Source: Acidobacteria bacterium RIFCSPLOWO2_12_FULL_66_21
GTDB lineage: Bacteria > Acidobacteriota > Vicinamibacteria > Vicinamibacterales > 2-12-FULL-66-21
DNA length: 64,000 nt
NCBI GenBank assembly: GCA_001767455.1
Contig: MELC01000084.1
Span: 55,340 to 119,339, forward strand
Reading direction: 5' to 3'
In this document: piece by piece, positions 1 through 64,000 of the stretch
How positions within the stretch are numbered: the first letter of the stretch is position 1
How the letters are laid out: every line of letters starts with the position of its first letter
Notes under the pieces: generated by a model
The model's input: only the letters and a program-made list of their open reading frames with translations
Told to the model about the DNA's origin: nothing
The model's database searches: none
Program-made: the position numbers and the translations under genes

Positions 1-20
1 CTACGAGCCACGGCTGCGAG

Positions 21-296
21 TCAGTGTCGCGTCTTTATCTTCTTCACTTCGTCCCTGCCGAGGAGCTGCTGCATCTTCTGCAACACGACATCCCGGGCGC
101 GTTCGATTTCCGGGATCCACCGGCGGTCCTTCGCGCGGACGGCCAGCACACCTTGGTCGAGTTCGACGGTCGTCACGCGCGCGAGCGCCGGGCCGACCGC
201 GAGCGACCATGCGAAGCTCGTCCGCTCTTTGGACGCCGGCTGCCGCCGCACGAGTTCAGCCAGTACGCTGCCGGCGAAGTGTTGAATGGGAACCAT
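21..296 (-). CDS. DciA-like DUF721 protein
   Basis: A 91-residue protein of the DUF721 type. In the characterised members (DciA) this domain loads or activates the replicative helicase DnaB. Here the visible pattern is an N-terminal helix ending in LAELVRR, then a Trp-containing core (FAWSLAVGPALARVT), a basic strand with VRAKDRRWIPEIERA, and a charged C-terminus. That is the whole small KH-like domain with no extension. The start ATG is divergent from maf, 70 bp apart. The family is called from short patterns only, so the domain assignment is fairly good but the DciA function is inferred. Confidence 0.65.
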   Translation of the reverse strand: MVPIQHFAGSVLAELVRRQPASKERTSFAWSLAVGPALARVTTVELDQGVLAVRAKDRRWIPEIERARDVVLQKMQQLLGRDEVKKIKTRH

Positions 297-348
297 CTCG
301 ACAGTAAGGCAGTCGCGCGGGGCGGGAGACCGGGCCCTCGCAGACAGA

Positions 349-365
349 TACTATCATCAGGAACG
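349..365 (+). promoter_or_regulatory. candidate -10 box for maf
   Basis: TACTAT at 349-354 ends 11 bases before the maf ATG, and no Shine-Dalgarno sequence lies between. If used, the leader would be only about 5 nt. No good -35 hexamer is visible, so this is weak alone; it matches the short-leader layout seen upstream of several other genes here. Confidence 0.3.
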
Positions 366-929
366 ATGACCCTGATACTGGCCTCCGCATCGCCGCGCCG
401 CGCCGAGCTGCTGTCGTCAGCCGGCTTCGAGTTCGAAGTGGCGCCGGCGGACGTGGATGAGACTGTTCTGGCCGGCGAGACTCCTAAGGCATATGCCCTG
501 CGGGTCGCGCGAGACAAAGCGGTCCGGGTGGCGAGCTGCCGGAAATCCGGCAGTGTGGTGCTGGCGGCCGACACGGTCGTGGTGGCCGACGGCTCCATCC
601 TGGGGAAGCCGGTCGATGCGAACGACGCCAGAAGCATGCTGAAAACGCTCGCGGGCGCGGTCCACGAGGTCCATACAGCCGTCGTGGTTCGTAACGGCCA
701 TCGCGAGCGCTCCGAGGTGGTCACCACCCGGGTACGGCTTTTGCCCCTTACCGATAACGAAATCGCTTGGTACGTGGCGACCGGCGAAGGGGAAGGAAAG
801 GCCGGGGCCTACGCGATTCAGGGGCGGGCCGCCCGCTTCGTCGATTGGATCGAGGGCTCCTGGTCGAACGTCGTGGGGCTGCCGATCGCAACCGTCCATC
901 AGCTTTTGAAAGAGGTCGATGCCGATTGA
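366..929 (+). CDS. maf: Maf nucleoside triphosphate pyrophosphatase
   Basis: A 187-residue cytosolic Maf/HAM1-fold house-cleaning pyrophosphatase, expected to hydrolyse non-canonical or modified dNTP/NTP (dTTP/UTP type) to the monophosphate and PPi. The N-terminal ASASPRRAELL phosphate-binding motif is at residues 5-15. The catalytic-base segment AADTVVVADG and the following LGKP are present, and the C-terminal GKAGAYAIQG and NVVGLP blocks complete the family signature. Length is normal. The frame stays open upstream, but ATG 366 places the canonical MTLILASASPRR start at residue 1. It is divergent from the DciA-like gene and 54 bp upstream of ccmE. Confidence 0.94.
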   Translation: MTLILASASPRRAELLSSAGFEFEVAPADVDETVLAGETPKAYALRVARDKAVRVASCRKSGSVVLAADTVVVADGSILGKPVDANDARSMLKTLAGAVHEVHTAVVVRNGHRERSEVVTTRVRLLPLTDNEIAWYVATGEGEGKAGAYAIQGRAARFVDWIEGSWSNVVGLPIATVHQLLKEVDAD

Positions 930-983
930 CCCTCCCCGAACCGCACGCTATTCTGGGAAGACGTCAATCGCCCGCAAATCCTT

Positions 984-1409
984 ATGAACGCTAAAGCTAT
1001 CAAGATCGCCGCGACCGCCTCCATCCTCGTGCTCGCCCTCGGCGGCCTGTTCTACACGACGCTTCGCGAAGGGACCGAGTATTACAAGCACGTCGACGAG
1101 GTCATGGGGAATCCGGGCGCCTGGCAGGGCAAGCGCCTGCAGCTCCATGGGTTCGTGGTCGACAGCTCCATTCTCCAGAAACCGAACACGCTCGAATACC
1201 GCTTCCAGATCCAGAACAACGGGAAGGTGGTCCGGGCGAGCTACACCGGCGTCGTGCCCGACACGTTCAAGAGCGGTTCGGAGGTCGTGCTGAAAGGCCG
1301 CCTGAATCCCGACGGGAGCTTCACGGTCAATCCGAACGACGGCGTCATGGCCAAGTGCCCGTCGAAGTACAACCCGGCAACGCCGTCCGGGACCGCGCCG
1401 GGCAGCTAG
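984..1409 (+). CDS. ccmE: cytochrome c maturation heme chaperone CcmE, cysteine type
   Basis: A 141-residue periplasmic heme chaperone of System I, anchored by one N-terminal transmembrane helix (residues 8-25) and followed by the OB-fold domain (about 45-120). Classical CcmE binds heme covalently through a His in a LAKHDENY-like motif. Here that motif reads MAKCPSKY, with Cys125 and Tyr129, so it is the CxxxY variant known from some archaea and bacteria. The protein would receive heme from CcmABCD and pass it to CcmF. It is the first gene of the ccm operon, and the next gene begins 172 bp downstream after a word-repeat spacer. The fold call is firm; Cys as the heme ligand is inferred from the variant family. 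Confidence 0.93.
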   Translation: MNAKAIKIAATASILVLALGGLFYTTLREGTEYYKHVDEVMGNPGAWQGKRLQLHGFVVDSSILQKPNTLEYRFQIQNNGKVVRASYTGVVPDTFKSGSEVVLKGRLNPDGSFTVNPNDGVMAKCPSKYNPATPSGTAPGS

Positions 1410-1581
1410 GGCAACACGGAAACACGGAACACACCGAAAGACACGGAAAACACGGAAAGCACGGAAAGCACGGAAAGCACGGAAGAACACAGACAGCTTT
1501 CGTCATGGCTGGAAGCTGGCAACCGGAAGCTGGCAACTGGAAGCTGGCAACTGGCAACTGGTAACTCGCAACGGACATCCC
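1410..1581 (+). repeat. intergenic word array between ccmE and ccmF
   Basis: The spacer is almost entirely short-period repeats. At 1414-1482 are degenerate copies of CACGGAAAG, four of them nearly perfect in a row at about 1451-1484. At 1509-1570 are alternating GGAAGCTGGCAACTGG-like words. The two arrays are not each other's complement. The second word family recurs in reverse-complement form at 8450-8475 and 57983-58007. No promoter or gene is visible; the last bases (AACGGACATCCC) lead into the ccmF ATG. Confidence 0.8.
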
Positions 1582-4053
1582 ATGCCAACACTCGGCACGT
1601 TTCTCCTGCTCGCGAGCTTCGTCGTGTGCGCCTACACGATCGCGGCCTCTGTTGCCGGCGCGCGGCGCCGATCGCGGCGGCTGGTCGAGAGCGGCATCGG
1701 CGCCTTCTACCTGGTGACCGCGCTCATGACGGTCGCCTCGGGCGTGTTGGTGCACGCGTTCGTCACCAGCAACTACGCGATCAAGTACGTCGCCCACTAC
1801 TCGGACTCCGCGCAGCCGCTCGCCTACAAGATCGCGTCGTACTGGGGCGGGCTCGACGGCTCGATCATGTTCTGGGTGTTCCTGCTCGGTCTCTTCGGCG
1901 CGCTTGCCGTCTACGTGAACCGCGAGCGTCATCGTGAGCTGATCCCGTACGTCGTCTCGGTGATTGCCGCCACGGAGATGTTCTTCATCTTCCTGATGGT
2001 GGTGCACAACGACCCGTTCTCGACGTTCCTCGCGCAGGCGCCGGCGGACGGCAAAGGCCTCAGTCCGCTGCTCCAGAACTTCTACATGGCGATCCATCCG
2101 CCATCGCTGTACATCGGGTTCGTCGCGATGACGATCCCGTTCGCGTTCGGCATCGCCGCGCTCATCACCGGCCATCTCGACGACTCCTGGCTCCGCGCGG
2201 TACGGCGCTGGACGATGATCGGATGGCTGTTTCTCTCGTTCGGGCTGACGCTCGGGATGCTGTGGGCGTACGAAGAGCTGGGCTGGGGCGGCTACTGGGG
2301 ATGGGATCCGGTCGAGAACGCCGGGCTGCTGCCGTGGTTCACCGCGACGGCGTTTCTGCACTCCGTCATGGTGCAGGAGCGGCGCGGCATGCTCCGCGTG
2401 TGGAACGTGACGCTGGTCATCATCACGTTCTTCCTGACGATCTTCGGCACGTTCATGACGCGCTCCGGCGTCGTGCAGTCCGTGCATGCGTTCGGCGAGG
2501 ATCGCGAGCTCGCCCTGATGTTCTCGATCTTCATGGTCGCCATTCTGACCATCAGCTTCGGCCTCGTGCTCTACCGGCTGCCGCTGCTGCGGGCGCGGCA
2601 CGAGCTCGACTCCTGGGTCTCGCGGGAGGCGGCGTTCCTCGCGAACAACTGGATCCTGCTGTTCGCCGCGATGTTCGTGCTGTTCGCGACGATGTTCCCG
2701 ACGTTGAGCGAAGCGCTGCGCGGCGAGCGCCTCACGGTCGGGCCCACGTTCTTCAACAAGTGGATGCTGCCGATCGGGTTGATCCTGCTGCTGCTGACCG
2801 GCATCGGGCCGCTGCTCGCGTGGCGCAAGTCCACGTTCTCGAATCTCGTCCACCAGTTCCTGTGGCCGGCGAGCGCCGCCGTCGTCACGGCCGTGGCGCT
2901 CTACGCGCTTGGCGTGCGCGTCTGGGCCTCGGGCATCTGTTTCGCGCTCTGCGCATTCGTGATCGGGACCGTCGTCCAGGAGTTCATCCGCGGCGCGCAG
3001 GTCCGCAAGGGGGCGACCGGCTCCGACATCCTGACCGCGATGATCGGCCTCGTGGGGCGTTCGCGCCGGCGCTACGGCGGCTACATCATCCACGTGGGCA
3101 TCGTGCTGATGTTCCTCGGGTTCGCTGGGGAGGGGTTCAAGCAGGAAGAACAGGTGCTCCTCAAGCCCGGGCAGCAGGTGACGGTCGGACACTTCACGAT
3201 TCAGCACGACGCGCTGCGTGTCACGAGCGACGCGCAGAAGCAGATGATCACCGGCCACGTCTCCGTCATGCGCGACGGCAAGCCGCTCGCCGAGATGCGG
3301 CCGGCGAAGTGGTTCTTCAACAAGCACGAAGAGGAGCCGACGACGGAGGTCGCCATCAGGCGCGCGCCGGGCGAGGACCTCTACATCGTGCTGGCCGGCT
3401 ACAGCGTCGAGGACCAGACGGCGACCTACGCGGTCACCATCAACCCGCTCGTCAACTGGATCTGGCTCGGGTTCGGCGTGATGGCCATCGGCACAGGGCT
3501 CGCGCTGCTGCCCGAGAGCGCGTTCGCCTTTGCGGCGGTGAAGCTGCCGGCGGGCGCGGCGACGACGTCGCTGGTGCTGATCCTGCTGCTGCTCCCTGCC
3601 GCCCCGGTTCGCGCGGCGCAGCACGTCGAGAACCCGATGGCCGTGACGATCGTGCCGCGCACGCAGCTCGAGAAGGACCTGCAGACCGAGATCATCTGCA
3701 TGTGCGGCACCTGCGGCCGCAAGCGCATCGGCGAGTGCACGTGCTCGATGGCGGCCGACATGCGGGCGGAAGTGGCGGGGCTGGTGGCGCAGGGGAAGAC
3801 CCGCGAGCAGATCTACCAGTACTACATCGCGAAGTATGGCAGCCAGGAGCCGCTCGCCTCGCCGATTGACAAGGGATTCAATCGGCTCGCGTGGCTGTTT
3901 CCGTACGTGCTCGGCGCCTCGGGCCTCACGGGGCTGGCCTTCGCGGCCACGCGCTGGGCGCGGCGCGAGGCGGACCCGGAACCCGCACAGGCGGTGCCGG
4001 AGGATTCGGATCTGCAGGCAAGGTTGGATGATGAGCTCCGCGACCTCGACTAA
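1582..4053 (+). CDS. ccmF: CcmF-CcmH fusion, cytochrome c heme lyase
   Basis: An 823-residue membrane protein. Residues about 1-650 are CcmF, the heme-handling synthetase that attaches heme to apocytochrome c in the periplasm. Visible marks are AIHPPSLYIGF, the tryptophan-rich WWD segment GWGGYWGWDPVENA, the RSGVVQSVHAFG loop and a periplasmic beta domain near 520-620. A hydrophobic helix (about 655-675) then leads into a CcmH-like thioredox module from residue 679. That module has an unusual cysteine set (Cys706, 708, 711, 719, 721 in CMCGTCGRKRIGECTC) instead of the usual LRCPxCQ, then an EQIYQYYIAKYG helix bundle and a final TM helix. The reading frame is continuous, so this is a fusion and not an overlap. 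The stop overlaps the next start. Confidence 0.93.
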   Translation: MPTLGTFLLLASFVVCAYTIAASVAGARRRSRRLVESGIGAFYLVTALMTVASGVLVHAFVTSNYAIKYVAHYSDSAQPLAYKIASYWGGLDGSIMFWVFLLGLFGALAVYVNRERHRELIPYVVSVIAATEMFFIFLMVVHNDPFSTFLAQAPADGKGLSPLLQNFYMAIHPPSLYIGFVAMTIPFAFGIAALITGHLDDSWLRAVRRWTMIGWLFLSFGLTLGMLWAYEELGWGGYWGWDPVENAGLLPWFTATAFLHSVMVQERRGMLRVWNVTLVIITFFLTIFGTFMTRSGVVQSVHAFGEDRELALMFSIFMVAILTISFGLVLYRLPLLRARHELDSWVSREAAFLANNWILLFAAMFVLFATMFPTLSEALRGERLTVGPTFFNKWMLPIGLILLLLTGIGPLLAWRKSTFSNLVHQFLWPASAAVVTAVALYALGVRVWASGICFALCAFVIGTVVQEFIRGAQVRKGATGSDILTAMIGLVGRSRRRYGGYIIHVGIVLMFLGFAGEGFKQEEQVLLKPGQQVTVGHFTIQHDALRVTSDAQKQMITGHVSVMRDGKPLAEMRPAKWFFNKHEEEPTTEVAIRRAPGEDLYIVLAGYSVEDQTATYAVTINPLVNWIWLGFGVMAIGTGLALLPESAFAFAAVKLPAGAATTSLVLILLLLPAAPVRAAQHVENPMAVTIVPRTQLEKDLQTEIICMCGTCGRKRIGECTCSMAADMRAEVAGLVAQGKTREQIYQYYIAKYGSQEPLASPIDKGFNRLAWLFPYVLGASGLTGLAFAATRWARREADPEPAQAVPEDSDLQARLDDELRDLD

Positions 4054-4675
4054 GATTGCACCGTCCGCTGATACAGACACCGGCTTCAAGCCCTGGCACT
4101 TCTTCGTATTGGCGTCGCTGATGATGGCCACCGTGGCCGTGGTCCTGTCGCGGCAGGCGACGCCCGAACATCTCGTTCTCATCAGCCTCACCATCGGCGC
4201 CGCGGGAGCGGCAGCCGCCGGTTTCTACCGGACGCTGGCGCCGCTCGCCTCGGAGGACACGGCGATCTTCAGCGAGCCGCTGTCGGGCCGCTCGCGCGCC
4301 GCGATGGAGCGCGAGAAGGCCCTGGTGCTGCGGTCGATCAAGGAACTGGAATTCGATCGGGCGATGGGGAAGCTCTCGCAGAAGGACTTCGACGAGATGG
4401 CCGGGCGGCTGCGCGCGCGGGCCCTCATGCTCATGAAACAGCTCGATGAAGGCGGATCGGGCTACCGCGAGCTGATCGAGCGCGAGCTGGCCGCGCGGCT
4501 CGTGTCCCGCGGCGTCAAGACGCGCCCCGCCCCGCCGCCCGTCGCGGCTGCCGCGCCGCCGGTGGGGGTCTGCGAGGCGTGCCGCACCACCAACGACGCG
4601 GATGCGGCCTTCTGCAAGCGCTGCGGCAGCAGGCTCGAAGGCGCGGCCGCTGCCGCGCAGGGAGACGCGCGATGA
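4028..4675 (+). CDS. membrane protein with CcmI-like helix and zinc ribbon
   Basis: A 215-residue unrecognised protein. Two hydrophobic helices (residues about 24-42 and 48-66) are followed by a helical stretch reading SIKELEFDRAMGKLSQKDFD, which resembles the membrane-proximal coiled coil of CcmI/CycH apocytochrome chaperones. The C-terminal tail is proline/alanine-rich and ends in a zinc ribbon with CEAC and CKRC pairs. ATG 4028 (or 4031) lies inside the 3' end of ccmF-ccmH, and its stop overlaps the next ATG, so it is translationally coupled within the ccm operon. A role in presenting apocytochrome to CcmF/CcmH is inferred from position and the CcmI-like helix; no family is assigned with confidence. 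Confidence 0.8.
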   Translation: MMSSATSTKIAPSADTDTGFKPWHFFVLASLMMATVAVVLSRQATPEHLVLISLTIGAAGAAAAGFYRTLAPLASEDTAIFSEPLSGRSRAAMEREKALVLRSIKELEFDRAMGKLSQKDFDEMAGRLRARALMLMKQLDEGGSGYRELIERELAARLVSRGVKTRPAPPPVAAAAPPVGVCEACRTTNDADAAFCKRCGSRLEGAAAAAQGDAR

Positions 4676-5907
4676 CGCGCCTGCCACCCTCGATCCTTGC
4701 CGGGACCCTGGTGCTGTTCCTCGCCTCGATTGCCGCGGCGCAGCCGCCGGGGATGGGCATGGCCGGCGGGGAAATGCCCAACGCCAAGCAGATGTCGGGT
4801 GTGCCGCTTCCCGTGGGCGATCTTCCCGTCGGCACCGTGACGGTCCGGGTCGTTCGGGGCTCGATGGCCAATCCGCTGGTGGATCAGACGGTCGAGCTCC
4901 TCGGCGGGCCCTCGCCGGTCACGGTAAAGACCAACCAGACCGGGCACGCCGAGTTTGCTGGCCTGAAGCCGGGCACGCGCGTCAAGGCGGTGGCGACGGT
5001 CAGCGGTGAGCGGCTGGAGTCCCAGGAGTTCGAGGTCGGGTCGGCCGGCGGCATCCGTGTCGCGCTGGTGGCGACCGATCCCGAGGCGGAGAAGAAGGCC
5101 GCCGAAGATCGCAAGCTCGCGCAGGCGCCCGCGCAGCCCGGCATCGTCGTGTTCGGCGATCAGTCGCGGTTCGTCTTCGAGTTCGGCGACGAGGGGCTGA
5201 ACGTCTACAACATCTTCGAGATCGTCAACACCGCGCGCACGCCCGTGCAGCCGCCGAGCGAGATTGCCTTCGATCTTCCGGACGCCGCGGAGTTCGCGTC
5301 CGTGCTCGAGGGGTCCTCGCCGCAGGCGCACCTCGCGGGCAAACGCCTGACCGTCACGGGTCCGTTCGCGCCCGGCACGACGCTCGTGCAGGTGGCCTAT
5401 ACGATCAAGCCGTCCAGCGGCGATTTGACGATCGAGCAGAAGCTGCCGGCGGCCTTGAATCAGGTCAGCGTGATGGCGCAGAAGATGGGCGACATGCACT
5501 TCGCCTCACCCCAGATCGCGCAGCACCAGGACATGACGGCCGAGGGCCAGACGTACATCGTCGGGCAGGGACCCGCCGTCCAGGCGGGCCAGACGCTGAC
5601 GTTCAGCTTCAGCGGCGTGCCGCATACGCCGGTGTGGCCGCGCAACCTCGCGCTGCTGCTCGCCGTCGGCGTGCTGGCGGCCGGCATCTGGGGAACGGCG
5701 CGGGCGGGCAAGGCGACGTCGGCCGACGAGGCGCGCCGCCGGAAGCTGCAGGCCACGCGCGAGCGGCTGTTCGCGGCGCTTGCCGAGGTCGAGGAGCAGC
5801 ACCGCGCGCAGTCGATCGATCCCGCGCAGTACATGGCGCGGCGCCGCGAGCTCGTCGCGGCGCTCGAGCGCGTGTACGCCGACATGGACGAGGCGGCGGC
5901 GGCGTAG
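4672..5907 (+). CDS. secreted/membrane-anchored beta-sandwich protein of the ccm operon
   Basis: A 411-residue protein, not recognised as a named family. It has a signal peptide (residues 1-23, ending AAAQ), a Met/Gly-rich segment, a carboxypeptidase-regulatory-like beta-sandwich (about 45-130, with TNQTGHAEFAGLKPG), a second beta-rich periplasmic domain (150-335), one TM helix (about 338-358) and a cytosolic coiled coil containing EEQHRAQSIDPAQYMARRRE. That last part again resembles the L/G-x-D-x-x-x-Y pattern of CcmI-like helices. ATG overlaps the previous stop (ATGA), and ccmA follows after 13 bp. A periplasmic scaffold for cytochrome assembly is plausible from context only. Confidence 0.8.
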   Translation: MTRLPPSILAGTLVLFLASIAAAQPPGMGMAGGEMPNAKQMSGVPLPVGDLPVGTVTVRVVRGSMANPLVDQTVELLGGPSPVTVKTNQTGHAEFAGLKPGTRVKAVATVSGERLESQEFEVGSAGGIRVALVATDPEAEKKAAEDRKLAQAPAQPGIVVFGDQSRFVFEFGDEGLNVYNIFEIVNTARTPVQPPSEIAFDLPDAAEFASVLEGSSPQAHLAGKRLTVTGPFAPGTTLVQVAYTIKPSSGDLTIEQKLPAALNQVSVMAQKMGDMHFASPQIAQHQDMTAEGQTYIVGQGPAVQAGQTLTFSFSGVPHTPVWPRNLALLLAVGVLAAGIWGTARAGKATSADEARRRKLQATRERLFAALAEVEEQHRAQSIDPAQYMARRRELVAALERVYADMDEAAAA

Positions 5908-5920
5908 CGCCGCGCCACCC

Positions 5921-6625
5921 ATGGATTTCACCTCGCTCACGTTCACCGACGTTTCAAAGAACTTCCAGCGGCGCCGCGCGCTGAACAAGGTGTCCCTCCG
6001 ATGCGAGGCGGGGGAGATCGTCGCCCTGCTGGGACCGAACGGAGCGGGGAAGTCCACGCTCCTGTCGATCACGGCGACCCTGCTCGAGCCGTCGTCCGGA
6101 GAGGTCCGCTACGGCGATCGCCTCGCGCGGTCGTCAGGTCCGGAGCTGCGCGGGCGCATCGGGCTGCTCGGTCACGACCTTTATCTGTACCCGGAGCTGA
6201 CGGCGGAGGAGAACCTCCAGTTCTTCGGCCGCGTGTATCGCCTGCCGGACCTCTCGAACCGAATCGAGGCCGCGCTTGCGCGCGCCCAGCTCACCGATCG
6301 GCGCGGCGATCTCGTGTCGGGCTTCTCGCGCGGCATGCGACAGCGCCTCGCGCTGGAGCGGGCGCTCCTGCACCAGCCGAGGCTCGCGCTGCTCGACGAG
6401 CCGTTCACCGGCCTCGACGATGCGGCGACCGCGGCGCTGCGGCGGCGGCTGGCGACACTCCGCGAGACCGGAACGATTGTGCTGCTCACGACGCACGATC
6501 TCGAGACGATCGACGGCCTCATCGATCGGGCGGTGTTGCTGCACAACGGCCGACTGGTCGCGATCGAATCCGGAGAGGGTTCGCTCCGCGATCGGTACCG
6601 GCGGCTGACCGCGGTGGGGACATAG
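5921..6625 (+). CDS. ccmA: heme exporter ATP-binding subunit CcmA
   Basis: A 234-residue ABC ATPase. Walker A is GPNGAGKST (residues about 38-46), the signature region is VSGFSRGMRQRLALERAL, Walker B is LALLDEPFTGLD and the switch His is in LLTTHDLET. With CcmB, CcmC and CcmD it forms the complex that drives release of holo-CcmE. The family is chosen over generic ABC exporters because ccmB and ccmC follow directly (ccmB starts 3 bp after the stop). Length is slightly above E. coli CcmA. Confidence 0.92.
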   Translation: MDFTSLTFTDVSKNFQRRRALNKVSLRCEAGEIVALLGPNGAGKSTLLSITATLLEPSSGEVRYGDRLARSSGPELRGRIGLLGHDLYLYPELTAEENLQFFGRVYRLPDLSNRIEAALARAQLTDRRGDLVSGFSRGMRQRLALERALLHQPRLALLDEPFTGLDDAATAALRRRLATLRETGTIVLLTTHDLETIDGLIDRAVLLHNGRLVAIESGEGSLRDRYRRLTAVGT

Positions 6626-6628
6626 CGG

Positions 6629-7309
6629 ATGACGTTCCTCCAGACCGTCTGGCTTGTCACCCGTAAGGACATCCTCATCGAGGCGCGGAGCCGGGAGATC
6701 TTCTTCACGACCCTCTTCTTTGCCGTCTCCTGCGTCCTCGTCTTCGCGTTCGGGTTCGTGCGCGAAGGGAAGCCCGTGGAAGACGCGGCGGCCGGCATCC
6801 TGTGGATTGCGATTGCGTTCTCGGGGACCCTTGCGCTCGGGCGCGCGTTCGAGCGCGAGCGCCAGAGCGAGACGCTGCGCGCGCTGCTCATCGCGCCGAT
6901 ATCGCGGCCCGCCCTGTACGTGGGCAAGCTCGTGGGCGTGCTGATGCTGCTCGCCGTGGTCGAACTGATCGTCGTGCCGCTGGTGGCGGTGATGTTCCAG
7001 GCGGCGTTGTTCGAGCACGCGCTGCTGATGCTCGGTCTGCTCGTCACCGGCACCATCGGATTCTGCGCGGTGGGGACGCTCTTTGCCGCGATGCTGGTCC
7101 GCGCGCGCAGCCGCGACGTGCTGCTGCCGGTGCTGCTCTATCCCATTACAATTCCGGTTATCATCGCCGGAGTCCGCGGCACGGCGGCGCTGCTCCAGGC
7201 CGACGTCGACCTGCCCATGGCCCGCGCCTGGCTGTCGATGCTGGTGTTCTTCGACGTGATGTTCATTACGCTCGCGCTCTGGACCTTCGAGCCGGTGATG
7301 ACAGAATGA
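6629..7309 (+). CDS. ccmB: heme exporter membrane subunit CcmB
   Basis: A 226-residue integral membrane protein with about six TM helices, the permease partner of CcmA. The N-terminus TRKDILIEARSREIFFTTLF and the loop ERERQSETLRALLIAPISR are typical of CcmB. It lies between ccmA and ccmC; its stop overlaps the ccmC start as ATGA. The role is assembly of the CcmABCD complex that frees heme-loaded CcmE. Confidence 0.92.
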   Translation: MTFLQTVWLVTRKDILIEARSREIFFTTLFFAVSCVLVFAFGFVREGKPVEDAAAGILWIAIAFSGTLALGRAFERERQSETLRALLIAPISRPALYVGKLVGVLMLLAVVELIVVPLVAVMFQAALFEHALLMLGLLVTGTIGFCAVGTLFAAMLVRARSRDVLLPVLLYPITIPVIIAGVRGTAALLQADVDLPMARAWLSMLVFFDVMFITLALWTFEPVMTE

Positions 7310-7962
7310 AAAAACTCTTTCTCGTCCTGCTGCTCGCCGATGCGGCGATGTTGGCGTACGCGCCGGTGCTCATCGTCAATGCGCCGTACGAAGCCACGAT
7401 GGGGCTGGTCCAGAAGATCTTCTACTTCCACGTGCCCTCGTGGATGGCGATGTTCACTTCGGCGTTCGTCTGTGGCGTCGCGAGCTTCTTCGTCCTCTTC
7501 ACGACGCGGAAGACGGCGGATCGCGTCGGCGCCGCGGCCGCTGAACTGGTCGTCGTGTTCGGGCTGATCGGCCTCATCACGGGGCCGCTGTGGGCACGCA
7601 AGGCGTGGGGCGTCTGGTGGCAGTGGGATGCCAAGCTCACGTCGGCGCTGATCCTGTGGCTGATCTTCGTCGCGTACCTGCTGCTCCGGAGGTATGGCGG
7701 CGCGGGATCCGAAAAGCTCGCGGCGGCCGTCGGGCTGTTCGGGACGGCCAATGTGCCGTTCGTCTACTGGTCGGTGAACGTCTGGCGCACGATGCATCCG
7801 ACCACGGCTGTCGTGCCGTCGCTGCAGCCGGGGATGCGCGGCCCGTTCTGGTTCTGTGCGCTCGCCTTCCTGGGACTCTACGTGGTGATGCTGACGCTGC
7901 GCGTGCGGCTCGAGAACCGGCGGGCCGAGCTGGAAACGCTGTACCTGGCCGTTGAGGATTGA
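7306..7962 (+). CDS. ccmC: heme-handling protein CcmC
   Basis: A 218-residue polytopic protein that loads heme onto CcmE. It has six TM helices, the WWD signature WGVWWQWDAKLTSALILW (around residues 104-121) and two conserved periplasmic His residues, in FYFHVPSW and in WRTMHPTT. Length is close to the usual 220-245. ATG 7306 overlaps the ccmB stop. The CcmD-like gene follows with no real gap. Confidence 0.94.
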   Translation: MKKLFLVLLLADAAMLAYAPVLIVNAPYEATMGLVQKIFYFHVPSWMAMFTSAFVCGVASFFVLFTTRKTADRVGAAAAELVVVFGLIGLITGPLWARKAWGVWWQWDAKLTSALILWLIFVAYLLLRRYGGAGSEKLAAAVGLFGTANVPFVYWSVNVWRTMHPTTAVVPSLQPGMRGPFWFCALAFLGLYVVMLTLRVRLENRRAELETLYLAVED

Positions 7963-7963
7963 T

Positions 7964-8284
7964 ATGACGAGGACATACCGAAAGGTCGTCTGGAGTGCCG
8001 GGGCGACGTTGGGCGTCATGGCGTTGCTGCTGGCGCTCGGCGTTGCGCAGCCGGTGTTCGCGGCCCAGCCGCCGGCATCGACGGCGGCGCAGGAGGGCTT
8101 CGTGCCGGTGAAGGACGTCCCCGCGCAGGAGCAACTGCCCGCGGCCCCGCTCGTGATGGCCGCGTACGCGGTCGCGTGGGTGGCGGTGTTCGGCTACATC
8201 TGGTCGGTCTGGTCGCGCCTCGGCCGCGTCGAGCGCGACCTGGCGGAAGTCTCCCGCCGCGTGGACAAGGGAGCGCGCCGGTGA
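7964..8284 (+). CDS. CcmD-family small membrane protein
   Basis: A 106-residue protein with two hydrophobic helices. The first (about 12-34) looks like a signal or anchor; the second (about 62-84, VMAAYAVAWVAVFGYIWSVW) is followed by a charged amphipathic helix RLGRVERDLAEVSRRV. That single helix plus basic coil is the CcmD layout, which binds CcmC and CcmE in the ABC complex. ATG 7964 is 1 bp after the ccmC stop; a TTG 12 bases upstream is also in frame but would overlap ccmC. It is longer than classical CcmD because of the extra N-terminal segment. Confidence 0.8.
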   Translation: MTRTYRKVVWSAGATLGVMALLLALGVAQPVFAAQPPASTAAQEGFVPVKDVPAQEQLPAAPLVMAAYAVAWVAVFGYIWSVWSRLGRVERDLAEVSRRVDKGARR

Positions 8285-8436
8285 ACTTCTCGGAGATGTC
8301 CGCGGCTCACTTCATCTTCATCCCCGCCGTGCTCATCATCGGCGTAGTGATTGGCTGGATCCTCGGCGGCCGTGCCGCGCAGGACGCGTTCGCCGCGGAG
8401 CTGAAGCGCCGCGAGGAGCGGTCGAAGCGGACCTGA
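8281..8436 (+). CDS. 51-residue membrane peptide at the end of the ccm operon
   Basis: A short reading frame starting at GTG 8281, overlapping the CcmD-like stop as GTGA. It encodes one hydrophobic helix (FIFIPAVLIIGVVIGWILGG) followed by a basic C-terminus rich in Glu, Arg and Lys. The coupling overlap is identical to other joints of the operon, which argues that it is translated. No family is recognised; it may be a second small subunit of the CcmABC complex. Confidence 0.65.
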   Translation: MNFSEMSAAHFIFIPAVLIIGVVIGWILGGRAAQDAFAAELKRREERSKRT

Positions 8437-8442
8437 CGCGTG

Positions 8443-8558
8443 TCGGTTCCCAGTCTCCAGCTTCCAGTTCCCAGCTTCGTCTTTGACGTCATGGAAACAG
8501 CTCCACGTTCATCGTGCACAGATGGGAACCGGACGCTGGAAGCCGGGAGCTGGAAACT
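8443..8558. repeat. inverted word array between convergent genes
   Basis: The left arm (8443-8475) is built of CCAGTCTCCAGCTTCCAG-like words. The right arm (8525-8557) is built of GGAACCGGACGCTGGAAG-like words, the reverse complement family. The gap between the ccm operon end and the convergent phosphoesterase can therefore fold into one long imperfect hairpin with a loop of about 50 nt. The words match the second array at 1509-1570. It could act as a two-way terminator. Confidence 0.75.
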
Positions 8559-8560
8559 GT

Positions 8561-9325
8561 CTACCGTCCAATAGCTAACCGGTTCGCCAGGCTCGGCGGC
8601 AGGCCGGCGCTGAGGATCCGGCGCTGCGCGGTCCCGACTGCATATTCCACTCGACGCAGCACCAGGGACACGCCCTCCGCATCGTCATAGATCGCAAACG
8701 CCGCGCGTGGATCGCCGTCGCGAGGCTGGCCCACCGATCCGGGGTTGATCAGGTAACGAACACCCGGGGCGATGTCCACCCGCACCGCGTCGCCCGTCAC
8801 AACGCTGCCTCGCATGCGTGGGGTCCCCGGACCGCCCCGATCGCCCTCCTTCTCGAAGACCGCCGGCACATGCGTGTGGCCGAACAGGCACACCGGCCTG
8901 GTTGCCGCCTCGAACGCCATCAGCGCGTCGTCGGTGTCGAAAACGTAGTGATCCTCGTCGAACGGCGTGCCATGGCAGATCTCCACGCGCTCGTCGATCG
9001 CGATGGGGCCTGTCGGCAGTTCGCGCAGGTAGTCGCGGTTCCCGGCGGACAACGCCGTGAAGGTCCACGTGGCCGCCAGGCGCGCGATGTGGTTGAAGTT
9101 CTCGGCGTCGTCGATCCCGCAGGCGGCCTTGTCGTGGTTCCCGCGGATGACGGCGAGCGGATGCAGCTCGCGCACGCGATCGATGACGGCGTTGGGCTCG
9201 GCGCCGTAGCCCACGAGATCGCCGAGCACGAGGACGCGATTCCACGCGGAGGCGGGCGCGGCCTCGAGCACGGCCTCGAGGGCGTCGATGTTGCCATGGA
9301 TGTCCGAGAGAATCAGGTAGCGCAC
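8561..9325 (-). CDS. metallophosphoesterase, YfcE/calcineurin-like
   Basis: A 254-residue cytosolic phosphoesterase with the full dinuclear metal set: SDIHGN at the N-terminus, GDLVGYG, RGNHD, the His in ICHGTPFDED and the GHTHVP block. The substrate cannot be told; relatives act on phosphodiesters or are dephosphorylases of protein or nucleotide substrates. GTG 9325 puts the first motif at residue 7. It is the third gene of a minus-strand unit aroA-aroK-mpe, 4 bp after the aroK stop. Confidence 0.9.
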   Translation of the reverse strand: MRYLILSDIHGNIDALEAVLEAAPASAWNRVLVLGDLVGYGAEPNAVIDRVRELHPLAVIRGNHDKAACGIDDAENFNHIARLAATWTFTALSAGNRDYLRELPTGPIAIDERVEICHGTPFDEDHYVFDTDDALMAFEAATRPVCLFGHTHVPAVFEKEGDRGGPGTPRMRGSVVTGDAVRVDIAPGVRYLINPGSVGQPRDGDPRAAFAIYDDAEGVSLVLRRVEYAVGTAQRRILSAGLPPSLANRLAIGR

Positions 9326-9329
9326 GAAT

Positions 9330-9830
9330 CTACGTCCTCTGGAGCGCGTCGATCACCCTTTCGGCCACGTCCTCGGGGTGCGCGCCACGCGCGTCTACGT
9401 GCACGTGAGCGCCCGCGTACACCGCCTGGCGCAGGGTATACAACCGTTCCATCTGCGCGCGGTCGGCCGCGAGCGGCCGCCGCCCGTCGGCGGGCAACCG
9501 CGCCAGCAGCTCGTCGAGCGGCACGTCCAGCCACACCGACGTGCCATCCATGTTGATCGCCGCGCGGTTCTCCGGGTCCATGAACGTGCCGCCGCCAGTC
9601 GCGACCACGAGATGGCGGAGGGGCAGGAGCAGCCGCAGGATCTCGCGCTCGACGCCGCGGAAGTACGTCTCGCCGCTCCGGGCGAAGAGGTCCGCGACCG
9701 TCCGCCGCTCGCGCGCCTCGATCAATTCGTCGATGTCCTCGGCCTGCCACCCGAGCCGTGCGGCCATCGCGCGCGCGACGGTTGTCTTGCCCGCGGCCAT
9801 GAACCCGACGAGGTAGATCTTGTCGGTCAC
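9330..9830 (-). CDS. aroK: shikimate kinase
   Basis: A 166-residue P-loop kinase phosphorylating the 3-OH of shikimate. Walker A is GFMAAGKTT (residues 9-17), followed by the shikimate-binding DID and the ATGGG block in the middle (VVATGGGTF). The lid segment carries RLPADGRRPL. GTG 9830 overlaps the aroA stop as GTGA. Its position after aroA, the next but one pathway step, supports the call over gluconate kinase. Confidence 0.93.
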   Translation of the reverse strand: MTDKIYLVGFMAAGKTTVARAMAARLGWQAEDIDELIEARERRTVADLFARSGETYFRGVEREILRLLLPLRHLVVATGGGTFMDPENRAAINMDGTSVWLDVPLDELLARLPADGRRPLAADRAQMERLYTLRQAVYAGAHVHVDARGAHPEDVAERVIDALQRT

Positions 9831-11134
9831 TTCGCGCCCGTGAGCCGCCGGAGTTCCTCGAAAAACCCGGGGTACGACACGGCGACCGACGACGCGCCGG
9901 CGATCGTCGTCGGTCCGGTCGCCCGCGTGGCCGCGATCGCGAACGCCATGGCAAGGCGGTGATCGCCCGCGGCGTCGACATGCCCGCCGGTCAGCGGCCT
10001 CGATTCGATCGCGAAGCCGTCCTCGTACTCCTCGACCTGAGCGCCGATCGCCAGCAAACCGCGCACCAGCGCCGTGATGCGATCGCTCTCCTTCACCCGC
10101 AGCTCCGCGGCGCCGCGGACGCTGAAGCTCTCGCCCGCCGGCAGCATCACCGCGAGCGCCGCGAGCGCCGGGATTTCGTCGATGACGCCCGGCACTTCGT
10201 GCGGCTCGAGGTTGAAGCTTCGCGGCTCCTTGAATTCGACGCGCAGGGTGCCCGCGGGCTCTTCGTGGGTGTCCCGCTCAACGCGCGCGTCGACGGTCGC
10301 GCCTGCGCGGCGGAGCACCGGCAGCACCGCCGTGCGCGTTGGATTCAGGCCGACGAAGGGGATTTCGATCTCGGCGCCCGGCGTTCCGGCCGCCAGCGCC
10401 GCCCAGAAGATCGCGCCGGAGATGTCCCCGGGGATTTCCAGCCTCCGCCCGGACAGCCTCTGTCCGCCCGCGACCGCGACCTCGAGTCCGCGACATTCGA
10501 CCCGCGCGCCGAACGCGCGCAGGGCGCGCTCCGTATGATCGCGCGTGGGCGCAGGTTCGACGACGCGCGTCGTGCCGTCCGCCTGGAGCCCGGCCAGCAG
10601 CACGCCGCCCTTGACCTGTGCGCTCGGCACTTCAGGTGCGTGGCTGATGGCCCGGAGTGACGTCCCGTGGATCACGAGCGGAGGGCGCCCGTCGACGGCG
10701 TCGATCCTGGCGCCCATCCGCGTCAGCGGCTCGATGATCCGCCGCATCGGACGCCGCGCGAGCGATGCGTCTCCGCCGATCGTCGTCGTGAAGGAGTGCG
10801 CCGCCAGGATTCCCGAGAGCAGGCGCAGCGTGGTGCCGGAGTTGGCGGCGTCGAGCGGTGCGCGAGGGGCGGCAAGGCCGCGGACCCCGCGGCCCGCGAC
10901 GACGATCGTGCCCGCCTCCATGACGCGGATCGACACGCCGAGCGCGCGCAGACACGCGAGGGTGGCGGCACAATCCGCGCCGGGCGAGTAGCCCGTCACG
11001 ATCGACTCGCCATCGGCGAGCGCCGCGAGCATCGCGTAGCGGTGCGAAATGGATTTGTCGCCGGGAACGCGGACGCGTCCGCCGGCACGGGCCGCCGGCG
11101 TGACCGTCGCCGCGTCGGCGGACGCGCGGAGCAT
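9827..11134 (-). CDS. aroA: 3-phosphoshikimate 1-carboxyvinyltransferase (EPSP synthase)
   Basis: A 435-residue enzyme joining shikimate-3-phosphate and PEP in the chorismate pathway. It shows the paired domain motifs VPGDKSISHRYAMLAALA near the N-terminus, AANSGTTLRLLSG (about residues 94-106), RRPMRRIIEPL, and near the C-terminus LRVKESDRITAL and GDHRLAMAFA. Length is normal. ATG 11134 is preceded by a TATAGT box exactly where a leaderless transcript would begin. aroK follows with overlap. Confidence 0.95.
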   Translation of the reverse strand: MLRASADAATVTPAARAGGRVRVPGDKSISHRYAMLAALADGESIVTGYSPGADCAATLACLRALGVSIRVMEAGTIVVAGRGVRGLAAPRAPLDAANSGTTLRLLSGILAAHSFTTTIGGDASLARRPMRRIIEPLTRMGARIDAVDGRPPLVIHGTSLRAISHAPEVPSAQVKGGVLLAGLQADGTTRVVEPAPTRDHTERALRAFGARVECRGLEVAVAGGQRLSGRRLEIPGDISGAIFWAALAAGTPGAEIEIPFVGLNPTRTAVLPVLRRAGATVDARVERDTHEEPAGTLRVEFKEPRSFNLEPHEVPGVIDEIPALAALAVMLPAGESFSVRGAAELRVKESDRITALVRGLLAIGAQVEEYEDGFAIESRPLTGGHVDAAGDHRLAMAFAIAATRATGPTTIAGASSVAVSYPGFFEELRRLTGAK

Positions 11135-11140
11135 GTCCGC

Positions 11141-11146
11141 ACTATA
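11141..11146 (-). promoter_or_regulatory. -10 box for a leaderless aroA transcript
   Basis: On the minus strand TATAGT is followed by GCGGAC and then the aroA ATG. The six-base gap places the start codon at or next to the expected transcription start. No Shine-Dalgarno is present. No clear -35 hexamer is visible at 17 bp. Confidence 0.45.
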
Positions 11147-11231
11147 GCATTCGACCTCTTGAACGGATCCGGTTTAGTATGTTATTCACTCGCGTGCATT
11201 CAGATCCGCCCCGGCCCACGTCATCTCTCAC

Positions 11232-11385
11232 GGCGCGTGGGGCCCCACCCCCACGCGCTCTCGCTCGGCGGTCGGCCTCCGGCCGACTTCCCTCCGGCGG
11301 GCCACCCCAACGCGGGTGCCGCGTTGGGGGCCCCGGCGCCTCGCCCTTCGAGAACCTCAGGGCGACCCTGAGCTTCGTCGAAGGG
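11232..11385. repeat. cluster of four GC-rich palindromes upstream of the RsbW-like gene
   Basis: This gap of about 310 bp holds consecutive inverted repeats. GCGTGGGG pairs with CCCCACGC (11234-11258). GTCGGCC pairs with GGCCGAC (11271-11287). A perfect 10-bp stem CCCCAACGCG/CGCGTTGGGG with a 5-base loop is at 11305-11329. An imperfect 42-bp palindrome from CCCTTCGAGAAC to TCGAAGGG is at 11344-11385. The last resembles dispersed REP-like elements. No reading frame with family features is present; frames here are open only because of GC content. Confidence 0.7.
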
Positions 11386-11447
11386 TCGCTCGGGCCGCAG
11401 GCGCTTCTCGCGTCCGTCCGCCACCGCGCCGGCCGGGGTGCGGCCGC

Positions 11448-11894
11448 ATGCTGACGCGCGGCGGCACGGTCCGGGTCCAGATCCACAGTCAGTTCGAAAT
11501 GGTGGACTACGTCCAGGTCGTCAGCGACCGCGTCGGCAAACTGGCGGGCATGGACGAAGACACGGTCCACTGGATCGGCGTCGCCGTGCGCGAGTCGGTC
11601 ATCAACGCCATCAAGCACGGCAACCGCGAGGACTACGCCAAGCTCGTGACCGTCGAGTTCTCCTTCGTTCCCTCAGACGATCCGCGCGAGCTCGTCGTGC
11701 GCGTCCTCGATCAGGGCGCGGGCTTCGATCCTGGCGAGATCGCGGACCCCCTCGCCCCGGAGAACATCCTCAAATCGAGCGGGCGCGGCATCTTCTTCAT
11801 GCGCAGCTTCATGGACGACGTCGTGCTGCGGCGCCGGACTGAAGGCGGGATGGAAGTGCGCCTGGTGAAGAAGCTGGCGACGACCGGTGCCTGA
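11448..11894 (+). CDS. RsbW-like anti-sigma factor / serine kinase
   Basis: A 148-residue GHKL ATPase of the RsbW/SpoIIAB type, expected to bind a partner sigma factor or phosphorylate an anti-sigma antagonist. The N box is ESVINAIKHGN (residues about 49-59), G1 is LDQGAGFDP, and the G2 lid is SSGRGIFFMRSFMDDV. Start ATG 11448 is chosen because the upstream open frame is a palindrome cluster. No sigma factor or antagonist lies next to it, so its partner is unknown. The IMPase gene overlaps its 3' end by 8 bp. Confidence 0.88.
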   Translation: MLTRGGTVRVQIHSQFEMVDYVQVVSDRVGKLAGMDEDTVHWIGVAVRESVINAIKHGNREDYAKLVTVEFSFVPSDDPRELVVRVLDQGAGFDPGEIADPLAPENILKSSGRGIFFMRSFMDDVVLRRRTEGGMEVRLVKKLATTGA

Positions 11895-12693
11895 TCGGCT
11901 TCCACCCGTTCTTCTCGCCACCGCGATCGAGGCGGTCATTCGTGCCGGCGCCATCCAGATGATGCGCGCCGGAGGCGACCTCCACATCGGCAAGAAGGGG
12001 ACGATCGATCTCGTGACGGAGGTCGATCTCGAAGTCGAGCGCGGCTTCCGCGCCCTCGTCGCCGGACGTTTTCCGGAGCACGTCGTGCTCGGCGAGGAGT
12101 TCGAGCGCGCGGGCGATCGGGACGAGATGCCTCATTACGGCTGGGTGTTCGATCCCGTTGACGGGACGACCAACTATGCGCACGGCCTGCCGATCTTCTG
12201 CTCGTCGCTCGCGCTGGAGATCGACGGGACTCCGTCGGTGGCGGCCGTCTACGATCCGACACGGCGCGAGCTGTTCACGGCGGAGCGCGGCCAGGGCGCC
12301 TGGCTCAACGGCGTGCCGCTTCGCGTGTCGTCGGCCTCGGCCTTGATCGATTCGCTGCTCTGCACCGGGTTTCCGTATAGCGTGCAGCAGGACTCCGCGA
12401 CGCTGGTCGGATTGTTCGGGCGGTTCCTGGAGATCTCGCGCGCCGTCCGGCGGCTGGGATCCGCGGCGCTCGACCTGTGCTACGTCGCGGCGGGGCGGCT
12501 CGACGGGTTCTGGGAGATGCAGCTGAATCCGTGGGACACGTCGGCTGGAGCGCTGATTGTCGCGGAGGCGGGGGGACGCGTGACCGACACCGACGGCGGT
12601 CCGTTTCGGTCGCGCGAGGGCAGCGTGATTGCCGCCAATCCGCACATCCACGACGCCATGCTGCACACCATTCGGGAGTACCTGGGACGCTGA
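11887..12693 (+). CDS. inositol monophosphatase family phosphatase
   Basis: A 268-residue Mg-dependent phosphatase of the IMPase/CysQ/SuhB superfamily. Metal-binding motifs are LGEEF, DPVDGTTNYAHG (residues about 89-100) and the C-terminal WDTSAGALIVAEAGG. Substrate could be inositol phosphate, another sugar phosphate or a nucleotide; the sequence does not decide. Start is GTG 11887, overlapping the RsbW-like gene. Length is normal. Confidence 0.92.
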   Translation: MPDRLPPVLLATAIEAVIRAGAIQMMRAGGDLHIGKKGTIDLVTEVDLEVERGFRALVAGRFPEHVVLGEEFERAGDRDEMPHYGWVFDPVDGTTNYAHGLPIFCSSLALEIDGTPSVAAVYDPTRRELFTAERGQGAWLNGVPLRVSSASALIDSLLCTGFPYSVQQDSATLVGLFGRFLEISRAVRRLGSAALDLCYVAAGRLDGFWEMQLNPWDTSAGALIVAEAGGRVTDTDGGPFRSREGSVIAANPHIHDAMLHTIREYLGR

Positions 12694-12767
12694 CACCCGG
12701 CGGGGACGGACTGACCCCGGGGAAAGACAGCACGCACGATCGGACGGCGCGGCGCGGCACGGTCGGA

Positions 12768-12783
12768 ACCGGGAAAACCCGGT
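12768..12783 (+). terminator. small hairpin after the IMPase gene
   Basis: ACCGGG-AAAA-CCCGGT forms a perfect 6-bp stem with a tetraloop. It lacks a U-tract, so it is at best a weak terminator. The rest of the gap 12694-12872 is GC-rich with a second small hairpin (GGCGC-CGTAA-GCGCC) close to the next gene; no riboswitch consensus was recognised. Confidence 0.35.
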
Positions 12784-12872
12784 AAACAGCAGGCTGGCGC
12801 GGTGGCATCGTTCATGCTCAACAAGGAGGCGCGGGACGGCGCCGTAAGCGCCGGGCTCGAACGGAGCGTCAC

Positions 12873-13619
12873 ATGATGACAACGACATGGGTTCGGGGCG
12901 TACGGTGCGCGATCGGCCTGCTGGCCGTGGCCGCGATCCTCACGCCTGCCGCTGCGCAGGCGCAGATTCGACGGGTCGGTTCCTCGGAGAGCAAGCACGC
13001 GATCGGCCTGAGCATCGGCTACTTCGGCGTCAAGGGGGAAGACTCGCGCGTGTCCGGCGACACGATCAACGCCGACCTCTCATCCCTGGCGTTCGACGTC
13101 AAGGACTTCAGCGGCGGGACGGTGGGCGGCGAGTGGCTCGTCGGCATCGGCCAGTTCGTCGAGGCTGGCGTGGGCGTGGGCTTCTACCAGCGCACCGTGC
13201 CGAGCGTGTATCGCGACGTGGTGAACGTCAACGAGACCGAAATCGAGCAGGACTTGAAACTGCGCGTCATCCCCATGACGGCCACGATCCGGTTCCTCCC
13301 GGTCGGGCGCGGCTCGGTGCAGCCGTACGTGGGCGCCGGCATCGGCGCCTTCAACTGGCGATACAGCGAGACGGGCGAGTTCGTCGACTTCAGCGACTAC
13401 TCGATCTTCCGCGCGCGCTACGTCGCGAACGGCACGGCGGTGGGGCCGGTCGTCCTCGGCGGCATCAGGGCGCCGGTGGGCGAAGTGTTCATGATCGGCG
13501 GCGAGATCCGCTATCAGAAGGCCGAAGGCGACACGAAGCCCGCGACCTCCGAACTGCTGGGCGACAAGATCGATCTCGGCGGCTGGACCGCCAGCTTCAC
13601 GATGCACTTCCGCTTCTAA
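12873..13619 (+). CDS. outer-membrane beta-barrel protein
   Basis: A 248-residue exported protein. The signal peptide (residues 1-32, ending AAAQAQ) is followed by alternating hydrophobic strands such as AIGLSIGYFGVKG, FVEAGVGVGFYQ, VQPYVGAGIGAFNWRY and VFMIGGEIRYQ. The C-terminus ends in a Phe-terminated beta signal (FTMHFRF), as needed for BAM-dependent insertion. It resembles OmpA/OmpW-like 8-strand barrels; no specific family or function is assigned. It is monocistronic and convergent with the next gene. Confidence 0.85.
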   Translation: MMTTTWVRGVRCAIGLLAVAAILTPAAAQAQIRRVGSSESKHAIGLSIGYFGVKGEDSRVSGDTINADLSSLAFDVKDFSGGTVGGEWLVGIGQFVEAGVGVGFYQRTVPSVYRDVVNVNETEIEQDLKLRVIPMTATIRFLPVGRGSVQPYVGAGIGAFNWRYSETGEFVDFSDYSIFRARYVANGTAVGPVVLGGIRAPVGEVFMIGGEIRYQKAEGDTKPATSELLGDKIDLGGWTASFTMHFRF

Positions 13620-13620
13620 G

Positions 13621-13741
13621 GGTGAAGAGCGAGGTGTGAAGGACCGGCAACCGGCCGAAGTCGTCCGTATGGACGGTTCGAGCTTGTTGCCGCTGACTTC
13701 ACCCTTCGCCCTTCACGCTTCACCCTTCACTCCTCGCTCTT
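13621..13741. repeat. nested inverted word array, convergent gap
   Basis: The outer arm AAGAGCGAGGTGTGAAGG (13625-13642) pairs, with one mismatch, with the complement at 13724-13741. Inside are CGGCAAC/GTTGCCG (13644-13650 with 13686-13692) and a CGTCC-GTAT-GGACG hairpin (13662-13675). Between arm and core lie repeated CTTCACCCTTCAC words (13697-13730). The whole gap can fold as one multi-stem structure, and its right arm supplies the last codons and stop of the minus-strand gene. It is probably transcribed from both sides as a 3' structure. Confidence 0.75.
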
Positions 13742-15238
13742 GTAGAGGGCAACCCCGCCTCCCTCGGCCACCCGCGTGAATCCTTCCAGGAAGCGCGGGT
13801 TGTGCTTCGCGTCGAGGTACAGCGCGTCCCCCCCTTCGGCTTTCTCCTCGATGGCAACCCAGCCGGCGTGTCCGCGCGCGCCCAGCATCGCGAAGGTCCA
13901 GATCTCTCCGTTTCCCTCGTGCAGGAAGTCGTGGATCGAGAAGCCGGCCTGGGACAGGTCCTGCATGTAGTGGCCGAGCGAGCCCATGCTCATCATGATG
14001 GTGCGGCCGTCACGATGTTGCGCGAGGTACTCGGTGACGGCCCGGCGCCCCGCCATGTTGGCCGCGTCGCGCTGCGATTCGAGGACGAGCGGGGACTGGC
14101 GGTCGAGCGGACGTGCCTGGTAGACGGCGGCGGCGATCAGGACCGCGGCGGCAAGGGGGCGCAGGGGCCGCCACAACACACCGATCCCGGCCCCCGCAAG
14201 CGCCGCGCAGGCGGCGACGAGTGGCACATCGTACCGGATCCGGAACGGATGCCCCTGCATATACGCGTACCAGGGCAGCGCCGCTGACGCGGTGAGGGCA
14301 AGCACCAGCAGCAACGACGCGCGCGCGCGCGAGCGCAGCCAGAGGTAGGCAACGAGCGCCACCCCCGCGTCCGCCGACCAGACGAGCGCGGGACCCGTCA
14401 CGCGATAGAGGCCATCGCGCACCTGGTGCCACGCGGCAAGCGGATGCCCCATCGCCTCCACGTTCTCCGGCACGAAGAACCCGCCGGAGACGAACCACGC
14501 CCCGACCGTCCACCGGCTGTTGGCGGCGAACACGACAACCGCGACGAGGGGGTAGGCCGCAAGCCGGACGCAGGCGAGGGTCGCCTCGCTCAGAGCAAGC
14601 CCGCGTCTGAGCAATGCGAGCCAGGCGAACAGAATCAGCGCCGCCGTAATCGGCCATGCCTCGTAGCGCGTCAGGCAGGCAGCGGCGATGGCCGTGCCGG
14701 CTGCCCCGGGCCAGCCGTGGGCGCGGCCGTCGACCCACGCAGCCGTCAGCGCGACTGCGAGCATTGTCGTGCCGAAGAGCAGCGGCTCGGTCATCGGCGT
14801 GCTCTGGAGGTACAGCACGTTGGGATTCAGCAGCAGGAGAGTCGCGGCCGCAACGGCGCCGCTCGTCGATCCGGTCGTGCGCACGATGATCGACGCAAGC
14901 GCCCATGCGGCCATTGCCATGCTCAGGATCGAAATCGCGACCCCCGAGGCGCCGCTGCGATACAGGCCGTCGATCTGTACCGGCAGCAGGTTGAGCACAT
15001 GTGGCAGCGGCAGCCAGACCGCGCCGATCTGCTGCCAGCCTGGCGTGAGGCTGTCCATGATGCGCCGCGCGACGACGAGGTGCGCGCGCGCGTCGTAGTG
15101 GCTGAGCGTCAGGCCGGCTCGCGCGTAGTAGATCGCCGCGGCCGTTCCCCCCGCCATCACGGCGGCCGCGATCGCGATCGGCAGGAGCCTGTGCGCCGGG
15201 CGTGCGGCGTCCGGCGACGGTGGGGTCGTCGTGAGCAC
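13727..15238 (-). CDS. GT-C (GT39-like) membrane glycosyltransferase
   Basis: About 503 residues with roughly 10-12 TM helices. An N-terminal periplasmic loop carries LSHYDARAHLVVARRI and the WLPLPHVLNLLP segment typical of GT39/mannosyltransferase-like proteins that use polyprenyl-phosphate sugars. The C-terminal soluble part (EYLAQHRDGRTIMMSMGSL) is a small alpha/beta domain found in these families. GTG 15238 is chosen; a TTG 18 bases upstream is possible. Its final codons (KSEE stop) lie in the repeat arm at 13724-13741. Sugar and acceptor unknown. Confidence 0.8.
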   Translation of the reverse strand: MLTTTPPSPDAARPAHRLLPIAIAAAVMAGGTAAAIYYARAGLTLSHYDARAHLVVARRIMDSLTPGWQQIGAVWLPLPHVLNLLPVQIDGLYRSGASGVAISILSMAMAAWALASIIVRTTGSTSGAVAAATLLLLNPNVLYLQSTPMTEPLLFGTTMLAVALTAAWVDGRAHGWPGAAGTAIAAACLTRYEAWPITAALILFAWLALLRRGLALSEATLACVRLAAYPLVAVVVFAANSRWTVGAWFVSGGFFVPENVEAMGHPLAAWHQVRDGLYRVTGPALVWSADAGVALVAYLWLRSRARASLLLVLALTASAALPWYAYMQGHPFRIRYDVPLVAACAALAGAGIGVLWRPLRPLAAAVLIAAAVYQARPLDRQSPLVLESQRDAANMAGRRAVTEYLAQHRDGRTIMMSMGSLGHYMQDLSQAGFSIHDFLHEGNGEIWTFAMLGARGHAGWVAIEEKAEGGDALYLDAKHNPRFLEGFTRVAEGGGVALYKSEE

Positions 15239-15264
15239 GGCGGTTAGTCTACACAACTCCGGCC

Positions 15265-15304
15265 ATGACTATCGACTATCGACCATGACTATCGGCTATC
15301 GACT
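15265..15304. repeat. GACTATCGACTATC word array, divergent gap
   Basis: Direct copies of GACTATCGACTATCGACC-like words separate the divergent GT39-like and DedA-like genes. The same words occur in reverse complement at 20305-20322 and directly at 60737-60762. No inverted partner is present here. Confidence 0.65.
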
Positions 15305-15328
15305 GACACCTGTTCACTCCGAGTGTTC

Positions 15329-15341
15329 TACACTCTGCAGC
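15329..15341 (+). promoter_or_regulatory. -10 box next to the DedA-like start
   Basis: TACACT (15329-15334) is followed by seven bases and then the ATG at 15342, giving a predicted leader of about one base. A weak CTGACA lies 20 bp further upstream. No Shine-Dalgarno is present. Confidence 0.35.
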
Positions 15342-15947
15342 ATGAAACGTATCGTCGCGTGGACGATGGGCGCCGCCGTGGCCATGGGCGGGCCCGGCCT
15401 TTTCCTCATCGCGCTCCTCGATTCGTCGTTCCTGTCGTTTCCCGAGGTGGTCGATCTGCTGCTGATGGGGCTCGTCACGCACCACAAGGAGCGGATGGTT
15501 TTCTACGCGCTGATGGCCACGCTCGGATCGATCGTGGGCTGCTTCATGCTCTACGCGGTCGGGCGGAAGGGGGGCGAGGCCTTTCTGCGCAAGCGCTTCC
15601 ACGAGCGGCACGTCGACCGGGCGCTCGCGGTCTTTCAGCGCTACGGACTGCTCGCCGTCGCGGTGCCGGCGATCCTGCCACCCCCGGTGCCGTTCAAGCC
15701 GTTCGTGCTGGCCGCAGGCATCGCTGAGGTCCGGCCGCTGGAGTTCCTTCTCGCGGTCGCGCTCGGCCGCGGCGTGCGGTACTTCGGCGAAGGGGTGCTG
15801 GCGGTGTGGTACGGCGAGCGGGCCGTGGCGTTTCTCCGCGAGAACGCGAGGGTGGCGGGCCTGACGGCGGCCGCGCTCGTCGTCGGCGCCGCGCTGGCGT
15901 GGACCATCTGGCACCGCAGGTCCAGGAATTCCGCCGGAATTGACTGA
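15342..15947 (+). CDS. DedA/VTT-domain membrane protein
   Basis: A 201-residue membrane protein of the SNARE-associated/DedA (VTT) family; members translocate undecaprenyl phosphate or other lipids and affect envelope homeostasis. Features are an N-terminal re-entrant region (FLIALLDSSFLSFPEVVDLL), the central GRKGGEAFLRKR, and the prolines of VPAILPPPVPFKPFVLAAG, typical of the VTT helical hairpin. ATG 15342 gives a normal length. It lies directly before a GT2 gene with its own promoter overlapping the dedA stop. Confidence 0.82.
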   Translation: MKRIVAWTMGAAVAMGGPGLFLIALLDSSFLSFPEVVDLLLMGLVTHHKERMVFYALMATLGSIVGCFMLYAVGRKGGEAFLRKRFHERHVDRALAVFQRYGLLAVAVPAILPPPVPFKPFVLAAGIAEVRPLEFLLAVALGRGVRYFGEGVLAVWYGERAVAFLRENARVAGLTAAALVVGAALAWTIWHRRSRNSAGID

Positions 15948-15968
15948 CGCGCCGAAGCCGTTTACAAT
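15940..15968 (+). promoter_or_regulatory. consensus sigma70-type promoter for the GT2 gene
   Basis: TTGACT (15940-15945), a 17-bp spacer and TACAAT (15963-15968). The expected start is near 15975, about 18 nt before the ATG at 15993. The -35 box overlaps the DedA-like stop codon, so the GT2 gene can be transcribed apart from its upstream neighbour. Confidence 0.75.
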
Positions 15969-15992
15969 CAGCCGTTTGCCGCCAATTCAGTG

Positions 15993-16994
15993 ATGCCTCC
16001 AGAGATCTCGATCGTCGTGCCGATGCGCAACGAATCGCCAAACGTGGCGGAGCTGTACCGTGAGCTGACCGGCACGATGGAGGCGTTCGGCCGCCCCTAC
16101 GAAATCGTGGCAATCGACGACGGGAGCACGGACGATACGTTCGATCTCCTGGCCGGCCTGCAGGCGCGGGACCCGAGGCTGCGCATTATTCGGTTCCGCC
16201 GCAATTTCGGGCAGACCGCCGCGTTTGCCGCCGGCTTCGCGTACGCGCGCGGCCGATTCATCGTGACCTCGGACGGCGATCTCCAGAACGACCCGCGCGA
16301 CATTCCGCGCCTGGTCGAGCAGTGCGAGCGGGGCCCCGACCTCGTCGCCGGCTGGCGCAAGGACCGGAAGGATCCGTTTCTCAACCGCCGCCTGCCGTCC
16401 ATGATCGCGAACTGGATCATCTCGTTCGCGACCGGTGTGAAGCTGCACGACTACGGCTGCTCGCTGAAGGTGTTCCGGGCGGAAGTGGTCAAGCCGATGA
16501 AGCTCTACGGCGAGATGCACCGGTTTCTTCCGGCGATCGCGAGCGAGATGGGCGTCACCATCGAGGAGCGCGTGGTGAACCACCGCGCGCGTGTGCACGG
16601 GACGTCCAATTACGGAATCTCCCGCACGCTCCGCGTCATCCTGGACCTGGTGACGGTGAAGTTCCTCATCAGCTATTCGACGCGGCCGCTGCACATCTTC
16701 GGGCTGCTCGGATTCATCATGGGCTCGCTTGGCACGCTCGTGTGCGCGTGGCTGGCGTACCTGAAGTTCTTCGGCCACGAGGGCATCGGCAACCGGCCGT
16801 TGCTGCTGTTCGGGATCCTGCTCGTGTTCACCGGTGTTCAGCTCGTCACGCTCGGCCTGCTGGCCGAGATGCAGGCCCGCACCTACCACGAATCGCAAAA
16901 CAAGCCGGTGTACGTGATTCGCGAGATACGGGAAACGCTCCCGCTCGAAGGGGCGGAGCGCCTCGCAAAGGAACAGCAAGAGCGCGTCGGGTGA
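15993..16994 (+). CDS. GT2 glycosyltransferase, DPM1/GtrB-like
   Basis: A 333-residue protein with an N-terminal GT-A domain (VVPMRNESPNVAEL at the start, IDDGSTDDT, then SDGDLQNDP as the DxD metal site at about residues 94-96) and two C-terminal TM helices (about 235-255 and 270-292). This is the polyprenyl-phosphate sugar synthase layout: it would transfer a sugar from a nucleotide donor to undecaprenyl phosphate on the inner face. Start is ATG 15993; GTG 15990 immediately before it is also possible. The next truncated gene overlaps its stop as GTGA. Confidence 0.9.
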   Translation: MPPEISIVVPMRNESPNVAELYRELTGTMEAFGRPYEIVAIDDGSTDDTFDLLAGLQARDPRLRIIRFRRNFGQTAAFAAGFAYARGRFIVTSDGDLQNDPRDIPRLVEQCERGPDLVAGWRKDRKDPFLNRRLPSMIANWIISFATGVKLHDYGCSLKVFRAEVVKPMKLYGEMHRFLPAIASEMGVTIEERVVNHRARVHGTSNYGISRTLRVILDLVTVKFLISYSTRPLHIFGLLGFIMGSLGTLVCAWLAYLKFFGHEGIGNRPLLLFGILLVFTGVQLVTLGLLAEMQARTYHESQNKPVYVIREIRETLPLEGAERLAKEQQERVG

Positions 16995-17239
16995 AGATCT
17001 TCGCGACGGTGCTCGCATGCGCCGCTCTGGCCGTCCAGTCCGTCCCGGCGAGGCCCGCCCCGGCGGCGCCCGCTCCCGCGCGCCATCTCACGATCCAATC
17101 GACAACGTTTCGCACCACCGACGGTCGGCTGTTCGCCTGGCGGGGGATCACCGCGTTCAGGCTCGCCGCCATAGTCCTCAGGCGGCACGTTTTTTCCATA
17201 CCCGAAAGTCAGCCCAGCCGTTTGCTCCCCCGGAACTAG
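16991..17239 (+). pseudogene. 5' remnant of a glycoside hydrolase-like lipoprotein gene
   Basis: A GTG start overlapping the GT2 stop opens a frame with a signal-like N-terminus (residues 1-22), then TTFRTTDGRLFAWRGITAFR (39-57). This block aligns with VTFRTPDGQVFHWRGITAFR in the intact gene at 29491. After Leu58 (about position 17164) similarity stops and the frame runs into unrelated sequence ending at 17239. The stretch 17165-17286 is therefore a foreign junction. On the minus strand it reads with a CTCSTCG cysteine motif and WADFRVWKKRAA, which might be a transposase-like end, but this was not recognised with confidence. Confidence 0.7.
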
Positions 17240-17286
17240 GCCTTTTTCCGCCCGAACCGCAAGTGCTGCAGGTGCAGTGAGGGCCT

Positions 17287-20200
17287 ATGACTTCACAACT
17301 GTGTAAGTACGCATTCGCTTTTGCGTGTGTGGTGCTGACCACGGCCGCTCCGACCGCCACGCAACCCTCCGACCTCTTTATCTCCGAGTACATCGAGGGG
17401 TCGTCCAACAACAAGGCGATCGAGATCTACAACGGCACCGGCGCGCCCATCGACCTCGCGGCGGGGGCGTACAACATCCAGGTGTCCTTCAACGGCCTCA
17501 ACAACCCGCAGCTGACGATCAATCTGTCAGGCACCGTGGCTGACGGCGACGTCTTCGTCGTCGCCCACGCGCAGGCGAGCGCCGCAATCCTGGCCCAGGC
17601 CGATCAGACGAACGGGTACACCTGGTACAACGGCGATGATGCGGTCGTCTTGAGGAAGGGCACCACCATCATCGATGCGATCGGACGGATTGGCTTCGAT
17701 CCGGGCACCGAGTGGGGCAGTGGCGTGACGTCCACCGCCGACAGCACGCTCCGCCGGAAGGGCACCGTGTCGGCCGGCGATGCCAACGCGTTCGACGCGT
17801 TCGACCCATCAATCGAATGGGAGGGTTTTCCCGTTGACACATTCACGGGGTTGGGATGTTTCGCCGCGAATTGCGGATCGAACTTCCCGGTGAGTATCGC
17901 GTGCGGTTCAACTGTTGTGCTCCAGCAGGGCGGCACGGCGAACCGCGCCGTGACCGCGACCGACCCTGACGGCACGGTGACGAGCCTCGTCGTTTCGAGC
18001 GTCACCCCTGTTCCATTGTCGGGATCGATCAGCAGAACCTCCTTCACGGGCGCTTCCAGTGTCGGAGGGGTGGCGACCTCCGTCGTGACCGTCACTTCGA
18101 GCGTCCCTGCCGGCAGCTATTCCGTGCTGATGCACGCCGAGAATAACGACCCGACTCCACAAAGCGCCGAGTGCACCCTTGCGGTCAGTGTCACGACTCC
18201 GCCCGTCCTGGAGATCTTCACGATCCAGGGAAGCGGCGCCGCGTCGCCGTCCGTGGGTCAGGTGGTCCGGACGAACGACAACATCGTCACCGCGCTGGCG
18301 TGGGGGACCGCGGGATACAACGGGTTCTTCATCCAGACGCCGGATGCGCGCGCGGACGCGTCCGATCGGACGTCGAACGGACTCTTCGTCTTCACCGGCT
18401 CGGCTCCCGCGGTGAGCGTCGGCGACCAGGTTGACGTTGTCGCCAGAGTGGCGGAGTTCTTCACCCAGACCGAGCTGGTGAGCGCCGCCGTCACCGTGGA
18501 TTCGAGCGGCAATTCACTGCCGGCGGCCGTCCTGCTGACGCAGGTCGCGCCGGGCGTGTTCGTGCCGTCGCACGATCAGCCGTGGCCGCCCAACGAGTTG
18601 GAGCGCTTCGAGGGGATGCGCGTCCGCGTCGAAGATGGGCGCACGACCGCGCCCACAGACAACTTCGGCGACACGCCGATCGTCGCCGACAACACGCGTG
18701 CCTTCCGCGAACCGGGCATGGAATATCCGGGCTTCTTCGGCTATCCCGTGATCTGGGACGGCAATCCCGAGGAGTTCGAGATCAATCCTGACGGTGCAGG
18801 GCTGGCGGACGTCAGCTTGCCGGCGGGTTCGGTGATCCACGTCGCCGAAGGGCCGCTGGCGGTCTCGTTCAGCGATTATCAGATCTGGCCGACCACCTTC
18901 AGCTACACCGCGGCGGCGCTGCCGCGCCCGGTCCGCGCGCGCTATGCGGGCGAGCTGACGGTGGCCAGTCAGAACCTGCTGCGGTTCTTCGATGCGGATC
19001 CGACCAACGGGCCCGACGACGGGCCGGTCAGCCTCGCGCAGTACCAGGCTCGCCTCGCGAAGGCGTCGCTGCACATCCGCACGGTGCTCGGGGCGCCCGA
19101 CGTCCTCTCGCTCGAGGAGGTCGAGAATATCGGTGTCCTCACCGATCTCGCGGCGCGGATTGCGAGCGACGATCCGTCGCTCGTTTACAGCGCGTACCTG
19201 CTCGAGGGTAACGACATCGGCGGCATCGACACCGGATTCCTGGTGCGCAACACGGTGAGCGTCACTGCGCCCCTTGCGCAGGTTGGCGCGGATACGATCT
19301 TCGACTTCGAGTTGGATGGCAGTCTGCTGAACGATCGCCCGCCACTGGTACTCCAGGCGGAGTACGTCGCGAACGGCGCGCCGTTCCCGTTCACCGTCAT
19401 TGGCGTGCACAACCGGTCTCTCACCAATACCGAGGGGACGAGTTCCACCGCGAACCGCAATCGGCACAAGCGGCTGGAGCAGGCCACTGAACTCGCGCAG
19501 TACATCCAGTCGCTCCAGGTCGCCCATCCCGCGCGGCGCATCGTCGTGACGGGCGACTTCAACGCCTTCCAGTTCAGCGACGGTTACGTGGACGTCGTGG
19601 GCATCCTCACGGGGAATCTGGATCCGAACGGCGCGATTCTGCCGGGCGCCGACTACGTGGAGCCGAACCTCGTGGATCGCGTCAACGATCTGCCGGCCTC
19701 CGAACAGTATTCGTTCGTGTTCCAGGGCAGCGCGCAGGTGCTCGATCACATGCTCACGTCGCAGACCCTCAACGACTTCGTCAGGGGCCTCGCGTACGCG
19801 CGCGGCAACGCGGACGCGCCCGCATCGCTGCAGGCGGATCCGACCACGCCGCTGCGGACGTCGGATCACGACGGCGAGGTGCTGTTCGTGATGACCGATC
19901 ACGACGCTGACGGCGTGCCGGACGATGTGGACAACTGCTCGATCAGCCCGAACGCGAACCAGGCCGACTACGACGGCGACGGCCTGGGCGACGCGTGCGA
20001 TGCGGACGACGACAACGACGGCGTGGCGGATGTGACCGATGCCTGCCCGCTGTCGCTTGCGACGCCCGCGACGGTCGTCATCGATGCGTGCCACACGGGC
20101 ATCGCGGATCAGGTGTTGCCCACCGGCTGCTCGATTACTGAGTCTGTGCAGTCGATCGCCAACGCCTCGTGGACGCACGGGCTCTTCGTCAGCCGGGTCT

Positions 20201-20295
20201 CACATCTGGCGACGGACCTTCGCAAGGACGGATGGATTTCGAACAAGGAGAGAAGCGAGCTCGTGCGCTGCGCGGCCTGGGCGAATATACGGTGA
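17287..20295 (+). CDS. large secreted nuclease (ExeM/NucH-like) with lamin-tail domain
   Basis: A 1002-residue exported protein. It has a signal peptide (1-25), a lamin-tail domain (about 27-170, starting LFISEYIEGSSNNKAIEIYN), an Ig-like module (195-300), an OB/YhcR-like region (305-540) and an endonuclease/exonuclease/phosphatase domain (555-870). Catalytic marks there are VASQNLLRFF, LEEVENIG, TGDFNAF and the C-terminal SDHDGE. A thrombospondin type-3-like Ca-binding stretch (DHDADGVPDDVDNC, then DGDGLGDACDADDDNDG) follows, and a short C-terminal helical domain ends the protein. It is likely to degrade extracellular DNA, perhaps for phosphate or biofilm turnover. ATG 17287 is close behind a GAGGG. 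Confidence 0.88.
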   Translation: MTSQLCKYAFAFACVVLTTAAPTATQPSDLFISEYIEGSSNNKAIEIYNGTGAPIDLAAGAYNIQVSFNGLNNPQLTINLSGTVADGDVFVVAHAQASAAILAQADQTNGYTWYNGDDAVVLRKGTTIIDAIGRIGFDPGTEWGSGVTSTADSTLRRKGTVSAGDANAFDAFDPSIEWEGFPVDTFTGLGCFAANCGSNFPVSIACGSTVVLQQGGTANRAVTATDPDGTVTSLVVSSVTPVPLSGSISRTSFTGASSVGGVATSVVTVTSSVPAGSYSVLMHAENNDPTPQSAECTLAVSVTTPPVLEIFTIQGSGAASPSVGQVVRTNDNIVTALAWGTAGYNGFFIQTPDARADASDRTSNGLFVFTGSAPAVSVGDQVDVVARVAEFFTQTELVSAAVTVDSSGNSLPAAVLLTQVAPGVFVPSHDQPWPPNELERFEGMRVRVEDGRTTAPTDNFGDTPIVADNTRAFREPGMEYPGFFGYPVIWDGNPEEFEINPDGAGLADVSLPAGSVIHVAEGPLAVSFSDYQIWPTTFSYTAAALPRPVRARYAGELTVASQNLLRFFDADPTNGPDDGPVSLAQYQARLAKASLHIRTVLGAPDVLSLEEVENIGVLTDLAARIASDDPSLVYSAYLLEGNDIGGIDTGFLVRNTVSVTAPLAQVGADTIFDFELDGSLLNDRPPLVLQAEYVANGAPFPFTVIGVHNRSLTNTEGTSSTANRNRHKRLEQATELAQYIQSLQVAHPARRIVVTGDFNAFQFSDGYVDVVGILTGNLDPNGAILPGADYVEPNLVDRVNDLPASEQYSFVFQGSAQVLDHMLTSQTLNDFVRGLAYARGNADAPASLQADPTTPLRTSDHDGEVLFVMTDHDADGVPDDVDNCSISPNANQADYDGDGLGDACDADDDNDGVADVTDACPLSLATPATVVIDACHTGIADQVLPTGCSITESVQSIANASWTHGLFVSRVSHLATDLRKDGWISNKERSELVRCAAWANIR

Positions 20296-20301
20296 AACGA
20301 T

Positions 20302-20381
20302 CGTCAGTCGATAGTCGATAGTCAAAGTCGGGTCGAAGTCCAGTCAAAGTCAAAGTCGGCGCCGGCCCTCACAGGGCCGGC
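20302..20381. repeat. AGTCAAAGTC word array plus hairpin, convergent gap
   Basis: 20302-20358 consists of AGTCGATAGTCGATAGTC followed by GTCAAAGTC words. Its complement (GACTTTGACTTTGAC, TATCGACTATCGACT) is the same family as the arrays at 15265 and 60697. It is followed by a perfect 9-bp stem GCCGGCCCT-CAC-AGGGCCGGC (20361-20381) that could end transcription of either convergent gene, although no U-tract follows. Confidence 0.65.
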
Positions 20382-20397
20382 GTCACTGTCTCGGGAC

Positions 20398-21192
20398 TCA
20401 GGGGACATCGAAGGAGGCGGCGATGGCGTCGAGGAAGACTTCCGCCATGCGCTGGTAGCCGGCCTCGGTGAGGTGCAGGCCGTCCTCGCCGACGAGAGAC
20501 AGCGGGATGAGCGCATAGAGATCGACAATGCGTGCGTCCTTCTTTCCCGCCATCACCTTCAGTGCGTCGTTGTAGCGGCCGAGGAACGGGGCGGCCTCGC
20601 CGCGCGCCGGCGCGCCGCCGGTGCGCTGGGGCGGCAGCGTGGCCAGCATCACCTCGATGCGGCGTCCTCTCGCGTCGCGCACCATGTCCTCCATGGCGTT
20701 GACAGCCAGCGAGATCCCGTCGTCGATGGCGGTGTTGCCCTGGCCGGCCAACTTGGACATATCGTTGGCGCCTTCGAGCAGCAGCAGGAGCTGCGGCCCG
20801 GCCTCGCTCAGCCGGTCGTTGAAGCGCTGTCGCGTCGGGCCGTCGGTCGCGGCCTCCCCGGCTTGCCCCGCGTTCAGCACCACGATTGTCTGTGATGTGT
20901 AGCGCGCCGTGGTGAGCTGCTGGAGCTTGTACGGATACGATTCAGGCTTACCCGCGGTCAGCGGCGCGAAGGGCAGCGGCGTCGAGGTCGTGCCTTCCGT
21001 CATGCTGTCGCCGAACGCCAGAATCTGCGTCAGTCCGAGCACTGGCGTCGGTGGAGAATCCGGCGGAATGGGGCCGGACGGCTGATACGGCGGCGTCGTG
21101 ACCGGCGGCGTGGGACCCGTAGGCGACGATCCGCCGCAGCGTGCGGTGACGACGGCTGCCGCCACGCCGATGAGGAACTTCCGTCGCTGCAT
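20398..21192 (-). CDS. SGNH/GDSL hydrolase, exported
   Basis: A 264-residue esterase. The N-terminus RRKFLIGVAAAVVTARCGGSS is Tat-like and carries a possible lipoprotein Cys at residue 19. A Pro/Thr-rich linker (to about 50) precedes the hydrolase domain. Block I is AFGDSMTEGT with the nucleophile Ser, block II has the oxyanion Gly in NAGQAGE, block III is EGANDMS and block V is DGLHLTEAGY with the catalytic Asp-His. It may remove acyl groups from surface glycans, which fits its neighbourhood. ATG 21192 is chosen; an in-frame ATG 21 bases upstream exists. Confidence 0.85.
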   Translation of the reverse strand: MQRRKFLIGVAAAVVTARCGGSSPTGPTPPVTTPPYQPSGPIPPDSPPTPVLGLTQILAFGDSMTEGTTSTPLPFAPLTAGKPESYPYKLQQLTTARYTSQTIVVLNAGQAGEAATDGPTRQRFNDRLSEAGPQLLLLLEGANDMSKLAGQGNTAIDDGISLAVNAMEDMVRDARGRRIEVMLATLPPQRTGGAPARGEAAPFLGRYNDALKVMAGKKDARIVDLYALIPLSLVGEDGLHLTEAGYQRMAEVFLDAIAASFDVP

Positions 21193-21229
21193 GTGAACCA
21201 AGAAGATTACCATGTAACATCGCAGAGGC

Positions 21230-21325
21230 TTGCGAGTCCGCCTGCTTCTCGTCGCCATCCTGGCGTCCGCCATCGCTGCGGGCGTCATCGGCCTCGACTG
21301 GGGCCTGCCGTACAGATGGAAGTAG
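21230..21325 (+). pseudogene. 5' fragment of a GT39-like gene
   Basis: A 31-codon frame from TTG 21230 encodes one hydrophobic helix followed by GLDWGLPYRWK and a stop. In GT39-type membrane glycosyltransferases the first TM helix is typically followed by a LDWGLPYxWHPDE motif, so this looks like the start of such a gene cut exactly where the conserved HPDE would come. The stop is at the boundary with the word array that starts at 21324. No Shine-Dalgarno. Its identity rests on one short motif. Confidence 0.5.
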
Positions 21326-21515
21326 CTGGCAGCAGGCAGCTGGCGGCAGGCAGAAGGACCAGCAGGCAGCACGCAGCCGGCAGCTGGCAGTGAGTCGACG
21401 CTGTCAACTGCAAACTCCCAACTCCCAACTCCCAACCTCCACTGTCCAATCCGACCGAAGGTGACGCAGCGGGACAGCGGGATCCACTGCCGGCTGCTTG
21501 CTGCCTACTGCCCGC
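21324..21515. repeat. composite inverted word array, divergent gap
   Basis: The left arm (21324-21391) is made of GGCAGCAGGCAGCTGGC words. A central CAACTCCCAACTCCCAAC block occupies 21405-21437. The right arm (21487-21513) reads TGCCGGCTGCTTGCTGCC, largely the complement of the left arm. The central word recurs in larC at 59584-59634. The array fills most of the 351-bp gap between the SGNH gene and the YvcK-like gene. Confidence 0.75.
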
Positions 21516-21531
21516 TTCAGCAGAGCAGTGT

Positions 21532-21543
21532 CATAATTGCCCC
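21532..21543 (+). promoter_or_regulatory. -10 box for a leaderless yvcK-like transcript
   Basis: CATAAT (21532-21537) is followed by exactly six bases and then the GTG start at 21544, so transcription would begin at the start codon. No Shine-Dalgarno and no clear -35 box are visible. Confidence 0.4.
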
Positions 21544-23691
21544 GTGCCCGCAGCCAACGCAGGTTCCCGCCTGTCCGACGGGCGTCAGCTCAACGTCGTC
21601 CTGTTCTCCGGCGGGCGCGGCGCCGGGGTGCTGACGCGGCAACTCGTTGGGAACCCCCAGGTTTCGCTCACGATCGCGATCAACGGGTACGACGATGGCG
21701 CGTCGACGGGGGAGGTGCGGCGGTTCCTGGGCGACAGCCTGGGCCCATCGGACTTCCGCAAGAACGCGTCGCGCCTGGCTTCCGAGCTGAAGTCCTGCAA
21801 CCCCGCGCTCATCGAGCTGCTGGACGCGAGGCTCCCGGCGGGGGCCACCGATGCCGATCTGCGGGCGGCGTTGGACGCCGTGGCCGGCGGTGCGGGCGAC
21901 CCGGCGATCGAAGCGCCGGCGGCACGGCTCGACATCGAATCGCGCGAGGCCCTCTCGCGCGCGCTGTCGCGATTCGCCGGCGAGCTCGGCGGCGGCCGCG
22001 CGTTCGATTTCTCGGACTGCAGCCTCGGCAACCTGGTCTTCGCGGGCCTGTTCCTCCTTTCCGCGCGCGATTTCAATCGAACGGTCGATGCCTACGCGGC
22101 GCTCGTGGGCCTGCGGCCGGGACTGATCGACAACGTGACGGACGGAACCAACGCCTGGCTCGTCGGCCTCGATGCCGGCGCGCGGCTCCTCGCAAGCGAG
22201 GAGGAGATCGTCGATGCCGAGCGGCCCAACAGTATCCGGGACATCTTCCTGATCGACCGGCCGCTGACGGCACAGGAGGCCGCTGCGATTCGCGAGTCAC
22301 CTGCGGCGGCTGAGGCGCTGCTGGAGGCACGGACGGCGCGCGTGGGGCTGAACCCCCGACTCGCCGGGCGGGTCGCCGCCGCCGATTTGATCATCTACGC
22401 GCCTGGCACGCAGCACTCGAGCCTGTTTCCGTCGTATTTGACGCCGGGGTTGAGTGCCGCGATTGTGGCCAACCTGACCGCCATCAAGCTGCTCATCACG
22501 AATATCCAGTCCGACGCGGAGATCGCCGGCCGGAACGCGCTCGACATCATCGGCCGCGCGGTGTTCTACCTGAAGGAAAAGGGACGGCTGCAGGCACCGA
22601 CCCCGTGCCTGATTACCCACTACCTCGTGAACGATCCGGGTTATTCGGAGAGCGAGAAGCCGTACGTTCCGCTCGGACCGATCGACACGATCGAGGATCC
22701 GCGCCTGGTGCGGATCGGAAACTACGAGGAAGGCGTGAGCGGCCGGCACGATGCGGCGCGCGTGCTTGCGCCGTTCATCGCGTCGATCCTGGGGCGCGAG
22801 GAGCGCCGGCGCGTCGCGGTCCTGCTGCACGACGCTGGGTCGATCAACAAGATCGCGCAGACCCTGCTCGAGATGGTCCGCGGCGGCATCGATCGGCTGC
22901 CCCTCGACCTCACCGTCTTCTACGGCAGCCGCGAGGCCCTCGACTCGCGATTCACCGGCAGCCTGCCGTTCGCGGTCCGGCGGTTGCCGGACGGCGACGC
23001 CTCGTTCGCGCGAGAGGCGCGCGCCGGCGGGTTCGATTACGTCATGCTGTTCGAGTCATCGGGCATGTACCGCGGCGAGGATCTCGCCGGCCTGGCGTCC
23101 CACTTGGGCGGCGGGCGGCTGGACGCCGTGTGGGGCAGCCGGCGGCTGTCCGTACGCGACATCGAGGAATCCTACCGGCTTCGGTACCGCAAGAACGCGT
23201 TGCTCGGCTTCATCAGCCACGCGGGCAGTCATCTGCTCAGCCTGGCCTATCTCGCGTTCTACCGCCGGTACATTTCGGACACGTTGTCGGCGGTTCGCGC
23301 GGTGCGGGCCGACGTCGCATTCGACCCCTCCGTGGATCTGACGGACAAGCGTGCGAATCACCAGATGCTCTCCGCCTTGCTCCGCCGGAAGGCCGAGATT
23401 CTCGAGATTCCGGTCCAGTTCTTCCCGATCTCGCCCGAGAAGGTAAAGCGCACGAGCCCCCTCGATGGGCTGCAGGCCCTCGGCACGCTCGTGTGGCGGC
23501 GGTTCACCGCGCGCGACGCGGACTCCGGGGCCGGTGTCGGCGACGCGGGTGAGGCCGTCCCGCAACAAGCCCGACCTGACCGCCTCCGCCAAGGCTCCGG
23601 CGAGTCCGCCGAAGCGCTGCGCGCGAAGGCGGAAGGTCGGGCCTACGAGAGGGCGGATGTGCCCCCGGCGGATCCGGAGCGGTTGCGCTGA
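21544..23691 (+). CDS. YvcK/CofD-like domain fused to a degenerate GT2 domain
   Basis: A 715-residue fusion. Residues about 15-345 match the YvcK/CofD fold: VVLFSGGRGAGVL at the nucleotide-binding turn, INGYDDGASTGEVRRFLG, GPSDFRKNASRLA, CSLGNLVFAGLF and ADLIIYAPGTQHSSLFPS. CofD transfers 2-phospholactate; YvcK controls envelope precursor metabolism. Residues about 425-655 align with the GT2 protein encoded two genes downstream (DAVWGSRRL, RYISDTLSAVR, AEILEIPVQFFPIS), but the metal-binding DAD is replaced by ESS (504-506), so the domain is probably not a metal-dependent transferase. The C-terminal tail (from about 660) derives from a repeat element. Start GTG 21544. First gene of a three-gene operon. 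Confidence 0.85.
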   Translation: MPAANAGSRLSDGRQLNVVLFSGGRGAGVLTRQLVGNPQVSLTIAINGYDDGASTGEVRRFLGDSLGPSDFRKNASRLASELKSCNPALIELLDARLPAGATDADLRAALDAVAGGAGDPAIEAPAARLDIESREALSRALSRFAGELGGGRAFDFSDCSLGNLVFAGLFLLSARDFNRTVDAYAALVGLRPGLIDNVTDGTNAWLVGLDAGARLLASEEEIVDAERPNSIRDIFLIDRPLTAQEAAAIRESPAAAEALLEARTARVGLNPRLAGRVAAADLIIYAPGTQHSSLFPSYLTPGLSAAIVANLTAIKLLITNIQSDAEIAGRNALDIIGRAVFYLKEKGRLQAPTPCLITHYLVNDPGYSESEKPYVPLGPIDTIEDPRLVRIGNYEEGVSGRHDAARVLAPFIASILGREERRRVAVLLHDAGSINKIAQTLLEMVRGGIDRLPLDLTVFYGSREALDSRFTGSLPFAVRRLPDGDASFAREARAGGFDYVMLFESSGMYRGEDLAGLASHLGGGRLDAVWGSRRLSVRDIEESYRLRYRKNALLGFISHAGSHLLSLAYLAFYRRYISDTLSAVRAVRADVAFDPSVDLTDKRANHQMLSALLRRKAEILEIPVQFFPISPEKVKRTSPLDGLQALGTLVWRRFTARDADSGAGVGDAGEAVPQQARPDRLRQGSGESAEALRAKAEGRAYERADVPPADPERLR
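23569..23642 (+). repeat. palindromic repeat element inside the yvcK-like coding tail
   Basis: A 74-bp element bounded by a perfect 9-bp inverted repeat GCCCGACCT/AGGTCGGGC, with an inner GCCTCCGCC/GGCGGA near-palindrome. It lies in frame and encodes the low-complexity tail of the preceding protein. The same terminal repeat forms the 20-bp palindrome at 38404-38423. Confidence 0.7.
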
Positions 23692-23695
23692 TCCG

Positions 23696-24442
23696 ATGTT
23701 GCGCCTTCTCATCATCCCCGCGGCGGGCGTTGGGTCGCGCCTGGGCGGCACCGTGCCGAAGGTACTCGTGCAGGTGGGCGGTGTGCCGATGCTCGATCGG
23801 ATTCTGGCGCTCCATGCCACCGCGGTGGACGGTGTCGTCGTGGTACTGCATCCGGCGTTCGCGGCGGAGGTGCAGCGCCACATCATGGCGCGGGCGGACC
23901 GCGACCGGATCGCGACCGCCATCCAGCAGGCGCCGACCGGCATGCTCGACGCGATCCTGGCGGCCGCGCCCGCCGTCGATCGCGCCGCGCCGTCCAGCAT
24001 CTGGATTACCTGGTGCGACCAGGTCGCCGTGCATCCGCATACGATCGAGCGTCTTGCCGCACTCACGTCGGCGCGGCCCGACGCTGCGATCGTGATGCCG
24101 ACCGTCACACGGACGGACCCCTACATCCATCTCGAGCGCGACGCCGCCGGACGGATCGTGCGCGTCCTGCACCGGCGCGAAGGGGACGCGATGCCGGACG
24201 CGGGCGAGAGCGACATGGGCCTGTTCGCCCTGTCCTCGCATGCGTACCGCGACCTTCTGCCGGCGTATGCCCGGGAGGTGGAAACGGGCGGCGCCACAGG
24301 CGAACGCAACTTCCTGCCGTTCATTCCGTGGGCGGCCGCGCGCGCGGCGGTGACGACCTTTGCGTGCGAGCACCCGATGGAAGCGGTCGGCGTGAACACG
24401 CCTGACGAGCTGCGCGCAGTCGAAGCGTATCTGGCGGGATGA
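23696..24442 (+). CDS. sugar-phosphate nucleotidyltransferase-like protein
   Basis: A 248-residue NTP-transferase (GT-A-like fold) enzyme. The N-terminal nucleotide-binding loop is IIPAAGVGSRLGGTVPKVLVQVGG (residues 5-28, last Lys probably catalytic). A metal-site Asp is in ITWCDQVAVH, and SDMGLFALSSHAY and ATGERNFLPFI are substrate-side segments. It most resembles enzymes that activate sugar-1-phosphates as NDP-sugars; IspD-type cytidylyltransferases share the loop. It lies 4 bp after the YvcK-like gene and overlaps the GT2 start. Confidence 0.82.
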   Translation: MLRLLIIPAAGVGSRLGGTVPKVLVQVGGVPMLDRILALHATAVDGVVVVLHPAFAAEVQRHIMARADRDRIATAIQQAPTGMLDAILAAAPAVDRAAPSSIWITWCDQVAVHPHTIERLAALTSARPDAAIVMPTVTRTDPYIHLERDAAGRIVRVLHRREGDAMPDAGESDMGLFALSSHAYRDLLPAYAREVETGGATGERNFLPFIPWAAARAAVTTFACEHPMEAVGVNTPDELRAVEAYLAG

Positions 24443-25134
24443 TGCCGACGCTGTCCGTTGTCATCCCCGCGTTCAACGAGGAGCGGTTCATCGGAACGCT
24501 CCTCCAGCAGATCCGCGCCGTCGATCTCGCGCGGCTCGGGATCGACAAGGAAATCATCGTTGTCGACGACTGCTCGCGCGATCGCACCGCCGACATCGTC
24601 GAGCAGATTCCGGGTGTGCGGCTCAAGCGGATGCCGGTGAACGGCGGGAAGGGACGCGCGGTGCGCGCGGGCATCGAGATGGCGTCCGGCGAGTACCTGA
24701 TCATCCAGGACGCGGACCTCGAGTACGACCCGAATGACTACATCCCCATGCTGGAGGCGCTGGTGTCCGGCCGGGGAGACGTCGTGTACGGGAGCCGCTA
24801 CATGGGACGCGGGCGCCACGCGAACCAGTCGCTGGCGGCGTATCTCGGCGGCCGGGGTCTGAGTATCGCCGCCTGGCTGTTTACCCGCCGTTACATCACC
24901 GACACCGTGACGGCGCTCAAGCTCTTCCACACCCGGGATGTGTCCGCGCTCCCGCTCGAGACGAGCGGGTTCGAGCTGGATCACGAGATCACCGCGCGGT
25001 TGTCGGCGCGCGGCCGCCGCATAGTCGAGGTCCCGATCCGGTACATGCCGCGGTCGCGCGAGGAGGGGAAGAAGATCGGCGCGCGCGATTGGTTCATCGC
25101 GCTGAGGACCTTTTTCCGCTATCGGAACGGGTGA
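24439..25134 (+). CDS. GT2 glycosyltransferase, DPM1-like soluble form
   Basis: A 231-residue GT-A enzyme: VVIPAFNEERFI at the N-terminus, VVDDCSRDRTADI for the nucleotide, GGKGRAVRAGIEMASG, and QDADLEYDP with the DxD at residues 91-93. No TM helix follows, so it is the short dolichyl/polyprenyl-phosphate sugar transferase type. ATG overlaps the nucleotidyltransferase stop (ATGA). It likely uses the NDP-sugar made by its neighbour. Confidence 0.9.
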   Translation: MMPTLSVVIPAFNEERFIGTLLQQIRAVDLARLGIDKEIIVVDDCSRDRTADIVEQIPGVRLKRMPVNGGKGRAVRAGIEMASGEYLIIQDADLEYDPNDYIPMLEALVSGRGDVVYGSRYMGRGRHANQSLAAYLGGRGLSIAAWLFTRRYITDTVTALKLFHTRDVSALPLETSGFELDHEITARLSARGRRIVEVPIRYMPRSREEGKKIGARDWFIALRTFFRYRNG

Positions 25135-25144
25135 AGATCACGAA

Positions 25145-25220
25145 GTTCTGAGTTGTGAGTCCTGAGTTTTGAGTTGTGAAACCTCGTAAACTCCGGCACT
25201 CAGAACTCAGAACTCACAAC
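25145..25220. repeat. AACTCAGAACTCAG inverted word array, convergent gap
   Basis: The left arm (25145-25179) is built of GTTCTGAGTTGTGAGTCCTG-like words. The right arm (25197-25220) is ACTCAGAACTCAGAACTCAC, its near complement. The loop is about 17 nt. The array fills the 85-bp gap between the GT2 stop and the convergent membrane protein stop, so both mRNAs would end in this hairpin. Confidence 0.8.
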
Positions 25221-27172
25221 TACTGAACGCGGTAAATGGCGACCTCGGCGTTGTGAAACGCTGGCGGAAAATACTGGGGCGCCCGATCGAACTTGGCTGC
25301 GCCTTCCGGATATGCTGCGCGCTCGACCCGATCGACGTAGATGTAGTCGATGCGCAGGGTGCGCGCGATCTTCCACGCTTCCGTAGGATCCGCTGTCGCA
25401 TACATCGTTCGAACGCGGTCCGCCTTCTGTTGGTACTCCGATTCCTGGAGCAGCGATATGGGCAGGCCTGCCGCCATGCGCCTGCCGGCGACGCTCGGGA
25501 TCAGGCTCCACGTCTCACGACCGCGCGCGGTGGGATCCATCTGCACGATCGCGTTTGCCGGCGTCGCGCCGCGGATCCAGGCGAGCGCCTGCCGCTCGGC
25601 GCTGGTCACCGTTACCGTCCACGGCCCGACGGGACTCTCGGAGAAATTCGTGATGTCCTGCGCGTTGTAGAGATCTATGGCGGTCGTCGGCGCGCCGGCG
25701 AGCAGCGCGAGGGCGGCAACGGCAATCGTGATACGGCGCCAGCGACGCTCCGCCGCGAAACCCACCGCAACCACCGCCGGCACGGCCACGAGAAACATCT
25801 GACCCGCGCGGAATCCAACCCATGATGCGTCCACGCTCAGGCGCACGAAATAGAGCAGCAGGAGCGAGAGCGCCGCGAGCAGTACCGGGGCGGTGACGTT
25901 GTGCGTTGTCGGCCCGCCTGGCCGCGCGCCCGCAACCAGACCGACCAGCGCCGGCACGAGAGCCGGACCAAGCGAAAGGAAAAGTGTGGCGACCGGCGCG
26001 TGGCGTGCGTCGCCCAGCCATCCCACCTGCAGCGCGCTGCCTCCGCCGGCCACCATCTGGTTGGCGGAGCACCAGGCGAGCGCGAGGGCGACAGGCACGA
26101 TGGCGATGGCATGCCGCACGAGGCGGCGCAGCGCATCTGGCGAGCCGGCCGCACGGATGAGCACGGTCGCGCCAAAGACCAGGCTGAAGATCCCACCCAC
26201 AAACGGATTCAGCATGACCGCGCCGCCGAGGGCCACGCCTGCGATCGCCGCCGCGGCCGTGGGTGCACCGCATCCGGCACCGTTGACGACCGCGATCGCG
26301 ACGAGACCCAGCGCATACGCCATCGAATGCTGCGGCACCCACCAGAAGCACCGCTGCAGCCCATCGACCCGAAGGCCACCCAGCCACCAGTTGCTGAGCG
26401 CATCGATGTTGAGATTGCCAACTTCCTCGAGTGGCATGCCGCGACTCCAGAACCGCCAGAGGGCGTAGAGACCCTCGGCGCTGGAAGCCACGATCGCAAG
26501 GCCGACCGCTGCGGCAACCGCACAGGCGCGAGGAACGGCCGTCCACGCCGCCAGAAAAATGGCGCTGACGAAGAGCAGTGCCGTCCCGACAGCATTTACC
26601 TTCAGGCTCGTTTCAACATCTCGCACAGCCTGCGGTCCCGCCCCGGCCGCGGCGGCGGGCAGCAGGAAATAGGTCCAGTAGTAATGGATGGGGCGGTTCG
26701 CGAGGTACGGGTTGCGCGGCGGCATGGAGAATTTCGAGATCTCCTCGACCAGCGCGGTGTGCCACACGAAATCGGCGGTGAAGTACGCCCGGTAGTAGCG
26801 ATTGCCGTCCGCATCGGCTGCCCCGGCGTTCGCGAGCGGTGGGACCGCGATGCACGCGGTCAGCAGCATCACAGCCATCCAATACGCGGTCGTGCGGCCC
26901 GTCCACGACGGCAGCACGATCAGCGCGGCTGGTGTGGCCCGCGCGGCAAACCACACCAGCAACACGGTCGCCGCCCACGCGGCGGCGAATCCAGGAAGGG
27001 CAGCCATGTTTGCCGCGATCGCGGCCCAAATCGCAAGAGCGGTGATCGGGTAACCGAGAAGACCTCCTACGATCCAGCCCGGGAGTCCACGTCCGAACAG
27101 GCGCCAACCAAGCGGCAGGCCCGGAACGAGCGCGAGGACGAAGACGACCGCGTACAGCACCGCGCCGCTCAT
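25220..27172 (-). CDS. large polytopic membrane protein, GT-C-like
   Basis: A 650-residue protein with about 14 TM helices. A conserved-looking periplasmic loop reads NPYLANRPIHYYWTYFLLPA, recalling the YYY/DUF2298 group of membrane proteins related to GT-C glycosyltransferases. A C-terminal soluble segment (RQALAWIRGATPANAIVQMD and so on) is typical of proteins with a terminal alpha/beta domain. Start ATG 27172 overlaps the stop of the LPG-synthase-like gene (ATGA); upstream open frame is spurious. The substrate is unknown. Confidence 0.78.
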   Translation of the reverse strand: MSGAVLYAVVFVLALVPGLPLGWRLFGRGLPGWIVGGLLGYPITALAIWAAIAANMAALPGFAAAWAATVLLVWFAARATPAALIVLPSWTGRTTAYWMAVMLLTACIAVPPLANAGAADADGNRYYRAYFTADFVWHTALVEEISKFSMPPRNPYLANRPIHYYWTYFLLPAAAAGAGPQAVRDVETSLKVNAVGTALLFVSAIFLAAWTAVPRACAVAAAVGLAIVASSAEGLYALWRFWSRGMPLEEVGNLNIDALSNWWLGGLRVDGLQRCFWWVPQHSMAYALGLVAIAVVNGAGCGAPTAAAAIAGVALGGAVMLNPFVGGIFSLVFGATVLIRAAGSPDALRRLVRHAIAIVPVALALAWCSANQMVAGGGSALQVGWLGDARHAPVATLFLSLGPALVPALVGLVAGARPGGPTTHNVTAPVLLAALSLLLLYFVRLSVDASWVGFRAGQMFLVAVPAVVAVGFAAERRWRRITIAVAALALLAGAPTTAIDLYNAQDITNFSESPVGPWTVTVTSAERQALAWIRGATPANAIVQMDPTARGRETWSLIPSVAGRRMAAGLPISLLQESEYQQKADRVRTMYATADPTEAWKIARTLRIDYIYVDRVERAAYPEGAAKFDRAPQYFPPAFHNAEVAIYRVQ

Positions 27173-28122
27173 GGCGTGCCCGTTCGTTCGGCCGGCGCGG
27201 ACGGGCCGATGGCATACAGCACGCCGCCGGGCAGACTGCCGACGACGCCGAGGACCAGGAACAGAACCGACAAGGCGAAGACGTGCGGAGCGGACACACC
27301 GCGTCCGACGAACAACGTGTCGAACGCGAGTTGTGTGGTGCCGAGACCGTTGATGGTCACCGGGATCTGCATAATCAGCAGTATCACGGGCACGAGCGCG
27401 AACCAGACGACCAGCGGAAGCTCGATGCCCAGCGCTTCGCCGAGACACCAGGCCTGGAGCACACGGATCGCCTGGACGAGGACCGACATCACCAGCACGC
27501 GGGCGAGCTCGACGTGATGATTCGCGTACCGGCGCACGGCTTCGGTGAGCGCGAGCGCAATCCTGTGCAGCGCGGCCCAGGGCACCGCGCGGGCGAGTCG
27601 CACGACGGCGAGCGCCGCCCGCTCGCTGAAGACGACGGTTGCCGCCGCCACGCAGGCCGCGAACGCCACACCGAGACTCCAGGCCATGCCCTGCTGCAGT
27701 CCGACGTCACGGGCCAGCGGAAGCGCGCACGCCCCGACGATCACCATGGACAGCACGCCAAGGACACGATCCATCAGCACCGACGCCGTCGATTCGGCGA
27801 GGTGCACGTCGTGCCGCGCGAGCGCGTAGGCCCGGTACATGTCCGCGGCGACGCCCGGCACGAAGTTGCTGACGAAGGAGCTGACGAAGAAGATGCGCAG
27901 CACAGCGGGGAAGGGAGGCCGCGTTCCCGGCGTCAGCGCGCTCAGCAGGTCGATCCACCGCAGCGCCATCAGCGTGCGATCGAAGAGCACGAGGGCCACC
28001 GCCACGCCGATCCAGCGGAGGTCCGCGCCCGCGGCCGCGTGGAGCACATTCGCCGGATCCGACTTGTAGAGGACGAAGGCCGTGAGGCCGACCGCGACGA
28101 GGAGGCGGAGAAGGCGCTTCAT
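27169..28122 (-). CDS. LPG-synthase-like transmembrane protein (UPF0104/AglD2)
   Basis: A 317-residue membrane protein with 7-8 TM helices of the lysylphosphatidylglycerol synthase/flippase fold without a transferase domain. Marks are RWIDLLSALTPGTRPPFPAVLRIFF, the FVSNFVPGVAADMYRAYALAR loop and the C-terminal MQIPVTINGLGTTQLAFDTLF. It probably moves or protects a lipid-linked intermediate. It stands between the radical SAM gene and the GT-C-like gene in one minus-strand unit. A paralogue lies at 36055-37059. Confidence 0.85.
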   Translation of the reverse strand: MKRLLRLLVAVGLTAFVLYKSDPANVLHAAAGADLRWIGVAVALVLFDRTLMALRWIDLLSALTPGTRPPFPAVLRIFFVSSFVSNFVPGVAADMYRAYALARHDVHLAESTASVLMDRVLGVLSMVIVGACALPLARDVGLQQGMAWSLGVAFAACVAAATVVFSERAALAVVRLARAVPWAALHRIALALTEAVRRYANHHVELARVLVMSVLVQAIRVLQAWCLGEALGIELPLVVWFALVPVILLIMQIPVTINGLGTTQLAFDTLFVGRGVSAPHVFALSVLFLVLGVVGSLPGGVLYAIGPSAPAERTGTP

Positions 28123-28135
28123 CCCGCCGCCGGAC

Positions 28136-29314
28136 CTAGGAGATCCGGCCTGCTTCTTCCGTCACCGGCAGCGTCTCGATATGCCGATCCGGATCGCGCT
28201 TCACCTTGTACGCGCGCTTCAGGAATTTCGCATAGGGCACGACCTGCTTCATGGCGCCGACGTTCACCTGGCAGGGGCTGAGGCAGGTCGGGCACACCTT
28301 GTCGATCAGATGCCGGCGGTGCTCGAGGTTGGACGCCTTGAAGTAGAGCGACTCCGCCGAATCGTCCAGCACGTTCCCGAGCTTCTCGGAATTCTCGCAG
28401 TAGTGCAGATCGCCCGTCGGGTTGAGCAAGAGTCCCTGGCTCTGGAACGGGCAGGGCATCGTCCGGTGATAGCCGTTGGCAATCATGTCCGCGTAGTGCA
28501 GGTACAGGAACGCCTGGCCGCTCAGCACCGATTCTTCCTGTACGCGATCGAGGAAGAACTTGCGCATGAACTCTTCCTCGCGCTTCTTGAAGCCGATCGC
28601 CTCCTCGAGCTCCTTGTTGTGGAGCATCGCGTCGGTGAACCGCAGCATGTTGAAGACGACGTCGAGGTCCTTCGTGCGGGCCCAGGCGAGGATGTTCTCC
28701 GCGTCGGTGAGGTTGGTGGCGAAGATCGTCGCCGCGATGCCGAACGAGAAGTTGTCGTAGGTCTTCGCCAGCGCGTGCATCGCCTCGATCGTCTGGCAGG
28801 CCTTGTCGAAGCCCTTCGTGACCGCGCGGACCTGGTCGTGGACGTCGCCGATGCCGTCGAGCGACACGCGGATGCTGACGAGAATCCCGTTCTTCGCGCA
28901 GAACTCGACGATCCGCGTGAGCATCGGGATGGCGCGTTTGGGCGTGAGCCCCGTGGTGTTGATCCCCAGTTTGCGCAGCCGCGGGAGGTGGCGCTGGAAC
29001 GTCTCCACCATCTCAGGCAGGTCGTTGCGCGTGGTCGGCTCGCCCCCCGAAATGTTCAGGTTCTCGACGGCGCCCCAGAACGGGTTGGCGAGGACCGGCT
29101 CGAGCTGTTCGAGCGTCATGTCCGACTTGCGATCGCCCCATTTCCAGTTGCTGCACATCGTGCAGCGGGCGTCGCAGACCCAGGTGCAGTTATAGATGAG
29201 GACCGTGGGCCGGATCGGGTGCAGCCTGGAGTTGACAAACGTATTGACGAGGTCGCGTGGAACACCCGCTGCGGTTTTCGCGAGGTACTGGAGTCGGAAG
29301 GTGTTGGTGGCCAT
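28136..29314 (-). CDS. radical SAM/SPASM enzyme
   Basis: A 392-residue enzyme. The SAM cluster motif is CDARCTMC (Cys47, 51, 54), preceded by TVLIYNCTWV, followed by the NISGGEPTTRNDL substrate/SAM loop. The C-terminal third holds further cysteines (TMPCPFQSQG, LHYCENSEKLG, VCPTCLSPCQ) in a SPASM-like layout for auxiliary Fe-S clusters. ATG 29314 is preferred because GGGAGG sits 9-14 bases upstream. It is the first gene of the minus-strand unit with the LPG-synthase-like and GT-C-like proteins. Its substrate might be a lipid or glycan intermediate; the sequence does not say. Confidence 0.88.
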   Translation of the reverse strand: MATNTFRLQYLAKTAAGVPRDLVNTFVNSRLHPIRPTVLIYNCTWVCDARCTMCSNWKWGDRKSDMTLEQLEPVLANPFWGAVENLNISGGEPTTRNDLPEMVETFQRHLPRLRKLGINTTGLTPKRAIPMLTRIVEFCAKNGILVSIRVSLDGIGDVHDQVRAVTKGFDKACQTIEAMHALAKTYDNFSFGIAATIFATNLTDAENILAWARTKDLDVVFNMLRFTDAMLHNKELEEAIGFKKREEEFMRKFFLDRVQEESVLSGQAFLYLHYADMIANGYHRTMPCPFQSQGLLLNPTGDLHYCENSEKLGNVLDDSAESLYFKASNLEHRRHLIDKVCPTCLSPCQVNVGAMKQVVPYAKFLKRAYKVKRDPDRHIETLPVTEEAGRIS

Positions 29315-29490
29315 TCGGGTGCGCCTCCCATGATACCGCATTGACCGATGAGCAGAAGCTCATTAGAATCAACTCCTTGTGCACCTCTGAGCCGTCCCCC
29401 GTCCGCAAGGAGAAACGCTGGCGCCTGTGCGACAGCAGCTTCGACGGACACATGACGGCCACCATGCGCGCGTTCATCCCCTGACCCCTT

Positions 29491-30657
29491 ATGCGCCTGC
29501 TCGTGGCCGCCGTCGCTGCGGCGGCTCTCATCGCCTGCGCCGGCGCGGCGCCACCCGATGGTGGAGACAACAAGAGGACGGTCCCGCCCGGCGCGCATCT
29601 CCGGACCGATGGCGTCACCTTCAGGACACCTGACGGCCAGGTGTTCCACTGGCGGGGCATTACCGCGTTCCGCTTGCTCGAGTACACCGCGCATGGACAG
29701 GAAGCCGATGCTGAGGCGTTCCTCGCGTGGGCCGCGAGCAGGGACCTGACCGTCGTTCGCGTGCTCGCGATGGGCGCGGGGTGGATGTCGCTTTCGCCTT
29801 CGGACGGCCGCGCCGCCTTGCCGCGACTGCTCGACCTGGCCGCGCGTCACGGGCTGTACGTGGAAATCGTCGCGCTTGCGGGCTCGGCGGATATCGCCGT
29901 CGATCCAGCCGAGCAGGTCGCCGCCATCGGGCGGATCGCAGCGGCTCACGCGAACGCGGTGCTCGAACTCGCGAACGAGCCCACGCACCCGACCCAGGCG
30001 CGCGAGGTCCACGAGCCGCAGGCACTCGCCCGCTTCGCGTCGGCGATTCGCAACGTTCCGGTGGCGCTCGGCGCCGACGAGGGCGAGGGATTTGCCGCGG
30101 GGGACTACGTGACCTGGCACGTCCCGCGCGACGTTCGGTTCGACGGCTGGGGCCACGTCCTCGAAATCGCGCGTGGCGCCGAGATGCTCCGGCGATGGAA
30201 AAAGCCGCTCGTCTCTGACGAACCGATTGGGGCGGGACCGATCTACGACGCCGGACGCCGCGATACCGACCCGGCTCGGTTCCGCGCTGCCGGCCTGCTC
30301 ACGAGGCTCGCCGGGCTCGGTGCGACATTCCACTACGAGGCCGGGCTCCACGCCCGCGTCCCCACCGGGCGGGAGCTGGAGTGCTTCAACGCGTGGAACG
30401 AGGCCTGGACCGTGCTGCCGGACGACATCGAGACATCCGGCGTGTTCCATCGGGCCGGTGACGGAGGCGCGGCGGTCGCGTCGTTCGACAGCGGCGCTGC
30501 GCTGGCGGTCTTCGAGCGGCAGCGCGCGGACACTGCCTGGGTGATTGCCGTCGGCGTGCGCGGCGATCCGGGGTTGAAATGGGCGCCGGGCTGGCAGCCG
30601 TCCGAAGTGCGGAGGTCGGATCGCCTCCAGGTGCTCAGGGCACGGAAGGCGAAATAG
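29491..30657 (+). CDS. clan GH-A-like glycoside hydrolase lipoprotein
   Basis: A 388-residue lipoprotein: signal peptide with lipobox LIAC (Cys16), then a substrate-side motif VTFRTPDGQVFHWRGITAFR (42-61) and a TIM-barrel-like domain. The pattern LELANEPTH (Glu163) matches the GH5/GH-A acid/base Asn-Glu, and VSDEPIG (Glu244) is a plausible nucleophile. A small beta domain closes the protein (about 310-385). It would act on a polysaccharide at the cell surface. A truncated copy lies at 16991-17239. In the 176-bp upstream gap a short frame ending at 29484 was not recognised. Confidence 0.82.
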   Translation: MRLLVAAVAAAALIACAGAAPPDGGDNKRTVPPGAHLRTDGVTFRTPDGQVFHWRGITAFRLLEYTAHGQEADAEAFLAWAASRDLTVVRVLAMGAGWMSLSPSDGRAALPRLLDLAARHGLYVEIVALAGSADIAVDPAEQVAAIGRIAAAHANAVLELANEPTHPTQAREVHEPQALARFASAIRNVPVALGADEGEGFAAGDYVTWHVPRDVRFDGWGHVLEIARGAEMLRRWKKPLVSDEPIGAGPIYDAGRRDTDPARFRAAGLLTRLAGLGATFHYEAGLHARVPTGRELECFNAWNEAWTVLPDDIETSGVFHRAGDGGAAVASFDSGAALAVFERQRADTAWVIAVGVRGDPGLKWAPGWQPSEVRRSDRLQVLRARKAK

Positions 30658-30660
30658 AGA

Positions 30661-30692
30661 CAGGAGGCAGAGGGTTGCCCCTCTGCCTCCTG
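30661..30692. terminator. strong bidirectional hairpin between convergent genes
   Basis: CAGGAGGCAGAGGG-TTGC-CCCTCTGCCTCCTG is a perfect 14-bp stem with a 4-base loop, placed 3 bp after the hydrolase stop and 18 bp from the convergent lipoprotein stop. U-tracts are short (CTTTG on the plus side, CTCTA-like on the other), so termination is likely but not certain. Confidence 0.75.
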
Positions 30693-30710
30693 CTTTGCGG
30701 AATCAGGACG

Positions 30711-31814
30711 TTATTGCGGGAAGTTCGGGCGCGGCCGGGATGAGACCCAGACGTTTTTGTAGGTTCCGCCCGGAAGCGTCGCATCGAGGAGCCCGGCGCG
30801 GCCGACCGGCGCGCCGAGGTATACGAAGTGCGGGTCGGGACGGTACGGATGTCCCCACCCTCCGATGCCCTGATCGTAGACGATGGGGCCCGTCTCGCTG
30901 TCGCGGCGAACCGTCAACCGCGCGCTTCCGGTCTGCCAGGTGAACTTCCAGAAATACCAGCTCGAGCTGCTGTAGTTGACCTGAAGGCGCACGCCGTCCT
31001 GCGGTTCGCCGTCGCCCGGGATGAAGCGGAACGTCGTGGCTCCCGGAGCGAAGTAGTTGGCGCCCCGGAGCTCGGCCGTCATCCGGTAGTCATCGTCGGT
31101 GATGTCGTTCTCGTCCGGGCCTTCCTGCATCGAGAAGACTTTGCTCTTGTCCCCTTCGGTGCCTTCGTCAGCGCCGAGGATCATCATCGAGAATTCCCCC
31201 GCCTGGAGGTTCACCGGCAGCCGATAGAGCACGTGGCTGTCGTGCCCGAGCAGCTTGAGACCGACGCCCGGAACGAACTGCACGGGACCGCGGGTCTCCC
31301 CGACGGTCTTGCCATTGATGAGCGGGTCGAACACTTCATTCCCGTTGATGTACCCGCCGAGCGGCGACTTGAACGACGCCGGAGACGACCACGGACCCAC
31401 GGCGCCCGCATACACGGCCCGGACGCGCCACGTATACGGCGTGTCGAATTCGAGCTGGCAGTTGGGCACGTAGCCGAACGAGTTGCCGCTCGGCGGCGGC
31501 GGCACGACCTTGCTGCACGCGCTGACCGTCGAGCCGCCGGCCGTCTTGATCTCGAATTCGTACGACGGAGTGATGCTCGTGTCGAACTTGCCGGTGACCG
31601 TACCGGCGCTGAGCACGAGCGTGTCGGGCTGCGCGCCGTTGATCGGCGACAGCGGCGTCGGGGCCGGCACCTTCAGCGTCGAGCCGTCGGCCGCGGCGGG
31701 AGCGTCCGAGGACTGGGCGCCGGACGGGGAGGTAGGGGCCGGTGAACTCTTGCCGCAGGCAAGCGCGACCGCCATGCATAGGGCTGCCGCTGACAATACA
31801 AACTTTCGGTGCAT
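30711..31814 (-). CDS. lipoprotein with Ig/FN3-like domain
   Basis: A 367-residue lipoprotein. Lipobox VALACG places the modified Cys at residue 20. A Ser/Pro/Ala linker (21-48) leads to an FN3-like domain (about 50-145, with TPYTWRVRAVYAGAVGPWS), then a larger beta-rich domain (150-365) with concanavalin/laminin-G-like character (EFSMMILGADEGTEGDKSKVFS, SSWYFWKFTWQTG). It likely binds a surface carbohydrate or protein. An AAGGA lies 10 bases before ATG 31814. A related lipoprotein lies at 34492-35658. Confidence 0.8.
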   Translation of the reverse strand: MHRKFVLSAAALCMAVALACGKSSPAPTSPSGAQSSDAPAAADGSTLKVPAPTPLSPINGAQPDTLVLSAGTVTGKFDTSITPSYEFEIKTAGGSTVSACSKVVPPPPSGNSFGYVPNCQLEFDTPYTWRVRAVYAGAVGPWSSPASFKSPLGGYINGNEVFDPLINGKTVGETRGPVQFVPGVGLKLLGHDSHVLYRLPVNLQAGEFSMMILGADEGTEGDKSKVFSMQEGPDENDITDDDYRMTAELRGANYFAPGATTFRFIPGDGEPQDGVRLQVNYSSSSWYFWKFTWQTGSARLTVRRDSETGPIVYDQGIGGWGHPYRPDPHFVYLGAPVGRAGLLDATLPGGTYKNVWVSSRPRPNFPQ

Positions 31815-32070
31815 GAGAGTCCTTAGTCCTTGGAAAACGAAATTCATCGACCGCGCTGGGAGACCACAATAGTAACGCAACTACCGGCCGGTTCGATAGC
31901 CCTATCTGGTCTTCTCGTCGTCGGCGGGTCCCTGCACCCCGACCGGCGGCCTCCATTGCGCCGGCGCTTCGTCGCGGGCTCCAGTCCGGCCGCGGCGCGT
32001 GCTACCATAACCGGACCTTGCCGGCGGCGCTTCGGCTCGCCCGGCGTCAGCACATCAGAGGAGATCGGCT

Positions 32071-32799
32071 TTGAAGATCATGAATGCTGCAGTACTGTGC
32101 CTCGCCATTTCGGCGTTTGGCGCACCGCAGGCGCAGGCACAGATGACGTGGACCGACAAAGGGTTTTTCAACCTGAGCGGCGGCGCTCAGGTGGGATCGC
32201 ATACGGTCGCGACCACTTCGACCTTCGATATCTACGACGAGCAGGCACGGGTGGACACGTCGCAGAAGATCAAGGGCGCGGGCTTTTTCGACGTCAACGC
32301 GGGCTACAAGGTGTGGAGGAACCTGGCGATCGGCCTCGGCTATTCCTTCACCTCGAGCTCGGCGGATGCCACGATCAGCGCGTCGGTGCCCGATCCCGTG
32401 TTCTTCGACAGACCGCGTAGTACATCGGGGTCCGCCGGCGGGTTGAAGCACACCGAGAGTGTGGTGCACGTGATCGCCACCTGGATGGTGCCCGTCACCG
32501 ACAAGATCGACGTGGCGGTTTCCGCCGGTCCGTCGGTGTTCGCCGTCAAGCAGGATCTCGTGAGCGCGCTGACGATCGGTGAGCCCGGCCCCACGATTTC
32601 CGGCACGACGATTACGAAGGCCAGCAAGACCGGACCCGGCGCGAACTTCGGCGTCGACGTGACCTACATGATCAACAAGCGGTTCGGCGCGGGCGCGCTG
32701 GCGCGCTACACCTGGGGATCGGTGGAGCTCCCGGGGGCGACGAAGAAGCTGACGGTCGGCGGGTTCCAGGTCGGCGCCGGGGCTCGCGTCCGCTTCTGA
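32071..32799 (+). CDS. outer-membrane beta-barrel protein
   Basis: A 242-residue exported protein with signal peptide (1-24, ending AQAQ) and alternating strands; the C-terminus GFQVGAGARVRF is a Phe-ended barrel signal. The start is TTG 32071: GAGGAG at 32058-32063 is correctly spaced for it and is too far from the first ATG (32080). Function is not known; it is not related in sequence to the barrel at 12873 except in overall layout. Confidence 0.85.
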   Translation: MKIMNAAVLCLAISAFGAPQAQAQMTWTDKGFFNLSGGAQVGSHTVATTSTFDIYDEQARVDTSQKIKGAGFFDVNAGYKVWRNLAIGLGYSFTSSSADATISASVPDPVFFDRPRSTSGSAGGLKHTESVVHVIATWMVPVTDKIDVAVSAGPSVFAVKQDLVSALTIGEPGPTISGTTITKASKTGPGANFGVDVTYMINKRFGAGALARYTWGSVELPGATKKLTVGGFQVGAGARVRF

Positions 32800-32823
32800 T
32801 CCGCTCGACCCGCGCGCCCTCTG

Positions 32824-34446
32824 TCAGCGCGCTTCGGTGGCGGTCGATTCGGCCGTCAGGTCGAACAGCACCGTGTCGCGCGGAGCACCCGGAAGCGGGA
32901 TCTGCGCCCTCGTCTTCAGGTACTCGACGAGATCCGGGTGCGCGGCCGACAGGCTGGGCCAGATGGTGGTCGCAAAGTACCGGGCGCCGAAATTTCTCCT
33001 GAGCAGGTCGATGACCTGCGGCGTGATCGATTCCCGATCGAAACTCCACCCACGCCGGTGCGCCCAGTACAGGAGTATCGGTGAGTTGTTCCCATACTCG
33101 TCGTACTCGACCGTGACGATGAGGGCCGACGGCTCCACCACGCGCCCGATCGCCCGGCCCGATTCGATCGGAATCATGTCGAGCCGGTCGGGCCGGAAGA
33201 AGCCCTCCACGACACCGCTGTATTGGAATGACAGGAGCGCGACCGCGAGCAGCGCGGCCGCGCTGCCGAGGGGGCCCAGCACCCGGCCGCCCGTCTTGCG
33301 CAGCCACGCGCCGTCGAACGCCGGCGCCGCGGCCAGCCCGAAGAGCAGCGCCGCGGGAGGCAGCAGGGGCAGTTGGTGGAACTCGTGATGGATGTTGCCT
33401 TCCGCCGTGACGAGGATGAACAGCAGCACGACGCCGAGCCAGACGTCCACGACCCTGCGGCGAGGCCACCGCCACAGGGCGAGCAGCGCGAACAGGCCGA
33501 GAATGAAGCCACCGGGCGTCAGGTGCAGGGCCCAGGCGCGCGTCAACAGGTCGCTATAGAAGGCGGGATCCTTGAGCCGCGCCACGGTCGCCCAGTGATA
33601 AATGCCGATGAAGGGTCCGGCGGCGGTGGAGATCGGCGGCCCGTAGTTGCCGGACGGGTGCCATATCGCTTGGCTCAGGCCGGTGCGGTGGAAAATGGCG
33701 TCGGCGTGCCAGTACCAGAGTCCGGCGGCCGCGACCGCCGCGATCAACCCGAGCATGAGACCGCGGTCCTTCAACGCGGTCCAACGCCGTTCCTCCCACG
33801 CCGCCCATGCAATGGGCGCCAGAATCATCAACGCCGGGATCTTGACGAGAAACGCGAGTGCCGCGCAGACGGTCCCCGCCGCACAGGCCGTTCTGGAGCG
33901 CGTCTCCAGATACACCACCCAGGCGAGCACCGCGGCCACCGAATAGAAGACCATCGGTGTGTCCGAGATGAAGAACCGGCCAAAGAACACCGAACTCGGC
34001 GAGATCGCCATGAGGAAGGCAGCCGCACGGCCGGCCGCCACGCCGAACAACCAGGATCCAAGCGCGAAGGTGGCCCAGATGGTGCCGAGCGAAAACGCCA
34101 TGCTGACGAGCCTGCCGATGACCGCGTGTTCGCCGAACGCCTGGTAGAACAACGCGGCGATCCAGTGCATCAGCGGAAATTCCATCCCCACGTAGGGCTG
34201 CGATGCACCGCCCCAGCTCACCTGGGGAGCGAAAATGTTCATCGAGCGCTCGTAGAAGTTGCGCGCGATGTCCGCGTTCGTAATCTCGCGCCATCGATGC
34301 GCTTCCGCCATGGGGAGGTCGAGGTACTGCGAGCGGAGCAGCACTCCGAGCAGCAGAATCAGCAGGAGGGCGGCGTCGGGCAGCCGCGCAAGGCGCGGCG
34401 AGCCGGGCACGGACGTGGGTCCGTCCCCGGCGGCACTCGATGACAT
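32824..34446 (-). CDS. GT39-like membrane glycosyltransferase
   Basis: A 540-residue GT-C protein. The first periplasmic loop has LDLPMAEAHRWREITNADIARNF and the following WGGASQPYVGMEFPLMHWIAALFY, placing acidic and aromatic residues as in ArnT/PMT-like enzymes. About 11 TM helices are followed by a C-terminal alpha/beta segment (AIGRVVEPSALIVTVEYDEYG). It should use a polyprenyl-phosphate sugar in the periplasm. It follows the beta-barrel in convergent orientation with a 24-bp gap. Confidence 0.85.
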   Translation of the reverse strand: MSSSAAGDGPTSVPGSPRLARLPDAALLLILLLGVLLRSQYLDLPMAEAHRWREITNADIARNFYERSMNIFAPQVSWGGASQPYVGMEFPLMHWIAALFYQAFGEHAVIGRLVSMAFSLGTIWATFALGSWLFGVAAGRAAAFLMAISPSSVFFGRFFISDTPMVFYSVAAVLAWVVYLETRSRTACAAGTVCAALAFLVKIPALMILAPIAWAAWEERRWTALKDRGLMLGLIAAVAAAGLWYWHADAIFHRTGLSQAIWHPSGNYGPPISTAAGPFIGIYHWATVARLKDPAFYSDLLTRAWALHLTPGGFILGLFALLALWRWPRRRVVDVWLGVVLLFILVTAEGNIHHEFHQLPLLPPAALLFGLAAAPAFDGAWLRKTGGRVLGPLGSAAALLAVALLSFQYSGVVEGFFRPDRLDMIPIESGRAIGRVVEPSALIVTVEYDEYGNNSPILLYWAHRRGWSFDRESITPQVIDLLRRNFGARYFATTIWPSLSAAHPDLVEYLKTRAQIPLPGAPRDTVLFDLTAESTATEAR

Positions 34447-34491
34447 TCGACAGAGTATAACGGTCCCCGTCCGCGGGGGTGAGTGACCCGC

Positions 34492-35658
34492 CTAGACGCC
34501 CGAGCAGGAGACAGCGGGATAGGGCGTATACGAGGCGAACAGATCGACTTCGCTCCATACGAGCCGCAACTCTTCACCGAGGTTGTCGTAGTCGAAGCCG
34601 ATATCGACGCCCATGTTGCCGTCGGGGCGCTTCCACGCGATGACGTCGATACTGAGCTCCGGCCCGCCACGCTTCAGGTTCCAGCCGTAATCGAGGCCGC
34701 TGCACTTGCCAGCCTCGATGATCCGATCGCGCAGGAATTTCATGTTGTCCTGGCGCTCGCCGAGCGACCCCACCGGCACGCGCTTATACGCGTACTTCGC
34801 CGAGATGCACTGGATGATCGCGGGACCGTTGCCCAGGGCGCAGGAGCCGCCCGGCGTCGGCCCTCCCGGGCCCGGCCCTGGGCCCGGAGTGGTGGCCGTC
34901 GGCGTCCGGAAGGTCTGGGTCACGGACCAGGCGCTCGTCGTGTCGCCATCGCTCGAGCGCGCGCGCCAGAAGTGCTGGCGGTCCACCGCCAGATCCACCG
35001 GCGACGTGTAGGTCGTCTGCCCGCCGCCCTCGTCGATCAGTCCGGCGGCGACGATTCCCCCGAACGACTGATCCGTCGCGATCTGGAACTCGTAAGCCAG
35101 AATGCCGACGGCCGTGTTCCGGTCGGAGTTGTTCACGGTCAGCGCGGGCCTGCGCGTGGTCACGCGCTCGTTGTTGATCGGGGAGACGGGCGCGGGCGGG
35201 TCGAGCTGCGCCTTCGGGAGCAGCTCGAACTGCGCGGTGGCGTACACCCCGATGTTGGCGCCGTCCTCGGCCCGCGCGCGCCAGTAATAGGCGCGTCCGA
35301 GGCCCAGCGGATCGACGACCACGCTCGTGCGGCCGCCCTCGCCGGGAGGCACGTTCGAGCGCGCGAACACCTTCGTCTGGAACTCCGAGTCGGTCGCCAC
35401 CTCGAACAGGTACGTGAGCGGCCGGACACCACTCGAGCTCGAGTTCTCAATCAACAGCCGGATCGGCTGCTGCGATTCCTTGAACCGGAAGCCCTGGGCG
35501 GGTTCGAGCAGCTTCGGCGCGGTGATCTCCACCCCGGCGATCGGGCCTGCGACCGATGGACTGAGGGGCGTCGAGCTTTTCTGCGCCTCGCAGGCCGCGA
35601 GCGCGAGCAGGAGCGCCATGGGCGCCGCTGTCGCGGGTTTCATGATTGTTCGTCTCAT
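34492..35658 (-). CDS. lipoprotein with two FN3-like domains
   Basis: A 388-residue lipoprotein with lipobox ALAAC (Cys near residue 23), two FN3/Ig-like modules (about 45-145 and 150-250, each with YYWRAR or FWRARSSDG), a Gly/Pro linker (TTPGPGPGPGGPTPGG) and a C-terminal alpha/beta domain ending SYTPYPAVSCSGV. Function unknown. GAAGG seven bases upstream supports ATG 35658. It probably sits on the outer membrane near the glycan machinery. Confidence 0.78.
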   Translation of the reverse strand: MRRTIMKPATAAPMALLLALAACEAQKSSTPLSPSVAGPIAGVEITAPKLLEPAQGFRFKESQQPIRLLIENSSSSGVRPLTYLFEVATDSEFQTKVFARSNVPPGEGGRTSVVVDPLGLGRAYYWRARAEDGANIGVYATAQFELLPKAQLDPPAPVSPINNERVTTRRPALTVNNSDRNTAVGILAYEFQIATDQSFGGIVAAGLIDEGGGQTTYTSPVDLAVDRQHFWRARSSDGDTTSAWSVTQTFRTPTATTPGPGPGPGGPTPGGSCALGNGPAIIQCISAKYAYKRVPVGSLGERQDNMKFLRDRIIEAGKCSGLDYGWNLKRGGPELSIDVIAWKRPDGNMGVDIGFDYDNLGEELRLVWSEVDLFASYTPYPAVSCSGV

Positions 35659-35816
35659 GTCTCAGACCTTCAGTAGGGTCATGCCGGCAGGCACGGATCG
35701 CGGCCGTGTAGACACACTATCGGCCCGAACAGGGCTCTGCTGTAGGGAGGATCGCGGCTGCTGCGAAATGGGAACCGGTGATTCCAATGTAAGGCACTTT
35801 CGCCGCCGGGTCAAGA

Positions 35817-36030
35817 CTAACGGCACTCGAACTCCGGGTAGGGCGTGTATGGCGGAAAATCGCCGTCGATCCGCTGAAGGCCGAGCGGCGCCGCGAGTAC
35901 AAAGGTCTTCGTGGAGCTTGAAACCTGCCGGCGGACGGCCACCGCAGCGAGCACCGTACGCTGGAACAGCTCGATTTCGATTGTTGATGTGAGAAGGCGG
36001 CCGGGAGTTACCCAGGCCGCCGACGATCCA
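35817..36030 (-). pseudogene. possible 3' remnant of a related lipoprotein gene
   Basis: On the minus strand a frame without a convincing start ends RIDGDFPPYTPYPEFECR and a stop. The YTPYPxxxC ending matches the C-terminus of the lipoprotein at 34492. The rest shows no similarity visible by eye. It lies in a 396-bp gap (35659-36054) in which no other gene is visible. It may be the trace of a lost tandem copy; confidence is low because the shared block is nine residues. Confidence 0.3.
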
Positions 36031-36054
36031 GTATCCGGGGGCGCCGGGAGGCCG

Positions 36055-37059
36055 TCAAGCTGAGCGGGGCTGCTGATGGGAGCGGCGCATCGCGTACGTC
36101 ACGCCTCCCGAGAGGGAGAAGAGCAGGATGAGCGCGGCGCCGACGAACGACACGAGCAGCGCCGACTCGAGCGGGAGCCCCAGGCGCGTGAAATAAAACC
36201 CGAAGGTCGCTTCGCGCACGCCGAACCCGTTCATCGAGACCGGCAGCATCTGCACCAGGAAGGACACCGGAACGATGACGGCCAGCTCCGCGAAGCCAAC
36301 GGGAATCCGCATGCTGTGCGCGATCGCGAGATAGAAGGCGACGAGCACCCCCTGCACGAACACCGCCCCCGTGAAGCACGCGCCCAGCGCGCCGGGAGCT
36401 TCGCGAAACCGCGAGAGCGCCCCGGTGAGGCGATCGATGCGTTCGTCGACCCACTCGGGATGGAGCACCCGCAACGGTTGCAGCAGGCGCGCCAGCGTCT
36501 GCGGCATGAGCAGGGCAGGCGTCGCGATCATCGCGGCCAGGCCGAAACCGGCCCAGAGGATGCCGGGGCCGAGGGCGCCGCCCGCCGGGCCAAAGCGTGG
36601 TCCGGCGGTGGCCCCCATGGCGGCCAACAGGACGAGCCCGAGCAACCCGATGCCGCGGTCGGTCAACACCACCGTCGTGGCGAGCGTTTTCGACCCGGCC
36701 GCCGGCGCCGTGTCCGCGATACGGATGACGTCGCCGCCGATGTTGCTCGGCAGGAAATTATTGAAGAAGGTGGCGACCAGGTACGACGAGGTCAGCCGTT
36801 TGAACGGGAGGGCGATGTGTTGGGCGCGGAGGAGCAGATCCCAGCGCCAGGCGCTCGCGAGAATCATCGCGAGGTACAGCAGGAGCGCGGCGCCAAGCCA
36901 TGGGGCCGATGCCTGGCGTGCGACCGCCCACAGCCGTCCGACCTCGACGCGGGAGAACAAGACCCACAGCAGGGCGATGCTGACGCCCGCCTTCAGCACG
37001 GAGATCAGCAATGCGCGGGCGCGCACCGCGCCGGGAGACGCTTCCTGCTCGGTTTTCAC
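36055..37059 (-). CDS. LPG-synthase-like transmembrane protein (UPF0104)
   Basis: A 334-residue polytopic protein of the same fold as that at 27169. Motifs: RWDLLLRAQHIALPFKRL, FFNNFLPSNIGGDVIRIADT, TVVLTDRGIGLLGLV and the C-terminal MLPVSMNGFGVREATFGFYF. The NNFLPSxIGGD and NGFGVRE blocks are diagnostic. The likely role is lipid or lipid-linked sugar movement across the inner membrane. It is divergent from the GT4 gene at 37170. Confidence 0.88.
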   Translation of the reverse strand: MKTEQEASPGAVRARALLISVLKAGVSIALLWVLFSRVEVGRLWAVARQASAPWLGAALLLYLAMILASAWRWDLLLRAQHIALPFKRLTSSYLVATFFNNFLPSNIGGDVIRIADTAPAAGSKTLATTVVLTDRGIGLLGLVLLAAMGATAGPRFGPAGGALGPGILWAGFGLAAMIATPALLMPQTLARLLQPLRVLHPEWVDERIDRLTGALSRFREAPGALGACFTGAVFVQGVLVAFYLAIAHSMRIPVGFAELAVIVPVSFLVQMLPVSMNGFGVREATFGFYFTRLGLPLESALLVSFVGAALILLFSLSGGVTYAMRRSHQQPRSA

Positions 37060-37127
37060 TTGTCTTTTGAACGCCCGGGCGAGCCGGGCGGACCTGAAAT
37101 TCTAACACGGGCACGCTCTGCGCCGCG

Positions 37128-37156
37128 TTGACGTTTCGAGGCGCCTTTCCTACAAT
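37128..37156 (+). promoter_or_regulatory. consensus promoter for the GT4 operon
   Basis: TTGACG (37128-37133), 17-bp spacer, TACAAT (37151-37156). The GTG start at 37170 lies 13 bases after the -10, giving a leader of about 7 nt without a Shine-Dalgarno. Confidence 0.75.
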
Positions 37157-37169
37157 CAAAAATCACACC

Positions 37170-38369
37170 GTGAAGATCCTCATGATCGCTCCGGAGCCGT
37201 TTTTCGAGCCCCGGGGCACGCCGTTCAGCGAATTCCACCGCATTCGCGCGCTGACCGAACTTGGCCATACCGTGGACCTCGTGACGTATCCGTTCGGCCA
37301 GGACGTCAGGCTGCCGGGCTTGCGGATCTTCCGCGCCGTGCGGCCGCCCTTCATTCGCGAAGTGCGGATCGGGCCGTCGCTGGCCAAGATCCCGCTCGAC
37401 GTGACGCTCGCGGTCTCAGCGTTCCGGCGCGCGTTCGGCGGACGGTACGACGCGGTGCACTCGCATGAGGAGGCCAGCGTCATCGGCGTGCTGATCGCGG
37501 CCATGCTCGGCGTTCCGCACCTGTATGACATGCATTCGAGCCTGCCGCAGCAGCTCACGAATTTCGCGTTCAGCCGCTCGCGCATCCTCGCGGCGCTGTT
37601 CACGCGGATGGAGCGCTTCGTCATCCGCCGCTCGCGCGTCGTCGTCGTGATCTGCCCGCACCTCGAGCAGGTCGTGCACGGCATCGAGTCGTCGGTGCCG
37701 ACAGTGCTGATCGAGAATGCTCCGGGGGCGGGAGACGCGCCCGTCGATGGATCCGGCGGACGGATCCGGGCCGAGCTGGGCATCACCCCCGGGGCGCCGG
37801 TGGTGCTGTATACCGGGACCTTCGAGGCGTATCAGGGGCTCGACCTGCTGTTCGCGGCCGCGCGGCACGTGGTGGCCCAACGGCCTGACGCGCGCTTCGT
37901 GCTCGCCGGCGGCCGTCCGGATCAGATTGAGAGCGCGCGCGCGGAGGCCGAGCGCGCCGGCATCGCCAGCGCGGCCATTTTCGCCGGGCAGCGGCCGGCC
38001 GAGGACATCCCGCTGTTCCTCGACGCGGCCGACGTCCTCGTGTCGCCGCGCAGCACCGGGACGAACACGCCGCTCAAGATCTACCAGTACCTTCGATCCG
38101 GCCGTCCGATTGTCGCCACGCGCCTGCTGACGCACACGCAGGTGCTCGACGACGAAGTGGCGATTCTGACCGGGGCGGCGCCGGAGGATTTCGCGGCCGG
38201 GATCCTGGCCGCCCTCGACGATCCCGCTCGCGCCCGCGACATCGGCAGCCGGGCGCGGCGGCTGGCCGACACCAAGTACAGCTACGAAGCCTACCTGTCG
38301 AAGACACGCGTGGCCTGCGCGCACCTCACCGGGGAGGCGACGCCGCAAGTCGCCGGAGGCGTCGCGTGA
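37170..38369 (+). CDS. GT4 family glycosyltransferase
   Basis: A 399-residue GT-B enzyme. The N-terminal acceptor domain begins MKILMIAPEPFFEPRGTPFS, which carries the Gly-rich turn of GT4. The C-terminal donor domain has LYTGTFEAYQGLDLLFAAA, a Gly-rich loop LAGGRPDQIE, and the LVSPRSTGTNTPLKIYQYL segment in which the usual E-x7-E is replaced by Thr/Lys. Start GTG 37170 fits the promoter. The methyltransferase overlaps its stop, so glycosyl transfer and methylation are co-expressed. Confidence 0.88.
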   Translation: MKILMIAPEPFFEPRGTPFSEFHRIRALTELGHTVDLVTYPFGQDVRLPGLRIFRAVRPPFIREVRIGPSLAKIPLDVTLAVSAFRRAFGGRYDAVHSHEEASVIGVLIAAMLGVPHLYDMHSSLPQQLTNFAFSRSRILAALFTRMERFVIRRSRVVVVICPHLEQVVHGIESSVPTVLIENAPGAGDAPVDGSGGRIRAELGITPGAPVVLYTGTFEAYQGLDLLFAAARHVVAQRPDARFVLAGGRPDQIESARAEAERAGIASAAIFAGQRPAEDIPLFLDAADVLVSPRSTGTNTPLKIYQYLRSGRPIVATRLLTHTQVLDDEVAILTGAAPEDFAAGILAALDDPARARDIGSRARRLADTKYSYEAYLSKTRVACAHLTGEATPQVAGGVA

Positions 38370-39160
38370 CGGCCGGTTCGCAGCCGGACGCCGATCGGAG
38401 CAGGCCCGACCTTCAGGTCGGGCGCGACCATTACAGCTATTCCGTGTACGCCGACCCGGCCATGGCCGAAGCGTTCGACGCGCTGCGGTTCGGCGGGCCC
38501 ATCGGGCGCGCGATCGCCGAGACTCAGGAGCGGGTGATCGCGGAGTTTCTGGGGCCGCTCACCGGTCGCACGATCCTGGACGTGGGAACGGGAACGGGGC
38601 GCGCCGCAATCGCGCTGGCGGCGCGCGGGGCGAGGGTCACGGCGGTCGATGCGTCGGCCGAGATGCTGGCGGTGGCCGAGCGCCGGGCGCGCGATGGCCA
38701 TGTCGCCGTGACGTTCGCGCGTGGCGACGTGCACGGGCTCACCTTTGCGGCGCAGTCCTTCGACGCGGTCGTCTGCCTCCGCGTCCTGATGCATACACCC
38801 GACTGGCGCCGGTCGCTGGCCGAACTGTGCCGCGTCGCGCGGGAGCGCGTGGTGTTCGATTACCCGGCGCTGGCCAGCGCCGCCGCGCTCCAGGCAATCG
38901 CGCGGCGGATCGTCCATGCGTTCGGCGCGCGCGTGGAAGCCTACCGCGTGTTCTCGGACCGTGAGATACGAAGCGCGCTCCGCGAAAGCGGGTTTCGCGT
39001 GGCAGGGAGCCACAGGCAGTTCGTGCTTCCGATTGCCTTCCACAAGAAGCTGGCCTCGCCTTCGACGACCGGCGCGATTGAGTCCGCGCTGGCGCGCGTG
39101 GGGCTGACGGGACTCGCCGGTTCTCCCGTGACAATCGTGGCGGAGCGGTGCGCGTCCTAG
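38366..39160 (+). CDS. class I SAM-dependent methyltransferase
   Basis: A 264-residue type-11 methyltransferase. Motif I is ILDVGTGTGRAAIALAARG (residues about 70-88), followed by VTAVDASAEMLAVAERRA and DAVVCLRVLMHTPDWRRSL for motif IV/V. The N-terminal 20 residues are hydrophilic and partly encoded by the palindrome at 38404-38423. GTG 38366 overlaps the GT4 stop; the epimerase gene overlaps its 3' end by 13 bp. The acceptor is unknown; a sugar or lipid is likely from context. Confidence 0.87.
   Translation: MTAGSQPDADRSRPDLQVGRDHYSYSVYADPAMAEAFDALRFGGPIGRAIAETQERVIAEFLGPLTGRTILDVGTGTGRAAIALAARGARVTAVDASAEMLAVAERRARDGHVAVTFARGDVHGLTFAAQSFDAVVCLRVLMHTPDWRRSLAELCRVARERVVFDYPALASAAALQAIARRIVHAFGARVEAYRVFSDREIRSALRESGFRVAGSHRQFVLPIAFHKKLASPSTTGAIESALARVGLTGLAGSPVTIVAERCAS
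38404..38423 (+). repeat. 20-bp palindrome inside a methyltransferase gene
   Basis: GCCCGACCT-TC-AGGTCGGGC, a perfect inverted repeat, is in frame near the 5' end of the methyltransferase gene. It uses the same 9-bp arms as the element at 23569-23642. Confidence 0.75.
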
Positions 39161-40128
39161 TCACCGGCGCCACCGGCTTCACCGGCGGCCATCTCGCCCG
39201 CATGCTGGCGTCGCGCGGCGACGCGGTGCGCGCGCTCGTCCGCGATCCCGCGCGTGCAGCCGACCTGCAGGCGGCGGGCGTGGAACTCGCGACGGGCGAT
39301 CTGCGGGATCGCTCCGCCGTGGAACGCGCCGCGGCGGGCGTCGATGTCGTGTATCACATCGCGGCCATCTACAGGCAGGCGGGCGTCCGCGAGGACGTCT
39401 ACCGAGCCGTCAACGCCGGCGCCGTGCGGACCGTCATCGAGGCGGCGGCACGCGGCGGAGCCCGGCGGGTCGTGCATTGCAGCACGGTCGGGGTTCCTGG
39501 AGACGTCGAGCATCCGCCCGCCGCGGAGGATGCGCCACTCGCGCCCGGCGACGTCTATCAGCGCACGAAGCTCGAAGGAGAGCGCGCTGCGCGGGACGCG
39601 TCGAAGGCGAAGGGCATCGAGGTCGTCATCGCGAGACCGACCGGCATCTACGGGCCCGGCGATCGCCGTCTCCTGAAACTGTTCCGCGGCGTCGCGCGCC
39701 GGCGGTTCGTGATCCTCGGCGACGGGCGCATCTTTTATCACCTCACGTACATCGACGATCTCGCGGAGGGCTTCCGCCTCTGCGCGACGGTCCCCGGCGC
39801 CGCGGGCCGCACGTACATTCTGGCCGGCGGCGAGGTCACGACGCTCAACGAGCTGACCGCGATCGTTGCCGAGGAGGCGCACGTTCCGCCGCCTCGGCTG
39901 CATCTGCCTGTCTGGCCGGTGTGGATCGCCGGCGCGGCGTGCGAGGCGCTGTGCGCGCCGCTCGGTCTCGAGCCGCCGTTGTACCGCCGCCGCGTGGACT
40001 TCTTCACGAAGAGCCGCGCGTTCGACATTACCCGCGCGCGACAGGAGCTGGGCTACGCGCCGCAAGTCGGCTTGCGCGAAGGGATCCGGAGAACGCTGGC
40101 GTGGTACCGGGACGCGGGCTGGATCTAG
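39148..40128 (+). CDS. NAD-dependent epimerase/dehydratase, DFR-like
   Basis: A 326-residue extended short-chain dehydrogenase. The nucleotide loop TGATGFTGGHLA is at residues 6-17, DVVYHIAAIYRQAG follows, the catalytic Tyr-Lys is in VYQRTKLEGE, and RPTGIYGPGD and YIDDLAEGF are characteristic. It is closest to dihydroflavonol reductase/hopanoid HpnA-like proteins; the substrate may be a sugar nucleotide or a lipid alcohol. GTG 39148 is chosen. It ends the GT4-methyltransferase operon. Confidence 0.88.
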   Translation: MRVLVTGATGFTGGHLARMLASRGDAVRALVRDPARAADLQAAGVELATGDLRDRSAVERAAAGVDVVYHIAAIYRQAGVREDVYRAVNAGAVRTVIEAAARGGARRVVHCSTVGVPGDVEHPPAAEDAPLAPGDVYQRTKLEGERAARDASKAKGIEVVIARPTGIYGPGDRRLLKLFRGVARRRFVILGDGRIFYHLTYIDDLAEGFRLCATVPGAAGRTYILAGGEVTTLNELTAIVAEEAHVPPPRLHLPVWPVWIAGAACEALCAPLGLEPPLYRRRVDFFTKSRAFDITRARQELGYAPQVGLREGIRRTLAWYRDAGWI

Positions 40129-40130
40129 AG

Positions 40131-40287
40131 GTCCGGAGGAGACCGATTCACGGGGCCACTACACGGAGCCACGGAGGACACGGAGACGCGCGGCTCCGCG
40201 CGTCTCCGTGCGTCTCCGTGCGTCTCCGTGTGCTCCGTGCCTCCGTGTGATCGTCTCCGTGCCCTCCGTCCCCTCCGGAACTCCTCA
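40131..40287. repeat. CACGGAGACACGGAG inverted array with cruciform core
   Basis: The centre is a perfect 15-bp palindrome CACGGAGACGCGCGG-CT-CCGCGCGTCTCCGTG (40179-40210), flanked by CACGGAGCCACGGAG words on the left and CGTCTCCGTGCGTCTCCGTG words on the right. Outer arms GTCCGGAGGAG (40131-40141) and CTCCGGAACTCCTC (40274-40287) also pair in part. This fills the convergent gap between the epimerase and the minus-strand GT-C gene. It is the strongest potential cruciform of the window. Confidence 0.85.
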
Positions 40288-41796
40288 GTCGGGCGGGCAG
40301 AAGTAGATCCCCGGCATGACTTGTTGACCGCCGGCGCACGCGCGGCCGCGGCTGATGCGAATGGCCTCGCTGCGATGCGCCTCGACGATGCGGTTGTATT
40401 CCGGAATTCTGATGAAATCCTCAGAGGCCACAATTGTCTGTTCATTTCTGAGGAACGTCAGCGAGTAGGCGAGCCAGTAATCGGCATACGCATACCGCAC
40501 GCCGCGGGCCTCCAGGTGGCGCGCGAGCATCTGCTTTGCCGCGACGGGTGGATGTGCCACGTACTCGCCGAGCAGCCGCGCGTGCGCCACGGCCGAGATC
40601 AGCACGACGCCGAGCGCGAGCGCTACCCAGACGCGGCGCGTCCATGTCCCCGTCGACGCGCGCAGGCACCAGGCGCCCAGGCCGACGGCGCCGAGAATCG
40701 AGAGCAGCTCGTAGCGCATCAGGCCGACTTCGCCGCAGCGGGCCACCACGAAGGCGCCGCTCGACAGGAGCGCCACGAGCACGAGATACGCGCACGCATC
40801 GTACTCGGGACGCCACCGCCGCTCGACGATCAGACGCCGCACCACGATCGTCGCCGCGACCGCGATCGTGGCGCCGAGCAGCAGCGATCCGCCCGTGATG
40901 CCCTGCCAGGCCTTGGTGTCGATGCTGAACTCCACGAGCGGCCTCGGCGCCGTCCCGAAGAGCGTCGGCCAGTGGATGGTGATGAGGCGCCAGGCGCCGA
41001 ACGGCAGGGTGGCCAGGTCGAAGCACATGCGGCCGGCCAGTTCCACGAGGTTGTCGTGGGACCGATACAGGTGCTCCATCGTCGTCCCCGGGCCGGCCGC
41101 CGACGAGTAGAGCTTGATCCACTGCACGAAGAGCCAGACCTCCGCCCCCGTCCGCAGCATGGCCAGTCGACGCCGTATGCCGACACGGGTGAAGAGCGTA
41201 CCGCGCGCGGCTTCGATCGCGAGCAGGGCGATGAGGCCGTACAAGGTGAACTCGCGGTGGAGGAATCCGACGGCAAAGATGACCCCGCCCCAGTTCGGCC
41301 GCCGCCGGGTCAGCCACAGCAGGAGCACGTAGGCGAGCGGTTCGACGTTGCCGCCGTTCGCTTCGAGATACTCCATCGTCGTTCCCGGCGGCGCGAGCGC
41401 AAAGAAGAGGATGGGCACGGCGGCCAGCAGGGGCCGCAGCCCCGTCTCTCTCACGAGAATCCCGAGCAGCATCAGCGCGATGGCGATGTTGACGGCGAGG
41501 AGCGGCAGCCGCAGCGCCGTCACCGACGGGCCGGCGAGGGCGAACAGCGGAGCCGCGAGCCACGCCTCCACGCCAAGGATGTAGTTGTTTCCGTAGAAGA
41601 ACACGGGAAAGGCGCGCAACTCGCTCAGATGTTTCGCCATCAGGCCACTGATGGCTTCATCCGAGTCGAACCCCGCCGGCTGGGGCCAGATGACGAACAC
41701 CGCCGAGCGTAGCAGGACGACGGCCGTCAGCGCCGACACGGCGATCCACCACTCGCGGCCGCGAGGGTCCCGATCCGCGGCGGAGGCTTCGGTCAT
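40285..41796 (-). CDS. GT-C membrane glycosyltransferase-like protein
   Basis: About 503 residues with 11-12 TM helices. The first loop has AGFDSDEAISGLMAKHL, with the Asp-Asp-Glu acidic triad of GT39-like enzymes, and FFYGNNYILGVEAWLAAP follows. The C-terminus is a soluble segment (EARGVRYAYADYWLAYSLTFLRNEQTIVASE). An ATG 15 bases further upstream (41811) is possible, but it would abut the divergent gene's ATG on the same CATATG; the inner ATG 41796 leaves room for a promoter. Substrate unknown. Confidence 0.82.
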   Translation of the reverse strand: MTEASAADRDPRGREWWIAVSALTAVVLLRSAVFVIWPQPAGFDSDEAISGLMAKHLSELRAFPVFFYGNNYILGVEAWLAAPLFALAGPSVTALRLPLLAVNIAIALMLLGILVRETGLRPLLAAVPILFFALAPPGTTMEYLEANGGNVEPLAYVLLLWLTRRRPNWGGVIFAVGFLHREFTLYGLIALLAIEAARGTLFTRVGIRRRLAMLRTGAEVWLFVQWIKLYSSAAGPGTTMEHLYRSHDNLVELAGRMCFDLATLPFGAWRLITIHWPTLFGTAPRPLVEFSIDTKAWQGITGGSLLLGATIAVAATIVVRRLIVERRWRPEYDACAYLVLVALLSSGAFVVARCGEVGLMRYELLSILGAVGLGAWCLRASTGTWTRRVWVALALGVVLISAVAHARLLGEYVAHPPVAAKQMLARHLEARGVRYAYADYWLAYSLTFLRNEQTIVASEDFIRIPEYNRIVEAHRSEAIRISRGRACAGGQQVMPGIYFCPPD

Positions 41797-41807
41797 GCGG
41801 GGCTTTA

Positions 41808-41823
41808 TCATATGCTACTGGCC
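41808..41823. promoter_or_regulatory. overlapping divergent -10 boxes on CATATG
   Basis: On the plus strand TATGCT (41811-41816) precedes GTG 41824 by seven bases. On the minus strand TATGAT (41813-41808) precedes the ATG 41796 by ten bases. Both would give leaders of 1-4 nt. The two boxes share bases, so firing in one direction would exclude the other. Confidence 0.4.
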
Positions 41824-42594
41824 GTGAGTGACATCCCCCGGGCGCAGGATCAGCTGTTCGACCGGCGTCAGTCGGCGCGGGAGAAGTACGCCGCGCTCGT
41901 CGTCGGCCGGCCCGGCTGGGGCGCGCTGCTGAAGCATGAGCTGGTGACGCTCGTGTCGCAGAACGTACCCGGAGCGCTCGGACTCGTGCTGCGCAAGTCG
42001 CTCTATCCGTCGCTGCTCGGCGCGTGCGGCCGCAACGTCGTCTTCGGCCAGAACGTGGTGCTGCGGCACCCGCACAAGATCCGAATCGCCGACAACGTGG
42101 TCATCGACGACAACTGCCTGATCGACGCGAAGGGGGAAACGAACAGCGGGATCGTCATCGGGAGCGGCGTGTTCATCGGCCGCAACACGATTCTGTCGTG
42201 CAAGAACGGGAACATCGAGATAGGACCGGGGGCGAACATCGGGTTCAACTGCGAGATTTTCTCGGCCAGTACGGTGACGATCGGTCGCGACACGCTGCTC
42301 GCCGCGTACTGTTATCTCATCGGCGGGGATCACGACTTCAGCGACGGCTCGCAGCCCGTGCTCGCCCAGGCGCGCACGTCGGCGGGGGTGGCGGTGGGCA
42401 GCGGCGCGTGGCTTGGCGCGGGCGCGAAAATACTCGACGGCGTGACGGTCGGCGACGGCGCCATCATCGGCGCGGCGGCCGTCGTCAAGGCGGACGTGCC
42501 GGCTGGCGCGATTGCGGCGGGGATTCCCGCCAGGATCGTGGGGCAACGCGAAGGGGCGGGGCCAGTCGGGGTGCAGGGGGCCCCGGCGATGTGA
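41824..42594 (+). CDS. left-handed beta-helix acyltransferase
   Basis: A 256-residue hexapeptide-repeat O-acyltransferase. Repeats of the I/V-G-x-x-x-x type run from about residue 73 to 235 (IRIADNVVIDDNCLIDAKGE, IVIGSGVFIGRNTILS, VTIGRDTLLAAYCYLIGG, VTVGDGAIIGAAAVV). The catalytic His is likely in GGDHDFSDGS. The C-terminal GPVGVQGAPAM is encoded by a repeat also found in metG. Start is GTG 41824; an ATG at 41812 also fits. It overlaps the next gene as GTGA. It probably acetylates a surface sugar. Confidence 0.87.
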   Translation: MSDIPRAQDQLFDRRQSAREKYAALVVGRPGWGALLKHELVTLVSQNVPGALGLVLRKSLYPSLLGACGRNVVFGQNVVLRHPHKIRIADNVVIDDNCLIDAKGETNSGIVIGSGVFIGRNTILSCKNGNIEIGPGANIGFNCEIFSASTVTIGRDTLLAAYCYLIGGDHDFSDGSQPVLAQARTSAGVAVGSGAWLGAGAKILDGVTVGDGAIIGAAAVVKADVPAGAIAAGIPARIVGQREGAGPVGVQGAPAM

Positions 42595-43793
42595 TCAATC
42601 GGAAGATGAACGTCCTGCAGGTCTGCGATCATCTGGGCTGGGAGGGATCGCGGATGCACGGCGTCAAGCGGCTGTTCGCGTGGATGATCCCGCGGTTCGA
42701 TCCCGAGCGGTTCAACGTGTCGCTCGTCAGCCTGCGCAAGAAGGACCTGTCGGAGGAGACGCTCGAGTCCTACGGGATCGACATCACCTACCTGCACAAG
42801 TCGAAGTTCGATCCGGCGACGCTGACGGCGCTGCTGAAGGTCATCGATCGGAAGCAGATCGACATCCTGCACCTGCACGGCTACGGCGCCACCACCTTCG
42901 GGCGGCTCTCGGCAGGAATCCGGCGCCTGCCCACGATCCTGCACGAACACGCGAACCTGACGAGCACGCCCTGGTTTCAGAAGGTCGCCGACCGCGCGCT
43001 CGAGCCGCTGACCGACATCGCGCTCGCGGTCTCGAAGAGCACCGCCGAGTTCGTCATCAACGCCCGTCAAATCCCCGCGCGCAAGGTCAAGGTCGTCTAT
43101 CTGGGCGCTCCGCTCGAGGAATTCAGCCAGCCCCGCACTGCGGCTGAGATCGCGGACGCCCGCGCGGAGCTGGGGATCGAGCCGGGCGAGTTTGCGATTG
43201 GGACCGTCACGAGGCTGCACGACTCGAAGGGCAACTCCTATCTCGTGGACGCCGCGCGGCTGGTGCTGAACGAGCGGCCGCGGGCGAAGTTCTTTGTCGT
43301 GGGGGAGGGACCGCTGCTGGGCGGGCTTCAGGAACAGGCGCGCGGACTCGGCCTCGGGGACCGGTTCATCTTCGCGGGCTTCGCGCGGGACGTGGCGCGG
43401 GTGGTGTCGGTGTTCGATCTGAGCGTCTTTCCCTCGTTGTGGGAAGGCACGCCGCTGACGGTGTTCGAAGCGCTCGCGATGGGGAAGCCCATTGTCGCCA
43501 CCGACGCGGACGGACTGGTGGATGTCCTGACCGACGAGCGTGACGCGATCATCGTGCCCAAACGCGACGCCCGGGCGCTGGCGAACGGGATCATCCGGAT
43601 GATGGACGAGCCGGACACACGCGCCCGCCTGTCCGCCGCCGCGTCGCACACGGCAGGGCAGTACGATATTACCCAGTTCGTGCGCAAGATGGAGCAGTTG
43701 TACGAGCTGCTGCACCGCGTGTCGCGCGCCACGCACCGGCGCGGGGTGCTCGCGGCGGATCTGTCGTTCCTGACCACGAAGGCGCCGGCATGA
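42591..43793 (+). CDS. GT4 family glycosyltransferase
   Basis: A 400-residue GT-B enzyme. N-terminal domain: VLQVCDHLGWEGSRMHGVKR, IDILHLHGYGATTFGR, PTILHEHANL. C-terminal donor domain: VTRLHDSKGNSYLVDAARLV, FVVGEGPLLGGLQEQA and the full ESx7E-like VFPSLWEGTPLTVFEALAMG. GTG 42591 overlaps the acyltransferase stop; ATG 42606 is an alternative. It overlaps the next gene by 4 bp, so acyltransferase, GT4, GT-C and GT4 are one coupled operon. Confidence 0.92.
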   Translation: MINRKMNVLQVCDHLGWEGSRMHGVKRLFAWMIPRFDPERFNVSLVSLRKKDLSEETLESYGIDITYLHKSKFDPATLTALLKVIDRKQIDILHLHGYGATTFGRLSAGIRRLPTILHEHANLTSTPWFQKVADRALEPLTDIALAVSKSTAEFVINARQIPARKVKVVYLGAPLEEFSQPRTAAEIADARAELGIEPGEFAIGTVTRLHDSKGNSYLVDAARLVLNERPRAKFFVVGEGPLLGGLQEQARGLGLGDRFIFAGFARDVARVVSVFDLSVFPSLWEGTPLTVFEALAMGKPIVATDADGLVDVLTDERDAIIVPKRDARALANGIIRMMDEPDTRARLSAAASHTAGQYDITQFVRKMEQLYELLHRVSRATHRRGVLAADLSFLTTKAPA

Positions 43794-45622
43794 GACTGAG
43801 GCCGGGACTCCTCCTCGCCGCCGTGTTCCTCTGCCTCTACGGAACGCTGGCAGTGACGGTCGATGACTCGAGAGCGCGCTACGGCCTTCAGAGCGACGAG
43901 GCCACGTACTACATGATGGGCCTGAGCCTCGTCCACGACGGCGATCTGACGTACCGGAAGGAAGATCTGGCCCGCGTCTGGAAGGAATTCCCCGCGGGCC
44001 CGGCCGGCGTGTTCCTCAAGAAGGGACGGCAGATCGGAGGCGGACCCGATCCGGATGAGACCCGCTACTTCTGGGGGAAGTCGTTCGTCTACCCCCTCTT
44101 TGCGGCGCCGTTCATCCTGCTCTTCGGGACCAGCGGCTTTCTCGTGCTGAACGCCGTCATGCTGGCGCTGGTGCTGCTCTGTGGGTACCTGTTCCTGCAC
44201 GCGCGATCCGGTGCAGGGCCATCGGCGGTGCTTGCCGCCGCGGTCGTGATGGCAAGCGTGGTCCCCATGTACTTCGTGCAGATCATGCCCGAGGTGTTCA
44301 ACCTCTCGCTGTCGTGTCTCGCCTATTTCTGCTGGCTGTACAAGGAGGTGGCGCAGCCGGATCGCTCGCCGCGCGGAACGCGGTGGCTGTTCACGCCCCG
44401 CGCCGATCTCGCCGCCGCGCTGCTGCTGGCCGTCGCGACCTTCTCCAAGCCGACCCACGCGCTGCTCTTCGTGCCGGTCCTGCTCTGGCAGGCCAGGCGC
44501 CGCCGCTGGTCCGCGCTCGTCAAGAGCGGCGCGGTCTTCGCGATCGTGGCCGGCGGATTCTTCGCGGTCAACATGGCGATGTCCGGGGACTGGAACTACC
44601 AGGGCGGCGGCGATCGGAAGTCCTACGTGTTCGAGTTTCCGTTCCAGAACGAGGTCACGCGCCCACAGGTGGGCGCTCCGAAATCGCGCGAGGGGGTCAT
44701 GCCGGAGGTGATCTTCAGCCGGCGGACGTTCACGTCGAACCTCGCGCATAACCTCGAGTACTTCTTCGTCGGGCGGTACGCCGGAATGCTCGGCTACTTC
44801 TTTCCGGGCGTCTTCGCGATGCTGGCGATGCTCGCGGCGCCCAGGCGGCGGCCAGGCTGGCAGTGGCTGGTGCTCGGGTCCGCGCTCGTGCAGGGTCTGA
44901 CCTTCCTGCTGGCGACGCCGTACACGTGGAGCGGGGGCGGCGTCGGCAACCGGTACTTCTTGAGCGGCTACGGGGTCATGCTGTTTCTGCTGCCGCCGAT
45001 CGAATCGACGGCACTGGCGTTCGTCCCCTGGGTGGTGGGTGCGCTGTTCGTCGCGCCGATGGTCATGAACCCGTTCACGGCCGCGTTCAGGCCCGCCGGC
45101 AACGCCGACGGCGGTCTTCTCCGGCTCCTGCCGGTCGAGTTGACGCTGTTGAACGACCTGCCGATCTTCACGGAGGCGGATCGCGGCCGGGTCTGGTTCG
45201 GCGATCTCGGCCGCGGCGATCCGGGGTTCCTCCTCTCGTTCCTCGACAGCAACGCATTCAGGGAGGCCGACAAGAGCTTCTGGGTCCGCGGCGAATCACG
45301 CGCGGAGATTGTCATCAAGACGGATCGGCCCATTCGCCGGGCGACGTTCACATTGACGGCCGGTGCGGTGGCCACCGACGTGACGGTCGCGATTGCCGGG
45401 CGCCGGCAGTCGCTGCATCTCGACGCGGGACAGACAACGCAGGTCACGATCGCGATGCCGCCCGGCTTTCCGTACGAGAAGGAGATCCGGGGCGGGCTCC
45501 TGTGGAAGGCGTCGGTGTCCAGCAGCCGAGGCTTCACTCCGATCTTCTTCGATCCGGACTCGACCGACGTGCGGTACCTCGGAGTGCGCGTGACGCCGAT
45601 GCTCGAAGCGTCGCCCCAATGA
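43790..45622 (+). CDS. GT-C membrane glycosyltransferase-like protein with C-terminal beta domain
   Basis: A 610-residue protein with about 10-11 TM helices. The first loop has YGLQSDEATYYMMGLSLVHDGDLTYRKEDL, an acidic motif in the position of the GT39 catalytic Asp. After the last TM helix (about residue 415) a soluble beta-sandwich follows (about 430-605, with RRATFTLTAGAVATDVTVAI), possibly a carbohydrate-binding module. ATG overlaps the GT4 stop as ATGA, and its own stop overlaps the next GT4. Confidence 0.82.
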   Translation: MRLRPGLLLAAVFLCLYGTLAVTVDDSRARYGLQSDEATYYMMGLSLVHDGDLTYRKEDLARVWKEFPAGPAGVFLKKGRQIGGGPDPDETRYFWGKSFVYPLFAAPFILLFGTSGFLVLNAVMLALVLLCGYLFLHARSGAGPSAVLAAAVVMASVVPMYFVQIMPEVFNLSLSCLAYFCWLYKEVAQPDRSPRGTRWLFTPRADLAAALLLAVATFSKPTHALLFVPVLLWQARRRRWSALVKSGAVFAIVAGGFFAVNMAMSGDWNYQGGGDRKSYVFEFPFQNEVTRPQVGAPKSREGVMPEVIFSRRTFTSNLAHNLEYFFVGRYAGMLGYFFPGVFAMLAMLAAPRRRPGWQWLVLGSALVQGLTFLLATPYTWSGGGVGNRYFLSGYGVMLFLLPPIESTALAFVPWVVGALFVAPMVMNPFTAAFRPAGNADGGLLRLLPVELTLLNDLPIFTEADRGRVWFGDLGRGDPGFLLSFLDSNAFREADKSFWVRGESRAEIVIKTDRPIRRATFTLTAGAVATDVTVAIAGRRQSLHLDAGQTTQVTIAMPPGFPYEKEIRGGLLWKASVSSSRGFTPIFFDPDSTDVRYLGVRVTPMLEASPQ

Positions 45623-46668
45623 GGATCGCCGTCGTCACCTCGAGTCCGCCGATGGCGGAAGGCGGCCATCTCGTGATGGCCCGCGCGCTCGTGCAGGCGC
45701 TCTGCGAGGCCGGGCACGTCGCCAGCACCATCGTGACGCCGCAGAACCGCTTCGGGCGTCAGGGCGCGGCGTATCTGGCGAACTGGCTCACGGACGTCGG
45801 GACCACGGAGGGTGAGCCGATCGATCGGGTCGTCAGCCTCCGCTATCCGAGCTATGCGGTGCGGCATCCGCATCACGTCTGCTGGCTCAACCACACGATG
45901 CGCGAGTACTACGACCAGTGGGGCCGGTTCAGCGGCGGTCTCAGCCCGCAGGGGCGCGTCAAGGAGCGTACGCGCCGCCTGCTCATCCACGCGGCGGACC
46001 GGTATCTGCTCACGCGCAATGTATCGAAGGTGTTCGTCATCTCTGGCGCCGTGCAGCGGCGGCTCGCGATGTGGCCGGAGCTGCGGACGACGGTGATGTA
46101 CCCGCCGGCGCCGCAGCGTCTGTACCGGTGTGACGAGTACGGCGACTACATCTTCATGGTGTCCCGCCTCACGCCGCTCAAACGGGCCGACCTGCTCGTG
46201 CGCGCGCTCGCCGAGCGTGAAGCGGCGGGCATCAAGGCGGTGATTGCAGGCGAGGGCGAGGATCGCGATCGGCTGCATACGCTCGTCGCGGCGCTCGGCC
46301 TTGCCGGCCGCGTGTCGCTCGTGGGCCGGCTGACCGACGGCGAGATGCTCGATCACCTGGCCCGGTGCCGTGCCGTCTGCTTTCCGCCGCACGACGAGGA
46401 TTACGGGTTCGTGACCGTCGAGGCCTTCGCGTCGCGCAAGGCCGTCGTCACCTGCACCGACAGCGGCGGTCCCGCCGAGCTCGTCGCGGATGGGGTCAGC
46501 GGCCTGGTCACGGAGCCAACGCCGCACGCGATCGCGGTGTCGCTGCGCCGGCTGATGGATGACGCGCCCCTCGCCGAGCGGATGGGCGAGGAAGGGTTCA
46601 CGGCCGGCGCGAAGCTCAATTGGGCGGATGCCGTGCGACAATTGACACACGAAGACCTCGTGAAGTGA
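45619..46668 (+). CDS. GT4 family glycosyltransferase
   Basis: A 349-residue GT-B enzyme: VTSSPPMAEGGHLVMARAL at the N-terminus, an HHVCWLNHTMREYYDQW acceptor segment, then FMVSRLTPLKRADLLVRAL, VIAGEGEDRDRLHTLV and FPPHDEDYGFVTVEAFASRK in the donor domain, keeping the E-x7-E (Asp-Glu side) motif. ATG 45619 overlaps the previous stop. It is the last gene of the acyltransferase-GT4-GT-C-GT4 operon. Confidence 0.92.
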   Translation: MRIAVVTSSPPMAEGGHLVMARALVQALCEAGHVASTIVTPQNRFGRQGAAYLANWLTDVGTTEGEPIDRVVSLRYPSYAVRHPHHVCWLNHTMREYYDQWGRFSGGLSPQGRVKERTRRLLIHAADRYLLTRNVSKVFVISGAVQRRLAMWPELRTTVMYPPAPQRLYRCDEYGDYIFMVSRLTPLKRADLLVRALAEREAAGIKAVIAGEGEDRDRLHTLVAALGLAGRVSLVGRLTDGEMLDHLARCRAVCFPPHDEDYGFVTVEAFASRKAVVTCTDSGGPAELVADGVSGLVTEPTPHAIAVSLRRLMDDAPLAERMGEEGFTAGAKLNWADAVRQLTHEDLVK

Positions 46669-46709
46669 ACGATGTTCACTGCACGCAGGCCGGGTTGACT
46701 CACGTCCCT

Positions 46710-46979
46710 GGCACGAAGTGCACGAAGCACACGAAGGGCACGAAGACAGTCAAGGAGGACAGATCTTCGGATGTGACGCTGTCCCGCTGCGTGCCGTCGA
46801 GCCGCGCAAGGCGCTGCCGGCCCTTCGGGCAGGCGCTCGACGGCACACTGAGCAGGCGCGTCGCAGCTCGTGTGTCCAAGTGTCCCGGCGGCGTGGGGTC
46901 CTGGAAACCCTCTGGGGCGTGGGATCTTGGAAAATCGCTTACAGTCTTCGTGAACTTCGTGTTCTTCGTGGTCTTCGTG
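46710..46979. repeat. CACGAAG inverted word array with a 200-bp core
   Basis: The left arm (46710-46746) is GCACGAAGTGCACGAAGCAC followed by further copies. The right arm (46945-46979) is built of CTTCGTGAACTTCGTG words. Between them is about 200 bp of unrelated GC-rich sequence including a GCGCAAGGCGCTGCCGGCCC region with its own dyads. The 367-bp gap lies between tandem genes and holds no recognised gene. The element could fold as a long-range hairpin of about 270 nt. Confidence 0.78.
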
Positions 46980-47035
46980 TCGTAAGAGCCGTCGGCCCGT
47001 GCAGCGGAACAGCGGCTGTCGTTCGAACAAGAGCC

Positions 47036-47851
47036 ATGCCCTACAAGTCAACCCTCGAAACTCGGATCGCGAAGAAGGTGACCCGCGCCATCACCGAATA
47101 CAACCTGATCGAGAACGGCGATCGGGTGATGGTCGGGCTCTCCGGCGGCAAGGACAGTTGGGCGCTGCTCAACATCCTCGATGTCCTGCGGCGGCGCGCC
47201 CCGATCACGTTCTCCCTCGTGGCCGTCACCGTCGACTCCGGCTACGACGGCTATCGGCACGACCTCATCGCGAACACGTGCGAGTCGCGCGGGTGGGAAT
47301 ACCGCATCGAGCACACGGGCATCGGCGACGTCATGGACGATCTACTCGACGGCGCGACGCCGTGCTCGCTCTGCGCCAGGCTCCGGCGGGGCGTGCTCTA
47401 CCGGCTCGCCCAGGAGGTCGGCGCGACGAAGATCGCGCTCGGCCACCATCTCGACGACTTCGTGGAGACCTTGCTGTTGAACCTGTTCTTCGCCGGCAGT
47501 CTCAAGGCCATGCCCGCCCGTCTCGTCTCCGACAACGGCGAGCACGTCGTCGTCCGTCCACTGGTGTACGTCAGCGAGGCTGAGGCGCGCGCGTATGCAA
47601 AGGCGGAAGCGCTGCCGATCATCGGTTGCTGCTGCCCGGCCTGCGGCGATCTCAGCCTCCAGCGCCAGCGCGTCAAGCGGCTGATCGCGGAGCTCGAGGT
47701 CGAGCATCCCGAGGTCAAGAACTCGATGATCCGGGCGCTCGCGAACGTCGCCGGGCGCCACCTCCTCGACACGCGGATCAACCCGCTGCCGGACCTGCGC
47801 GAGGCGGCCCTCGGCGAGGGCGTGGCGCCGCTGCGGATCGTCAGGCGCTGA
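47036..47851 (+). CDS. ttcA: TtcA-like tRNA 2-thiolation protein
   Basis: A 271-residue PP-loop ATPase that inserts sulfur into cytidine 32 of tRNA via an Fe-S cluster in TtcA. PP-loop SGGKDS is at residues 36-41. CSLC (Cys110, 113) and the third-site GCCCPACGD (Cys199-201, 204) supply the cluster ligands. Length is close to the family. ATG 47036 starts the recognisable protein; the long open frame upstream is the word-array element. dtd overlaps by one base. Confidence 0.88.
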   Translation: MPYKSTLETRIAKKVTRAITEYNLIENGDRVMVGLSGGKDSWALLNILDVLRRRAPITFSLVAVTVDSGYDGYRHDLIANTCESRGWEYRIEHTGIGDVMDDLLDGATPCSLCARLRRGVLYRLAQEVGATKIALGHHLDDFVETLLLNLFFAGSLKAMPARLVSDNGEHVVVRPLVYVSEAEARAYAKAEALPIIGCCCPACGDLSLQRQRVKRLIAELEVEHPEVKNSMIRALANVAGRHLLDTRINPLPDLREAALGEGVAPLRIVRR

Positions 47852-48300
47852 TGCGCGCGGTCCTGCAGCGCGTCAGCCGCGCCAGGGTGACCGTCGAAGG
47901 CGCCGCCGCCGGCGAAATCGGGCGGGGCCTGCTCGCCCTGGTCGGAGTCGCCAACGAAGACGGGCCCGCCGACGTCCAATACATCGCGTCCAAGATCCGG
48001 GAGATTCGCCTGTTCGAGGACGAGAACGGCCGGATGAACCGTTCGGTCGTCGAAACAGGGGGCGCGGTTCTCGTAGTGTCCCAGTTCACATTGCAGGCCG
48101 ATTGCCGGAAAGGGCGGCGGCCATCGCTCGATGGGGCGGCGCCGCCCGCGCTCGCCCGGGCACTCTACGAGGACGTCGTGCGCGCGCTCGGCGACGCCGG
48201 CGTGCGGATCGCGACCGGCGTCTTCCAGGCGCACATGCAGGTCGAGCTGGTGAACGATGGTCCGGTCACGGTGCTGCTCGACAGCACGCGTGCCCTTTGA
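47851..48300 (+). CDS. dtd: D-aminoacyl-tRNA deacylase
   Basis: A 149-residue DTD enzyme that hydrolyses D-amino acids (and Gly mischarged on tRNA-Ala) from tRNA. VSQFTLQADCRKGRRPS holds the catalytic Thr/Ser-Gln block, and the C-terminal TGVFQAHMQVELVNDGPVTV is the cross-subunit motif (usual TGxFGAxM; Gly is Gln here). ATG overlaps the ttcA stop (TGATG). Confidence 0.93.
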   Translation: MRAVLQRVSRARVTVEGAAAGEIGRGLLALVGVANEDGPADVQYIASKIREIRLFEDENGRMNRSVVETGGAVLVVSQFTLQADCRKGRRPSLDGAAPPALARALYEDVVRALGDAGVRIATGVFQAHMQVELVNDGPVTVLLDSTRAL

Positions 48301-48311
48301 TTGAGGGTTTG

Positions 48312-49163
48312 ATGAAACTTCGATGCCTCCCGCTCGTTGTCCTGGCGATGACCCTCGCGGCGGCTGCCGAGGCCGTGGCGCAGCAGCGGCCGCTCGTGAC
48401 CGAGGATCCCGAGACAATCGGGTCCGGCCTGATTCTGCTCGAAGGGGGCGTCGATGCGCTGCGCGGCGCGTCGTATCCGGCCTCCGGGCTCAAGGGTGAT
48501 CTTCTTCGTCTGCCGACGCTCGGCATCAGCATCGGCGTCAGCTCGATCGCGGAAGTGCAGATCGACGGCGGCCTGTACAACCGCCTGGCCGTGACCTCGC
48601 GTGCCGACGCGCCGCTGTCGAGCATGCTGGACTTGGCCGGCGATCGCTCGAGCGACATCGAAGACCTGGTCATTGGCACGAAGATCCGGCTGCTCGCCGA
48701 GGGGCCCGGTCGCCCTGCGCTCGGGATCCGTGTTGCGACGAAGCTGCCGAACGCCGGCAACGAAAGCGGCCTCGGCCTCGATACGACCGATTTCTATGCG
48801 TCGCTGCTCGTCGGCAAGACCGTGCAGTCGATCAGGTTCGTGGGCAACGCCGGCTTCGGGATCCTCGGCGATCCCGTGCGCGGCGATCGGCAGAACGACG
48901 TGCTGACGTTCGGTGCGTCGGTGGCTCGCGCGGTCCGGCAGGGCATCGAGGTCGTCGGCGAGATCAACGGCCGCATGAACACGCGCGACGACGACGTGCC
49001 GGTCGGGACCGAGAGCCGCGGCGCCATGCGTGCCGGCGCGCGCATCACGCGGGGCACGGTGCGAGTCGACGGCGGCCTGATCCTGGGCATGACGTCGCGC
49101 GATCCGAGCATCGGGTTCACCATCGGCGCGACCTGGGTGTTCAAGGGATTCACGATTCCGTAG
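48312..49163 (+). CDS. outer-membrane beta-barrel protein
   Basis: A 283-residue exported protein: signal peptide 1-23 (ending AVAQ), then RPLVTEDPETIGSGLILLEGG, typical of transporter-like barrels that begin with a charged plug peptide, and 12 or so alternating strands ending GATWVFKGFTIP. Specific substrate unknown. It lies 11 bp after dtd. Confidence 0.78.
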   Translation: MKLRCLPLVVLAMTLAAAAEAVAQQRPLVTEDPETIGSGLILLEGGVDALRGASYPASGLKGDLLRLPTLGISIGVSSIAEVQIDGGLYNRLAVTSRADAPLSSMLDLAGDRSSDIEDLVIGTKIRLLAEGPGRPALGIRVATKLPNAGNESGLGLDTTDFYASLLVGKTVQSIRFVGNAGFGILGDPVRGDRQNDVLTFGASVARAVRQGIEVVGEINGRMNTRDDDVPVGTESRGAMRAGARITRGTVRVDGGLILGMTSRDPSIGFTIGATWVFKGFTIP

Positions 49164-49466
49164 CGATCGATCCAACCTTCTGCCGCCGTACCGCAAGCAA
49201 CCCACCGGACCTCTGCCGCCGTCATTCAGACGAATGGCAGGTATCCGGCACCTTCGCGCGATGTGCCCAGGGTCTCCCGGTGAAACGCTGATCCGATGAT
49301 GCCGGGGTATCGGCGTCCACGCCGAATTCCCGTCGTCCGCAGCGATCGTTTCACGGCGGACGCGGTCGCTGCTTTGCATTAGTCCCACCCGCGACTGACG
49401 CGACACGGATTGGAGCGTCCGGTCCTGCGCGTCTTTATCACTCATACAAGTTTCACAGGGGGATCC
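49164..49466. other. intergenic region before the Oar-like receptor
   Basis: About 300 bp without a gene. A GC-rich first half is followed by a moderately AT-rich stretch CTTTATCACTCATACAAG near 49433-49450, which may contain the receptor promoter. ACAGGGGGATCC just before ATG 49467 holds a good Shine-Dalgarno. No word array is present. Confidence 0.5.
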
Positions 49467-52400
49467 ATGTCGAGATTGCGGAGTCTCACCGCAATGACCG
49501 CCTTGGCGGCCATCATCTTTGTCGTGCTGCCCGGAGCGGCGGCCGCTCAGGGCACGCTCGGCCGTCTGGCCGGAACAGTGCTCGATTCGTCGGGCGGCGT
49601 TCTGCCGGGGGCGACCGTCACCATCACGAACCTGCAGACCAACCAGGTGCAGAGCACCGTGACCGGCGGAGCAGGTGAATTCACTTTCCCGCAGCTTCCG
49701 ATCGGCACCTACAAGGTCCTCATCGAGCTGCAGGGATTCAAGGCCGCGAGCTTCCCGAGCGTGGTCATCAACGTCAACCAGGAGTACTCGCTGACCGCGC
49801 GTCTGGAGCTCGGGCAGCTCTCCGAGACCGTCGTGGTCGAAGCGAACACGGAACAGGTGCAGACGACGACGCCGGAGATCAGCCGGACGGTCACGCAGAA
49901 GCAGGTGCTGCAGCTGCCGCTCGTCAACCGCGACATGACGAACCTCATTCGCATGCAGGCGGGCGTGGCGGGCATCGCCGCGCGCGTGAACACCGGCATC
50001 AACGGGGGCCGCGCGACCTGGACGCAGGTCACGCAGGACGGCATCAACATCCAGGACAACTTCATCCGGACCAACTCGCTGGACTTCCTGCCGAACCGTC
50101 CGACGTCGGACAACGTGGCGGAATTCACGATTACCACGTCCGTGCAGGGTGCCGACGCCGCGGGGGGCGCAACCGCGGTCCGCATGGTGACCCCCTCGGG
50201 CAGCAACACGTTCCACGGGAGCGTCTTCGAGCAGAACCGCGACAACAGGTTCGCGGCCAACTCGTTCTTCAATAACAAGTCGAACGTGAAGAAGCCGCCG
50301 CTCCAGCAGAACCAGTTCGGCGGACGCCTCGGCGGCCCGGTCGACAAGGACAAGATGTTCTTCTTCGGGTACTACGAGGGCTTCCGGCGGAAGCAGGCCG
50401 GAGCGCAGAACGTCACGGTTCCGGCCAACGCGGACACGTTCCAGGGGGTGTGGCGCTACCTCGGGCTCGACGGGCAGCAGCATTCCGTCAACATCCTGCA
50501 GGCCACCGGCCTCTCGATCGATCCCAGGATGCAACAGCTCGTGCTGTCGAAGATCGTGGACTACACGCACGTGAACAACTTCGACCGCGGCGACTCGCTG
50601 AACACCGCCGGGTACCGGTGGAACCAGAACCGGCTCACGCGACGCGACTACTTCGGCGGCCGCGTCGACTACGAGTTCAACGAGAAGCACCACTTCGAGG
50701 TGGTCGGGAGCTCCTTCAAGGAGACCGATGATCGTCCGGACCTGGACTTCATCAGCCAGGACCGGCCGCTCGCCTTCACGAGCTCGCCCGTCAAGCGGTT
50801 CGTCGGCGCGTGGCGCTGGATGGCGTTCGCAAAATTCCAGAACGAGGTGCGCGCGGGAGCCAACCTGGCGCCGGTGAAGTTCGAAGTGACCGAGAGCGCG
50901 ATCCCGACGCTGCGCTTCGCCGGCCAGACCGCCACGCTGCCGCTCACGCTGCAGGATCCGCAGATCAATTTCCTGCCGCAGGGGCGCTACACGAACACGT
51001 ACCAGTTCAACGACAACGCGTCCTGGCTGCTCGGCGCCCACTCGCTGCAGATGGGCATGAGCTTCCAGAAGATCCACGTGAACCCGTACAACTACGAGGG
51101 CACGGTTCCGACGATTACCTGGGGCTTCAGCTCCGCGGCGCCGGGCAGCGTCCAGCTCAACGCGAGCATGTTCCCGGGCGGCATCAGCTCGGCGAACCTC
51201 GCGAGCGCCAACACGATGCTCGCGCTGCTGTCGGGCACGATCAGCAGCGTCGCCCGCACGTTCCAGGTCAGGGATCAGAACTCCGGCTACGTGGCGGGGA
51301 TACCGAACGACCGGAACTACACGTTGAACAACACCGCGGCGTACGCCCAGGACAGCTGGCGCGTGAAGCCCAATCTGACGCTGCGCGCGGGCCTGAAGTG
51401 GGAGTACTACAGCCCGGTCAGGGAAGACCACAACCTGGCATTCCTGCCGGTGCTGGACGGCCGCAGCTACGAGGACGTCCTGCGCGATCCGAGCGCGACG
51501 ATCTCGTTCGTGAACGGCGGCATGTGGAAGCCGAACCGGCTCAACTTCGGTCCGACGGTGGGAATCAACTGGGATCCGTTCAGGGACGGGAAGACCTCGG
51601 TTCGCGGCGGGTACTCGCTCACCTACGTGAACGAGGAAGGGGTCACCGTGGCCACCAACTTCGCGAACATGAACGCGGGCCTGGCGACCGGCGCCAACGT
51701 CTCGAACCAGTACACGACCCTGAGTGCGGGCGTGCCGGAGATTCCGACCCCGGCGTTCAAGACCGTCCGCACGCTGGCCGATCAGATGGCGCTCAGCGCG
51801 ACCGGGCAGATGGGGATCGTGAATCCCAACATCAAGCAGCCGAAAGTGCACCAGGTCAGCATCGGCATGATGCGCGATCTCGGCTGGGCGCTCACGGGAG
51901 AGGCGCGCTACGTCGGCACGTTCGGCCGCGGCATCTGGAAGGGCGTTGATTTGAACCAGATCAACGTCCCGCAGGCGTTCCTCGACGACTTCAACCGTGC
52001 CCGCAGCAACGGCTACCTCGCGCTGGCGGCCAACGGGGTCTTCGATCCGTCGTACAACGCGAACATCTCAGGCAGCCAGCCGCTCAGCGTCATCACGAAC
52101 TACAACGGCGGTCTCCTGACGAACAGCAACGTCCGGAGCGCGCTCCAGCAGAACGAAGTCGCCACCCTGGCCGACTTCTACGTCACGAGCCGGGTGGCCG
52201 GCGCGCTGGCGGCGTTCTACCCGAACGGCGGCATCTACCAGGCCGGCGCCATGCGCAACGACGGCTGGACGGACTACAACGCCCTCCAGGTCGAGTTGCG
52301 CCGCCAGTACCGCAACGGCTTCATGGGCCAGTTGAACTACACGTTCAGCCAGACCCGGTCGAACAGCACGGGCGCCGGCAGCCAGAGCCGTTTCGAGCCG

Positions 52401-53087
52401 TATCTCGACATCAACCGTCCGCAGCTCGACGCCGGACGCTCCAATTACAACATCACGCACCTGGTCAACGGGAACGCGATCTTCGATCTCCCGTTCGGGC
52501 AGGGACGGCGGTGGCTCAACCAGGGCGGCGTAGCTGACGCGATCCTCGGCGGCTGGCAGCTGAGCGCCATCCTGCACTGGCAGTCCGGATCGCCGGTCGG
52601 CATCTACTCGACGCGCGGCACGTTCAACCGCGCGAACCGGTCGGGCGCCAACACGGCGGTCTCCACGCTGTCCGTGGACCAGATCAAGCAGCTGTTCAAA
52701 GTCACCAAGACGGCGGACGGCAAGATCTACTGGCTGGATCCGAACCTCGTCGGAGCCGACGGACGCGCGGTGGGGGCGGACAACCTCGCCAACGCGGCCG
52801 GCTTCTCCGGGCAGGTGTTCTTCAACCCGGTGGCCGGGCAGGTCGGCACGCTGCCGATTCTGGCGTTCGACGCGCCGCCGATCTGGACGGTCGACGGCTC
52901 GCTCGCGAAGCGCGTGAAGGTGGTCAGCCGCTACACGGTCGAGTTCCGCGTGGAGGCGTTCAACCTGTTCAACACGGTGTCGTTCTACGCCGGGGATTTC
53001 AACATCAACAGCACGACGTTCGGCCGCATCACGGGCACGGGCAACACCGCCCGCATCGTGCAGTTCACCGGACGGTTCGAATTCTGA
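49467..53087 (+). CDS. Oar-like TonB-dependent receptor
   Basis: A 1206-residue outer-membrane receptor. Signal peptide (1-27), carboxypeptidase-regulatory-like beta-sandwich (about 29-110, GRLAGTVLDSSGGVLPGATV), plug domain with NRDMTNLIRMQAGVAG and GGRATWTQVTQDGINIQDNF, then a large barrel with repeated strands and a Phe-terminated end (VQFTGRFEF). This is the family widely expanded in Acidobacteriota and Myxococcota and thought to import or export large substrates; the ligand is unknown. No TonB box is obvious. Its Shine-Dalgarno GGGGG supports ATG 49467. Confidence 0.93.
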   Translation: MSRLRSLTAMTALAAIIFVVLPGAAAAQGTLGRLAGTVLDSSGGVLPGATVTITNLQTNQVQSTVTGGAGEFTFPQLPIGTYKVLIELQGFKAASFPSVVINVNQEYSLTARLELGQLSETVVVEANTEQVQTTTPEISRTVTQKQVLQLPLVNRDMTNLIRMQAGVAGIAARVNTGINGGRATWTQVTQDGINIQDNFIRTNSLDFLPNRPTSDNVAEFTITTSVQGADAAGGATAVRMVTPSGSNTFHGSVFEQNRDNRFAANSFFNNKSNVKKPPLQQNQFGGRLGGPVDKDKMFFFGYYEGFRRKQAGAQNVTVPANADTFQGVWRYLGLDGQQHSVNILQATGLSIDPRMQQLVLSKIVDYTHVNNFDRGDSLNTAGYRWNQNRLTRRDYFGGRVDYEFNEKHHFEVVGSSFKETDDRPDLDFISQDRPLAFTSSPVKRFVGAWRWMAFAKFQNEVRAGANLAPVKFEVTESAIPTLRFAGQTATLPLTLQDPQINFLPQGRYTNTYQFNDNASWLLGAHSLQMGMSFQKIHVNPYNYEGTVPTITWGFSSAAPGSVQLNASMFPGGISSANLASANTMLALLSGTISSVARTFQVRDQNSGYVAGIPNDRNYTLNNTAAYAQDSWRVKPNLTLRAGLKWEYYSPVREDHNLAFLPVLDGRSYEDVLRDPSATISFVNGGMWKPNRLNFGPTVGINWDPFRDGKTSVRGGYSLTYVNEEGVTVATNFANMNAGLATGANVSNQYTTLSAGVPEIPTPAFKTVRTLADQMALSATGQMGIVNPNIKQPKVHQVSIGMMRDLGWALTGEARYVGTFGRGIWKGVDLNQINVPQAFLDDFNRARSNGYLALAANGVFDPSYNANISGSQPLSVITNYNGGLLTNSNVRSALQQNEVATLADFYVTSRVAGALAAFYPNGGIYQAGAMRNDGWTDYNALQVELRRQYRNGFMGQLNYTFSQTRSNSTGAGSQSRFEPYLDINRPQLDAGRSNYNITHLVNGNAIFDLPFGQGRRWLNQGGVADAILGGWQLSAILHWQSGSPVGIYSTRGTFNRANRSGANTAVSTLSVDQIKQLFKVTKTADGKIYWLDPNLVGADGRAVGADNLANAAGFSGQVFFNPVAGQVGTLPILAFDAPPIWTVDGSLAKRVKVVSRYTVEFRVEAFNLFNTVSFYAGDFNINSTTFGRITGTGNTARIVQFTGRFEF

Positions 53088-53104
53088 TGCTTGAAGTTCG
53101 TGAC

Positions 53105-53223
53105 TTGGTGAATTGGTGGAGTTGGTGAATTGGTGAATTGGCGCAAGTTGGTGAATTGACGAAGGTCGTTAATTCACCAACCCGTCAACTCACTAATTCA
53201 CCAATTCGCCAACTCACCAATTA
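53105..53223. repeat. GGTGAATTGGTGAATT inverted word array, convergent gap
   Basis: The left arm (53105-53158) is TTGGTGAATTGGTGGAGTTG and following copies. The right arm (53169-53223) is AATTCACCAACCCGTCAACTC and following copies, largely its complement. Together they span almost the whole gap between the receptor and the convergent FAD dehydrogenase and include the latter's stop codon. The array is strikingly AT-rich relative to the genome. Confidence 0.85.
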
Positions 53224-54843
53224 CTCGATCAGGTACACCTTCTCCAGGGCGTCGATCTCTGCCGCGGTCCGAGCGGGATCCCACCCGAGTTCTGCCGCGG
53301 CAATCTCGGCGCACCGTTCGATGGCGGCCCGGCCCGGATGCCCCGCGCTGCCCAGCCCGGTGCGCCGCAGCACGATATCCGTCAGGCGCATGGCCATCTC
53401 GCTGCGAATCACGTGGACCACTTCCGCGCCAATCGTGTCGGAGGTCGCGACCAGGGGCGCGCGAAGACCTTCGCGCTCGGCCATGAGGCTGATGACGCGC
53501 GGGGTCGCCTCCGCATACAACGCAATCAAGTGGCCGATCGCGGGTGTTGGCACCTCGAGCCTCGCGGCGCGCGCGGCCTCGATGGCGAGCGCTTCGTGGT
53601 CGGCGATGGCCGCTCCGGGCAGCGGCGTGACCGCGGTCCTTGACGCGGAGAGGCGCTTGCCAAGGCGCTTTCCGATGGCGTCAGCCGCGCGCTCGGCGAC
53701 GCCGCGTGCCGTCGTGTACTTCACGCCGATCACCGTGAGGGCCCCTTGGGCGCCTTGCGCGGCATGATCGACGATCTCGGGGTCCGGCCTCAACTCCGCC
53801 ACACCGTCGCGCCCGATCTGGGCCGGTACGACCCCGCGGTGCACCAGCGTCACGTCCGCGCGGGAGATGTCGAGGGCGGGGAAGGCGGCGTTGGCCTGCC
53901 GGATGAACGTGTCGACTTCCGAGCCGCGCACCGCCGTGTCGTCCGGATCGACGAGCGCGCGGGATTGCGCGGTGCCGACCAGCGCACGGCCTCGCCAGGG
54001 CACGAGCGTGAGCATCCGGCCGTCCGCTGCCGGGGCGGCCAGCGCGATGTCGCTGGCTCGCTTCGAGGTCACCAGGTTCATGGCCTTCAGCAGCGGACAG
54101 GCGTTCAGAATGCCAAAGGCGGCCATCAGCACGCCCGCGCGCGATCCGGCCGCGTTGACGGTCAGGCGCGCGCGAACGGCGAACGTTCGTCCGGTCAGCC
54201 CGTCGCGGACGTACATGCCGGCGATCCGCCCGTTCTCTTTCAACGGGTCCAGGGCTTCGACATGGTTGGCGAGATCGGCGCCCGCGCGGTCAGCCGCCGC
54301 GGCAAAGGCAATCGTCAGGCGATCGCTCTCGACCATCTGGTAGTCGTACCACTGGGCGCCGCCGGTCAGGCGCGGCCGCCGGATGCCGTGGAACAGCGCG
54401 ATCGTCGCCGCCTTTGACACCAGCCGCGCCGCCGGCAGGTGCAGTTCCGGCTCGACCCCGTCGTTGCGATGGCGCCCCAGCCAGCCGTCAACCTTGAAAG
54501 CGGCCGCGAGCGCCACCCGGCTGCGGATCGCGGAACGGTAGGTGCCCATGAGAAACGGCAGGGGCCGGAGCAGCCATGGCGCGATGCGGGCGAGCGCGCG
54601 CCGCTCGCGGATCGCCTCACGGGCCCGGCCGATCCTCCCCGTCGAGAGCGACCGCAACCCGCCGTGCGCCGTCTTCTGGTGGTTGAAGGACGCGCCGCCG
54701 CCGAAGTCTCCCGCCTCGACGAGCGCGACGGTGAGTCCCCGGCTCGCGCACTCGTACGCGATCGTCAGTCCCTGGATGCCGCCGCCGACGACGAGTACGT
54801 CGTGGACGGCTGATTCGAGGCGCGTGAGATCGCGTGTCCGCAT
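53221..54843 (-). CDS. FAD-dependent glycerol-3-phosphate dehydrogenase
   Basis: A 540-residue GlpD/GlpA-type flavoprotein oxidising sn-glycerol-3-phosphate to dihydroxyacetone phosphate at the membrane. The FAD loop is VLVVGGGIQGLTIAYECASRG (residues about 16-36), the FNHQKTAHGGLRSL block is family-typical, and the C-terminal domain (about 410-530) matches the DAO_C helical bundle. Its ATG 54843 lies 30 bp from the divergent methyltransferase start. Conserved residues look intact; preference for glycerol-3-phosphate over another substrate is inferred. Confidence 0.85.
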   Translation of the reverse strand: MRTRDLTRLESAVHDVLVVGGGIQGLTIAYECASRGLTVALVEAGDFGGGASFNHQKTAHGGLRSLSTGRIGRAREAIRERRALARIAPWLLRPLPFLMGTYRSAIRSRVALAAAFKVDGWLGRHRNDGVEPELHLPAARLVSKAATIALFHGIRRPRLTGGAQWYDYQMVESDRLTIAFAAAADRAGADLANHVEALDPLKENGRIAGMYVRDGLTGRTFAVRARLTVNAAGSRAGVLMAAFGILNACPLLKAMNLVTSKRASDIALAAPAADGRMLTLVPWRGRALVGTAQSRALVDPDDTAVRGSEVDTFIRQANAAFPALDISRADVTLVHRGVVPAQIGRDGVAELRPDPEIVDHAAQGAQGALTVIGVKYTTARGVAERAADAIGKRLGKRLSASRTAVTPLPGAAIADHEALAIEAARAARLEVPTPAIGHLIALYAEATPRVISLMAEREGLRAPLVATSDTIGAEVVHVIRSEMAMRLTDIVLRRTGLGSAGHPGRAAIERCAEIAAAELGWDPARTAAEIDALEKVYLIE

Positions 54844-54848
54844 GGTAG

Positions 54849-54873
54849 AGCTTTTATCTTATAGTAGTGGCCC
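54849..54873. promoter_or_regulatory. divergent promoter region between the glpD-like and methyltransferase genes
   Basis: TATAGT (54860-54865) precedes the GTG at 54874 by eight bases, implying a leaderless start. On the minus strand TAAGAT (54861-54856) precedes the ATG 54843 by 12 bases. The 30-bp gap must hold both, and no Shine-Dalgarno is visible on the plus side. Confidence 0.45.
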
Positions 54874-55641
54874 GTGTCACCCCGGCCCACCATTTCCGAC
54901 GTTCGCGAGTACTGGAACCGGCACATTCACGACCTGGAGATTACCGCGCACCCGGTGGGTTCACCTGGGTTTTTCAGCGATCTCGATCAGTACCATTTCG
55001 AGAAGCTGCACCATCTGCTGCGTCTCGTCGATTTCGACGGCTACCGCGGCAAGCGCGTGCTCGAAGTCGGCTGTGGAGCGGGGACGGATCTGGTCCGCTT
55101 CGCGAAGGGTGGCGCAATCGTCACGGGCGTCGACCTCGCGGAATCGGCCGTTGCCCTTGCGCGCGCGAACGTCACCCAGCAAGGGCTCGACGCGGACCTC
55201 CGCGTCGCCGACGGGGAGCACCTGCCGTTTCCGGACGACAGCTTCGATCTCGTCTACGCCCACGGTGTCGTGCAATACACGGCTGACCCCCAGGCGCTCG
55301 TGAACGAATGCCGGCGCGTGCTGACGCCGGACGGCGAGGCGGTGTTCCAGGTGTACAACCGCATTTCCTGGCTGAACGCGCTCTCGAAGCTGATGAAAGT
55401 GCCACTCGAGCACGAGGATGCCCCCGTCTTGAAGAAGTACAGCGCGGCTGAGCTCCGCGCGCTGCTCGCAGGGTTCCGGAGCGTGCGGATCGTAGAGGAG
55501 CGGTTCCCCGTCAAGTCACGCCTCCACGGCGGGTGGAAGGGCATCCTGTTCAACACGTTTTTTGTCGGTGCCTTCAACGTGCTGCCGCGGTCGCTCGTCC
55601 GGCGCTTCGGCTGGCACCTCCTGGCCTTCTGCCGGAAATGA
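54874..55641 (+). CDS. class I SAM-dependent methyltransferase
   Basis: A 255-residue type-11 methyltransferase. Motif I is VLEVGCGAGTDLVRFAKGG (residues about 60-78), then GVDLAESAVALARANV and DLVYAHGVVQYTADPQALV. A hydrophobic C-terminus (LFNTFFVGAFNVLPRSLVRRFGWHLLAFCRK) suggests membrane contact, as in enzymes on lipid substrates. GTG start; ends in ATGA overlap with dapF. Confidence 0.87.
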   Translation: MSPRPTISDVREYWNRHIHDLEITAHPVGSPGFFSDLDQYHFEKLHHLLRLVDFDGYRGKRVLEVGCGAGTDLVRFAKGGAIVTGVDLAESAVALARANVTQQGLDADLRVADGEHLPFPDDSFDLVYAHGVVQYTADPQALVNECRRVLTPDGEAVFQVYNRISWLNALSKLMKVPLEHEDAPVLKKYSAAELRALLAGFRSVRIVEERFPVKSRLHGGWKGILFNTFFVGAFNVLPRSLVRRFGWHLLAFCRK

Positions 55642-56459
55642 CGGGGATCCCTCTCGTGAAGTCGCACGCGTTCGGCAACGATTTCGTGCTCGTTGACGAG
55701 CAGGCGCTCGCCCCGTCGCTCGACCGGCCGTCGTTCGCGCGGGCGGTCTGCGAGCGGCACCGCGGTCTTGGCGCTGACGGGCTGGTGATTTTTCGTGAGC
55801 AGCCGGCAGGCGGCGCAACATTCGATCTGCTCAATGCGGATGGCAGCCACTCCGAGCTGTCGGGCAACGGCGTGCGCTGCCTGGCCGCGTGGCTGGTAGG
55901 GCGCCGGGCGGACGGGGAGCCCTCACGGCGATCGGTCGACATCTTCACGGAAGCGGGCGTGAAGCGGCTCGACCTGATCGAGCGCGAGGGGGGACGATTC
56001 ACGTTTCGCGCGTCGATGGGACAGCCGGCTGAGATCGCGCGGAGATCGCTCGAGGTGCATGGGCGTCCGCTCGATGTCGTGACGCTGCGCGTCGGCAACC
56101 CGCAGTGTGTCGTCCTTGGTGAGGTCACCGAGCCGCGGCTGCACCTGCTGGGCGCGGCGCTGGCCGTGCATCCACATTTTCCGGAAGGCACGAACGTGGA
56201 GCTGGCGATGGTGGAGGCGCCAGACCTGGTGCGGATTCTCATCTGGGAGCGCGGCGTGGGACCGACGGAGGCCTCCGGTACGGGGGCGTGCGCGGCGGCC
56301 GTGGCCGCCATGCAATACGGCGGCGCGGCACGCGACGTCCAGGTGGTGGCTCCGGGTGGAGCGCAACGCGTCGAGTGGACGGCGGAGGGGCTGTTCCTGA
56401 CCGGCTGGGCCGAGGTCATTGCGGAGGCACGATGGTTACGCGCGACGGGCGCGGAATGA
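55638..56459 (+). CDS. dapF: diaminopimelate epimerase-like, second catalytic Cys replaced by Ser
   Basis: A 273-residue DapF fold: HAFGNDFVLVDE near the N-terminus, SELSGNGVRC with catalytic Cys81, and ERGVGPTEASGTGACAA in the second half. The usual ACGTGACA supplies the second catalytic Cys; here that residue is Ser213 (codon TCC) while Cys218 is retained. DapF converts LL- to meso-diaminopimelate for peptidoglycan and lysine. A Cys-to-Ser change slows or abolishes epimerisation in studied enzymes, so activity or substrate may differ. It overlaps both neighbours by 4 bp. Confidence 0.88.
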   Translation: MTGIPLVKSHAFGNDFVLVDEQALAPSLDRPSFARAVCERHRGLGADGLVIFREQPAGGATFDLLNADGSHSELSGNGVRCLAAWLVGRRADGEPSRRSVDIFTEAGVKRLDLIEREGGRFTFRASMGQPAEIARRSLEVHGRPLDVVTLRVGNPQCVVLGEVTEPRLHLLGAALAVHPHFPEGTNVELAMVEAPDLVRILIWERGVGPTEASGTGACAAAVAAMQYGGAARDVQVVAPGGAQRVEWTAEGLFLTGWAEVIAEARWLRATGAE

Positions 56460-57979
56460 TGCGCAAACTCCACGAGGCTGCCGGCTCGATGGAGGCGTAC
56501 TCACCGGCGGAAGAGCAGTTCAACCGGAGGCGTCGCACGGTCGGCCTCTTCGCCGGGCCGGCGGTCTTCGTCGCGCTGCTGGTGGCCCCGCTGCCCATCC
56601 CTGCTCCCGCGCATCGGCTTGGGGCGATCCTCGCGATGATGGTCGTGCTGTGGGTGACCGAGGCGCTGCCGCTGTCGGTGACCGCGCTCATCGGGCCGGT
56701 GCTCACCGTCGTCCTCCGCGTCGCGCCCGCGAAGGCCGCCTTCGCGCCGTTTGCCGATCCCATCATCTTCTTGTTCATCGGCAGTTTCATGCTGGCCGAG
56801 GCCATGTTCGTGCACGGCCTCGATCGCCGCATCGCGTTCGGGGCGCTGTCCTCGCGGCTCGTGGGCGCCAGCCCCGCCCGGATCCTCTTCGTCTTCGGCG
56901 GCGTGGCCGCGGGCATCTCGATGTGGATCAGCAACACCGCGACCACCGCGATGATGTTTCCCATCGGGCTGTCAATCGCGGCGCACCTGACCGAAGGGCG
57001 TGAGTCGGAGCAGGGCAGCCGCGACTTTGCCCTGGCGATGATGCTGATCTGCGCGTTTGGCGCCTCCATCGGCGGCATCGGGACGCCCATCGGCACGCCG
57101 CCGAACCTGATCGGCATCGGCATGCTGAGCCGGATCGCCGGCGTCCAGATCAGTTTCTTCAAATGGATGATGCTGGGGGTGCCGATCGTCGTCCTGCTGT
57201 TCGCGTTCCTGGTGGCGTACTTTTATTCGCGGTCACTGCGCGAGCTGAAGCTCGATGCGGGCGGGGCCGACCTCATCGCCGAGGAACTGCGGCGGCTCGG
57301 GCCGATGTCGCAGGGGCAACGGAACGTCCTGATCGCCTTTGCGATGACGGTGGTGCTCTGGCTGACGCCGGGCGTGCTCGCCATCCTGCATCTCGATGCG
57401 ACGGTGTTCGGCAAGGCCTTCAGCGCCGCGGTTCCCGAGTCGGTCGCCGCGATGTGCGGCGCGATCCTGCTGTTCGTGCTGCCGGTGAGCTGGCGCACGC
57501 GCCGGTTCACATTGAGATGGGAAGAAGCGGTCAAGATCGACTGGGGGATCATTTTGCTCTTTGGCGGCGGGCTGGCGATGGGCGAACTGGCCTTCTCGAC
57601 CGGCCTGGCCGAGGCGCTGGGCCGCGGGATTACCGGGTGGCTGCCCGCGAAATCCGCCTTTGCGCTGACGGTGCTCTTCACCGCCGTGGCGATCGTCATG
57701 TCCGAAGCGGCCTCGAACACCGCGTCGGCGAACATGGTCGTGCCTATCGCGCTCGCCGTTGCGCAGGCGGCCGGCGTCAACCCGATCGAGCCCGCGCTGG
57801 GCGCCACGCTCGGCGCATCGATGGGCTTCATGATGCCCATCTCCACACCTCCCAACGCCATCGTCTACAGCTCGGGGCACGTGCCGATCACCGCGATGAT
57901 GAAGCACGGCATCGCGCTCGATGTCGCCGGCTTCGTCGTGATCGTCGCGCTGGTCACGGGACTCGGCTGGATGTTCTAA
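56456..57979 (+). CDS. SLC13/DASS family sodium-dicarboxylate-type transporter
   Basis: A 507-residue inner-membrane transporter with about 11 TM helices. Sodium-site motifs are present: FIGSFMLAEAM, WISNTATTAMMFPIG (the SNT motif) and the second repeat EAASNTASANMVVPIA and MPISTPPNAIVYSSG. It probably imports di- or tricarboxylates or sulfate with Na+. The N-terminal 25 residues are cytosolic. ATG 56456 overlaps dapF (ATGATG); ATG 56432 is possible. It is the third gene of the methyltransferase-dapF-transporter operon. Confidence 0.9.
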   Translation: MMRKLHEAAGSMEAYSPAEEQFNRRRRTVGLFAGPAVFVALLVAPLPIPAPAHRLGAILAMMVVLWVTEALPLSVTALIGPVLTVVLRVAPAKAAFAPFADPIIFLFIGSFMLAEAMFVHGLDRRIAFGALSSRLVGASPARILFVFGGVAAGISMWISNTATTAMMFPIGLSIAAHLTEGRESEQGSRDFALAMMLICAFGASIGGIGTPIGTPPNLIGIGMLSRIAGVQISFFKWMMLGVPIVVLLFAFLVAYFYSRSLRELKLDAGGADLIAEELRRLGPMSQGQRNVLIAFAMTVVLWLTPGVLAILHLDATVFGKAFSAAVPESVAAMCGAILLFVLPVSWRTRRFTLRWEEAVKIDWGIILLFGGGLAMGELAFSTGLAEALGRGITGWLPAKSAFALTVLFTAVAIVMSEAASNTASANMVVPIALAVAQAAGVNPIEPALGATLGASMGFMMPISTPPNAIVYSSGHVPITAMMKHGIALDVAGFVVIVALVTGLGWMF

Positions 57980-57982
57980 AAC

Positions 57983-58036
57983 AGTTCCCAGTTTCCAGTT
58001 CCCAGCTCTATCGAGCTGCGAGCTGCGAGCTGCGGC
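57983..58036. repeat. CAGTTCCCAGTTTCC word array, convergent gap
   Basis: CAGTTCCCAGTTTCCAGTTCC words (57983-58007) are followed by CAGCTC-TATC-GAGCTG (a 6-bp hairpin) and GAGCTGCGAGCTGCGAGCTG words to 58036. The first word family is shared with 1509-1570 (complement) and 8450-8475. The rest of the gap to 58095 shows nothing else. Confidence 0.7.
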
Positions 58037-58095
58037 GATGAGACAGGAACTGCAATCGTGGGCTTCGGTGCCTGCTGCCGCCGCTGCAACGGCGA

Positions 58096-58668
58096 TCAGC
58101 GCCGCTTCTTCGGCGGCCGCGCAGCGCGTCCCCGGCCCGTGAGCTCCAGTGCCTCGATCTGCGGCGAAATCCGCGAGTTGAGTCCTTTGACGGCGTCACG
58201 CGCCTGGACGTAATGTCCGGCGTCGAACTGCGCGCGCGCTTCTTGCAGAGCCGTATCGGCGTCGGACAGCAGACGGCTGGGCGCACGGAGGTCGCGCGGC
58301 GCCAGGCGCGAGGCTTTGATCCGCGCTTCGAGCTGCCGGCGGGCCGCGGTTGCCCCGGCCAGGGCCCGCTCGGCCTCCGTGCGGGCGCGGCTCCGGCCCG
58401 TCTCCGCCTGCAGCGCCGCATCGTCGGCGCGCTCGCTCGCGTCGAGCGCATGCGAGAGAGCCAGGCGATAGTCGCGCTGGGCGACCGCCTCGTGTGCCTG
58501 CTTCAGGGCGTTGCCCGCCGCGGCGAAGGCGTCGTGCGCGTACTCGTCGGCGCCGGCCTTGCGCGCGCGGTCCACGGCTGCCTGCGCACGATCGAGTTCT
58601 TTGCGGGGAGGTTCCGAGCAGGCGGCACAGAGGAACAGCCCGCACAGCAGGGCCGACAGACGACGCAT
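58096..58668 (-). CDS. coiled-coil lipoprotein
   Basis: A 190-residue lipoprotein with lipobox LCAACS (Cys17) followed by a helical, Ala/Arg/Glu-rich body with heptad-like repeats (about 25-175) and a basic C-terminus ARPPKKRR. Resembles DUF4398-type envelope proteins in overall form. Function unknown. ATG 58668; divergent from radC. Confidence 0.75.
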   Translation of the reverse strand: MRRLSALLCGLFLCAACSEPPRKELDRAQAAVDRARKAGADEYAHDAFAAAGNALKQAHEAVAQRDYRLALSHALDASERADDAALQAETGRSRARTEAERALAGATAARRQLEARIKASRLAPRDLRAPSRLLSDADTALQEARAQFDAGHYVQARDAVKGLNSRISPQIEALELTGRGRAARPPKKRR

Positions 58669-58699
58669 CCTCCCGGCAGTATAGCAGGTATGGTGTACG

Positions 58700-59368
58700 A
58701 TGAAGACCGTCGCGCCGCACGATCGGCCGCGTGAAAAACTGCAGCGTCTCGGCGTGGCGGCGCTGGGCGACAACGAGCTGGTGGCGATGGTGCTCGGGCA
58801 CGGACAGGGACGCGCCGGCGCGCTCGACCTGGCCAACGCGCTGCTCGGCGCGCTCGGCGGCGTGCACGGGTTGGGACGCGCGAGGCCCGACGATCTGCGG
58901 CACGTGCGCGGCATCGGCACCGCGCGCGCCGCGCAGGTGCTCGCCGCGATCGAGCTCGGGCGCCGGACACTCACGCGGGCGGCCGGCGAACGGGTTCAGA
59001 TTACGAGTCCGCGCATCGCGGCGGAGTTTCTCCTGCCGCAGTATGGCAACCGGCCGGTCGAGCAGTTCGGCGTCGTGCTGCTCGATACGAAGCGGCGCGT
59101 GCTGCGGACGACGGTGCTGTCAATCGGCACGCTCGATTCGAGCATCGTCCATCCGCGCGACGTGTTTCGCGAGGCGGCGCTGGCCGAGGCCGGCGCGCTG
59201 ATTCTGTTTCACAACCACCCGTCCGGCGATCCGTTGCCGAGCGCGGATGACGTGCAGTTGACCGAGCGGATCGTGGCCGCCGGCGCGCTGATGGGGATCG
59301 AGGTCGTTGATCACATGATTCTGTCCGACCAGCGCTATTTCAGCTTCATCGAGGCGGGGCGCCGCTAG
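58700..59368 (+). CDS. radC: RadC/JAB1-domain protein
   Basis: A 222-residue RadC protein with an N-terminal helix-hairpin-helix (HVRGIGTARAAQVLAAIELG, about residues 72-91) and a C-terminal JAMM metalloprotease-like domain with FHNHPSGDPLPSADD carrying the Zn ligands. The biological role of RadC is unsettled. ATG 58700 is 5 bases after a TATGGT, so the transcript may be leaderless. LarC GTG overlaps its stop by one base. Confidence 0.92.
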   Translation: MKTVAPHDRPREKLQRLGVAALGDNELVAMVLGHGQGRAGALDLANALLGALGGVHGLGRARPDDLRHVRGIGTARAAQVLAAIELGRRTLTRAAGERVQITSPRIAAEFLLPQYGNRPVEQFGVVLLDTKRRVLRTTVLSIGTLDSSIVHPRDVFREAALAEAGALILFHNHPSGDPLPSADDVQLTERIVAAGALMGIEVVDHMILSDQRYFSFIEAGRR

Positions 59369-60669
59369 TGGCGAAAGCGGCCTACTTCGATTGTTTCTCC
59401 GGTGCGTCCGGGGACATGGTGATCGGCGCGCTGCTGGACCTGGGGCTGCCGATCGAGGGGTTGCGGGCGGCGCTGGGGAGCCTGGCCATCGAGTACGGCG
59501 GCGTCGCCTCCGAGCGCGTGACGCGCGGCGGCGTGGCGGCCACGAGGTTCCGCGTCTTCGCCGAGGAGGCGCGGGACATTCGACGCCCAACACCCAACGC
59601 CCAACTCCCAGCGCCCAACTCCCAACTCCCAACGCATCATCATGCGAGCGAGGCCGCACACTCGCACGCCAACGGCCACCATCACCACGACCACGCGCAA
59701 GATCACCACAGCCTGACCGACATCAAAGCGGCCATCGGCCGGTCGGCCCTTTCCGCCTGCGGCCGGGCCCGCGCGGTCGCGTTGTTCGCGCGGCTCGCGG
59801 AAATCGAGGCGGCGATTCACGACATGCCGGTGGAGCGGGTGCACCTCCACGAGGTGGGCGCGCTCGATTCGATCATCGACATCGTGGGTGCCGTGCATGG
59901 GATGGAGTGGCTCGGCGCGGACCGCGTGATGGCCTCGCCGCTGAACGTCGGCGGCGGCACCGTCCAGTGCGCGCACGGCACGTTCCCCGTGCCCGCGCCC
60001 GCGACCGCGCGGCTGCTCGAAGGGGTGCCCGTCTACGCCGGCGCGGTGCAGTCGGAACTGGTGACGCCGACCGGCGCGCTGCTCGTGACCGAGTACGCGG
60101 CGGCGTACGGGCCGCTGCCCTCGATGCGGATCGATCGGATCGGCTATGGCGCGGGATTCAAGGATTTTCCCGGCGCGCCCAACGTGCTCCGGATCATCAC
60201 CGGCGACGAGCAGGGGAGCACGGCCGCCGAGCGCATCGTGTCGATCGAATGCGAGATCGACGACATGAACCCGCAGCTGTTCGGGCCGTTGATGGACCGG
60301 CTTGCCGGCGCCGGCGCGCTCGACGTGTTCTACGCGGCGGTGCAGATGAAGAAGGGGCGCCCCGGCGTTCTCGTGACCGCCATCGCCGCGCCGGAACATC
60401 GCGACGCGATCACCGCGGTGTTGTACACCGACACGACGACAATAGGCGTGCGGTACCAGGAAATGTGGCGGGATCGGCTCGACCGGGAGATACGCCCGGT
60501 GGCGACGCCGCTCGGAACGATTCGATTCAAGGTGGCGACCCGGGATGGCCGCGTGCTCAATGCATCGCCGGAGTTCGAGGATTGTGCGAGGGTCGCGGCG
60601 GAGCGCGGGCTCCCGATCAAACAGGTGCAGGCTGTGGCGATCAAGGCGTGGATTGACTCGAGAGAGTAA
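59368..60669 (+). CDS. larC: nickel-pincer cofactor biosynthesis protein LarC
   Basis: A 433-residue LarC, the CTP-dependent nickel insertase that finishes the NPN cofactor of lactate racemase. N-terminus FDCFSGASGDMVIGALLDLG, HLHEVGALDSIIDIVGAVHG and the C-terminal ECEIDDMNPQ and GVRYQEMWRDRL are present, with a His-rich loop (HANGHHHHDHAQDHH) about residues 100-113. Just before that loop, residues 72-89 (RPTPNAQLPAPNSQLPT) are encoded by a CCAACTCCCAAC repeat. No larA, larB or larE is nearby. GTG start overlaps radC. Confidence 0.93.
   Translation: MAKAAYFDCFSGASGDMVIGALLDLGLPIEGLRAALGSLAIEYGGVASERVTRGGVAATRFRVFAEEARDIRRPTPNAQLPAPNSQLPTHHHASEAAHSHANGHHHHDHAQDHHSLTDIKAAIGRSALSACGRARAVALFARLAEIEAAIHDMPVERVHLHEVGALDSIIDIVGAVHGMEWLGADRVMASPLNVGGGTVQCAHGTFPVPAPATARLLEGVPVYAGAVQSELVTPTGALLVTEYAAAYGPLPSMRIDRIGYGAGFKDFPGAPNVLRIITGDEQGSTAAERIVSIECEIDDMNPQLFGPLMDRLAGAGALDVFYAAVQMKKGRPGVLVTAIAAPEHRDAITAVLYTDTTTIGVRYQEMWRDRLDREIRPVATPLGTIRFKVATRDGRVLNASPEFEDCARVAAERGLPIKQVQAVAIKAWIDSRE
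59584..59634 (+). repeat. CCCAACTCCCAAC word array inside larC
   Basis: Six to seven copies of CCCAACGCCCAACTCCCA-like words in frame within larC, encoding a Pro/Asn/Gln/Leu linker. The same word fills the middle of the array at 21405-21437. It shows that the word family can occur in coding sequence. Confidence 0.8.
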
Positions 60670-60764
60670 CTTGCTCGTTGCTCGTTGCTCGCTGCTCGAC
60701 TTTGACTTCGACTTTGACTTTTGACTCTTGACTTTGACCATCGACTAACGACTATCGACTGATA
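60670..60764. repeat. composite word array between larC and metG
   Basis: TTGCTCGTTGCTCGTTGCTC words (60671-60699) are followed by GACTTTGACTTCGACTTTG words (60699-60738) and ATCGACTAACGACTATCGAC words to 60762. The latter two families match 20302-20358 (complement) and 15265-15304. No promoter or Shine-Dalgarno is clear before the metG ATG. Confidence 0.75.
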
Positions 60765-62741
60765 ATGACCAAGTTCTACATAACGACGCCGATCTACTAC
60801 ATCAACGCGGAGCCGCATCTCGGCCACGCCTACACGACGATGCTGGCCGATGCGATCGCGCGATCGCGCCGTCTGAAGGGAGACGATGTCCTCTTTCTCA
60901 CGGGGACCGACGAGCACGGTCAGAAGGTGGAGCGCGCCGCGAAGAAAGCCGGCACGGCCACGCCGGAGTTCGCCGACCGGATCGCCGCGAAATACCGGGA
61001 CCTGTTCCGCGCGCTGAACATCTCGAACGACGACTTCATCAGGACGACCGAAGCACGGCACATCCGCGCGGCGCACGAGATCTGGCGTCGGGTGCGTGAT
61101 CGCGGCTACCTGTACAAAGCCAGCTACGAGGGGTGGTACTGCACGGTCGACGAGCTCTTCGTTCCCGAGGCGCAGCTCGCCGACGGCAGGCGTTGCCCGA
61201 TGTGCGGCAGCGGGGTGGAGCGGCTGAGCGAGGAGAGTTACTTCTTCCAGCTCTCGAAGTTTCAGGGACCGCTGCTCGATCTCTATCGATCGAACCCCGG
61301 CTTCCTCACGCCCGATGTCCGGCGCAACGAGATGATCGCGTTCGTCTCCGCCGGCCTGCGCGACTTGAGCGTGAGCCGGACGTCCTTCAAGTGGGGCATT
61401 CCCGTCCCGGACGATCCCGGGCACGTCATGTACGTCTGGTTCGACGCCCTGACCAATTACCTGACGGCCGCGGGCTTTCCAGACGACGCGCCGCGGCTGC
61501 AGAAGTACTGGCCGGCGGACGTCCACCTGATGGGCAAGGAAATCGTCCGGCAGCACGCCGTCTACTGGCCGGCGTTCCTCATGGCCGCCGGACTCGCGCT
61601 GCCGCGCCGGGTCATCGGCCACGGATGGTGGCTGATGAACGAAGCGAAGATGTCCAAGTCGCTGGGCAACGTCGTCGAGCCGCAGGGATACGTGGATCGA
61701 TTCGGGGTGGACGCGCTGCGGTATTTCGTGATGCGCGAGATGGTGGTCGGGCAGGACGCGAATTTCGCGGACGACATGTTTCTGACGCGCTACAACTCGG
61801 ACCTGGCGAACGATCTCGGCAACGTCGTCAGCCGGGTGACGACGATGATCCAGCGCTACTGCGGGGGCGTGGTCCCGGCCCCTTCAGTCGCGCCGGCCGC
61901 CTCGGATCTCGAGCTGCGGCTGAGCGCGGAGAACACGATTCGGCTCGCCACCGCCGGCGCCGACGCCTTCGAGTTCAGTTCCGCGCTGCGCGAGATCTGG
62001 GCGCTGATCTCCACGCTGAACAAGTACATTGTCGCGCGCGAACCGTGGGCGCTTGCGAAGGATCCCGCCTCGCGCCCGCTGCTGGATACGACGCTGTACA
62101 ACGCGGCCGATGCGCTGCGTGTGGTCGCGGCGCTGGTCGACCCGGTGATGCCGTCCACGGCCGCGCGGATCCGCGCGATGCTCGGCATGGCCGAGGCCGA
62201 GACGTGGACGGGCCTCGCCGTGGGCACGCTCGGTGCCGGCAACACTCTAGGACCGATTGAACCGCTGTTTCCAAGGATGGAGCACACCGTGGATGAATTG
62301 AGGAAGATGGCCGATACCCCCCCGCCGACCCTGGAACCGGCTTCTGGCGCCGCGGGCGAGCGCAGTGAGCCTGGCGGGGTGCAGGGGTCCCCGCCAGTCA
62401 AGAACGAGACCGAGAACAAGATCACGATCGACGAGTTCATGAAGATCGACCTCCGCACGGCCAAAGTGCTGGCCGCCGAGAAGGTGCCGAACTCGCGGAA
62501 GCTGATCAAGATGACGATCGACGTGGGCACCGAGCAGCGGACGCTCGTCGCCGGCATCGCGGAGGCTTACGAGCCCGAAACGCTCGTGGGCCGCACCATC
62601 GTCATGGTCTTCAACCTCAAGCCCGCGAAGCTGATGGGCATCGAGTCGAATGGGATGGTGCTGGCGGCGAGTCTCGAGGGTGGAAAGCCGGCCCTCGTCG
62701 GCTTCAGCCAGGACGTTCCCCCGGGCACGCGGGTGCGGTGA
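60765..62741 (+). CDS. metG: methionyl-tRNA synthetase with C-terminal tRNA-binding domain
   Basis: A 658-residue class Ia synthetase. HLGH is at residues 18-21 and EAKMSKSLGNVV provides the KMSKS loop. A single zinc-knuckle form is visible (WYCTVDELF then RCPMCGS), with one of the four usual ligands replaced by Asp. Anticodon-binding helices extend to about 520, followed by a Gly/Pro/Glu linker (525-545) encoded partly by a repeat, and a C-terminal Trbp111-like OB domain (about 552-658) for tRNA binding. Length fits the fused form. Confidence 0.94.
   Translation: MTKFYITTPIYYINAEPHLGHAYTTMLADAIARSRRLKGDDVLFLTGTDEHGQKVERAAKKAGTATPEFADRIAAKYRDLFRALNISNDDFIRTTEARHIRAAHEIWRRVRDRGYLYKASYEGWYCTVDELFVPEAQLADGRRCPMCGSGVERLSEESYFFQLSKFQGPLLDLYRSNPGFLTPDVRRNEMIAFVSAGLRDLSVSRTSFKWGIPVPDDPGHVMYVWFDALTNYLTAAGFPDDAPRLQKYWPADVHLMGKEIVRQHAVYWPAFLMAAGLALPRRVIGHGWWLMNEAKMSKSLGNVVEPQGYVDRFGVDALRYFVMREMVVGQDANFADDMFLTRYNSDLANDLGNVVSRVTTMIQRYCGGVVPAPSVAPAASDLELRLSAENTIRLATAGADAFEFSSALREIWALISTLNKYIVAREPWALAKDPASRPLLDTTLYNAADALRVVAALVDPVMPSTAARIRAMLGMAEAETWTGLAVGTLGAGNTLGPIEPLFPRMEHTVDELRKMADTPPPTLEPASGAAGERSEPGGVQGSPPVKNETENKITIDEFMKIDLRTAKVLAAEKVPNSRKLIKMTIDVGTEQRTLVAGIAEAYEPETLVGRTIVMVFNLKPAKLMGIESNGMVLAASLEGGKPALVGFSQDVPPGTRVR
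62372..62396 (+). repeat. GC palindrome in the metG linker
   Basis: TGGCGGGG-TGCAGGGGT-CCCCGCCA, a perfect 8-bp stem, is in frame and encodes GGVQGSPP between the anticodon domain and the tRNA-binding domain. A close copy (GGGGTGCAGGGGGCCCC) encodes GVQGAPAM at the end of the acyltransferase at 42567-42594. Confidence 0.7.
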
Positions 62742-62841
62742 CGCGAGCGAGCCGCGCGAGCGAGCCACGCCATCGGAGCGGGGCACGGGGCCCCCGCGAG
62801 ATGGCGTATATGGGGTCCGCGGGGCGAAGCCCCCGGTGTAA
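62742..62841. repeat. GC-rich palindromic spacer between metG and tatD
   Basis: A hundred bases with CGAGCGAGC direct repeats, a GCCATC/GATGGC dyad enclosing CGGGG/CCCCCG, and a GGGGCGAAGCCCC hairpin right before tatD. It resembles the palindromes in the metG linker. There is no Shine-Dalgarno of note before ATG 62842. Confidence 0.5.
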
Positions 62842-63618
62842 ATGATTGACAGTCATTGCCATCTGGCGGGCGAGGAGTTCGCGGCGGACCTTCCGGACGT
62901 CATCGCGCGGGCGCACGCCGCGGGCGTAACCGAGGCGGTCTGCATTGTAGCGGCAGGGGACACGGGCGAACAGGAACGCGCCGGCCGCGTGCGCGCGCTG
63001 TGGCCCACCGTCAGGTTCGCCACCGGCATTCATCCGCACCAGGCGGGCGCCTTCTCCGGCGATGTCGCGGCGGCTCTTGCAATGGTGGAGCGCGAGATCG
63101 GGACGATGGACGCCTGCGCGATCGGAGAGATCGGACTCGACTATCACTACGACTTTTCCCCGCGTGACGCGCAGCAGGAGGTGTTCGCCGCCCAGGTGCG
63201 GCTCGCGCGGGCGCGCGGGCTGCCGGTCGTCGTTCACACCCGCGAAGCCACCGCCGACACGTTCCGCATTCTCCGTGGAGAGGGCGGTGGCGCTCTTCGA
63301 GGCGTGTTCCACTGTTTCACGGGCGATCGCGCCATGGCGCTCGACGCGGAGGCGCTGGGCTTCCACGTGTCGTTTGCCGGCATCCTCACGTTTCCGCGGG
63401 CAGGAGAGCTGCGGGAAGCCGCCGCGGCGGTCGCCCTGGAGCGGCTGCTCGTCGAAACCGACTCTCCCTATCTGGCGCCCGTGCCGCACCGCGGCCAACG
63501 GAACGAGCCGGCTTTTGTCGTCCGGGTGCTCGAAACGCTCGCCGATCTCCGCGCAGCATCGGCCGCGGAAATGGGCACGCAGGTCACCGCGAATTTCGTG
63601 GCGCTGTTTGGCAAATAA
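62842..63618 (+). CDS. tatD: TatD-family metal-dependent hydrolase
   Basis: A 258-residue TIM-barrel deoxyribonuclease-like hydrolase. Metal ligands are seen in DSHCHL at the N-terminus, GEIGLDYHYDF, VVHTREA, FHCFTG and the final ETDSPYLAPVPHRG. It is the normal length of TatD/YcfH proteins, which act as 3'-5' exonucleases on damaged DNA. It follows metG as in many bacteria. Confidence 0.93.
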   Translation: MIDSHCHLAGEEFAADLPDVIARAHAAGVTEAVCIVAAGDTGEQERAGRVRALWPTVRFATGIHPHQAGAFSGDVAAALAMVEREIGTMDACAIGEIGLDYHYDFSPRDAQQEVFAAQVRLARARGLPVVVHTREATADTFRILRGEGGGALRGVFHCFTGDRAMALDAEALGFHVSFAGILTFPRAGELREAAAAVALERLLVETDSPYLAPVPHRGQRNEPAFVVRVLETLADLRAASAAEMGTQVTANFVALFGK

Positions 63619-63641
63619 CGGGCCGCGAACGGCTTAGCGCG

Positions 63642-63671
63642 TTGACACTCCGCGAGCAACTCCAGTATTGT
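63642..63671 (+). promoter_or_regulatory. consensus promoter for the polyprenyl synthase gene
   Basis: TTGACA (63642-63647), 18-bp spacer, TATTGT (63666-63671). The TTG start at 63681 follows nine bases after the -10, predicting a leader of about 3 nt. Confidence 0.75.
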
Positions 63672-63680
63672 GGGCGAGGC

Positions 63681-64000
63681 TTGGCACCTTTGACGAATTC
63701 CCCTGTCCCGTTGAGCGACCGAGCGCAGAACGGCTCCGTCCCGGCGGATCTGACGCAGATCTTCGAGCCGATACGCGCCGATCTCGAGGCGGTAGAGCAG
63801 GAATTCGTCCGGCACATCCAGTCGCGCGTCGCCCTGATTCCCGAGATGGGGCGGTACATCCAGAACAGCGGCGGGAAACGCGTCCGGCCGGCCGTCCTGT
63901 TGATGGCCTCGCGCCTGAGCGGATACGAAGGCGCGCGCGCGGTCCTGTACGCCTCGGTCGTCGAATTCATCCACACGGCGACCCTCGTGCACGACGACAT
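63681..64000 (+). CDS. polyprenyl diphosphate synthase, N-terminal part
   Basis: The window ends inside the gene. The visible 106 residues include EFVRHIQSRVALIPEMGRYI, GGKRVRPAVLLMAS (the diphosphate-binding GGKR) and VVEFIHTATLVHDD, where the first Asp-rich DDxxD motif begins at the edge. That matches trans-polyprenyl (octaprenyl-type) synthases providing the quinone side chain, a long-chain E-isoprenoid. Start TTG 63681 or 63690; both fit the promoter. Confidence 0.88.
   Translation, partial: MAPLTNSPVPLSDRAQNGSVPADLTQIFEPIRADLEAVEQEFVRHIQSRVALIPEMGRYIQNSGGKRVRPAVLLMASRLSGYEGARAVLYASVVEFIHTATLVHDD

Follow-up and report, generated by a model that had tools for sequence, protein, structure and literature searches.

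Why should a YvcK/CofD-like domain be fused to a glycosyltransferase (GT) domain that looks inactive, and what might such a protein do beside a nucleotidyltransferase and an intact GT2? The question is raised by a window of 64,000 nucleotides from Acidobacteria bacterium RIFCSPLOWO2_12_FULL_66_21 (contig MELC01000084.1), the whole stretch of DNA that was analysed, in which a first-pass annotation had described this arrangement.

The gene set and its conservation

Three open reading frames, all on the forward strand, lie at 21544-23691 (GTG start, 715 aa), 23696-24442, and 24439-25134, with a gap of 4 nt between the first two and an overlap of 4 nt (ATGA) between the second and the third. Pfam searches agree with the annotated arrangement, assigning CofD to the fusion (3.8e-14), NTP_transf_3 to the second protein (3.9e-17), and Glycos_transf_2 to the third (2.9e-31). 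The features are as follows.

21544..23691, + strand: fusion protein, 715 aa, with a YvcK/CofD-like domain and a pseudo-GT2 domain (Pfam, AF2 model, Foldseek, orthologues)
21583..22773, + strand: YvcK/CofD-fold domain, residues 14-410 (Pfam CofD, NCBIfam TIGR04357, family profile, Foldseek)
21691..21696, + strand: D50-D51, the DD pair of YvcK/GlmR; D50 equals the FbiA metal ligand Asp45 (motif alignment)
21751..21753, + strand: D70 (GPSD70FRKN), equal to the FbiA metal ligand Asp57 (motif alignment)
22804..23508, + strand: pseudo-GT2 domain, residues 421-655, predicted to derive from polyprenyl-phosphate GTs (sequence profile and structure match)
23053..23070, + strand: ESSGMY (504-509), replacing the DxD block (alignment with DPMS; roles in PMC5526996)
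23134..23142, + strand: GSR motif; R533 equals the DPMS acceptor-phosphate residue Arg117 (invariant in 44/44 GT domains)
23188..23217, + strand: R549 and S558, equal to the DPMS acceptor-phosphate residues Arg131 and Ser135 (alignment)
23536..23691, + strand: non-conserved C-terminal tail of the fusion, largely a translated dispersed hairpin repeat (23570-23641)
23696..24442, + strand: GlmU-like sugar-1-phosphate nucleotidyltransferase; K22, Q77, D108, and N234 kept (Pfam, sequence and structure search)
24439..25134, + strand: intact GT2 of the AglJ/PpgS/DPMS type, DADLEY at 24709-24726 (Pfam, motif alignment)

The C-terminal tail is absent from the orthologues, and its repeat, which forms a stable hairpin, has at least 44 matches in the genome. 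A promoter and terminator scan returned nothing. Mobile plasmid or phage cargo was rejected, there being no match in the plasmid or phage collection. The genes flanking the cassette encode UptA/DedA-like and flippase-like proteins and an ArnC-like GT2, which fits a role in lipid-linked glycan synthesis.

Across 60 related genomes, a nucleotidyltransferase orthologue was present in 12/12 genomes with the fusion and in 0/48 without it (p = 7e-13, if the genomes are independent); the orthologous fusions in the 11 other genomes of the order share 57-66% identity with the one in the window. When 81 loci from about ten phyla were picked by the CofD-like domain alone, 75 had the nucleotidyltransferase near the CofD-like gene and 69 had a GT2 there, so that the neighbourhood survey upheld both the dedicated gene set and the co-occurrence with a GT2 that had been put forward. 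About 30 orthologous fusions (Acidobacteriota, Gammaproteobacteria, Myxococcota) stand on one side of a branch with a support of 100/100, which rules out an assembly artefact or a chance fusion. Many relatives carry a beta-phosphoglucomutase-like HAD gene beside the set. In the Nitrospina locus L095, the nucleotidyltransferase, CofD-like, and GT domains are naturally fused, and a second locus of type I likewise has its nucleotidyltransferase as part of a fusion; these fusions argue for channelling, as in CofC/CofD (PMC8764529). Members from Streptosporangiaceae and Clostridium carry the whole or part of the set without the GT domain, and docking in cis is therefore not essential.

The nucleotidyltransferase retains the catalytic Lys, Gln, Asp, and Asn of GlmU, and in sequence and structure searches its closest matches are GlmU, followed by UGPase and RmlA, and not CofC/FbiD, consistent with the sugar activator that had been annotated. 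It shares the fold of the GlmU N-terminal uridyltransferase (TMq up to 0.87) but lacks an acetyltransferase domain and has GMxxA in place of GTAHA, the GlmU motif. The downstream GT2 retains intact DADLEY, PAFNEE, and VVDDCSRD motifs and, judged by these, is an intact polyprenyl-phosphate-type GT2 of the AglJ/PpgS/DPMS kind.

The YvcK/CofD-like domain

The CofD fold proposed for the N-terminal domain was recovered by Pfam, by profile, and by Foldseek. The family profile matches YvcK/GlmR (2hzb) at E 1.3e-25, and Foldseek gives a TMt of 0.83 for 2hzb, 0.65 for CofD (3c3e), and at most 0.59 for FbiA. With YvcK/GlmR (UPF0052; 2hzb, 2o2z) the domain shares the fold, full-length similarity, and the DD...GD motif, but it differs in having GRG for GTG at the loop, Ser for the catalytic Asn198, about 80 extra residues, a fused GT, and other gene neighbours. 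It scores 40 bits against the YvcK subfamily TIGR01826, far from the cut-off of 196, and Streptosporangiaceae carry a true YvcK separately from the cassette protein. The best-scoring curated family for the fusion and several other members is the GAK-system CofD-like protein (TIGR04357; 1.4e-24), although the fusion reaches 87.2 bits against a cut-off of 340; a GAK system was rejected on this score and on the missing ATP-grasp partner, of which the genome has none.

The CofD/FbiA and CofC/FbiD pair of F420 synthesis resembles the cassette in that a CofD-fold transferase adjoins a nucleotidyltransferase, both metal-ligand Asp positions are kept, and an NDP-X donor is likely in the cassette. The pair differs in that the cassette nucleotidyltransferase is GlmU-like, and in Actinobacteria that carry the set FbiA is present as a paralogue of its own. 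Co-occurrence with F420 genes, which the first-pass annotation had suggested examining, was negative in this genome: CofE was not found and CofG did not exceed the cut-off, which rules out F420 synthesis here.

The alignment of 68 CofD-like sequences contains 37 invariant columns, and its invariant polar active-site residues look catalytic. D50 and D70 are invariant (68/68) and correspond to the metal ligands Asp45 and Asp57 of FbiA (PMC7253369), a correspondence read from the motif alignment with FbiA and YvcK paralogues and not from a measured superposition. The Asp pair is no proof of phospho-sugar transfer, because the YvcK/GlmR proteins, which share it, are reported to bind UDP-sugars or to act as uridyltransferases.

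One alternative is that the domain makes or remakes an NDP-sugar, like Listeria GlmR from GlcNAc-1-P and UTP, with the pseudo-GT serving only as a tether to the membrane GT2 that allows channelling. The reported GlmR uridyltransferase activity depends on D40, D41, and N198 (PMC10128056), and D50 and D51 are the equivalents of the first two; however, D51 is Asp in 50/68 sequences and Asn in 18/68, N198 is replaced by Ser (S297) in 68/68, and a complete GlmU-like enzyme is already in the set, even fused to it. We therefore regard a second nucleotidyltransferase as improbable.

Loss of donor and metal residues and retention of acceptor residues in the fused GT domain

A Pfam search of the C-terminal domain returned nothing, but its residues 440-654 align with the downstream GT2, as had been annotated, at 30% identity (E 5e-9), and this GT2 is its best match elsewhere in the genome (runner-up E 1.5e-5). 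The family profile matches DPM synthase 5mlz (E 3e-5). The structure prediction that had been suggested gave an AF2 model of the fusion with a mean pLDDT of 91.4 and a pTM of 0.83, in which the folds closest to the pseudo-GT are ArnC, DPMS, and GtrB, all lipid-phosphate GTs. By profile and predicted structure, the domain is thus a descendant of polyprenyl-phosphate GTs (DPMS, ArnC, GtrB, AglJ, PpgS); it shares with them the fold, the GSR motif, and the acceptor-phosphate residues, and differs in lacking the donor and metal residues.

At the DxD position, E504-S505-S506-G-M-Y faces D-A-D-L-E-Y of the downstream GT2, the DPMS metal ligands Asp91 and Gln93 (PMC5526996) being replaced by S506 and M508, and the donor-site motifs PAFNE, VDD, and DxD/Q are gone. 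No substitute metal site is apparent, although E504 is left, and the annotated pseudo-enzyme with ESS for DxD, encoded in one set with its intact homologue, was supported. S506, M508, and Y509 are invariant in 26/26 aligned sequences of the ESS subtype, so ESS is no sequencing accident. On the acceptor side, R533, S558, and R549 match the three Dol-P phosphate ligands of DPMS: R533 is kept in 44/44 GT domains; S558 is kept in 40/44, and in 25/26 of the ESS subtype; and R549 is kept in 18/26 of that subtype, with Gln, His, Ser, or Lys in 8/26. Mean column identity in the pseudo-GT is 0.49 for the donor half and 0.68 for the acceptor half, against 0.69 in both halves of the partner GT2; in these alignments, sequence constraint is lost only in the donor half of the pseudo-GT.

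The C-terminal domain might still move sugar through an altered, metal-free site with E504. Position 504 is Glu or Asp in 26/26 sequences and the S506-G-M-Y block is nearly invariant, so selection must act on the site for some reason; in relatives of other subtypes, position 506 is D and position 508 mostly E/Q, and DPMS D91A has residual activity (PMC5526996). An active but unusual GT is nevertheless improbable in our judgement, given the relaxed constraint on the donor half, whose nucleotide-binding motifs are absent in GT types II and III.

The forms of the domain span near-intact to decayed, and the sequences support the claim that the ESS type had a single origin. When the tree was rooted on YvcK and FbiA, the branches leading to these outgroups were 5-8 changes per site long and the forks stayed open, and hence no order of decay among the subtypes is claimed. 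The HAD gene, the D-retaining GT subtypes, the nucleotidyltransferase fusions, and the conserved lipid-phosphate acceptor side go beyond the first-pass annotation. Its interpretation is partly supported, the phospho-linked nature of the product, its role as a surface precursor, and a physical pairing of the pseudo-enzyme with the GT2 being putative.

The domain's relation to the neighbouring GT2 bears on a further alternative, in which the CofD-like domain senses NDP-sugars in the manner of YvcK/GlmR, while the pseudo-GT acts as a regulatory partner that joins the intact GT2 in a mixed oligomer and switches it according to the NDP-sugar supply. The CofD-like domain is nearer to YvcK than to CofD in fold and sequence, YvcK of B. 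subtilis is a UDP-sugar binder (PMC5482804), the pseudo-GT and the adjoining GT2 are homologues, and the subtypes whose fused domain is AglJ-like are among those whose partner is AglJ-like (I and III). Such a regulator is nonetheless somewhat unlikely: the CofD-like active site looks catalytic, Thr13 of YvcK, a UDP-GlcNAc contact, is Arg (R25) in the fusion, and type II keeps its fused GT domain though the neighbouring GT2 belongs to a different family.

A possible pathway and its significance

We tentatively propose, from sequence and predicted structure, that the three genes may encode the conserved central steps of a bacterial pathway in which a sugar (or sugar-like) phosphate is activated and then attached to a polyprenyl-phosphate carrier. 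The catalytic steps, acceptor, and product that we infer would be as follows. The GlmU-like enzyme would convert a sugar-1-phosphate to an NDP-sugar, and in many relatives the HAD protein would supply or remove phosphate. The YvcK/CofD-fold domain would bind the NDP-compound with Mg2+ and transfer phospho-sugar with release of NMP, as CofD/FbiA does. The pseudo-GT, binding no donor, would hold the phosphate of polyprenyl-phosphate and present the lipid or, alternatively, dock onto the GT2 and its lipid. The intact GT2 would then put sugar on polyprenyl-phosphate for the neighbouring membrane glycosyltransferases. Our best reading of the fusion is that the pseudo-GT would dock a lipid acceptor, for which the CofD-like domain would transfer phospho-sugar or handle NDP-sugar. 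Sugar-phosphate transfer from an NDP-sugar to polyprenyl-phosphate is the reaction of WecA/PglC-type membrane enzymes, and we know of no CofD-fold enzyme that uses a lipid phosphate; a more specific but unlikely proposal is that the fusion represents a new fold class of soluble phosphoglycosyl transferases and performs this reaction with a decayed GT reused for lipid-phosphate docking.

Existing annotations of the cassette members are likely to name CofD, HAD, NTP-transferase, and GT2 proteins one by one and nothing more. Literature searches on the set, on CofD-like proteins, on the GAK system, and on inactive GTs, in a library without most subscription journals and all preprints, yielded no published description of the set.

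Acidobacteriota, SAR11, and Streptosporangiaceae are among the many unrelated bacteria that carry the gene set. It seems to serve the activation of a sugar and its transfer to a lipid carrier in the membrane, as a broadly conserved cassette, apparently not described before, for making a lipid-linked glycan precursor. The GT domain, in its range from near-intact to decayed, offers a natural experiment in which the donor site is lost and the lipid site kept. The YvcK/CofD fold would probably have here a third biochemical setting beside F420 synthesis and the control of peptidoglycan precursors, and the residues named in the CofD-like and GT domains allow this setting to be tested.

Composition and conservation of the gene set

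Three genes are arranged consecutively on the forward strand:
21544-23691, + strand, fusion gene (715 aa), head to tail with the next gene
23696-24442, + strand, nucleotidyltransferase gene, directly after the fusion gene
24439-25134, + strand, GT2 gene, overlapping the nucleotidyltransferase gene by ATGA

The fusion, composed of a YvcK/CofD-like N-terminal domain and a pseudo-glycosyltransferase (pseudo-GT) domain, is the only PF01933 protein in the 6.48-Mb Acidobacteriota genome (Vicinamibacteria type, judged by the closest relatives). Most of its last ~50 codons are supplied by a 72-bp hairpin repeat (23570-23641), a dispersed element of REP-like type that is translated here, for which at least 44 matches are listed in the genome (40 of 189 candidates scored).

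Among 60 related genomes, the fusion and a close nucleotidyltransferase orthologue were found in the same 12 and in none of the other 48 (Fisher test, 7e-13, with genomes that are related and not independent). Eleven of these orthologues reached E 1e-70 or better, and one is a contig-end fragment with 57% identity. The GT2 orthologue tracked the same 12 genomes, 11 of them clearly and one (G009) cut by a contig end; a single additional fragment was found outside them, in the related genome G056. In genome G006 the fusion appears as two overlapping ORFs of 435 and 232 aa (L032:2474-4388), which is either an assembly frameshift or a natural split.

Subtypes were defined across 81 loci picked solely by the CofD-like domain.

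Subtypes of the GT domain
Type III (that of the window): [ED]SSGMY or ECSGMY; Acidobacteriota, Gammaproteobacteria, Myxococcota
Type II: [TS]GDG[EQ]Y-like blocks, lacking the donor half; Cyanobacteria/Melainabacteria, Myxococcota, Binatota, Legionellaceae, Verrucomicrobiota, one Alphaproteobacterium
Type I: PSDDEY-like blocks, retaining the donor motifs of GT2s; Nitrospina, Bacteriovorax, Fluviispira, Pelagibacteraceae
Type 0: without GT domain; Streptosporangiaceae, Thermomonosporaceae, Clostridium, Anaerocolumna

The nucleotidyltransferase was present in 75 and the GT2 in 69 of the 81 loci (73 and 70 under stricter shared-ancestry clustering), counts that are not independent and hold many close relatives, notably the 28 loci of type 0. 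For type III the figures were 32/33 and 29/33, one third of these loci lying near contig ends. Gene order is variable, the nucleotidyltransferase-GT2 pair being inverted and a few kb off in several Acidobacteriota. A well supported branch separates type I from the rest, and another does so for type III, in a tree without a usable root for the order of origin.

In all 28 type 0 loci, and in at least 52 of the 81 overall, the CofD-like gene has a beta-phosphoglucomutase-group HAD gene beside it (TIGR02009, 1.7e-32). In relatives this HAD gene usually lies between the CofD-like gene and the nucleotidyltransferase; no such gene lies next to the fusion in the window. Examples of this gene, and a natural fusion, are:
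L043:12143-12793, L105:11235-11885 and L111:11361-12017, beta-phosphoglucomutase-like HAD gene
L095:9221-11998, Nitrospina 925-aa protein (nucleotidyltransferase + CofD-like + GT), followed by a GT2

The nucleotidyltransferase is also fused in a second type I locus.

The pseudo-GT domain

The C-terminal domain of the fusion aligns with the GT2 two genes downstream (30% identity, E 5e-9) and with DPM synthase (DPMS), and its AF2 model comes nearest in fold to ArnC, DPMS and GtrB, all polyprenyl-phosphate GTs. In DPMS, Asp91 and Gln93 are metal ligands, Asp89 contacts the sugar and Asp39 the base, and Arg117, Arg131 and Ser135 contact the lipid phosphate (PMC5526996). In the window subtype alignment, both metal ligands are replaced, by S506 and M508 (26/26 each); the Asp89 position is E504 (E/D), and the pseudo-GT lacks the nucleotide-binding motifs. 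Of the lipid-phosphate contacts, the equivalent of Arg117 (R533) is conserved in 44/44 sequences, that of Ser135 (S558) in 25/26 of the window subtype and 40/44 overall, and that of Arg131 (R549) in 18/26 of the window subtype. It is quite unlikely that this domain is an unusual GT that is still active.

Only the donor half of the pseudo-GT has relaxed constraint, since mean column identity in 30 window-subtype sequences is 0.49 in that half against 0.68 from the DxD block onward, compared with 0.69 and 0.69 in 29 partner GT2s. The domain is more than a vestige: S506-G-M-Y and more than 30 further positions are at least 95% conserved. Reading from the alignments, we claim loss of the metal site for type III; types I and II keep the metal-binding Asp of DPMS and mostly the Glu/Gln, and therefore may still bind donor or metal.

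The CofD-fold domain and the partner enzymes

The N-terminal domain of the fusion is matched by Pfam CofD (3.8e-14), and a profile of 68 relatives matched the solved YvcK protein 2hzb across the whole domain (1.3e-25). The AF2 model of the fusion (mean pLDDT 91.4, pTM 0.83) best matched YvcK (target TM-score 0.83), followed by CofD (0.65) and FbiA (at most 0.59). The top curated family, the GAK-system CofD-like model, gave 87 bits versus 340 required. One defining feature each of the YvcK, CofD and GAK families was tested and found lacking, and the fusion is therefore not placed in any of them. The rival reading of the fusion as a sensor of YvcK type, with the pseudo-GT in a regulatory role, is rather unlikely.

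The metal ligands of FbiA are Asp45 and Asp57 (PMC7253369). Their equivalents by motif register, D50 and D70, are each invariant in 68/68 sequences; the register used FbiA and YvcK paralogues from set-holding Streptosporangiaceae and Actinomadura genomes. In genomes of these groups (L121-L123, L126-L128, L130-L132), YvcK, FbiA and the CofD-like protein of the set are three separate PF01933 proteins. Listeria GlmR requires D40, D41 and N198 for uridyltransferase activity (PMC10128056). The CofD-like domain keeps D40, has D or N at the second position and an invariant Ser at the third, and that it is a second, GlmR-like nucleotidyltransferase seems quite improbable.

The model of the nucleotidyltransferase encoded by the set (pLDDT 97) best matched the GlmU uridyltransferase domain; K22, D108 and N234 are invariant and Q77 is conserved in at least 90%. 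These four residues are taken as the GlmU catalytic equivalents, N234 corresponding to the catalytic Asn. For GlmU itself, K25, Q76 and D105 have been named (PMC10128056). The GlmU-like model and the conserved catalytic residues make activity on some sugar-1-phosphate likely. The window GT2 keeps every donor motif and resembles AglJ and PpgS, which put sugars onto polyprenyl-phosphate.

Genomic neighbourhood and proposed function

Lipid-linked glycan neighbours lie at 13727-16994 and 25220-29341, several recurring next to the set in relatives: a PMT-like GT, a UptA/DedA-like protein, an ArnC-like GT2, a flippase-like LPG_synthase_TM protein, a radical SAM protein and a membrane protein of 742 aa that matches chlor_Arch_YYY in part. 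On visual inspection, a 1002-aa ORF (17287-20295) resembles a secreted nuclease bearing thrombospondin type 3-like repeats of the calcium-binding kind. Far downstream (37128-45622), GT4, methyltransferase, epimerase and membrane genes form a run. Such a run adjoins the set directly in another genome (L023:1-7104), and the set is therefore probably part of a larger glycan locus.

A literature search of limited coverage found no account of the set or the fusion. The individual parts are known folds; what appears to be new is the way they are combined, the series of subtypes and the conservation of the acceptor half. In the mechanism that we propose, the nucleotidyltransferase would make an NDP-sugar, the CofD-fold domain would transfer or bind it, the GT2 would act as lipid-carrier glycosyltransferase, and the pseudo-GT would hold the carrier phosphate or dock onto the GT2. 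This specific division of labour is tentative, and true phospho-sugar transfer onto polyprenyl-phosphate is doubtful. We consider it probable that the set works in the synthesis of lipid-linked glycans.

Follow-up and report, generated by a model that had tools for sequence, protein, structure and literature searches.

The window, the whole 64,000-nucleotide stretch of acidobacterial DNA analysed here, encodes a homologue of the diaminopimelate (DAP) epimerase DapF in which serine occupies both positions of the catalytic cysteine pair. Sequence comparisons suggest that this protein is probably the sole DAP epimerase of its cell and that it would work with an oxygen-based Ser/Ser pair. The Ser/Ser DapF appears to be a variant without an earlier report, a weak negative in that the literature searched did not extend to subscription journals and preprints.

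Serine at both catalytic positions of a DapF family member

The open reading frame (Table 1) encodes a genuine member of the DapF family. The DapF equivalog model TIGR00652 gives the whole protein a score of 184.8 bits, above its curated cut-off of 114.65, and PF01678 (118.5 bits) is the sole family matched in a Pfam scan that gave no match of the protein to PF05544, the proline racemase superfamily. Identity to solved DapFs reaches up to 36%. In ordinary DapF, a thiol and a thiolate are positioned at two helix N-termini. In the window protein, the first active-site motif, which is CGNG in solved DapFs, reads SGNG, and the second, CGTG in solved DapFs, reads SGTG, with Ser213 lying within ERGVGPTEASGTGACA. 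The phmmer alignment sets “emCGNGiRC” of 9mro over “elSGNGvRC” of the window protein, which places Ser75 at the catalytic cysteine. Thus, the two catalytic cysteines of DapF, one per face of the substrate, are both absent from the window protein, which is for this reason filed as a variant rather than as an ordinary DapF. The codon of Ser213 is one base away from a cysteine codon and that of Ser75 is two bases away. A further change converts the GNPH motif to GNPQ. The initial annotation had correctly delimited the gene and recognized serine at the second catalytic site, but it overlooked Ser75 and Gln156 and took Cys81 for the first catalytic cysteine; Cys81 is instead the cysteine of GVRC, six residues past Ser75, which canonical DapFs carry besides the catalytic one.

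Table 1. Features of the dapF region of the window and the residues discussed in the text
Feature	Position	Strand	Basis or remark
SAM methyltransferase (PF08241)	54874..55641	+	overlaps dapF start by 4 bases
dapF, Ser/Ser diaminopimelate epimerase homologue, 273 aa	55638..56459	+	TIGR00652, PF01678, structure model
Ser75, codon tcg, first catalytic Cys site (CGNG)	55860..55862	+	alignment to solved DapFs
Cys81, codon tgc, conserved, non-catalytic	55878..55880	+	alignment and conservation
Gln156, codon cag, His site of the GNPH motif	56103..56105	+	alignment and conservation
Ser213, codon tcc, second catalytic Cys site (CGTG)	56274..56276	+	alignment to solved DapFs
Na:sulfate/DASS-type transporter (PF00939)	56456..57979	+	in-frame ATG overlaps dapF stop
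RadC (PF04002)	58700..59368		
LarC-like nickel insertion protein (PF01969)	59368..60669		451.9 bits

The residues with which Anabaena DapF binds DAP at either end, given in the available excerpt of PMC12039745 as Asn66, Asn164, Asn197, Glu215, Arg216 and Thr226, all have counterparts in the window protein (N66, N154, N186, E204, R205 and T215). Across 176 Ser/Ser sequences, N66, N186 and E204 are present in all and R205 in 175. When only the 174 distinct Ser/Ser sequences are considered, the first five of these residues are each conserved in 172-174 (N154 in 172), and position 215 is Thr or Ser in every one; three loci (L001, L002 and L108), which are duplicates or another gene, were dropped from this count and from the neighbourhood comparison. 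Position 156 is His in 83 of the 176 Ser/Ser sequences, Gln in 69, Val in 11, Phe in 7, Asn in 5 and Ala in 1, whereas it is His in all 27 tree rows with a catalytic cysteine (15 Ser/Cys, 10 Cys/Cys and 2 Cys/Ser). The GNPH histidine tunes the cysteine in ordinary DapF, and the variation at this position can be read as a retuning of the first site in the Ser/Ser enzymes.

A structure model predicted from 61 Ser/Ser sequences (mean pLDDT 95.7) displays two mirrored halves and the DapF fold. Helices 76-90 and 214-228 of the model begin right after Ser75 and Ser213, so that both serines are confidently predicted to reside at helix N-termini, as the cysteines do in DapF. The best match among solved structures is DapF 9mro (Z 35.8, rmsd 2.1, 259 residues aligned), followed by the DAP epimerase 3ejx (Z 34.6) and by 7vdy, an O-ureidoserine racemase; the H. 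influenzae DapF mutants 2q9h and 2q9j are also among the matches. HisR (Z 25.4), PhzF (25.1) and CntK (23.5) rank lower, which is compatible with an activity of the HisR or CntK kind all the same.

Distribution of the serine pair

The Ser/Ser pair is typical of most of the acidobacterial lineages read. Among 183 genomes of the same phylum, compiled from a search for relatives and a phylum sample (locus L373 and the loci of the pattern scan described below being left out), the site pair is Ser/Ser in 168, Cys/Cys in 13 and Cys/Ser in 2, with no other combination. Ser/Ser is held by 48 of the 54 family codes and by all 56 genomes of the window's own family and order. The claim stops short of the whole phylum: by hand count, 150 of the 230 matching genomes in the phylum sample were read, and the 80 unread ones, all weaker than about E 1e-20, may be richer in cysteine because the Cys forms fall among the weak matches. 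In none of the 183 genomes has serine at either site given way to Ala, Gly or Thr. The restriction of both sites to Ser or Cys indicates that serine is held in the manner of a catalytic residue, and the recurrence of Ser/Ser in 168 of 183 genomes is attributable neither to chance nor to sequencing error. The earlier suspicion of a lineage-specific variant is supported, with a far wider reach than anticipated: both bases are replaced in most members of the phylum read. Five genomes of one family (f37: G120, G131, G159, G247 and G261) have two DapF matches each, possibly a paralogue pair; the stronger match, which is Ser/Ser, was the one counted.

Serine-containing DapF proteins also occur in other lineages. 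A scan of named genomes for a first-site serine codon (TCN) returned at least 120 loci, a number that is no measure of how frequent serine is at this site. Among the 120 loci listed, 84 are Ser/Ser, 25 are Ser/Cys, 7 lack a readable second site on the first stretch and 4 are not DapF; the titles of their records name Acidobacteria, Aminicenantes, Zixibacteria/GN15 and Actinomycetota among others, with Ser/Cys typical of Acidimicrobiia titles. Of 18 genomes reached through such loci, 17 contain one DapF (in G294, a single gene seen as two overlapping contig ends), while one Clostridiales bin contains two. The Ser/Cys dapF of Actinomycetota is flanked by miaB/miaA on one side and by hflX on the other, and a gene for a DapC-like transaminase is close by; the miaA/hflX neighbourhood is presumably the usual place of actinobacterial dapF.

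The clearest separate origin of Ser/Ser appears to be that in a gammaproteobacterial, Pseudomonadaceae-titled bin (L145), where dapF immediately follows lysA (546 bits). Its product nests with the Cys/Cys proteins of Kosakonia and Legionella (support 98) in a tree of 86 rows, from which sequences of fewer than 215 residues and near-copies of more than 55% identity had been dropped. This is a single genome bin, in which two contigs overlap at the locus and both carry the second serine. Across the tree, a quick one with many forks open, the Ser/Ser label requires at least four changes, and at least two when judged by starred branches.

Some other arrangements were also encountered. Clostridia bins contain the large subunit of carbamoyl-phosphate synthase fused to DapF (L144:26-2926, with 789 and 281 bits for the two parts; L159 and L293, G296:C58). 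The DapF part of these fusions is Ser/Cys, and the G296 bin adds a stand-alone Cys/Cys DapF. An Acidimicrobiia-type Ser/Cys dapF also appears in a record titled Bifidobacterium breve (L128), which is probably misnamed or a mixed bin.

Copy number, DAP pathway and gene neighbourhood

The genome from which the window derives contains one DapF only. Further PF01678 matches in this genome fall below the cut-off, and the better of them is a separate Cys/Cys proline racemase homologue (PF05544, 363.7 bits), the presence of which indicates that such cysteines have not disappeared from this genome in general. DapF occurs in 35 of 40 relatives, as a single gene in each. Of the other enzymes around meso-DAP, LysA scores above its cut-off in all but one of 20 relatives (19 of 20, a set that contains the window's own genome), and MurE does so in 17 of 20, with DNPR, the MurE motif linked to meso-DAP, in all 17 loci that cover the motif region. 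DapB scores 144.7 bits in the window's genome when two pieces are joined (cut-off 122) and reaches the cut-off in 21 of 30 genomes searched. Meso-DAP dehydrogenase (Ddh) was found in none of 40 genomes (positive controls: Corynebacterium and Bacteroides), which speaks against a Ddh bypass to meso-DAP. Neither of the DapL models, TIGR03540 and TIGR03542, scored above its cut-off in any genome searched for this enzyme. With LysA, DapB and a DNPR-bearing MurE present and Ddh absent, an L,L-DAP epimerase is probably required by the cell. Some relatives seem to manage without DapF, since LysA but no DapF was found in one genome that is 94% complete (G018), and neither DapF nor DapB in another that is 100% complete (G028). 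In the literature searched, which included part of PMC4644332, no statement about meso-DAP in acidobacterial peptidoglycan was found.

The gene overlaps with a methyltransferase gene upstream and a transporter gene downstream, neither of which is thought to be part of DapF function. The initial annotation had treated these neighbours as a functional clue and had raised the possibility of a repurposed enzyme. The neighbours proved uninformative as they vary between families, and relatives from other classes have an LD-carboxypeptidase, Mpl or PBP4 gene at this place. A second canonical DapF, which the initial annotation had named as a refutation, was looked for in the window's genome and not found, and repurposing is further disfavoured by the invariance of the DAP-binding residues and by the presence of LysA, MurE and DapB in the absence of Ddh. 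Among the relatives, an LD-carboxypeptidase gene (L181) and an Mpl gene (L265; 417.7 bits, cut-off 388.7) adjoin Ser/Ser dapF, both kinds of neighbour occurring in Terriglobia-like loci; a PBP4 gene lies beside dapF in L263, and a glutamate racemase gene is located about 1.4 kb from it in L266. This context would fit a cell-wall role. Another conserved open reading frame, with a D-Tyr-tRNA deacylase domain (L016:134-1462 and 21 other cluster loci), lies upstream of the relatives' Ser/Ser dapF, mostly on the same strand. In the window, genes for RadC and for a LarC-like nickel insertion protein are situated a few kb downstream of dapF.

Proposed mechanism, alternatives and known systems

DapF is the standard example of an enzyme in which a cysteine thiolate removes a proton, with a pKa near 29, from an unactivated amino acid. 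The serine hydroxyl is much less acidic than the cysteine thiol, which counts against a Ser/Ser epimerase. In the proposed mechanism, L,L-DAP would be bound as in ordinary DapF, and one alpha-carbon would be inverted to yield meso-DAP for peptidoglycan (through MurE) and for lysine (through LysA). On either face of the substrate, a serine hydroxyl, that of Ser75 or Ser213, would act as general acid/base in place of the cysteine thiol/thiolate; we infer both the epimerization itself and the role of the serines as bases. These could be sharpened by the helix N-termini, by an active site that is dry and closed, and by the substrate's ammonium group, and turnover may be slow yet sufficient. Conceivably, the benefit is an active site that cannot close by a disulfide, as the Cys/Cys DapF of Corynebacterium glutamicum can (PMC5296763, excerpt).

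The published chemistry, as far as the available parts of the sources go, bears on this proposal in both directions. An argument for cysteine bases from pKa and desolvation is given in PMC8142540, which also describes a Cys-to-Thr change that makes a racemase one-way. Counting against a Ser/Ser epimerase, replacing one cysteine of HisR by serine slows the enzyme greatly (PMC11602996), and the one relative with Ser but no Cys described in the available part of PMC4113996, a Ser/Thr enzyme of the proline racemase superfamily, dehydrates its substrate and does not epimerize it; the same source reports a Ser/Cys enzyme of that superfamily that epimerizes 4-hydroxyproline. Given this precedent and the slowed HisR mutants, a Ser/Ser epimerase is chemically hard but half-way precedented. 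The lack of drift to Ala, Thr or Gly, the single copy and the intact substrate site together make loss of function unlikely.

The protein might nevertheless bind DAP or a DAP-like compound without being an epimerase any longer, serving in regulation, as a scaffold or in a one-sided elimination such as dehydration, while an unknown enzyme makes meso-DAP. Both thiol bases are lost, two complete or near-complete relatives lack a detected DapF, a Ser/Thr enzyme of the related proline racemase superfamily catalyzes a dehydration (PMC4113996, excerpt) and DapF of E. coli doubles as a partner of RppH (PMC4227774, excerpt). We consider this unlikely, although it merits some weight: the residues holding the distal end of DAP do not vary, the single gene coexists with LysA and MurE where Ddh is absent, its position by miaA/hflX or lysA in other lineages is orthologous, and an unseen epimerase would be required in every such genome. 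A small chance also attaches to a DAP epimerase in which water or a nearby acid/base takes the proton, Ser75 and Ser213 serving only to hold the helix N-terminus and the carboxylate. The partner histidine of the first site, free to vary in Ser/Ser proteins but fixed alongside a catalytic cysteine, suggests that the site has been retuned; yet no alternative base is evident, as the invariant residues of the 61 aligned Ser/Ser proteins appear to be those already known from DapF together with the two serines, which nowhere give way to Ala, Gly or Thr among the genomes read.

It is very improbable that the enzyme keeps its serine bases to racemize or epimerize another (di)amino acid, as do HisR, CntK, PddB and O-ureidoserine racemase. 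Several DapF-like enzymes do act on other substrates (PMC11602996 and PMC8225329, both in part), and 7vdy stands third among the model's solved matches. However, two DAP epimerases outrank it, the protein is the sole DapF of a genome in a group whose MurE carries DNPR, and cell-wall genes (Mpl, LD-carboxypeptidase and PBP4) adjoin the genes of relatives. An artefact, be it an error made in sequencing or assembly or the decay of the gene into a pseudogene, has a negligible probability and is refuted by the same two serines in 168 of 183 genomes, the frame being open and the predicted fold of high confidence.

The preferred reading, a DAP epimerase with serine bases, has wider consequences. There is about an even chance that a large part of one of the most common soil phyla makes meso-DAP by way of a cofactor-free epimerase with two serine oxygens, that the change from sulfur to oxygen arose several times (in Acidobacteriota, in a gammaproteobacterium and in a second DapF subfamily), that Ser/Cys and Cys/Ser are natural intermediates, and that neither oxidation nor thiol-directed inhibitors can disable the enzyme. 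If two-hydroxyl enzymes do perform the task of DapF in cells, then the usual explanation for the cysteine pair has to be revised, and the natural Ser/Ser, Ser/Cys, Cys/Ser and Cys/Cys enzymes constitute a ready test series for the mechanism. For annotation, active-site checks would label Ser/Ser DapFs as dead enzymes, and the variant is also relevant to inhibitors that attack the thiols of DapF.

Compared with known DapFs (TIGR00652; 9mro of Anabaena, 1gqz of H. influenzae and 5m47 of C. glutamicum), the window protein is alike in sequence, fold, DAP-binding residues, single copy and, apparently, pathway setting, and differs from the three solved enzymes in having a serine pair for the catalytic cysteine pair and Gln for the GNPH histidine. 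According to the available part of PMC4113996, the 4-hydroxyproline 2-epimerase B9JQV3 is similarly a DapF-like two-domain epimerase with serine replacing the first cysteine, but it retains one cysteine, belongs to PF05544 and acts on another substrate. The Ser/Thr enzyme of the proline racemase superfamily in the same source also has neither site cysteine, although it catalyzes a dehydration, has its threonine reported in a non-catalytic orientation and belongs to another family. The C73S and C217S mutants of H. influenzae DapF (2q9h and 2q9j) and the C67S and C209S mutants of HisR carry the same change at the same positions; these are single and man-made, whereas in the window DapF both residues are serine, naturally so and conserved.
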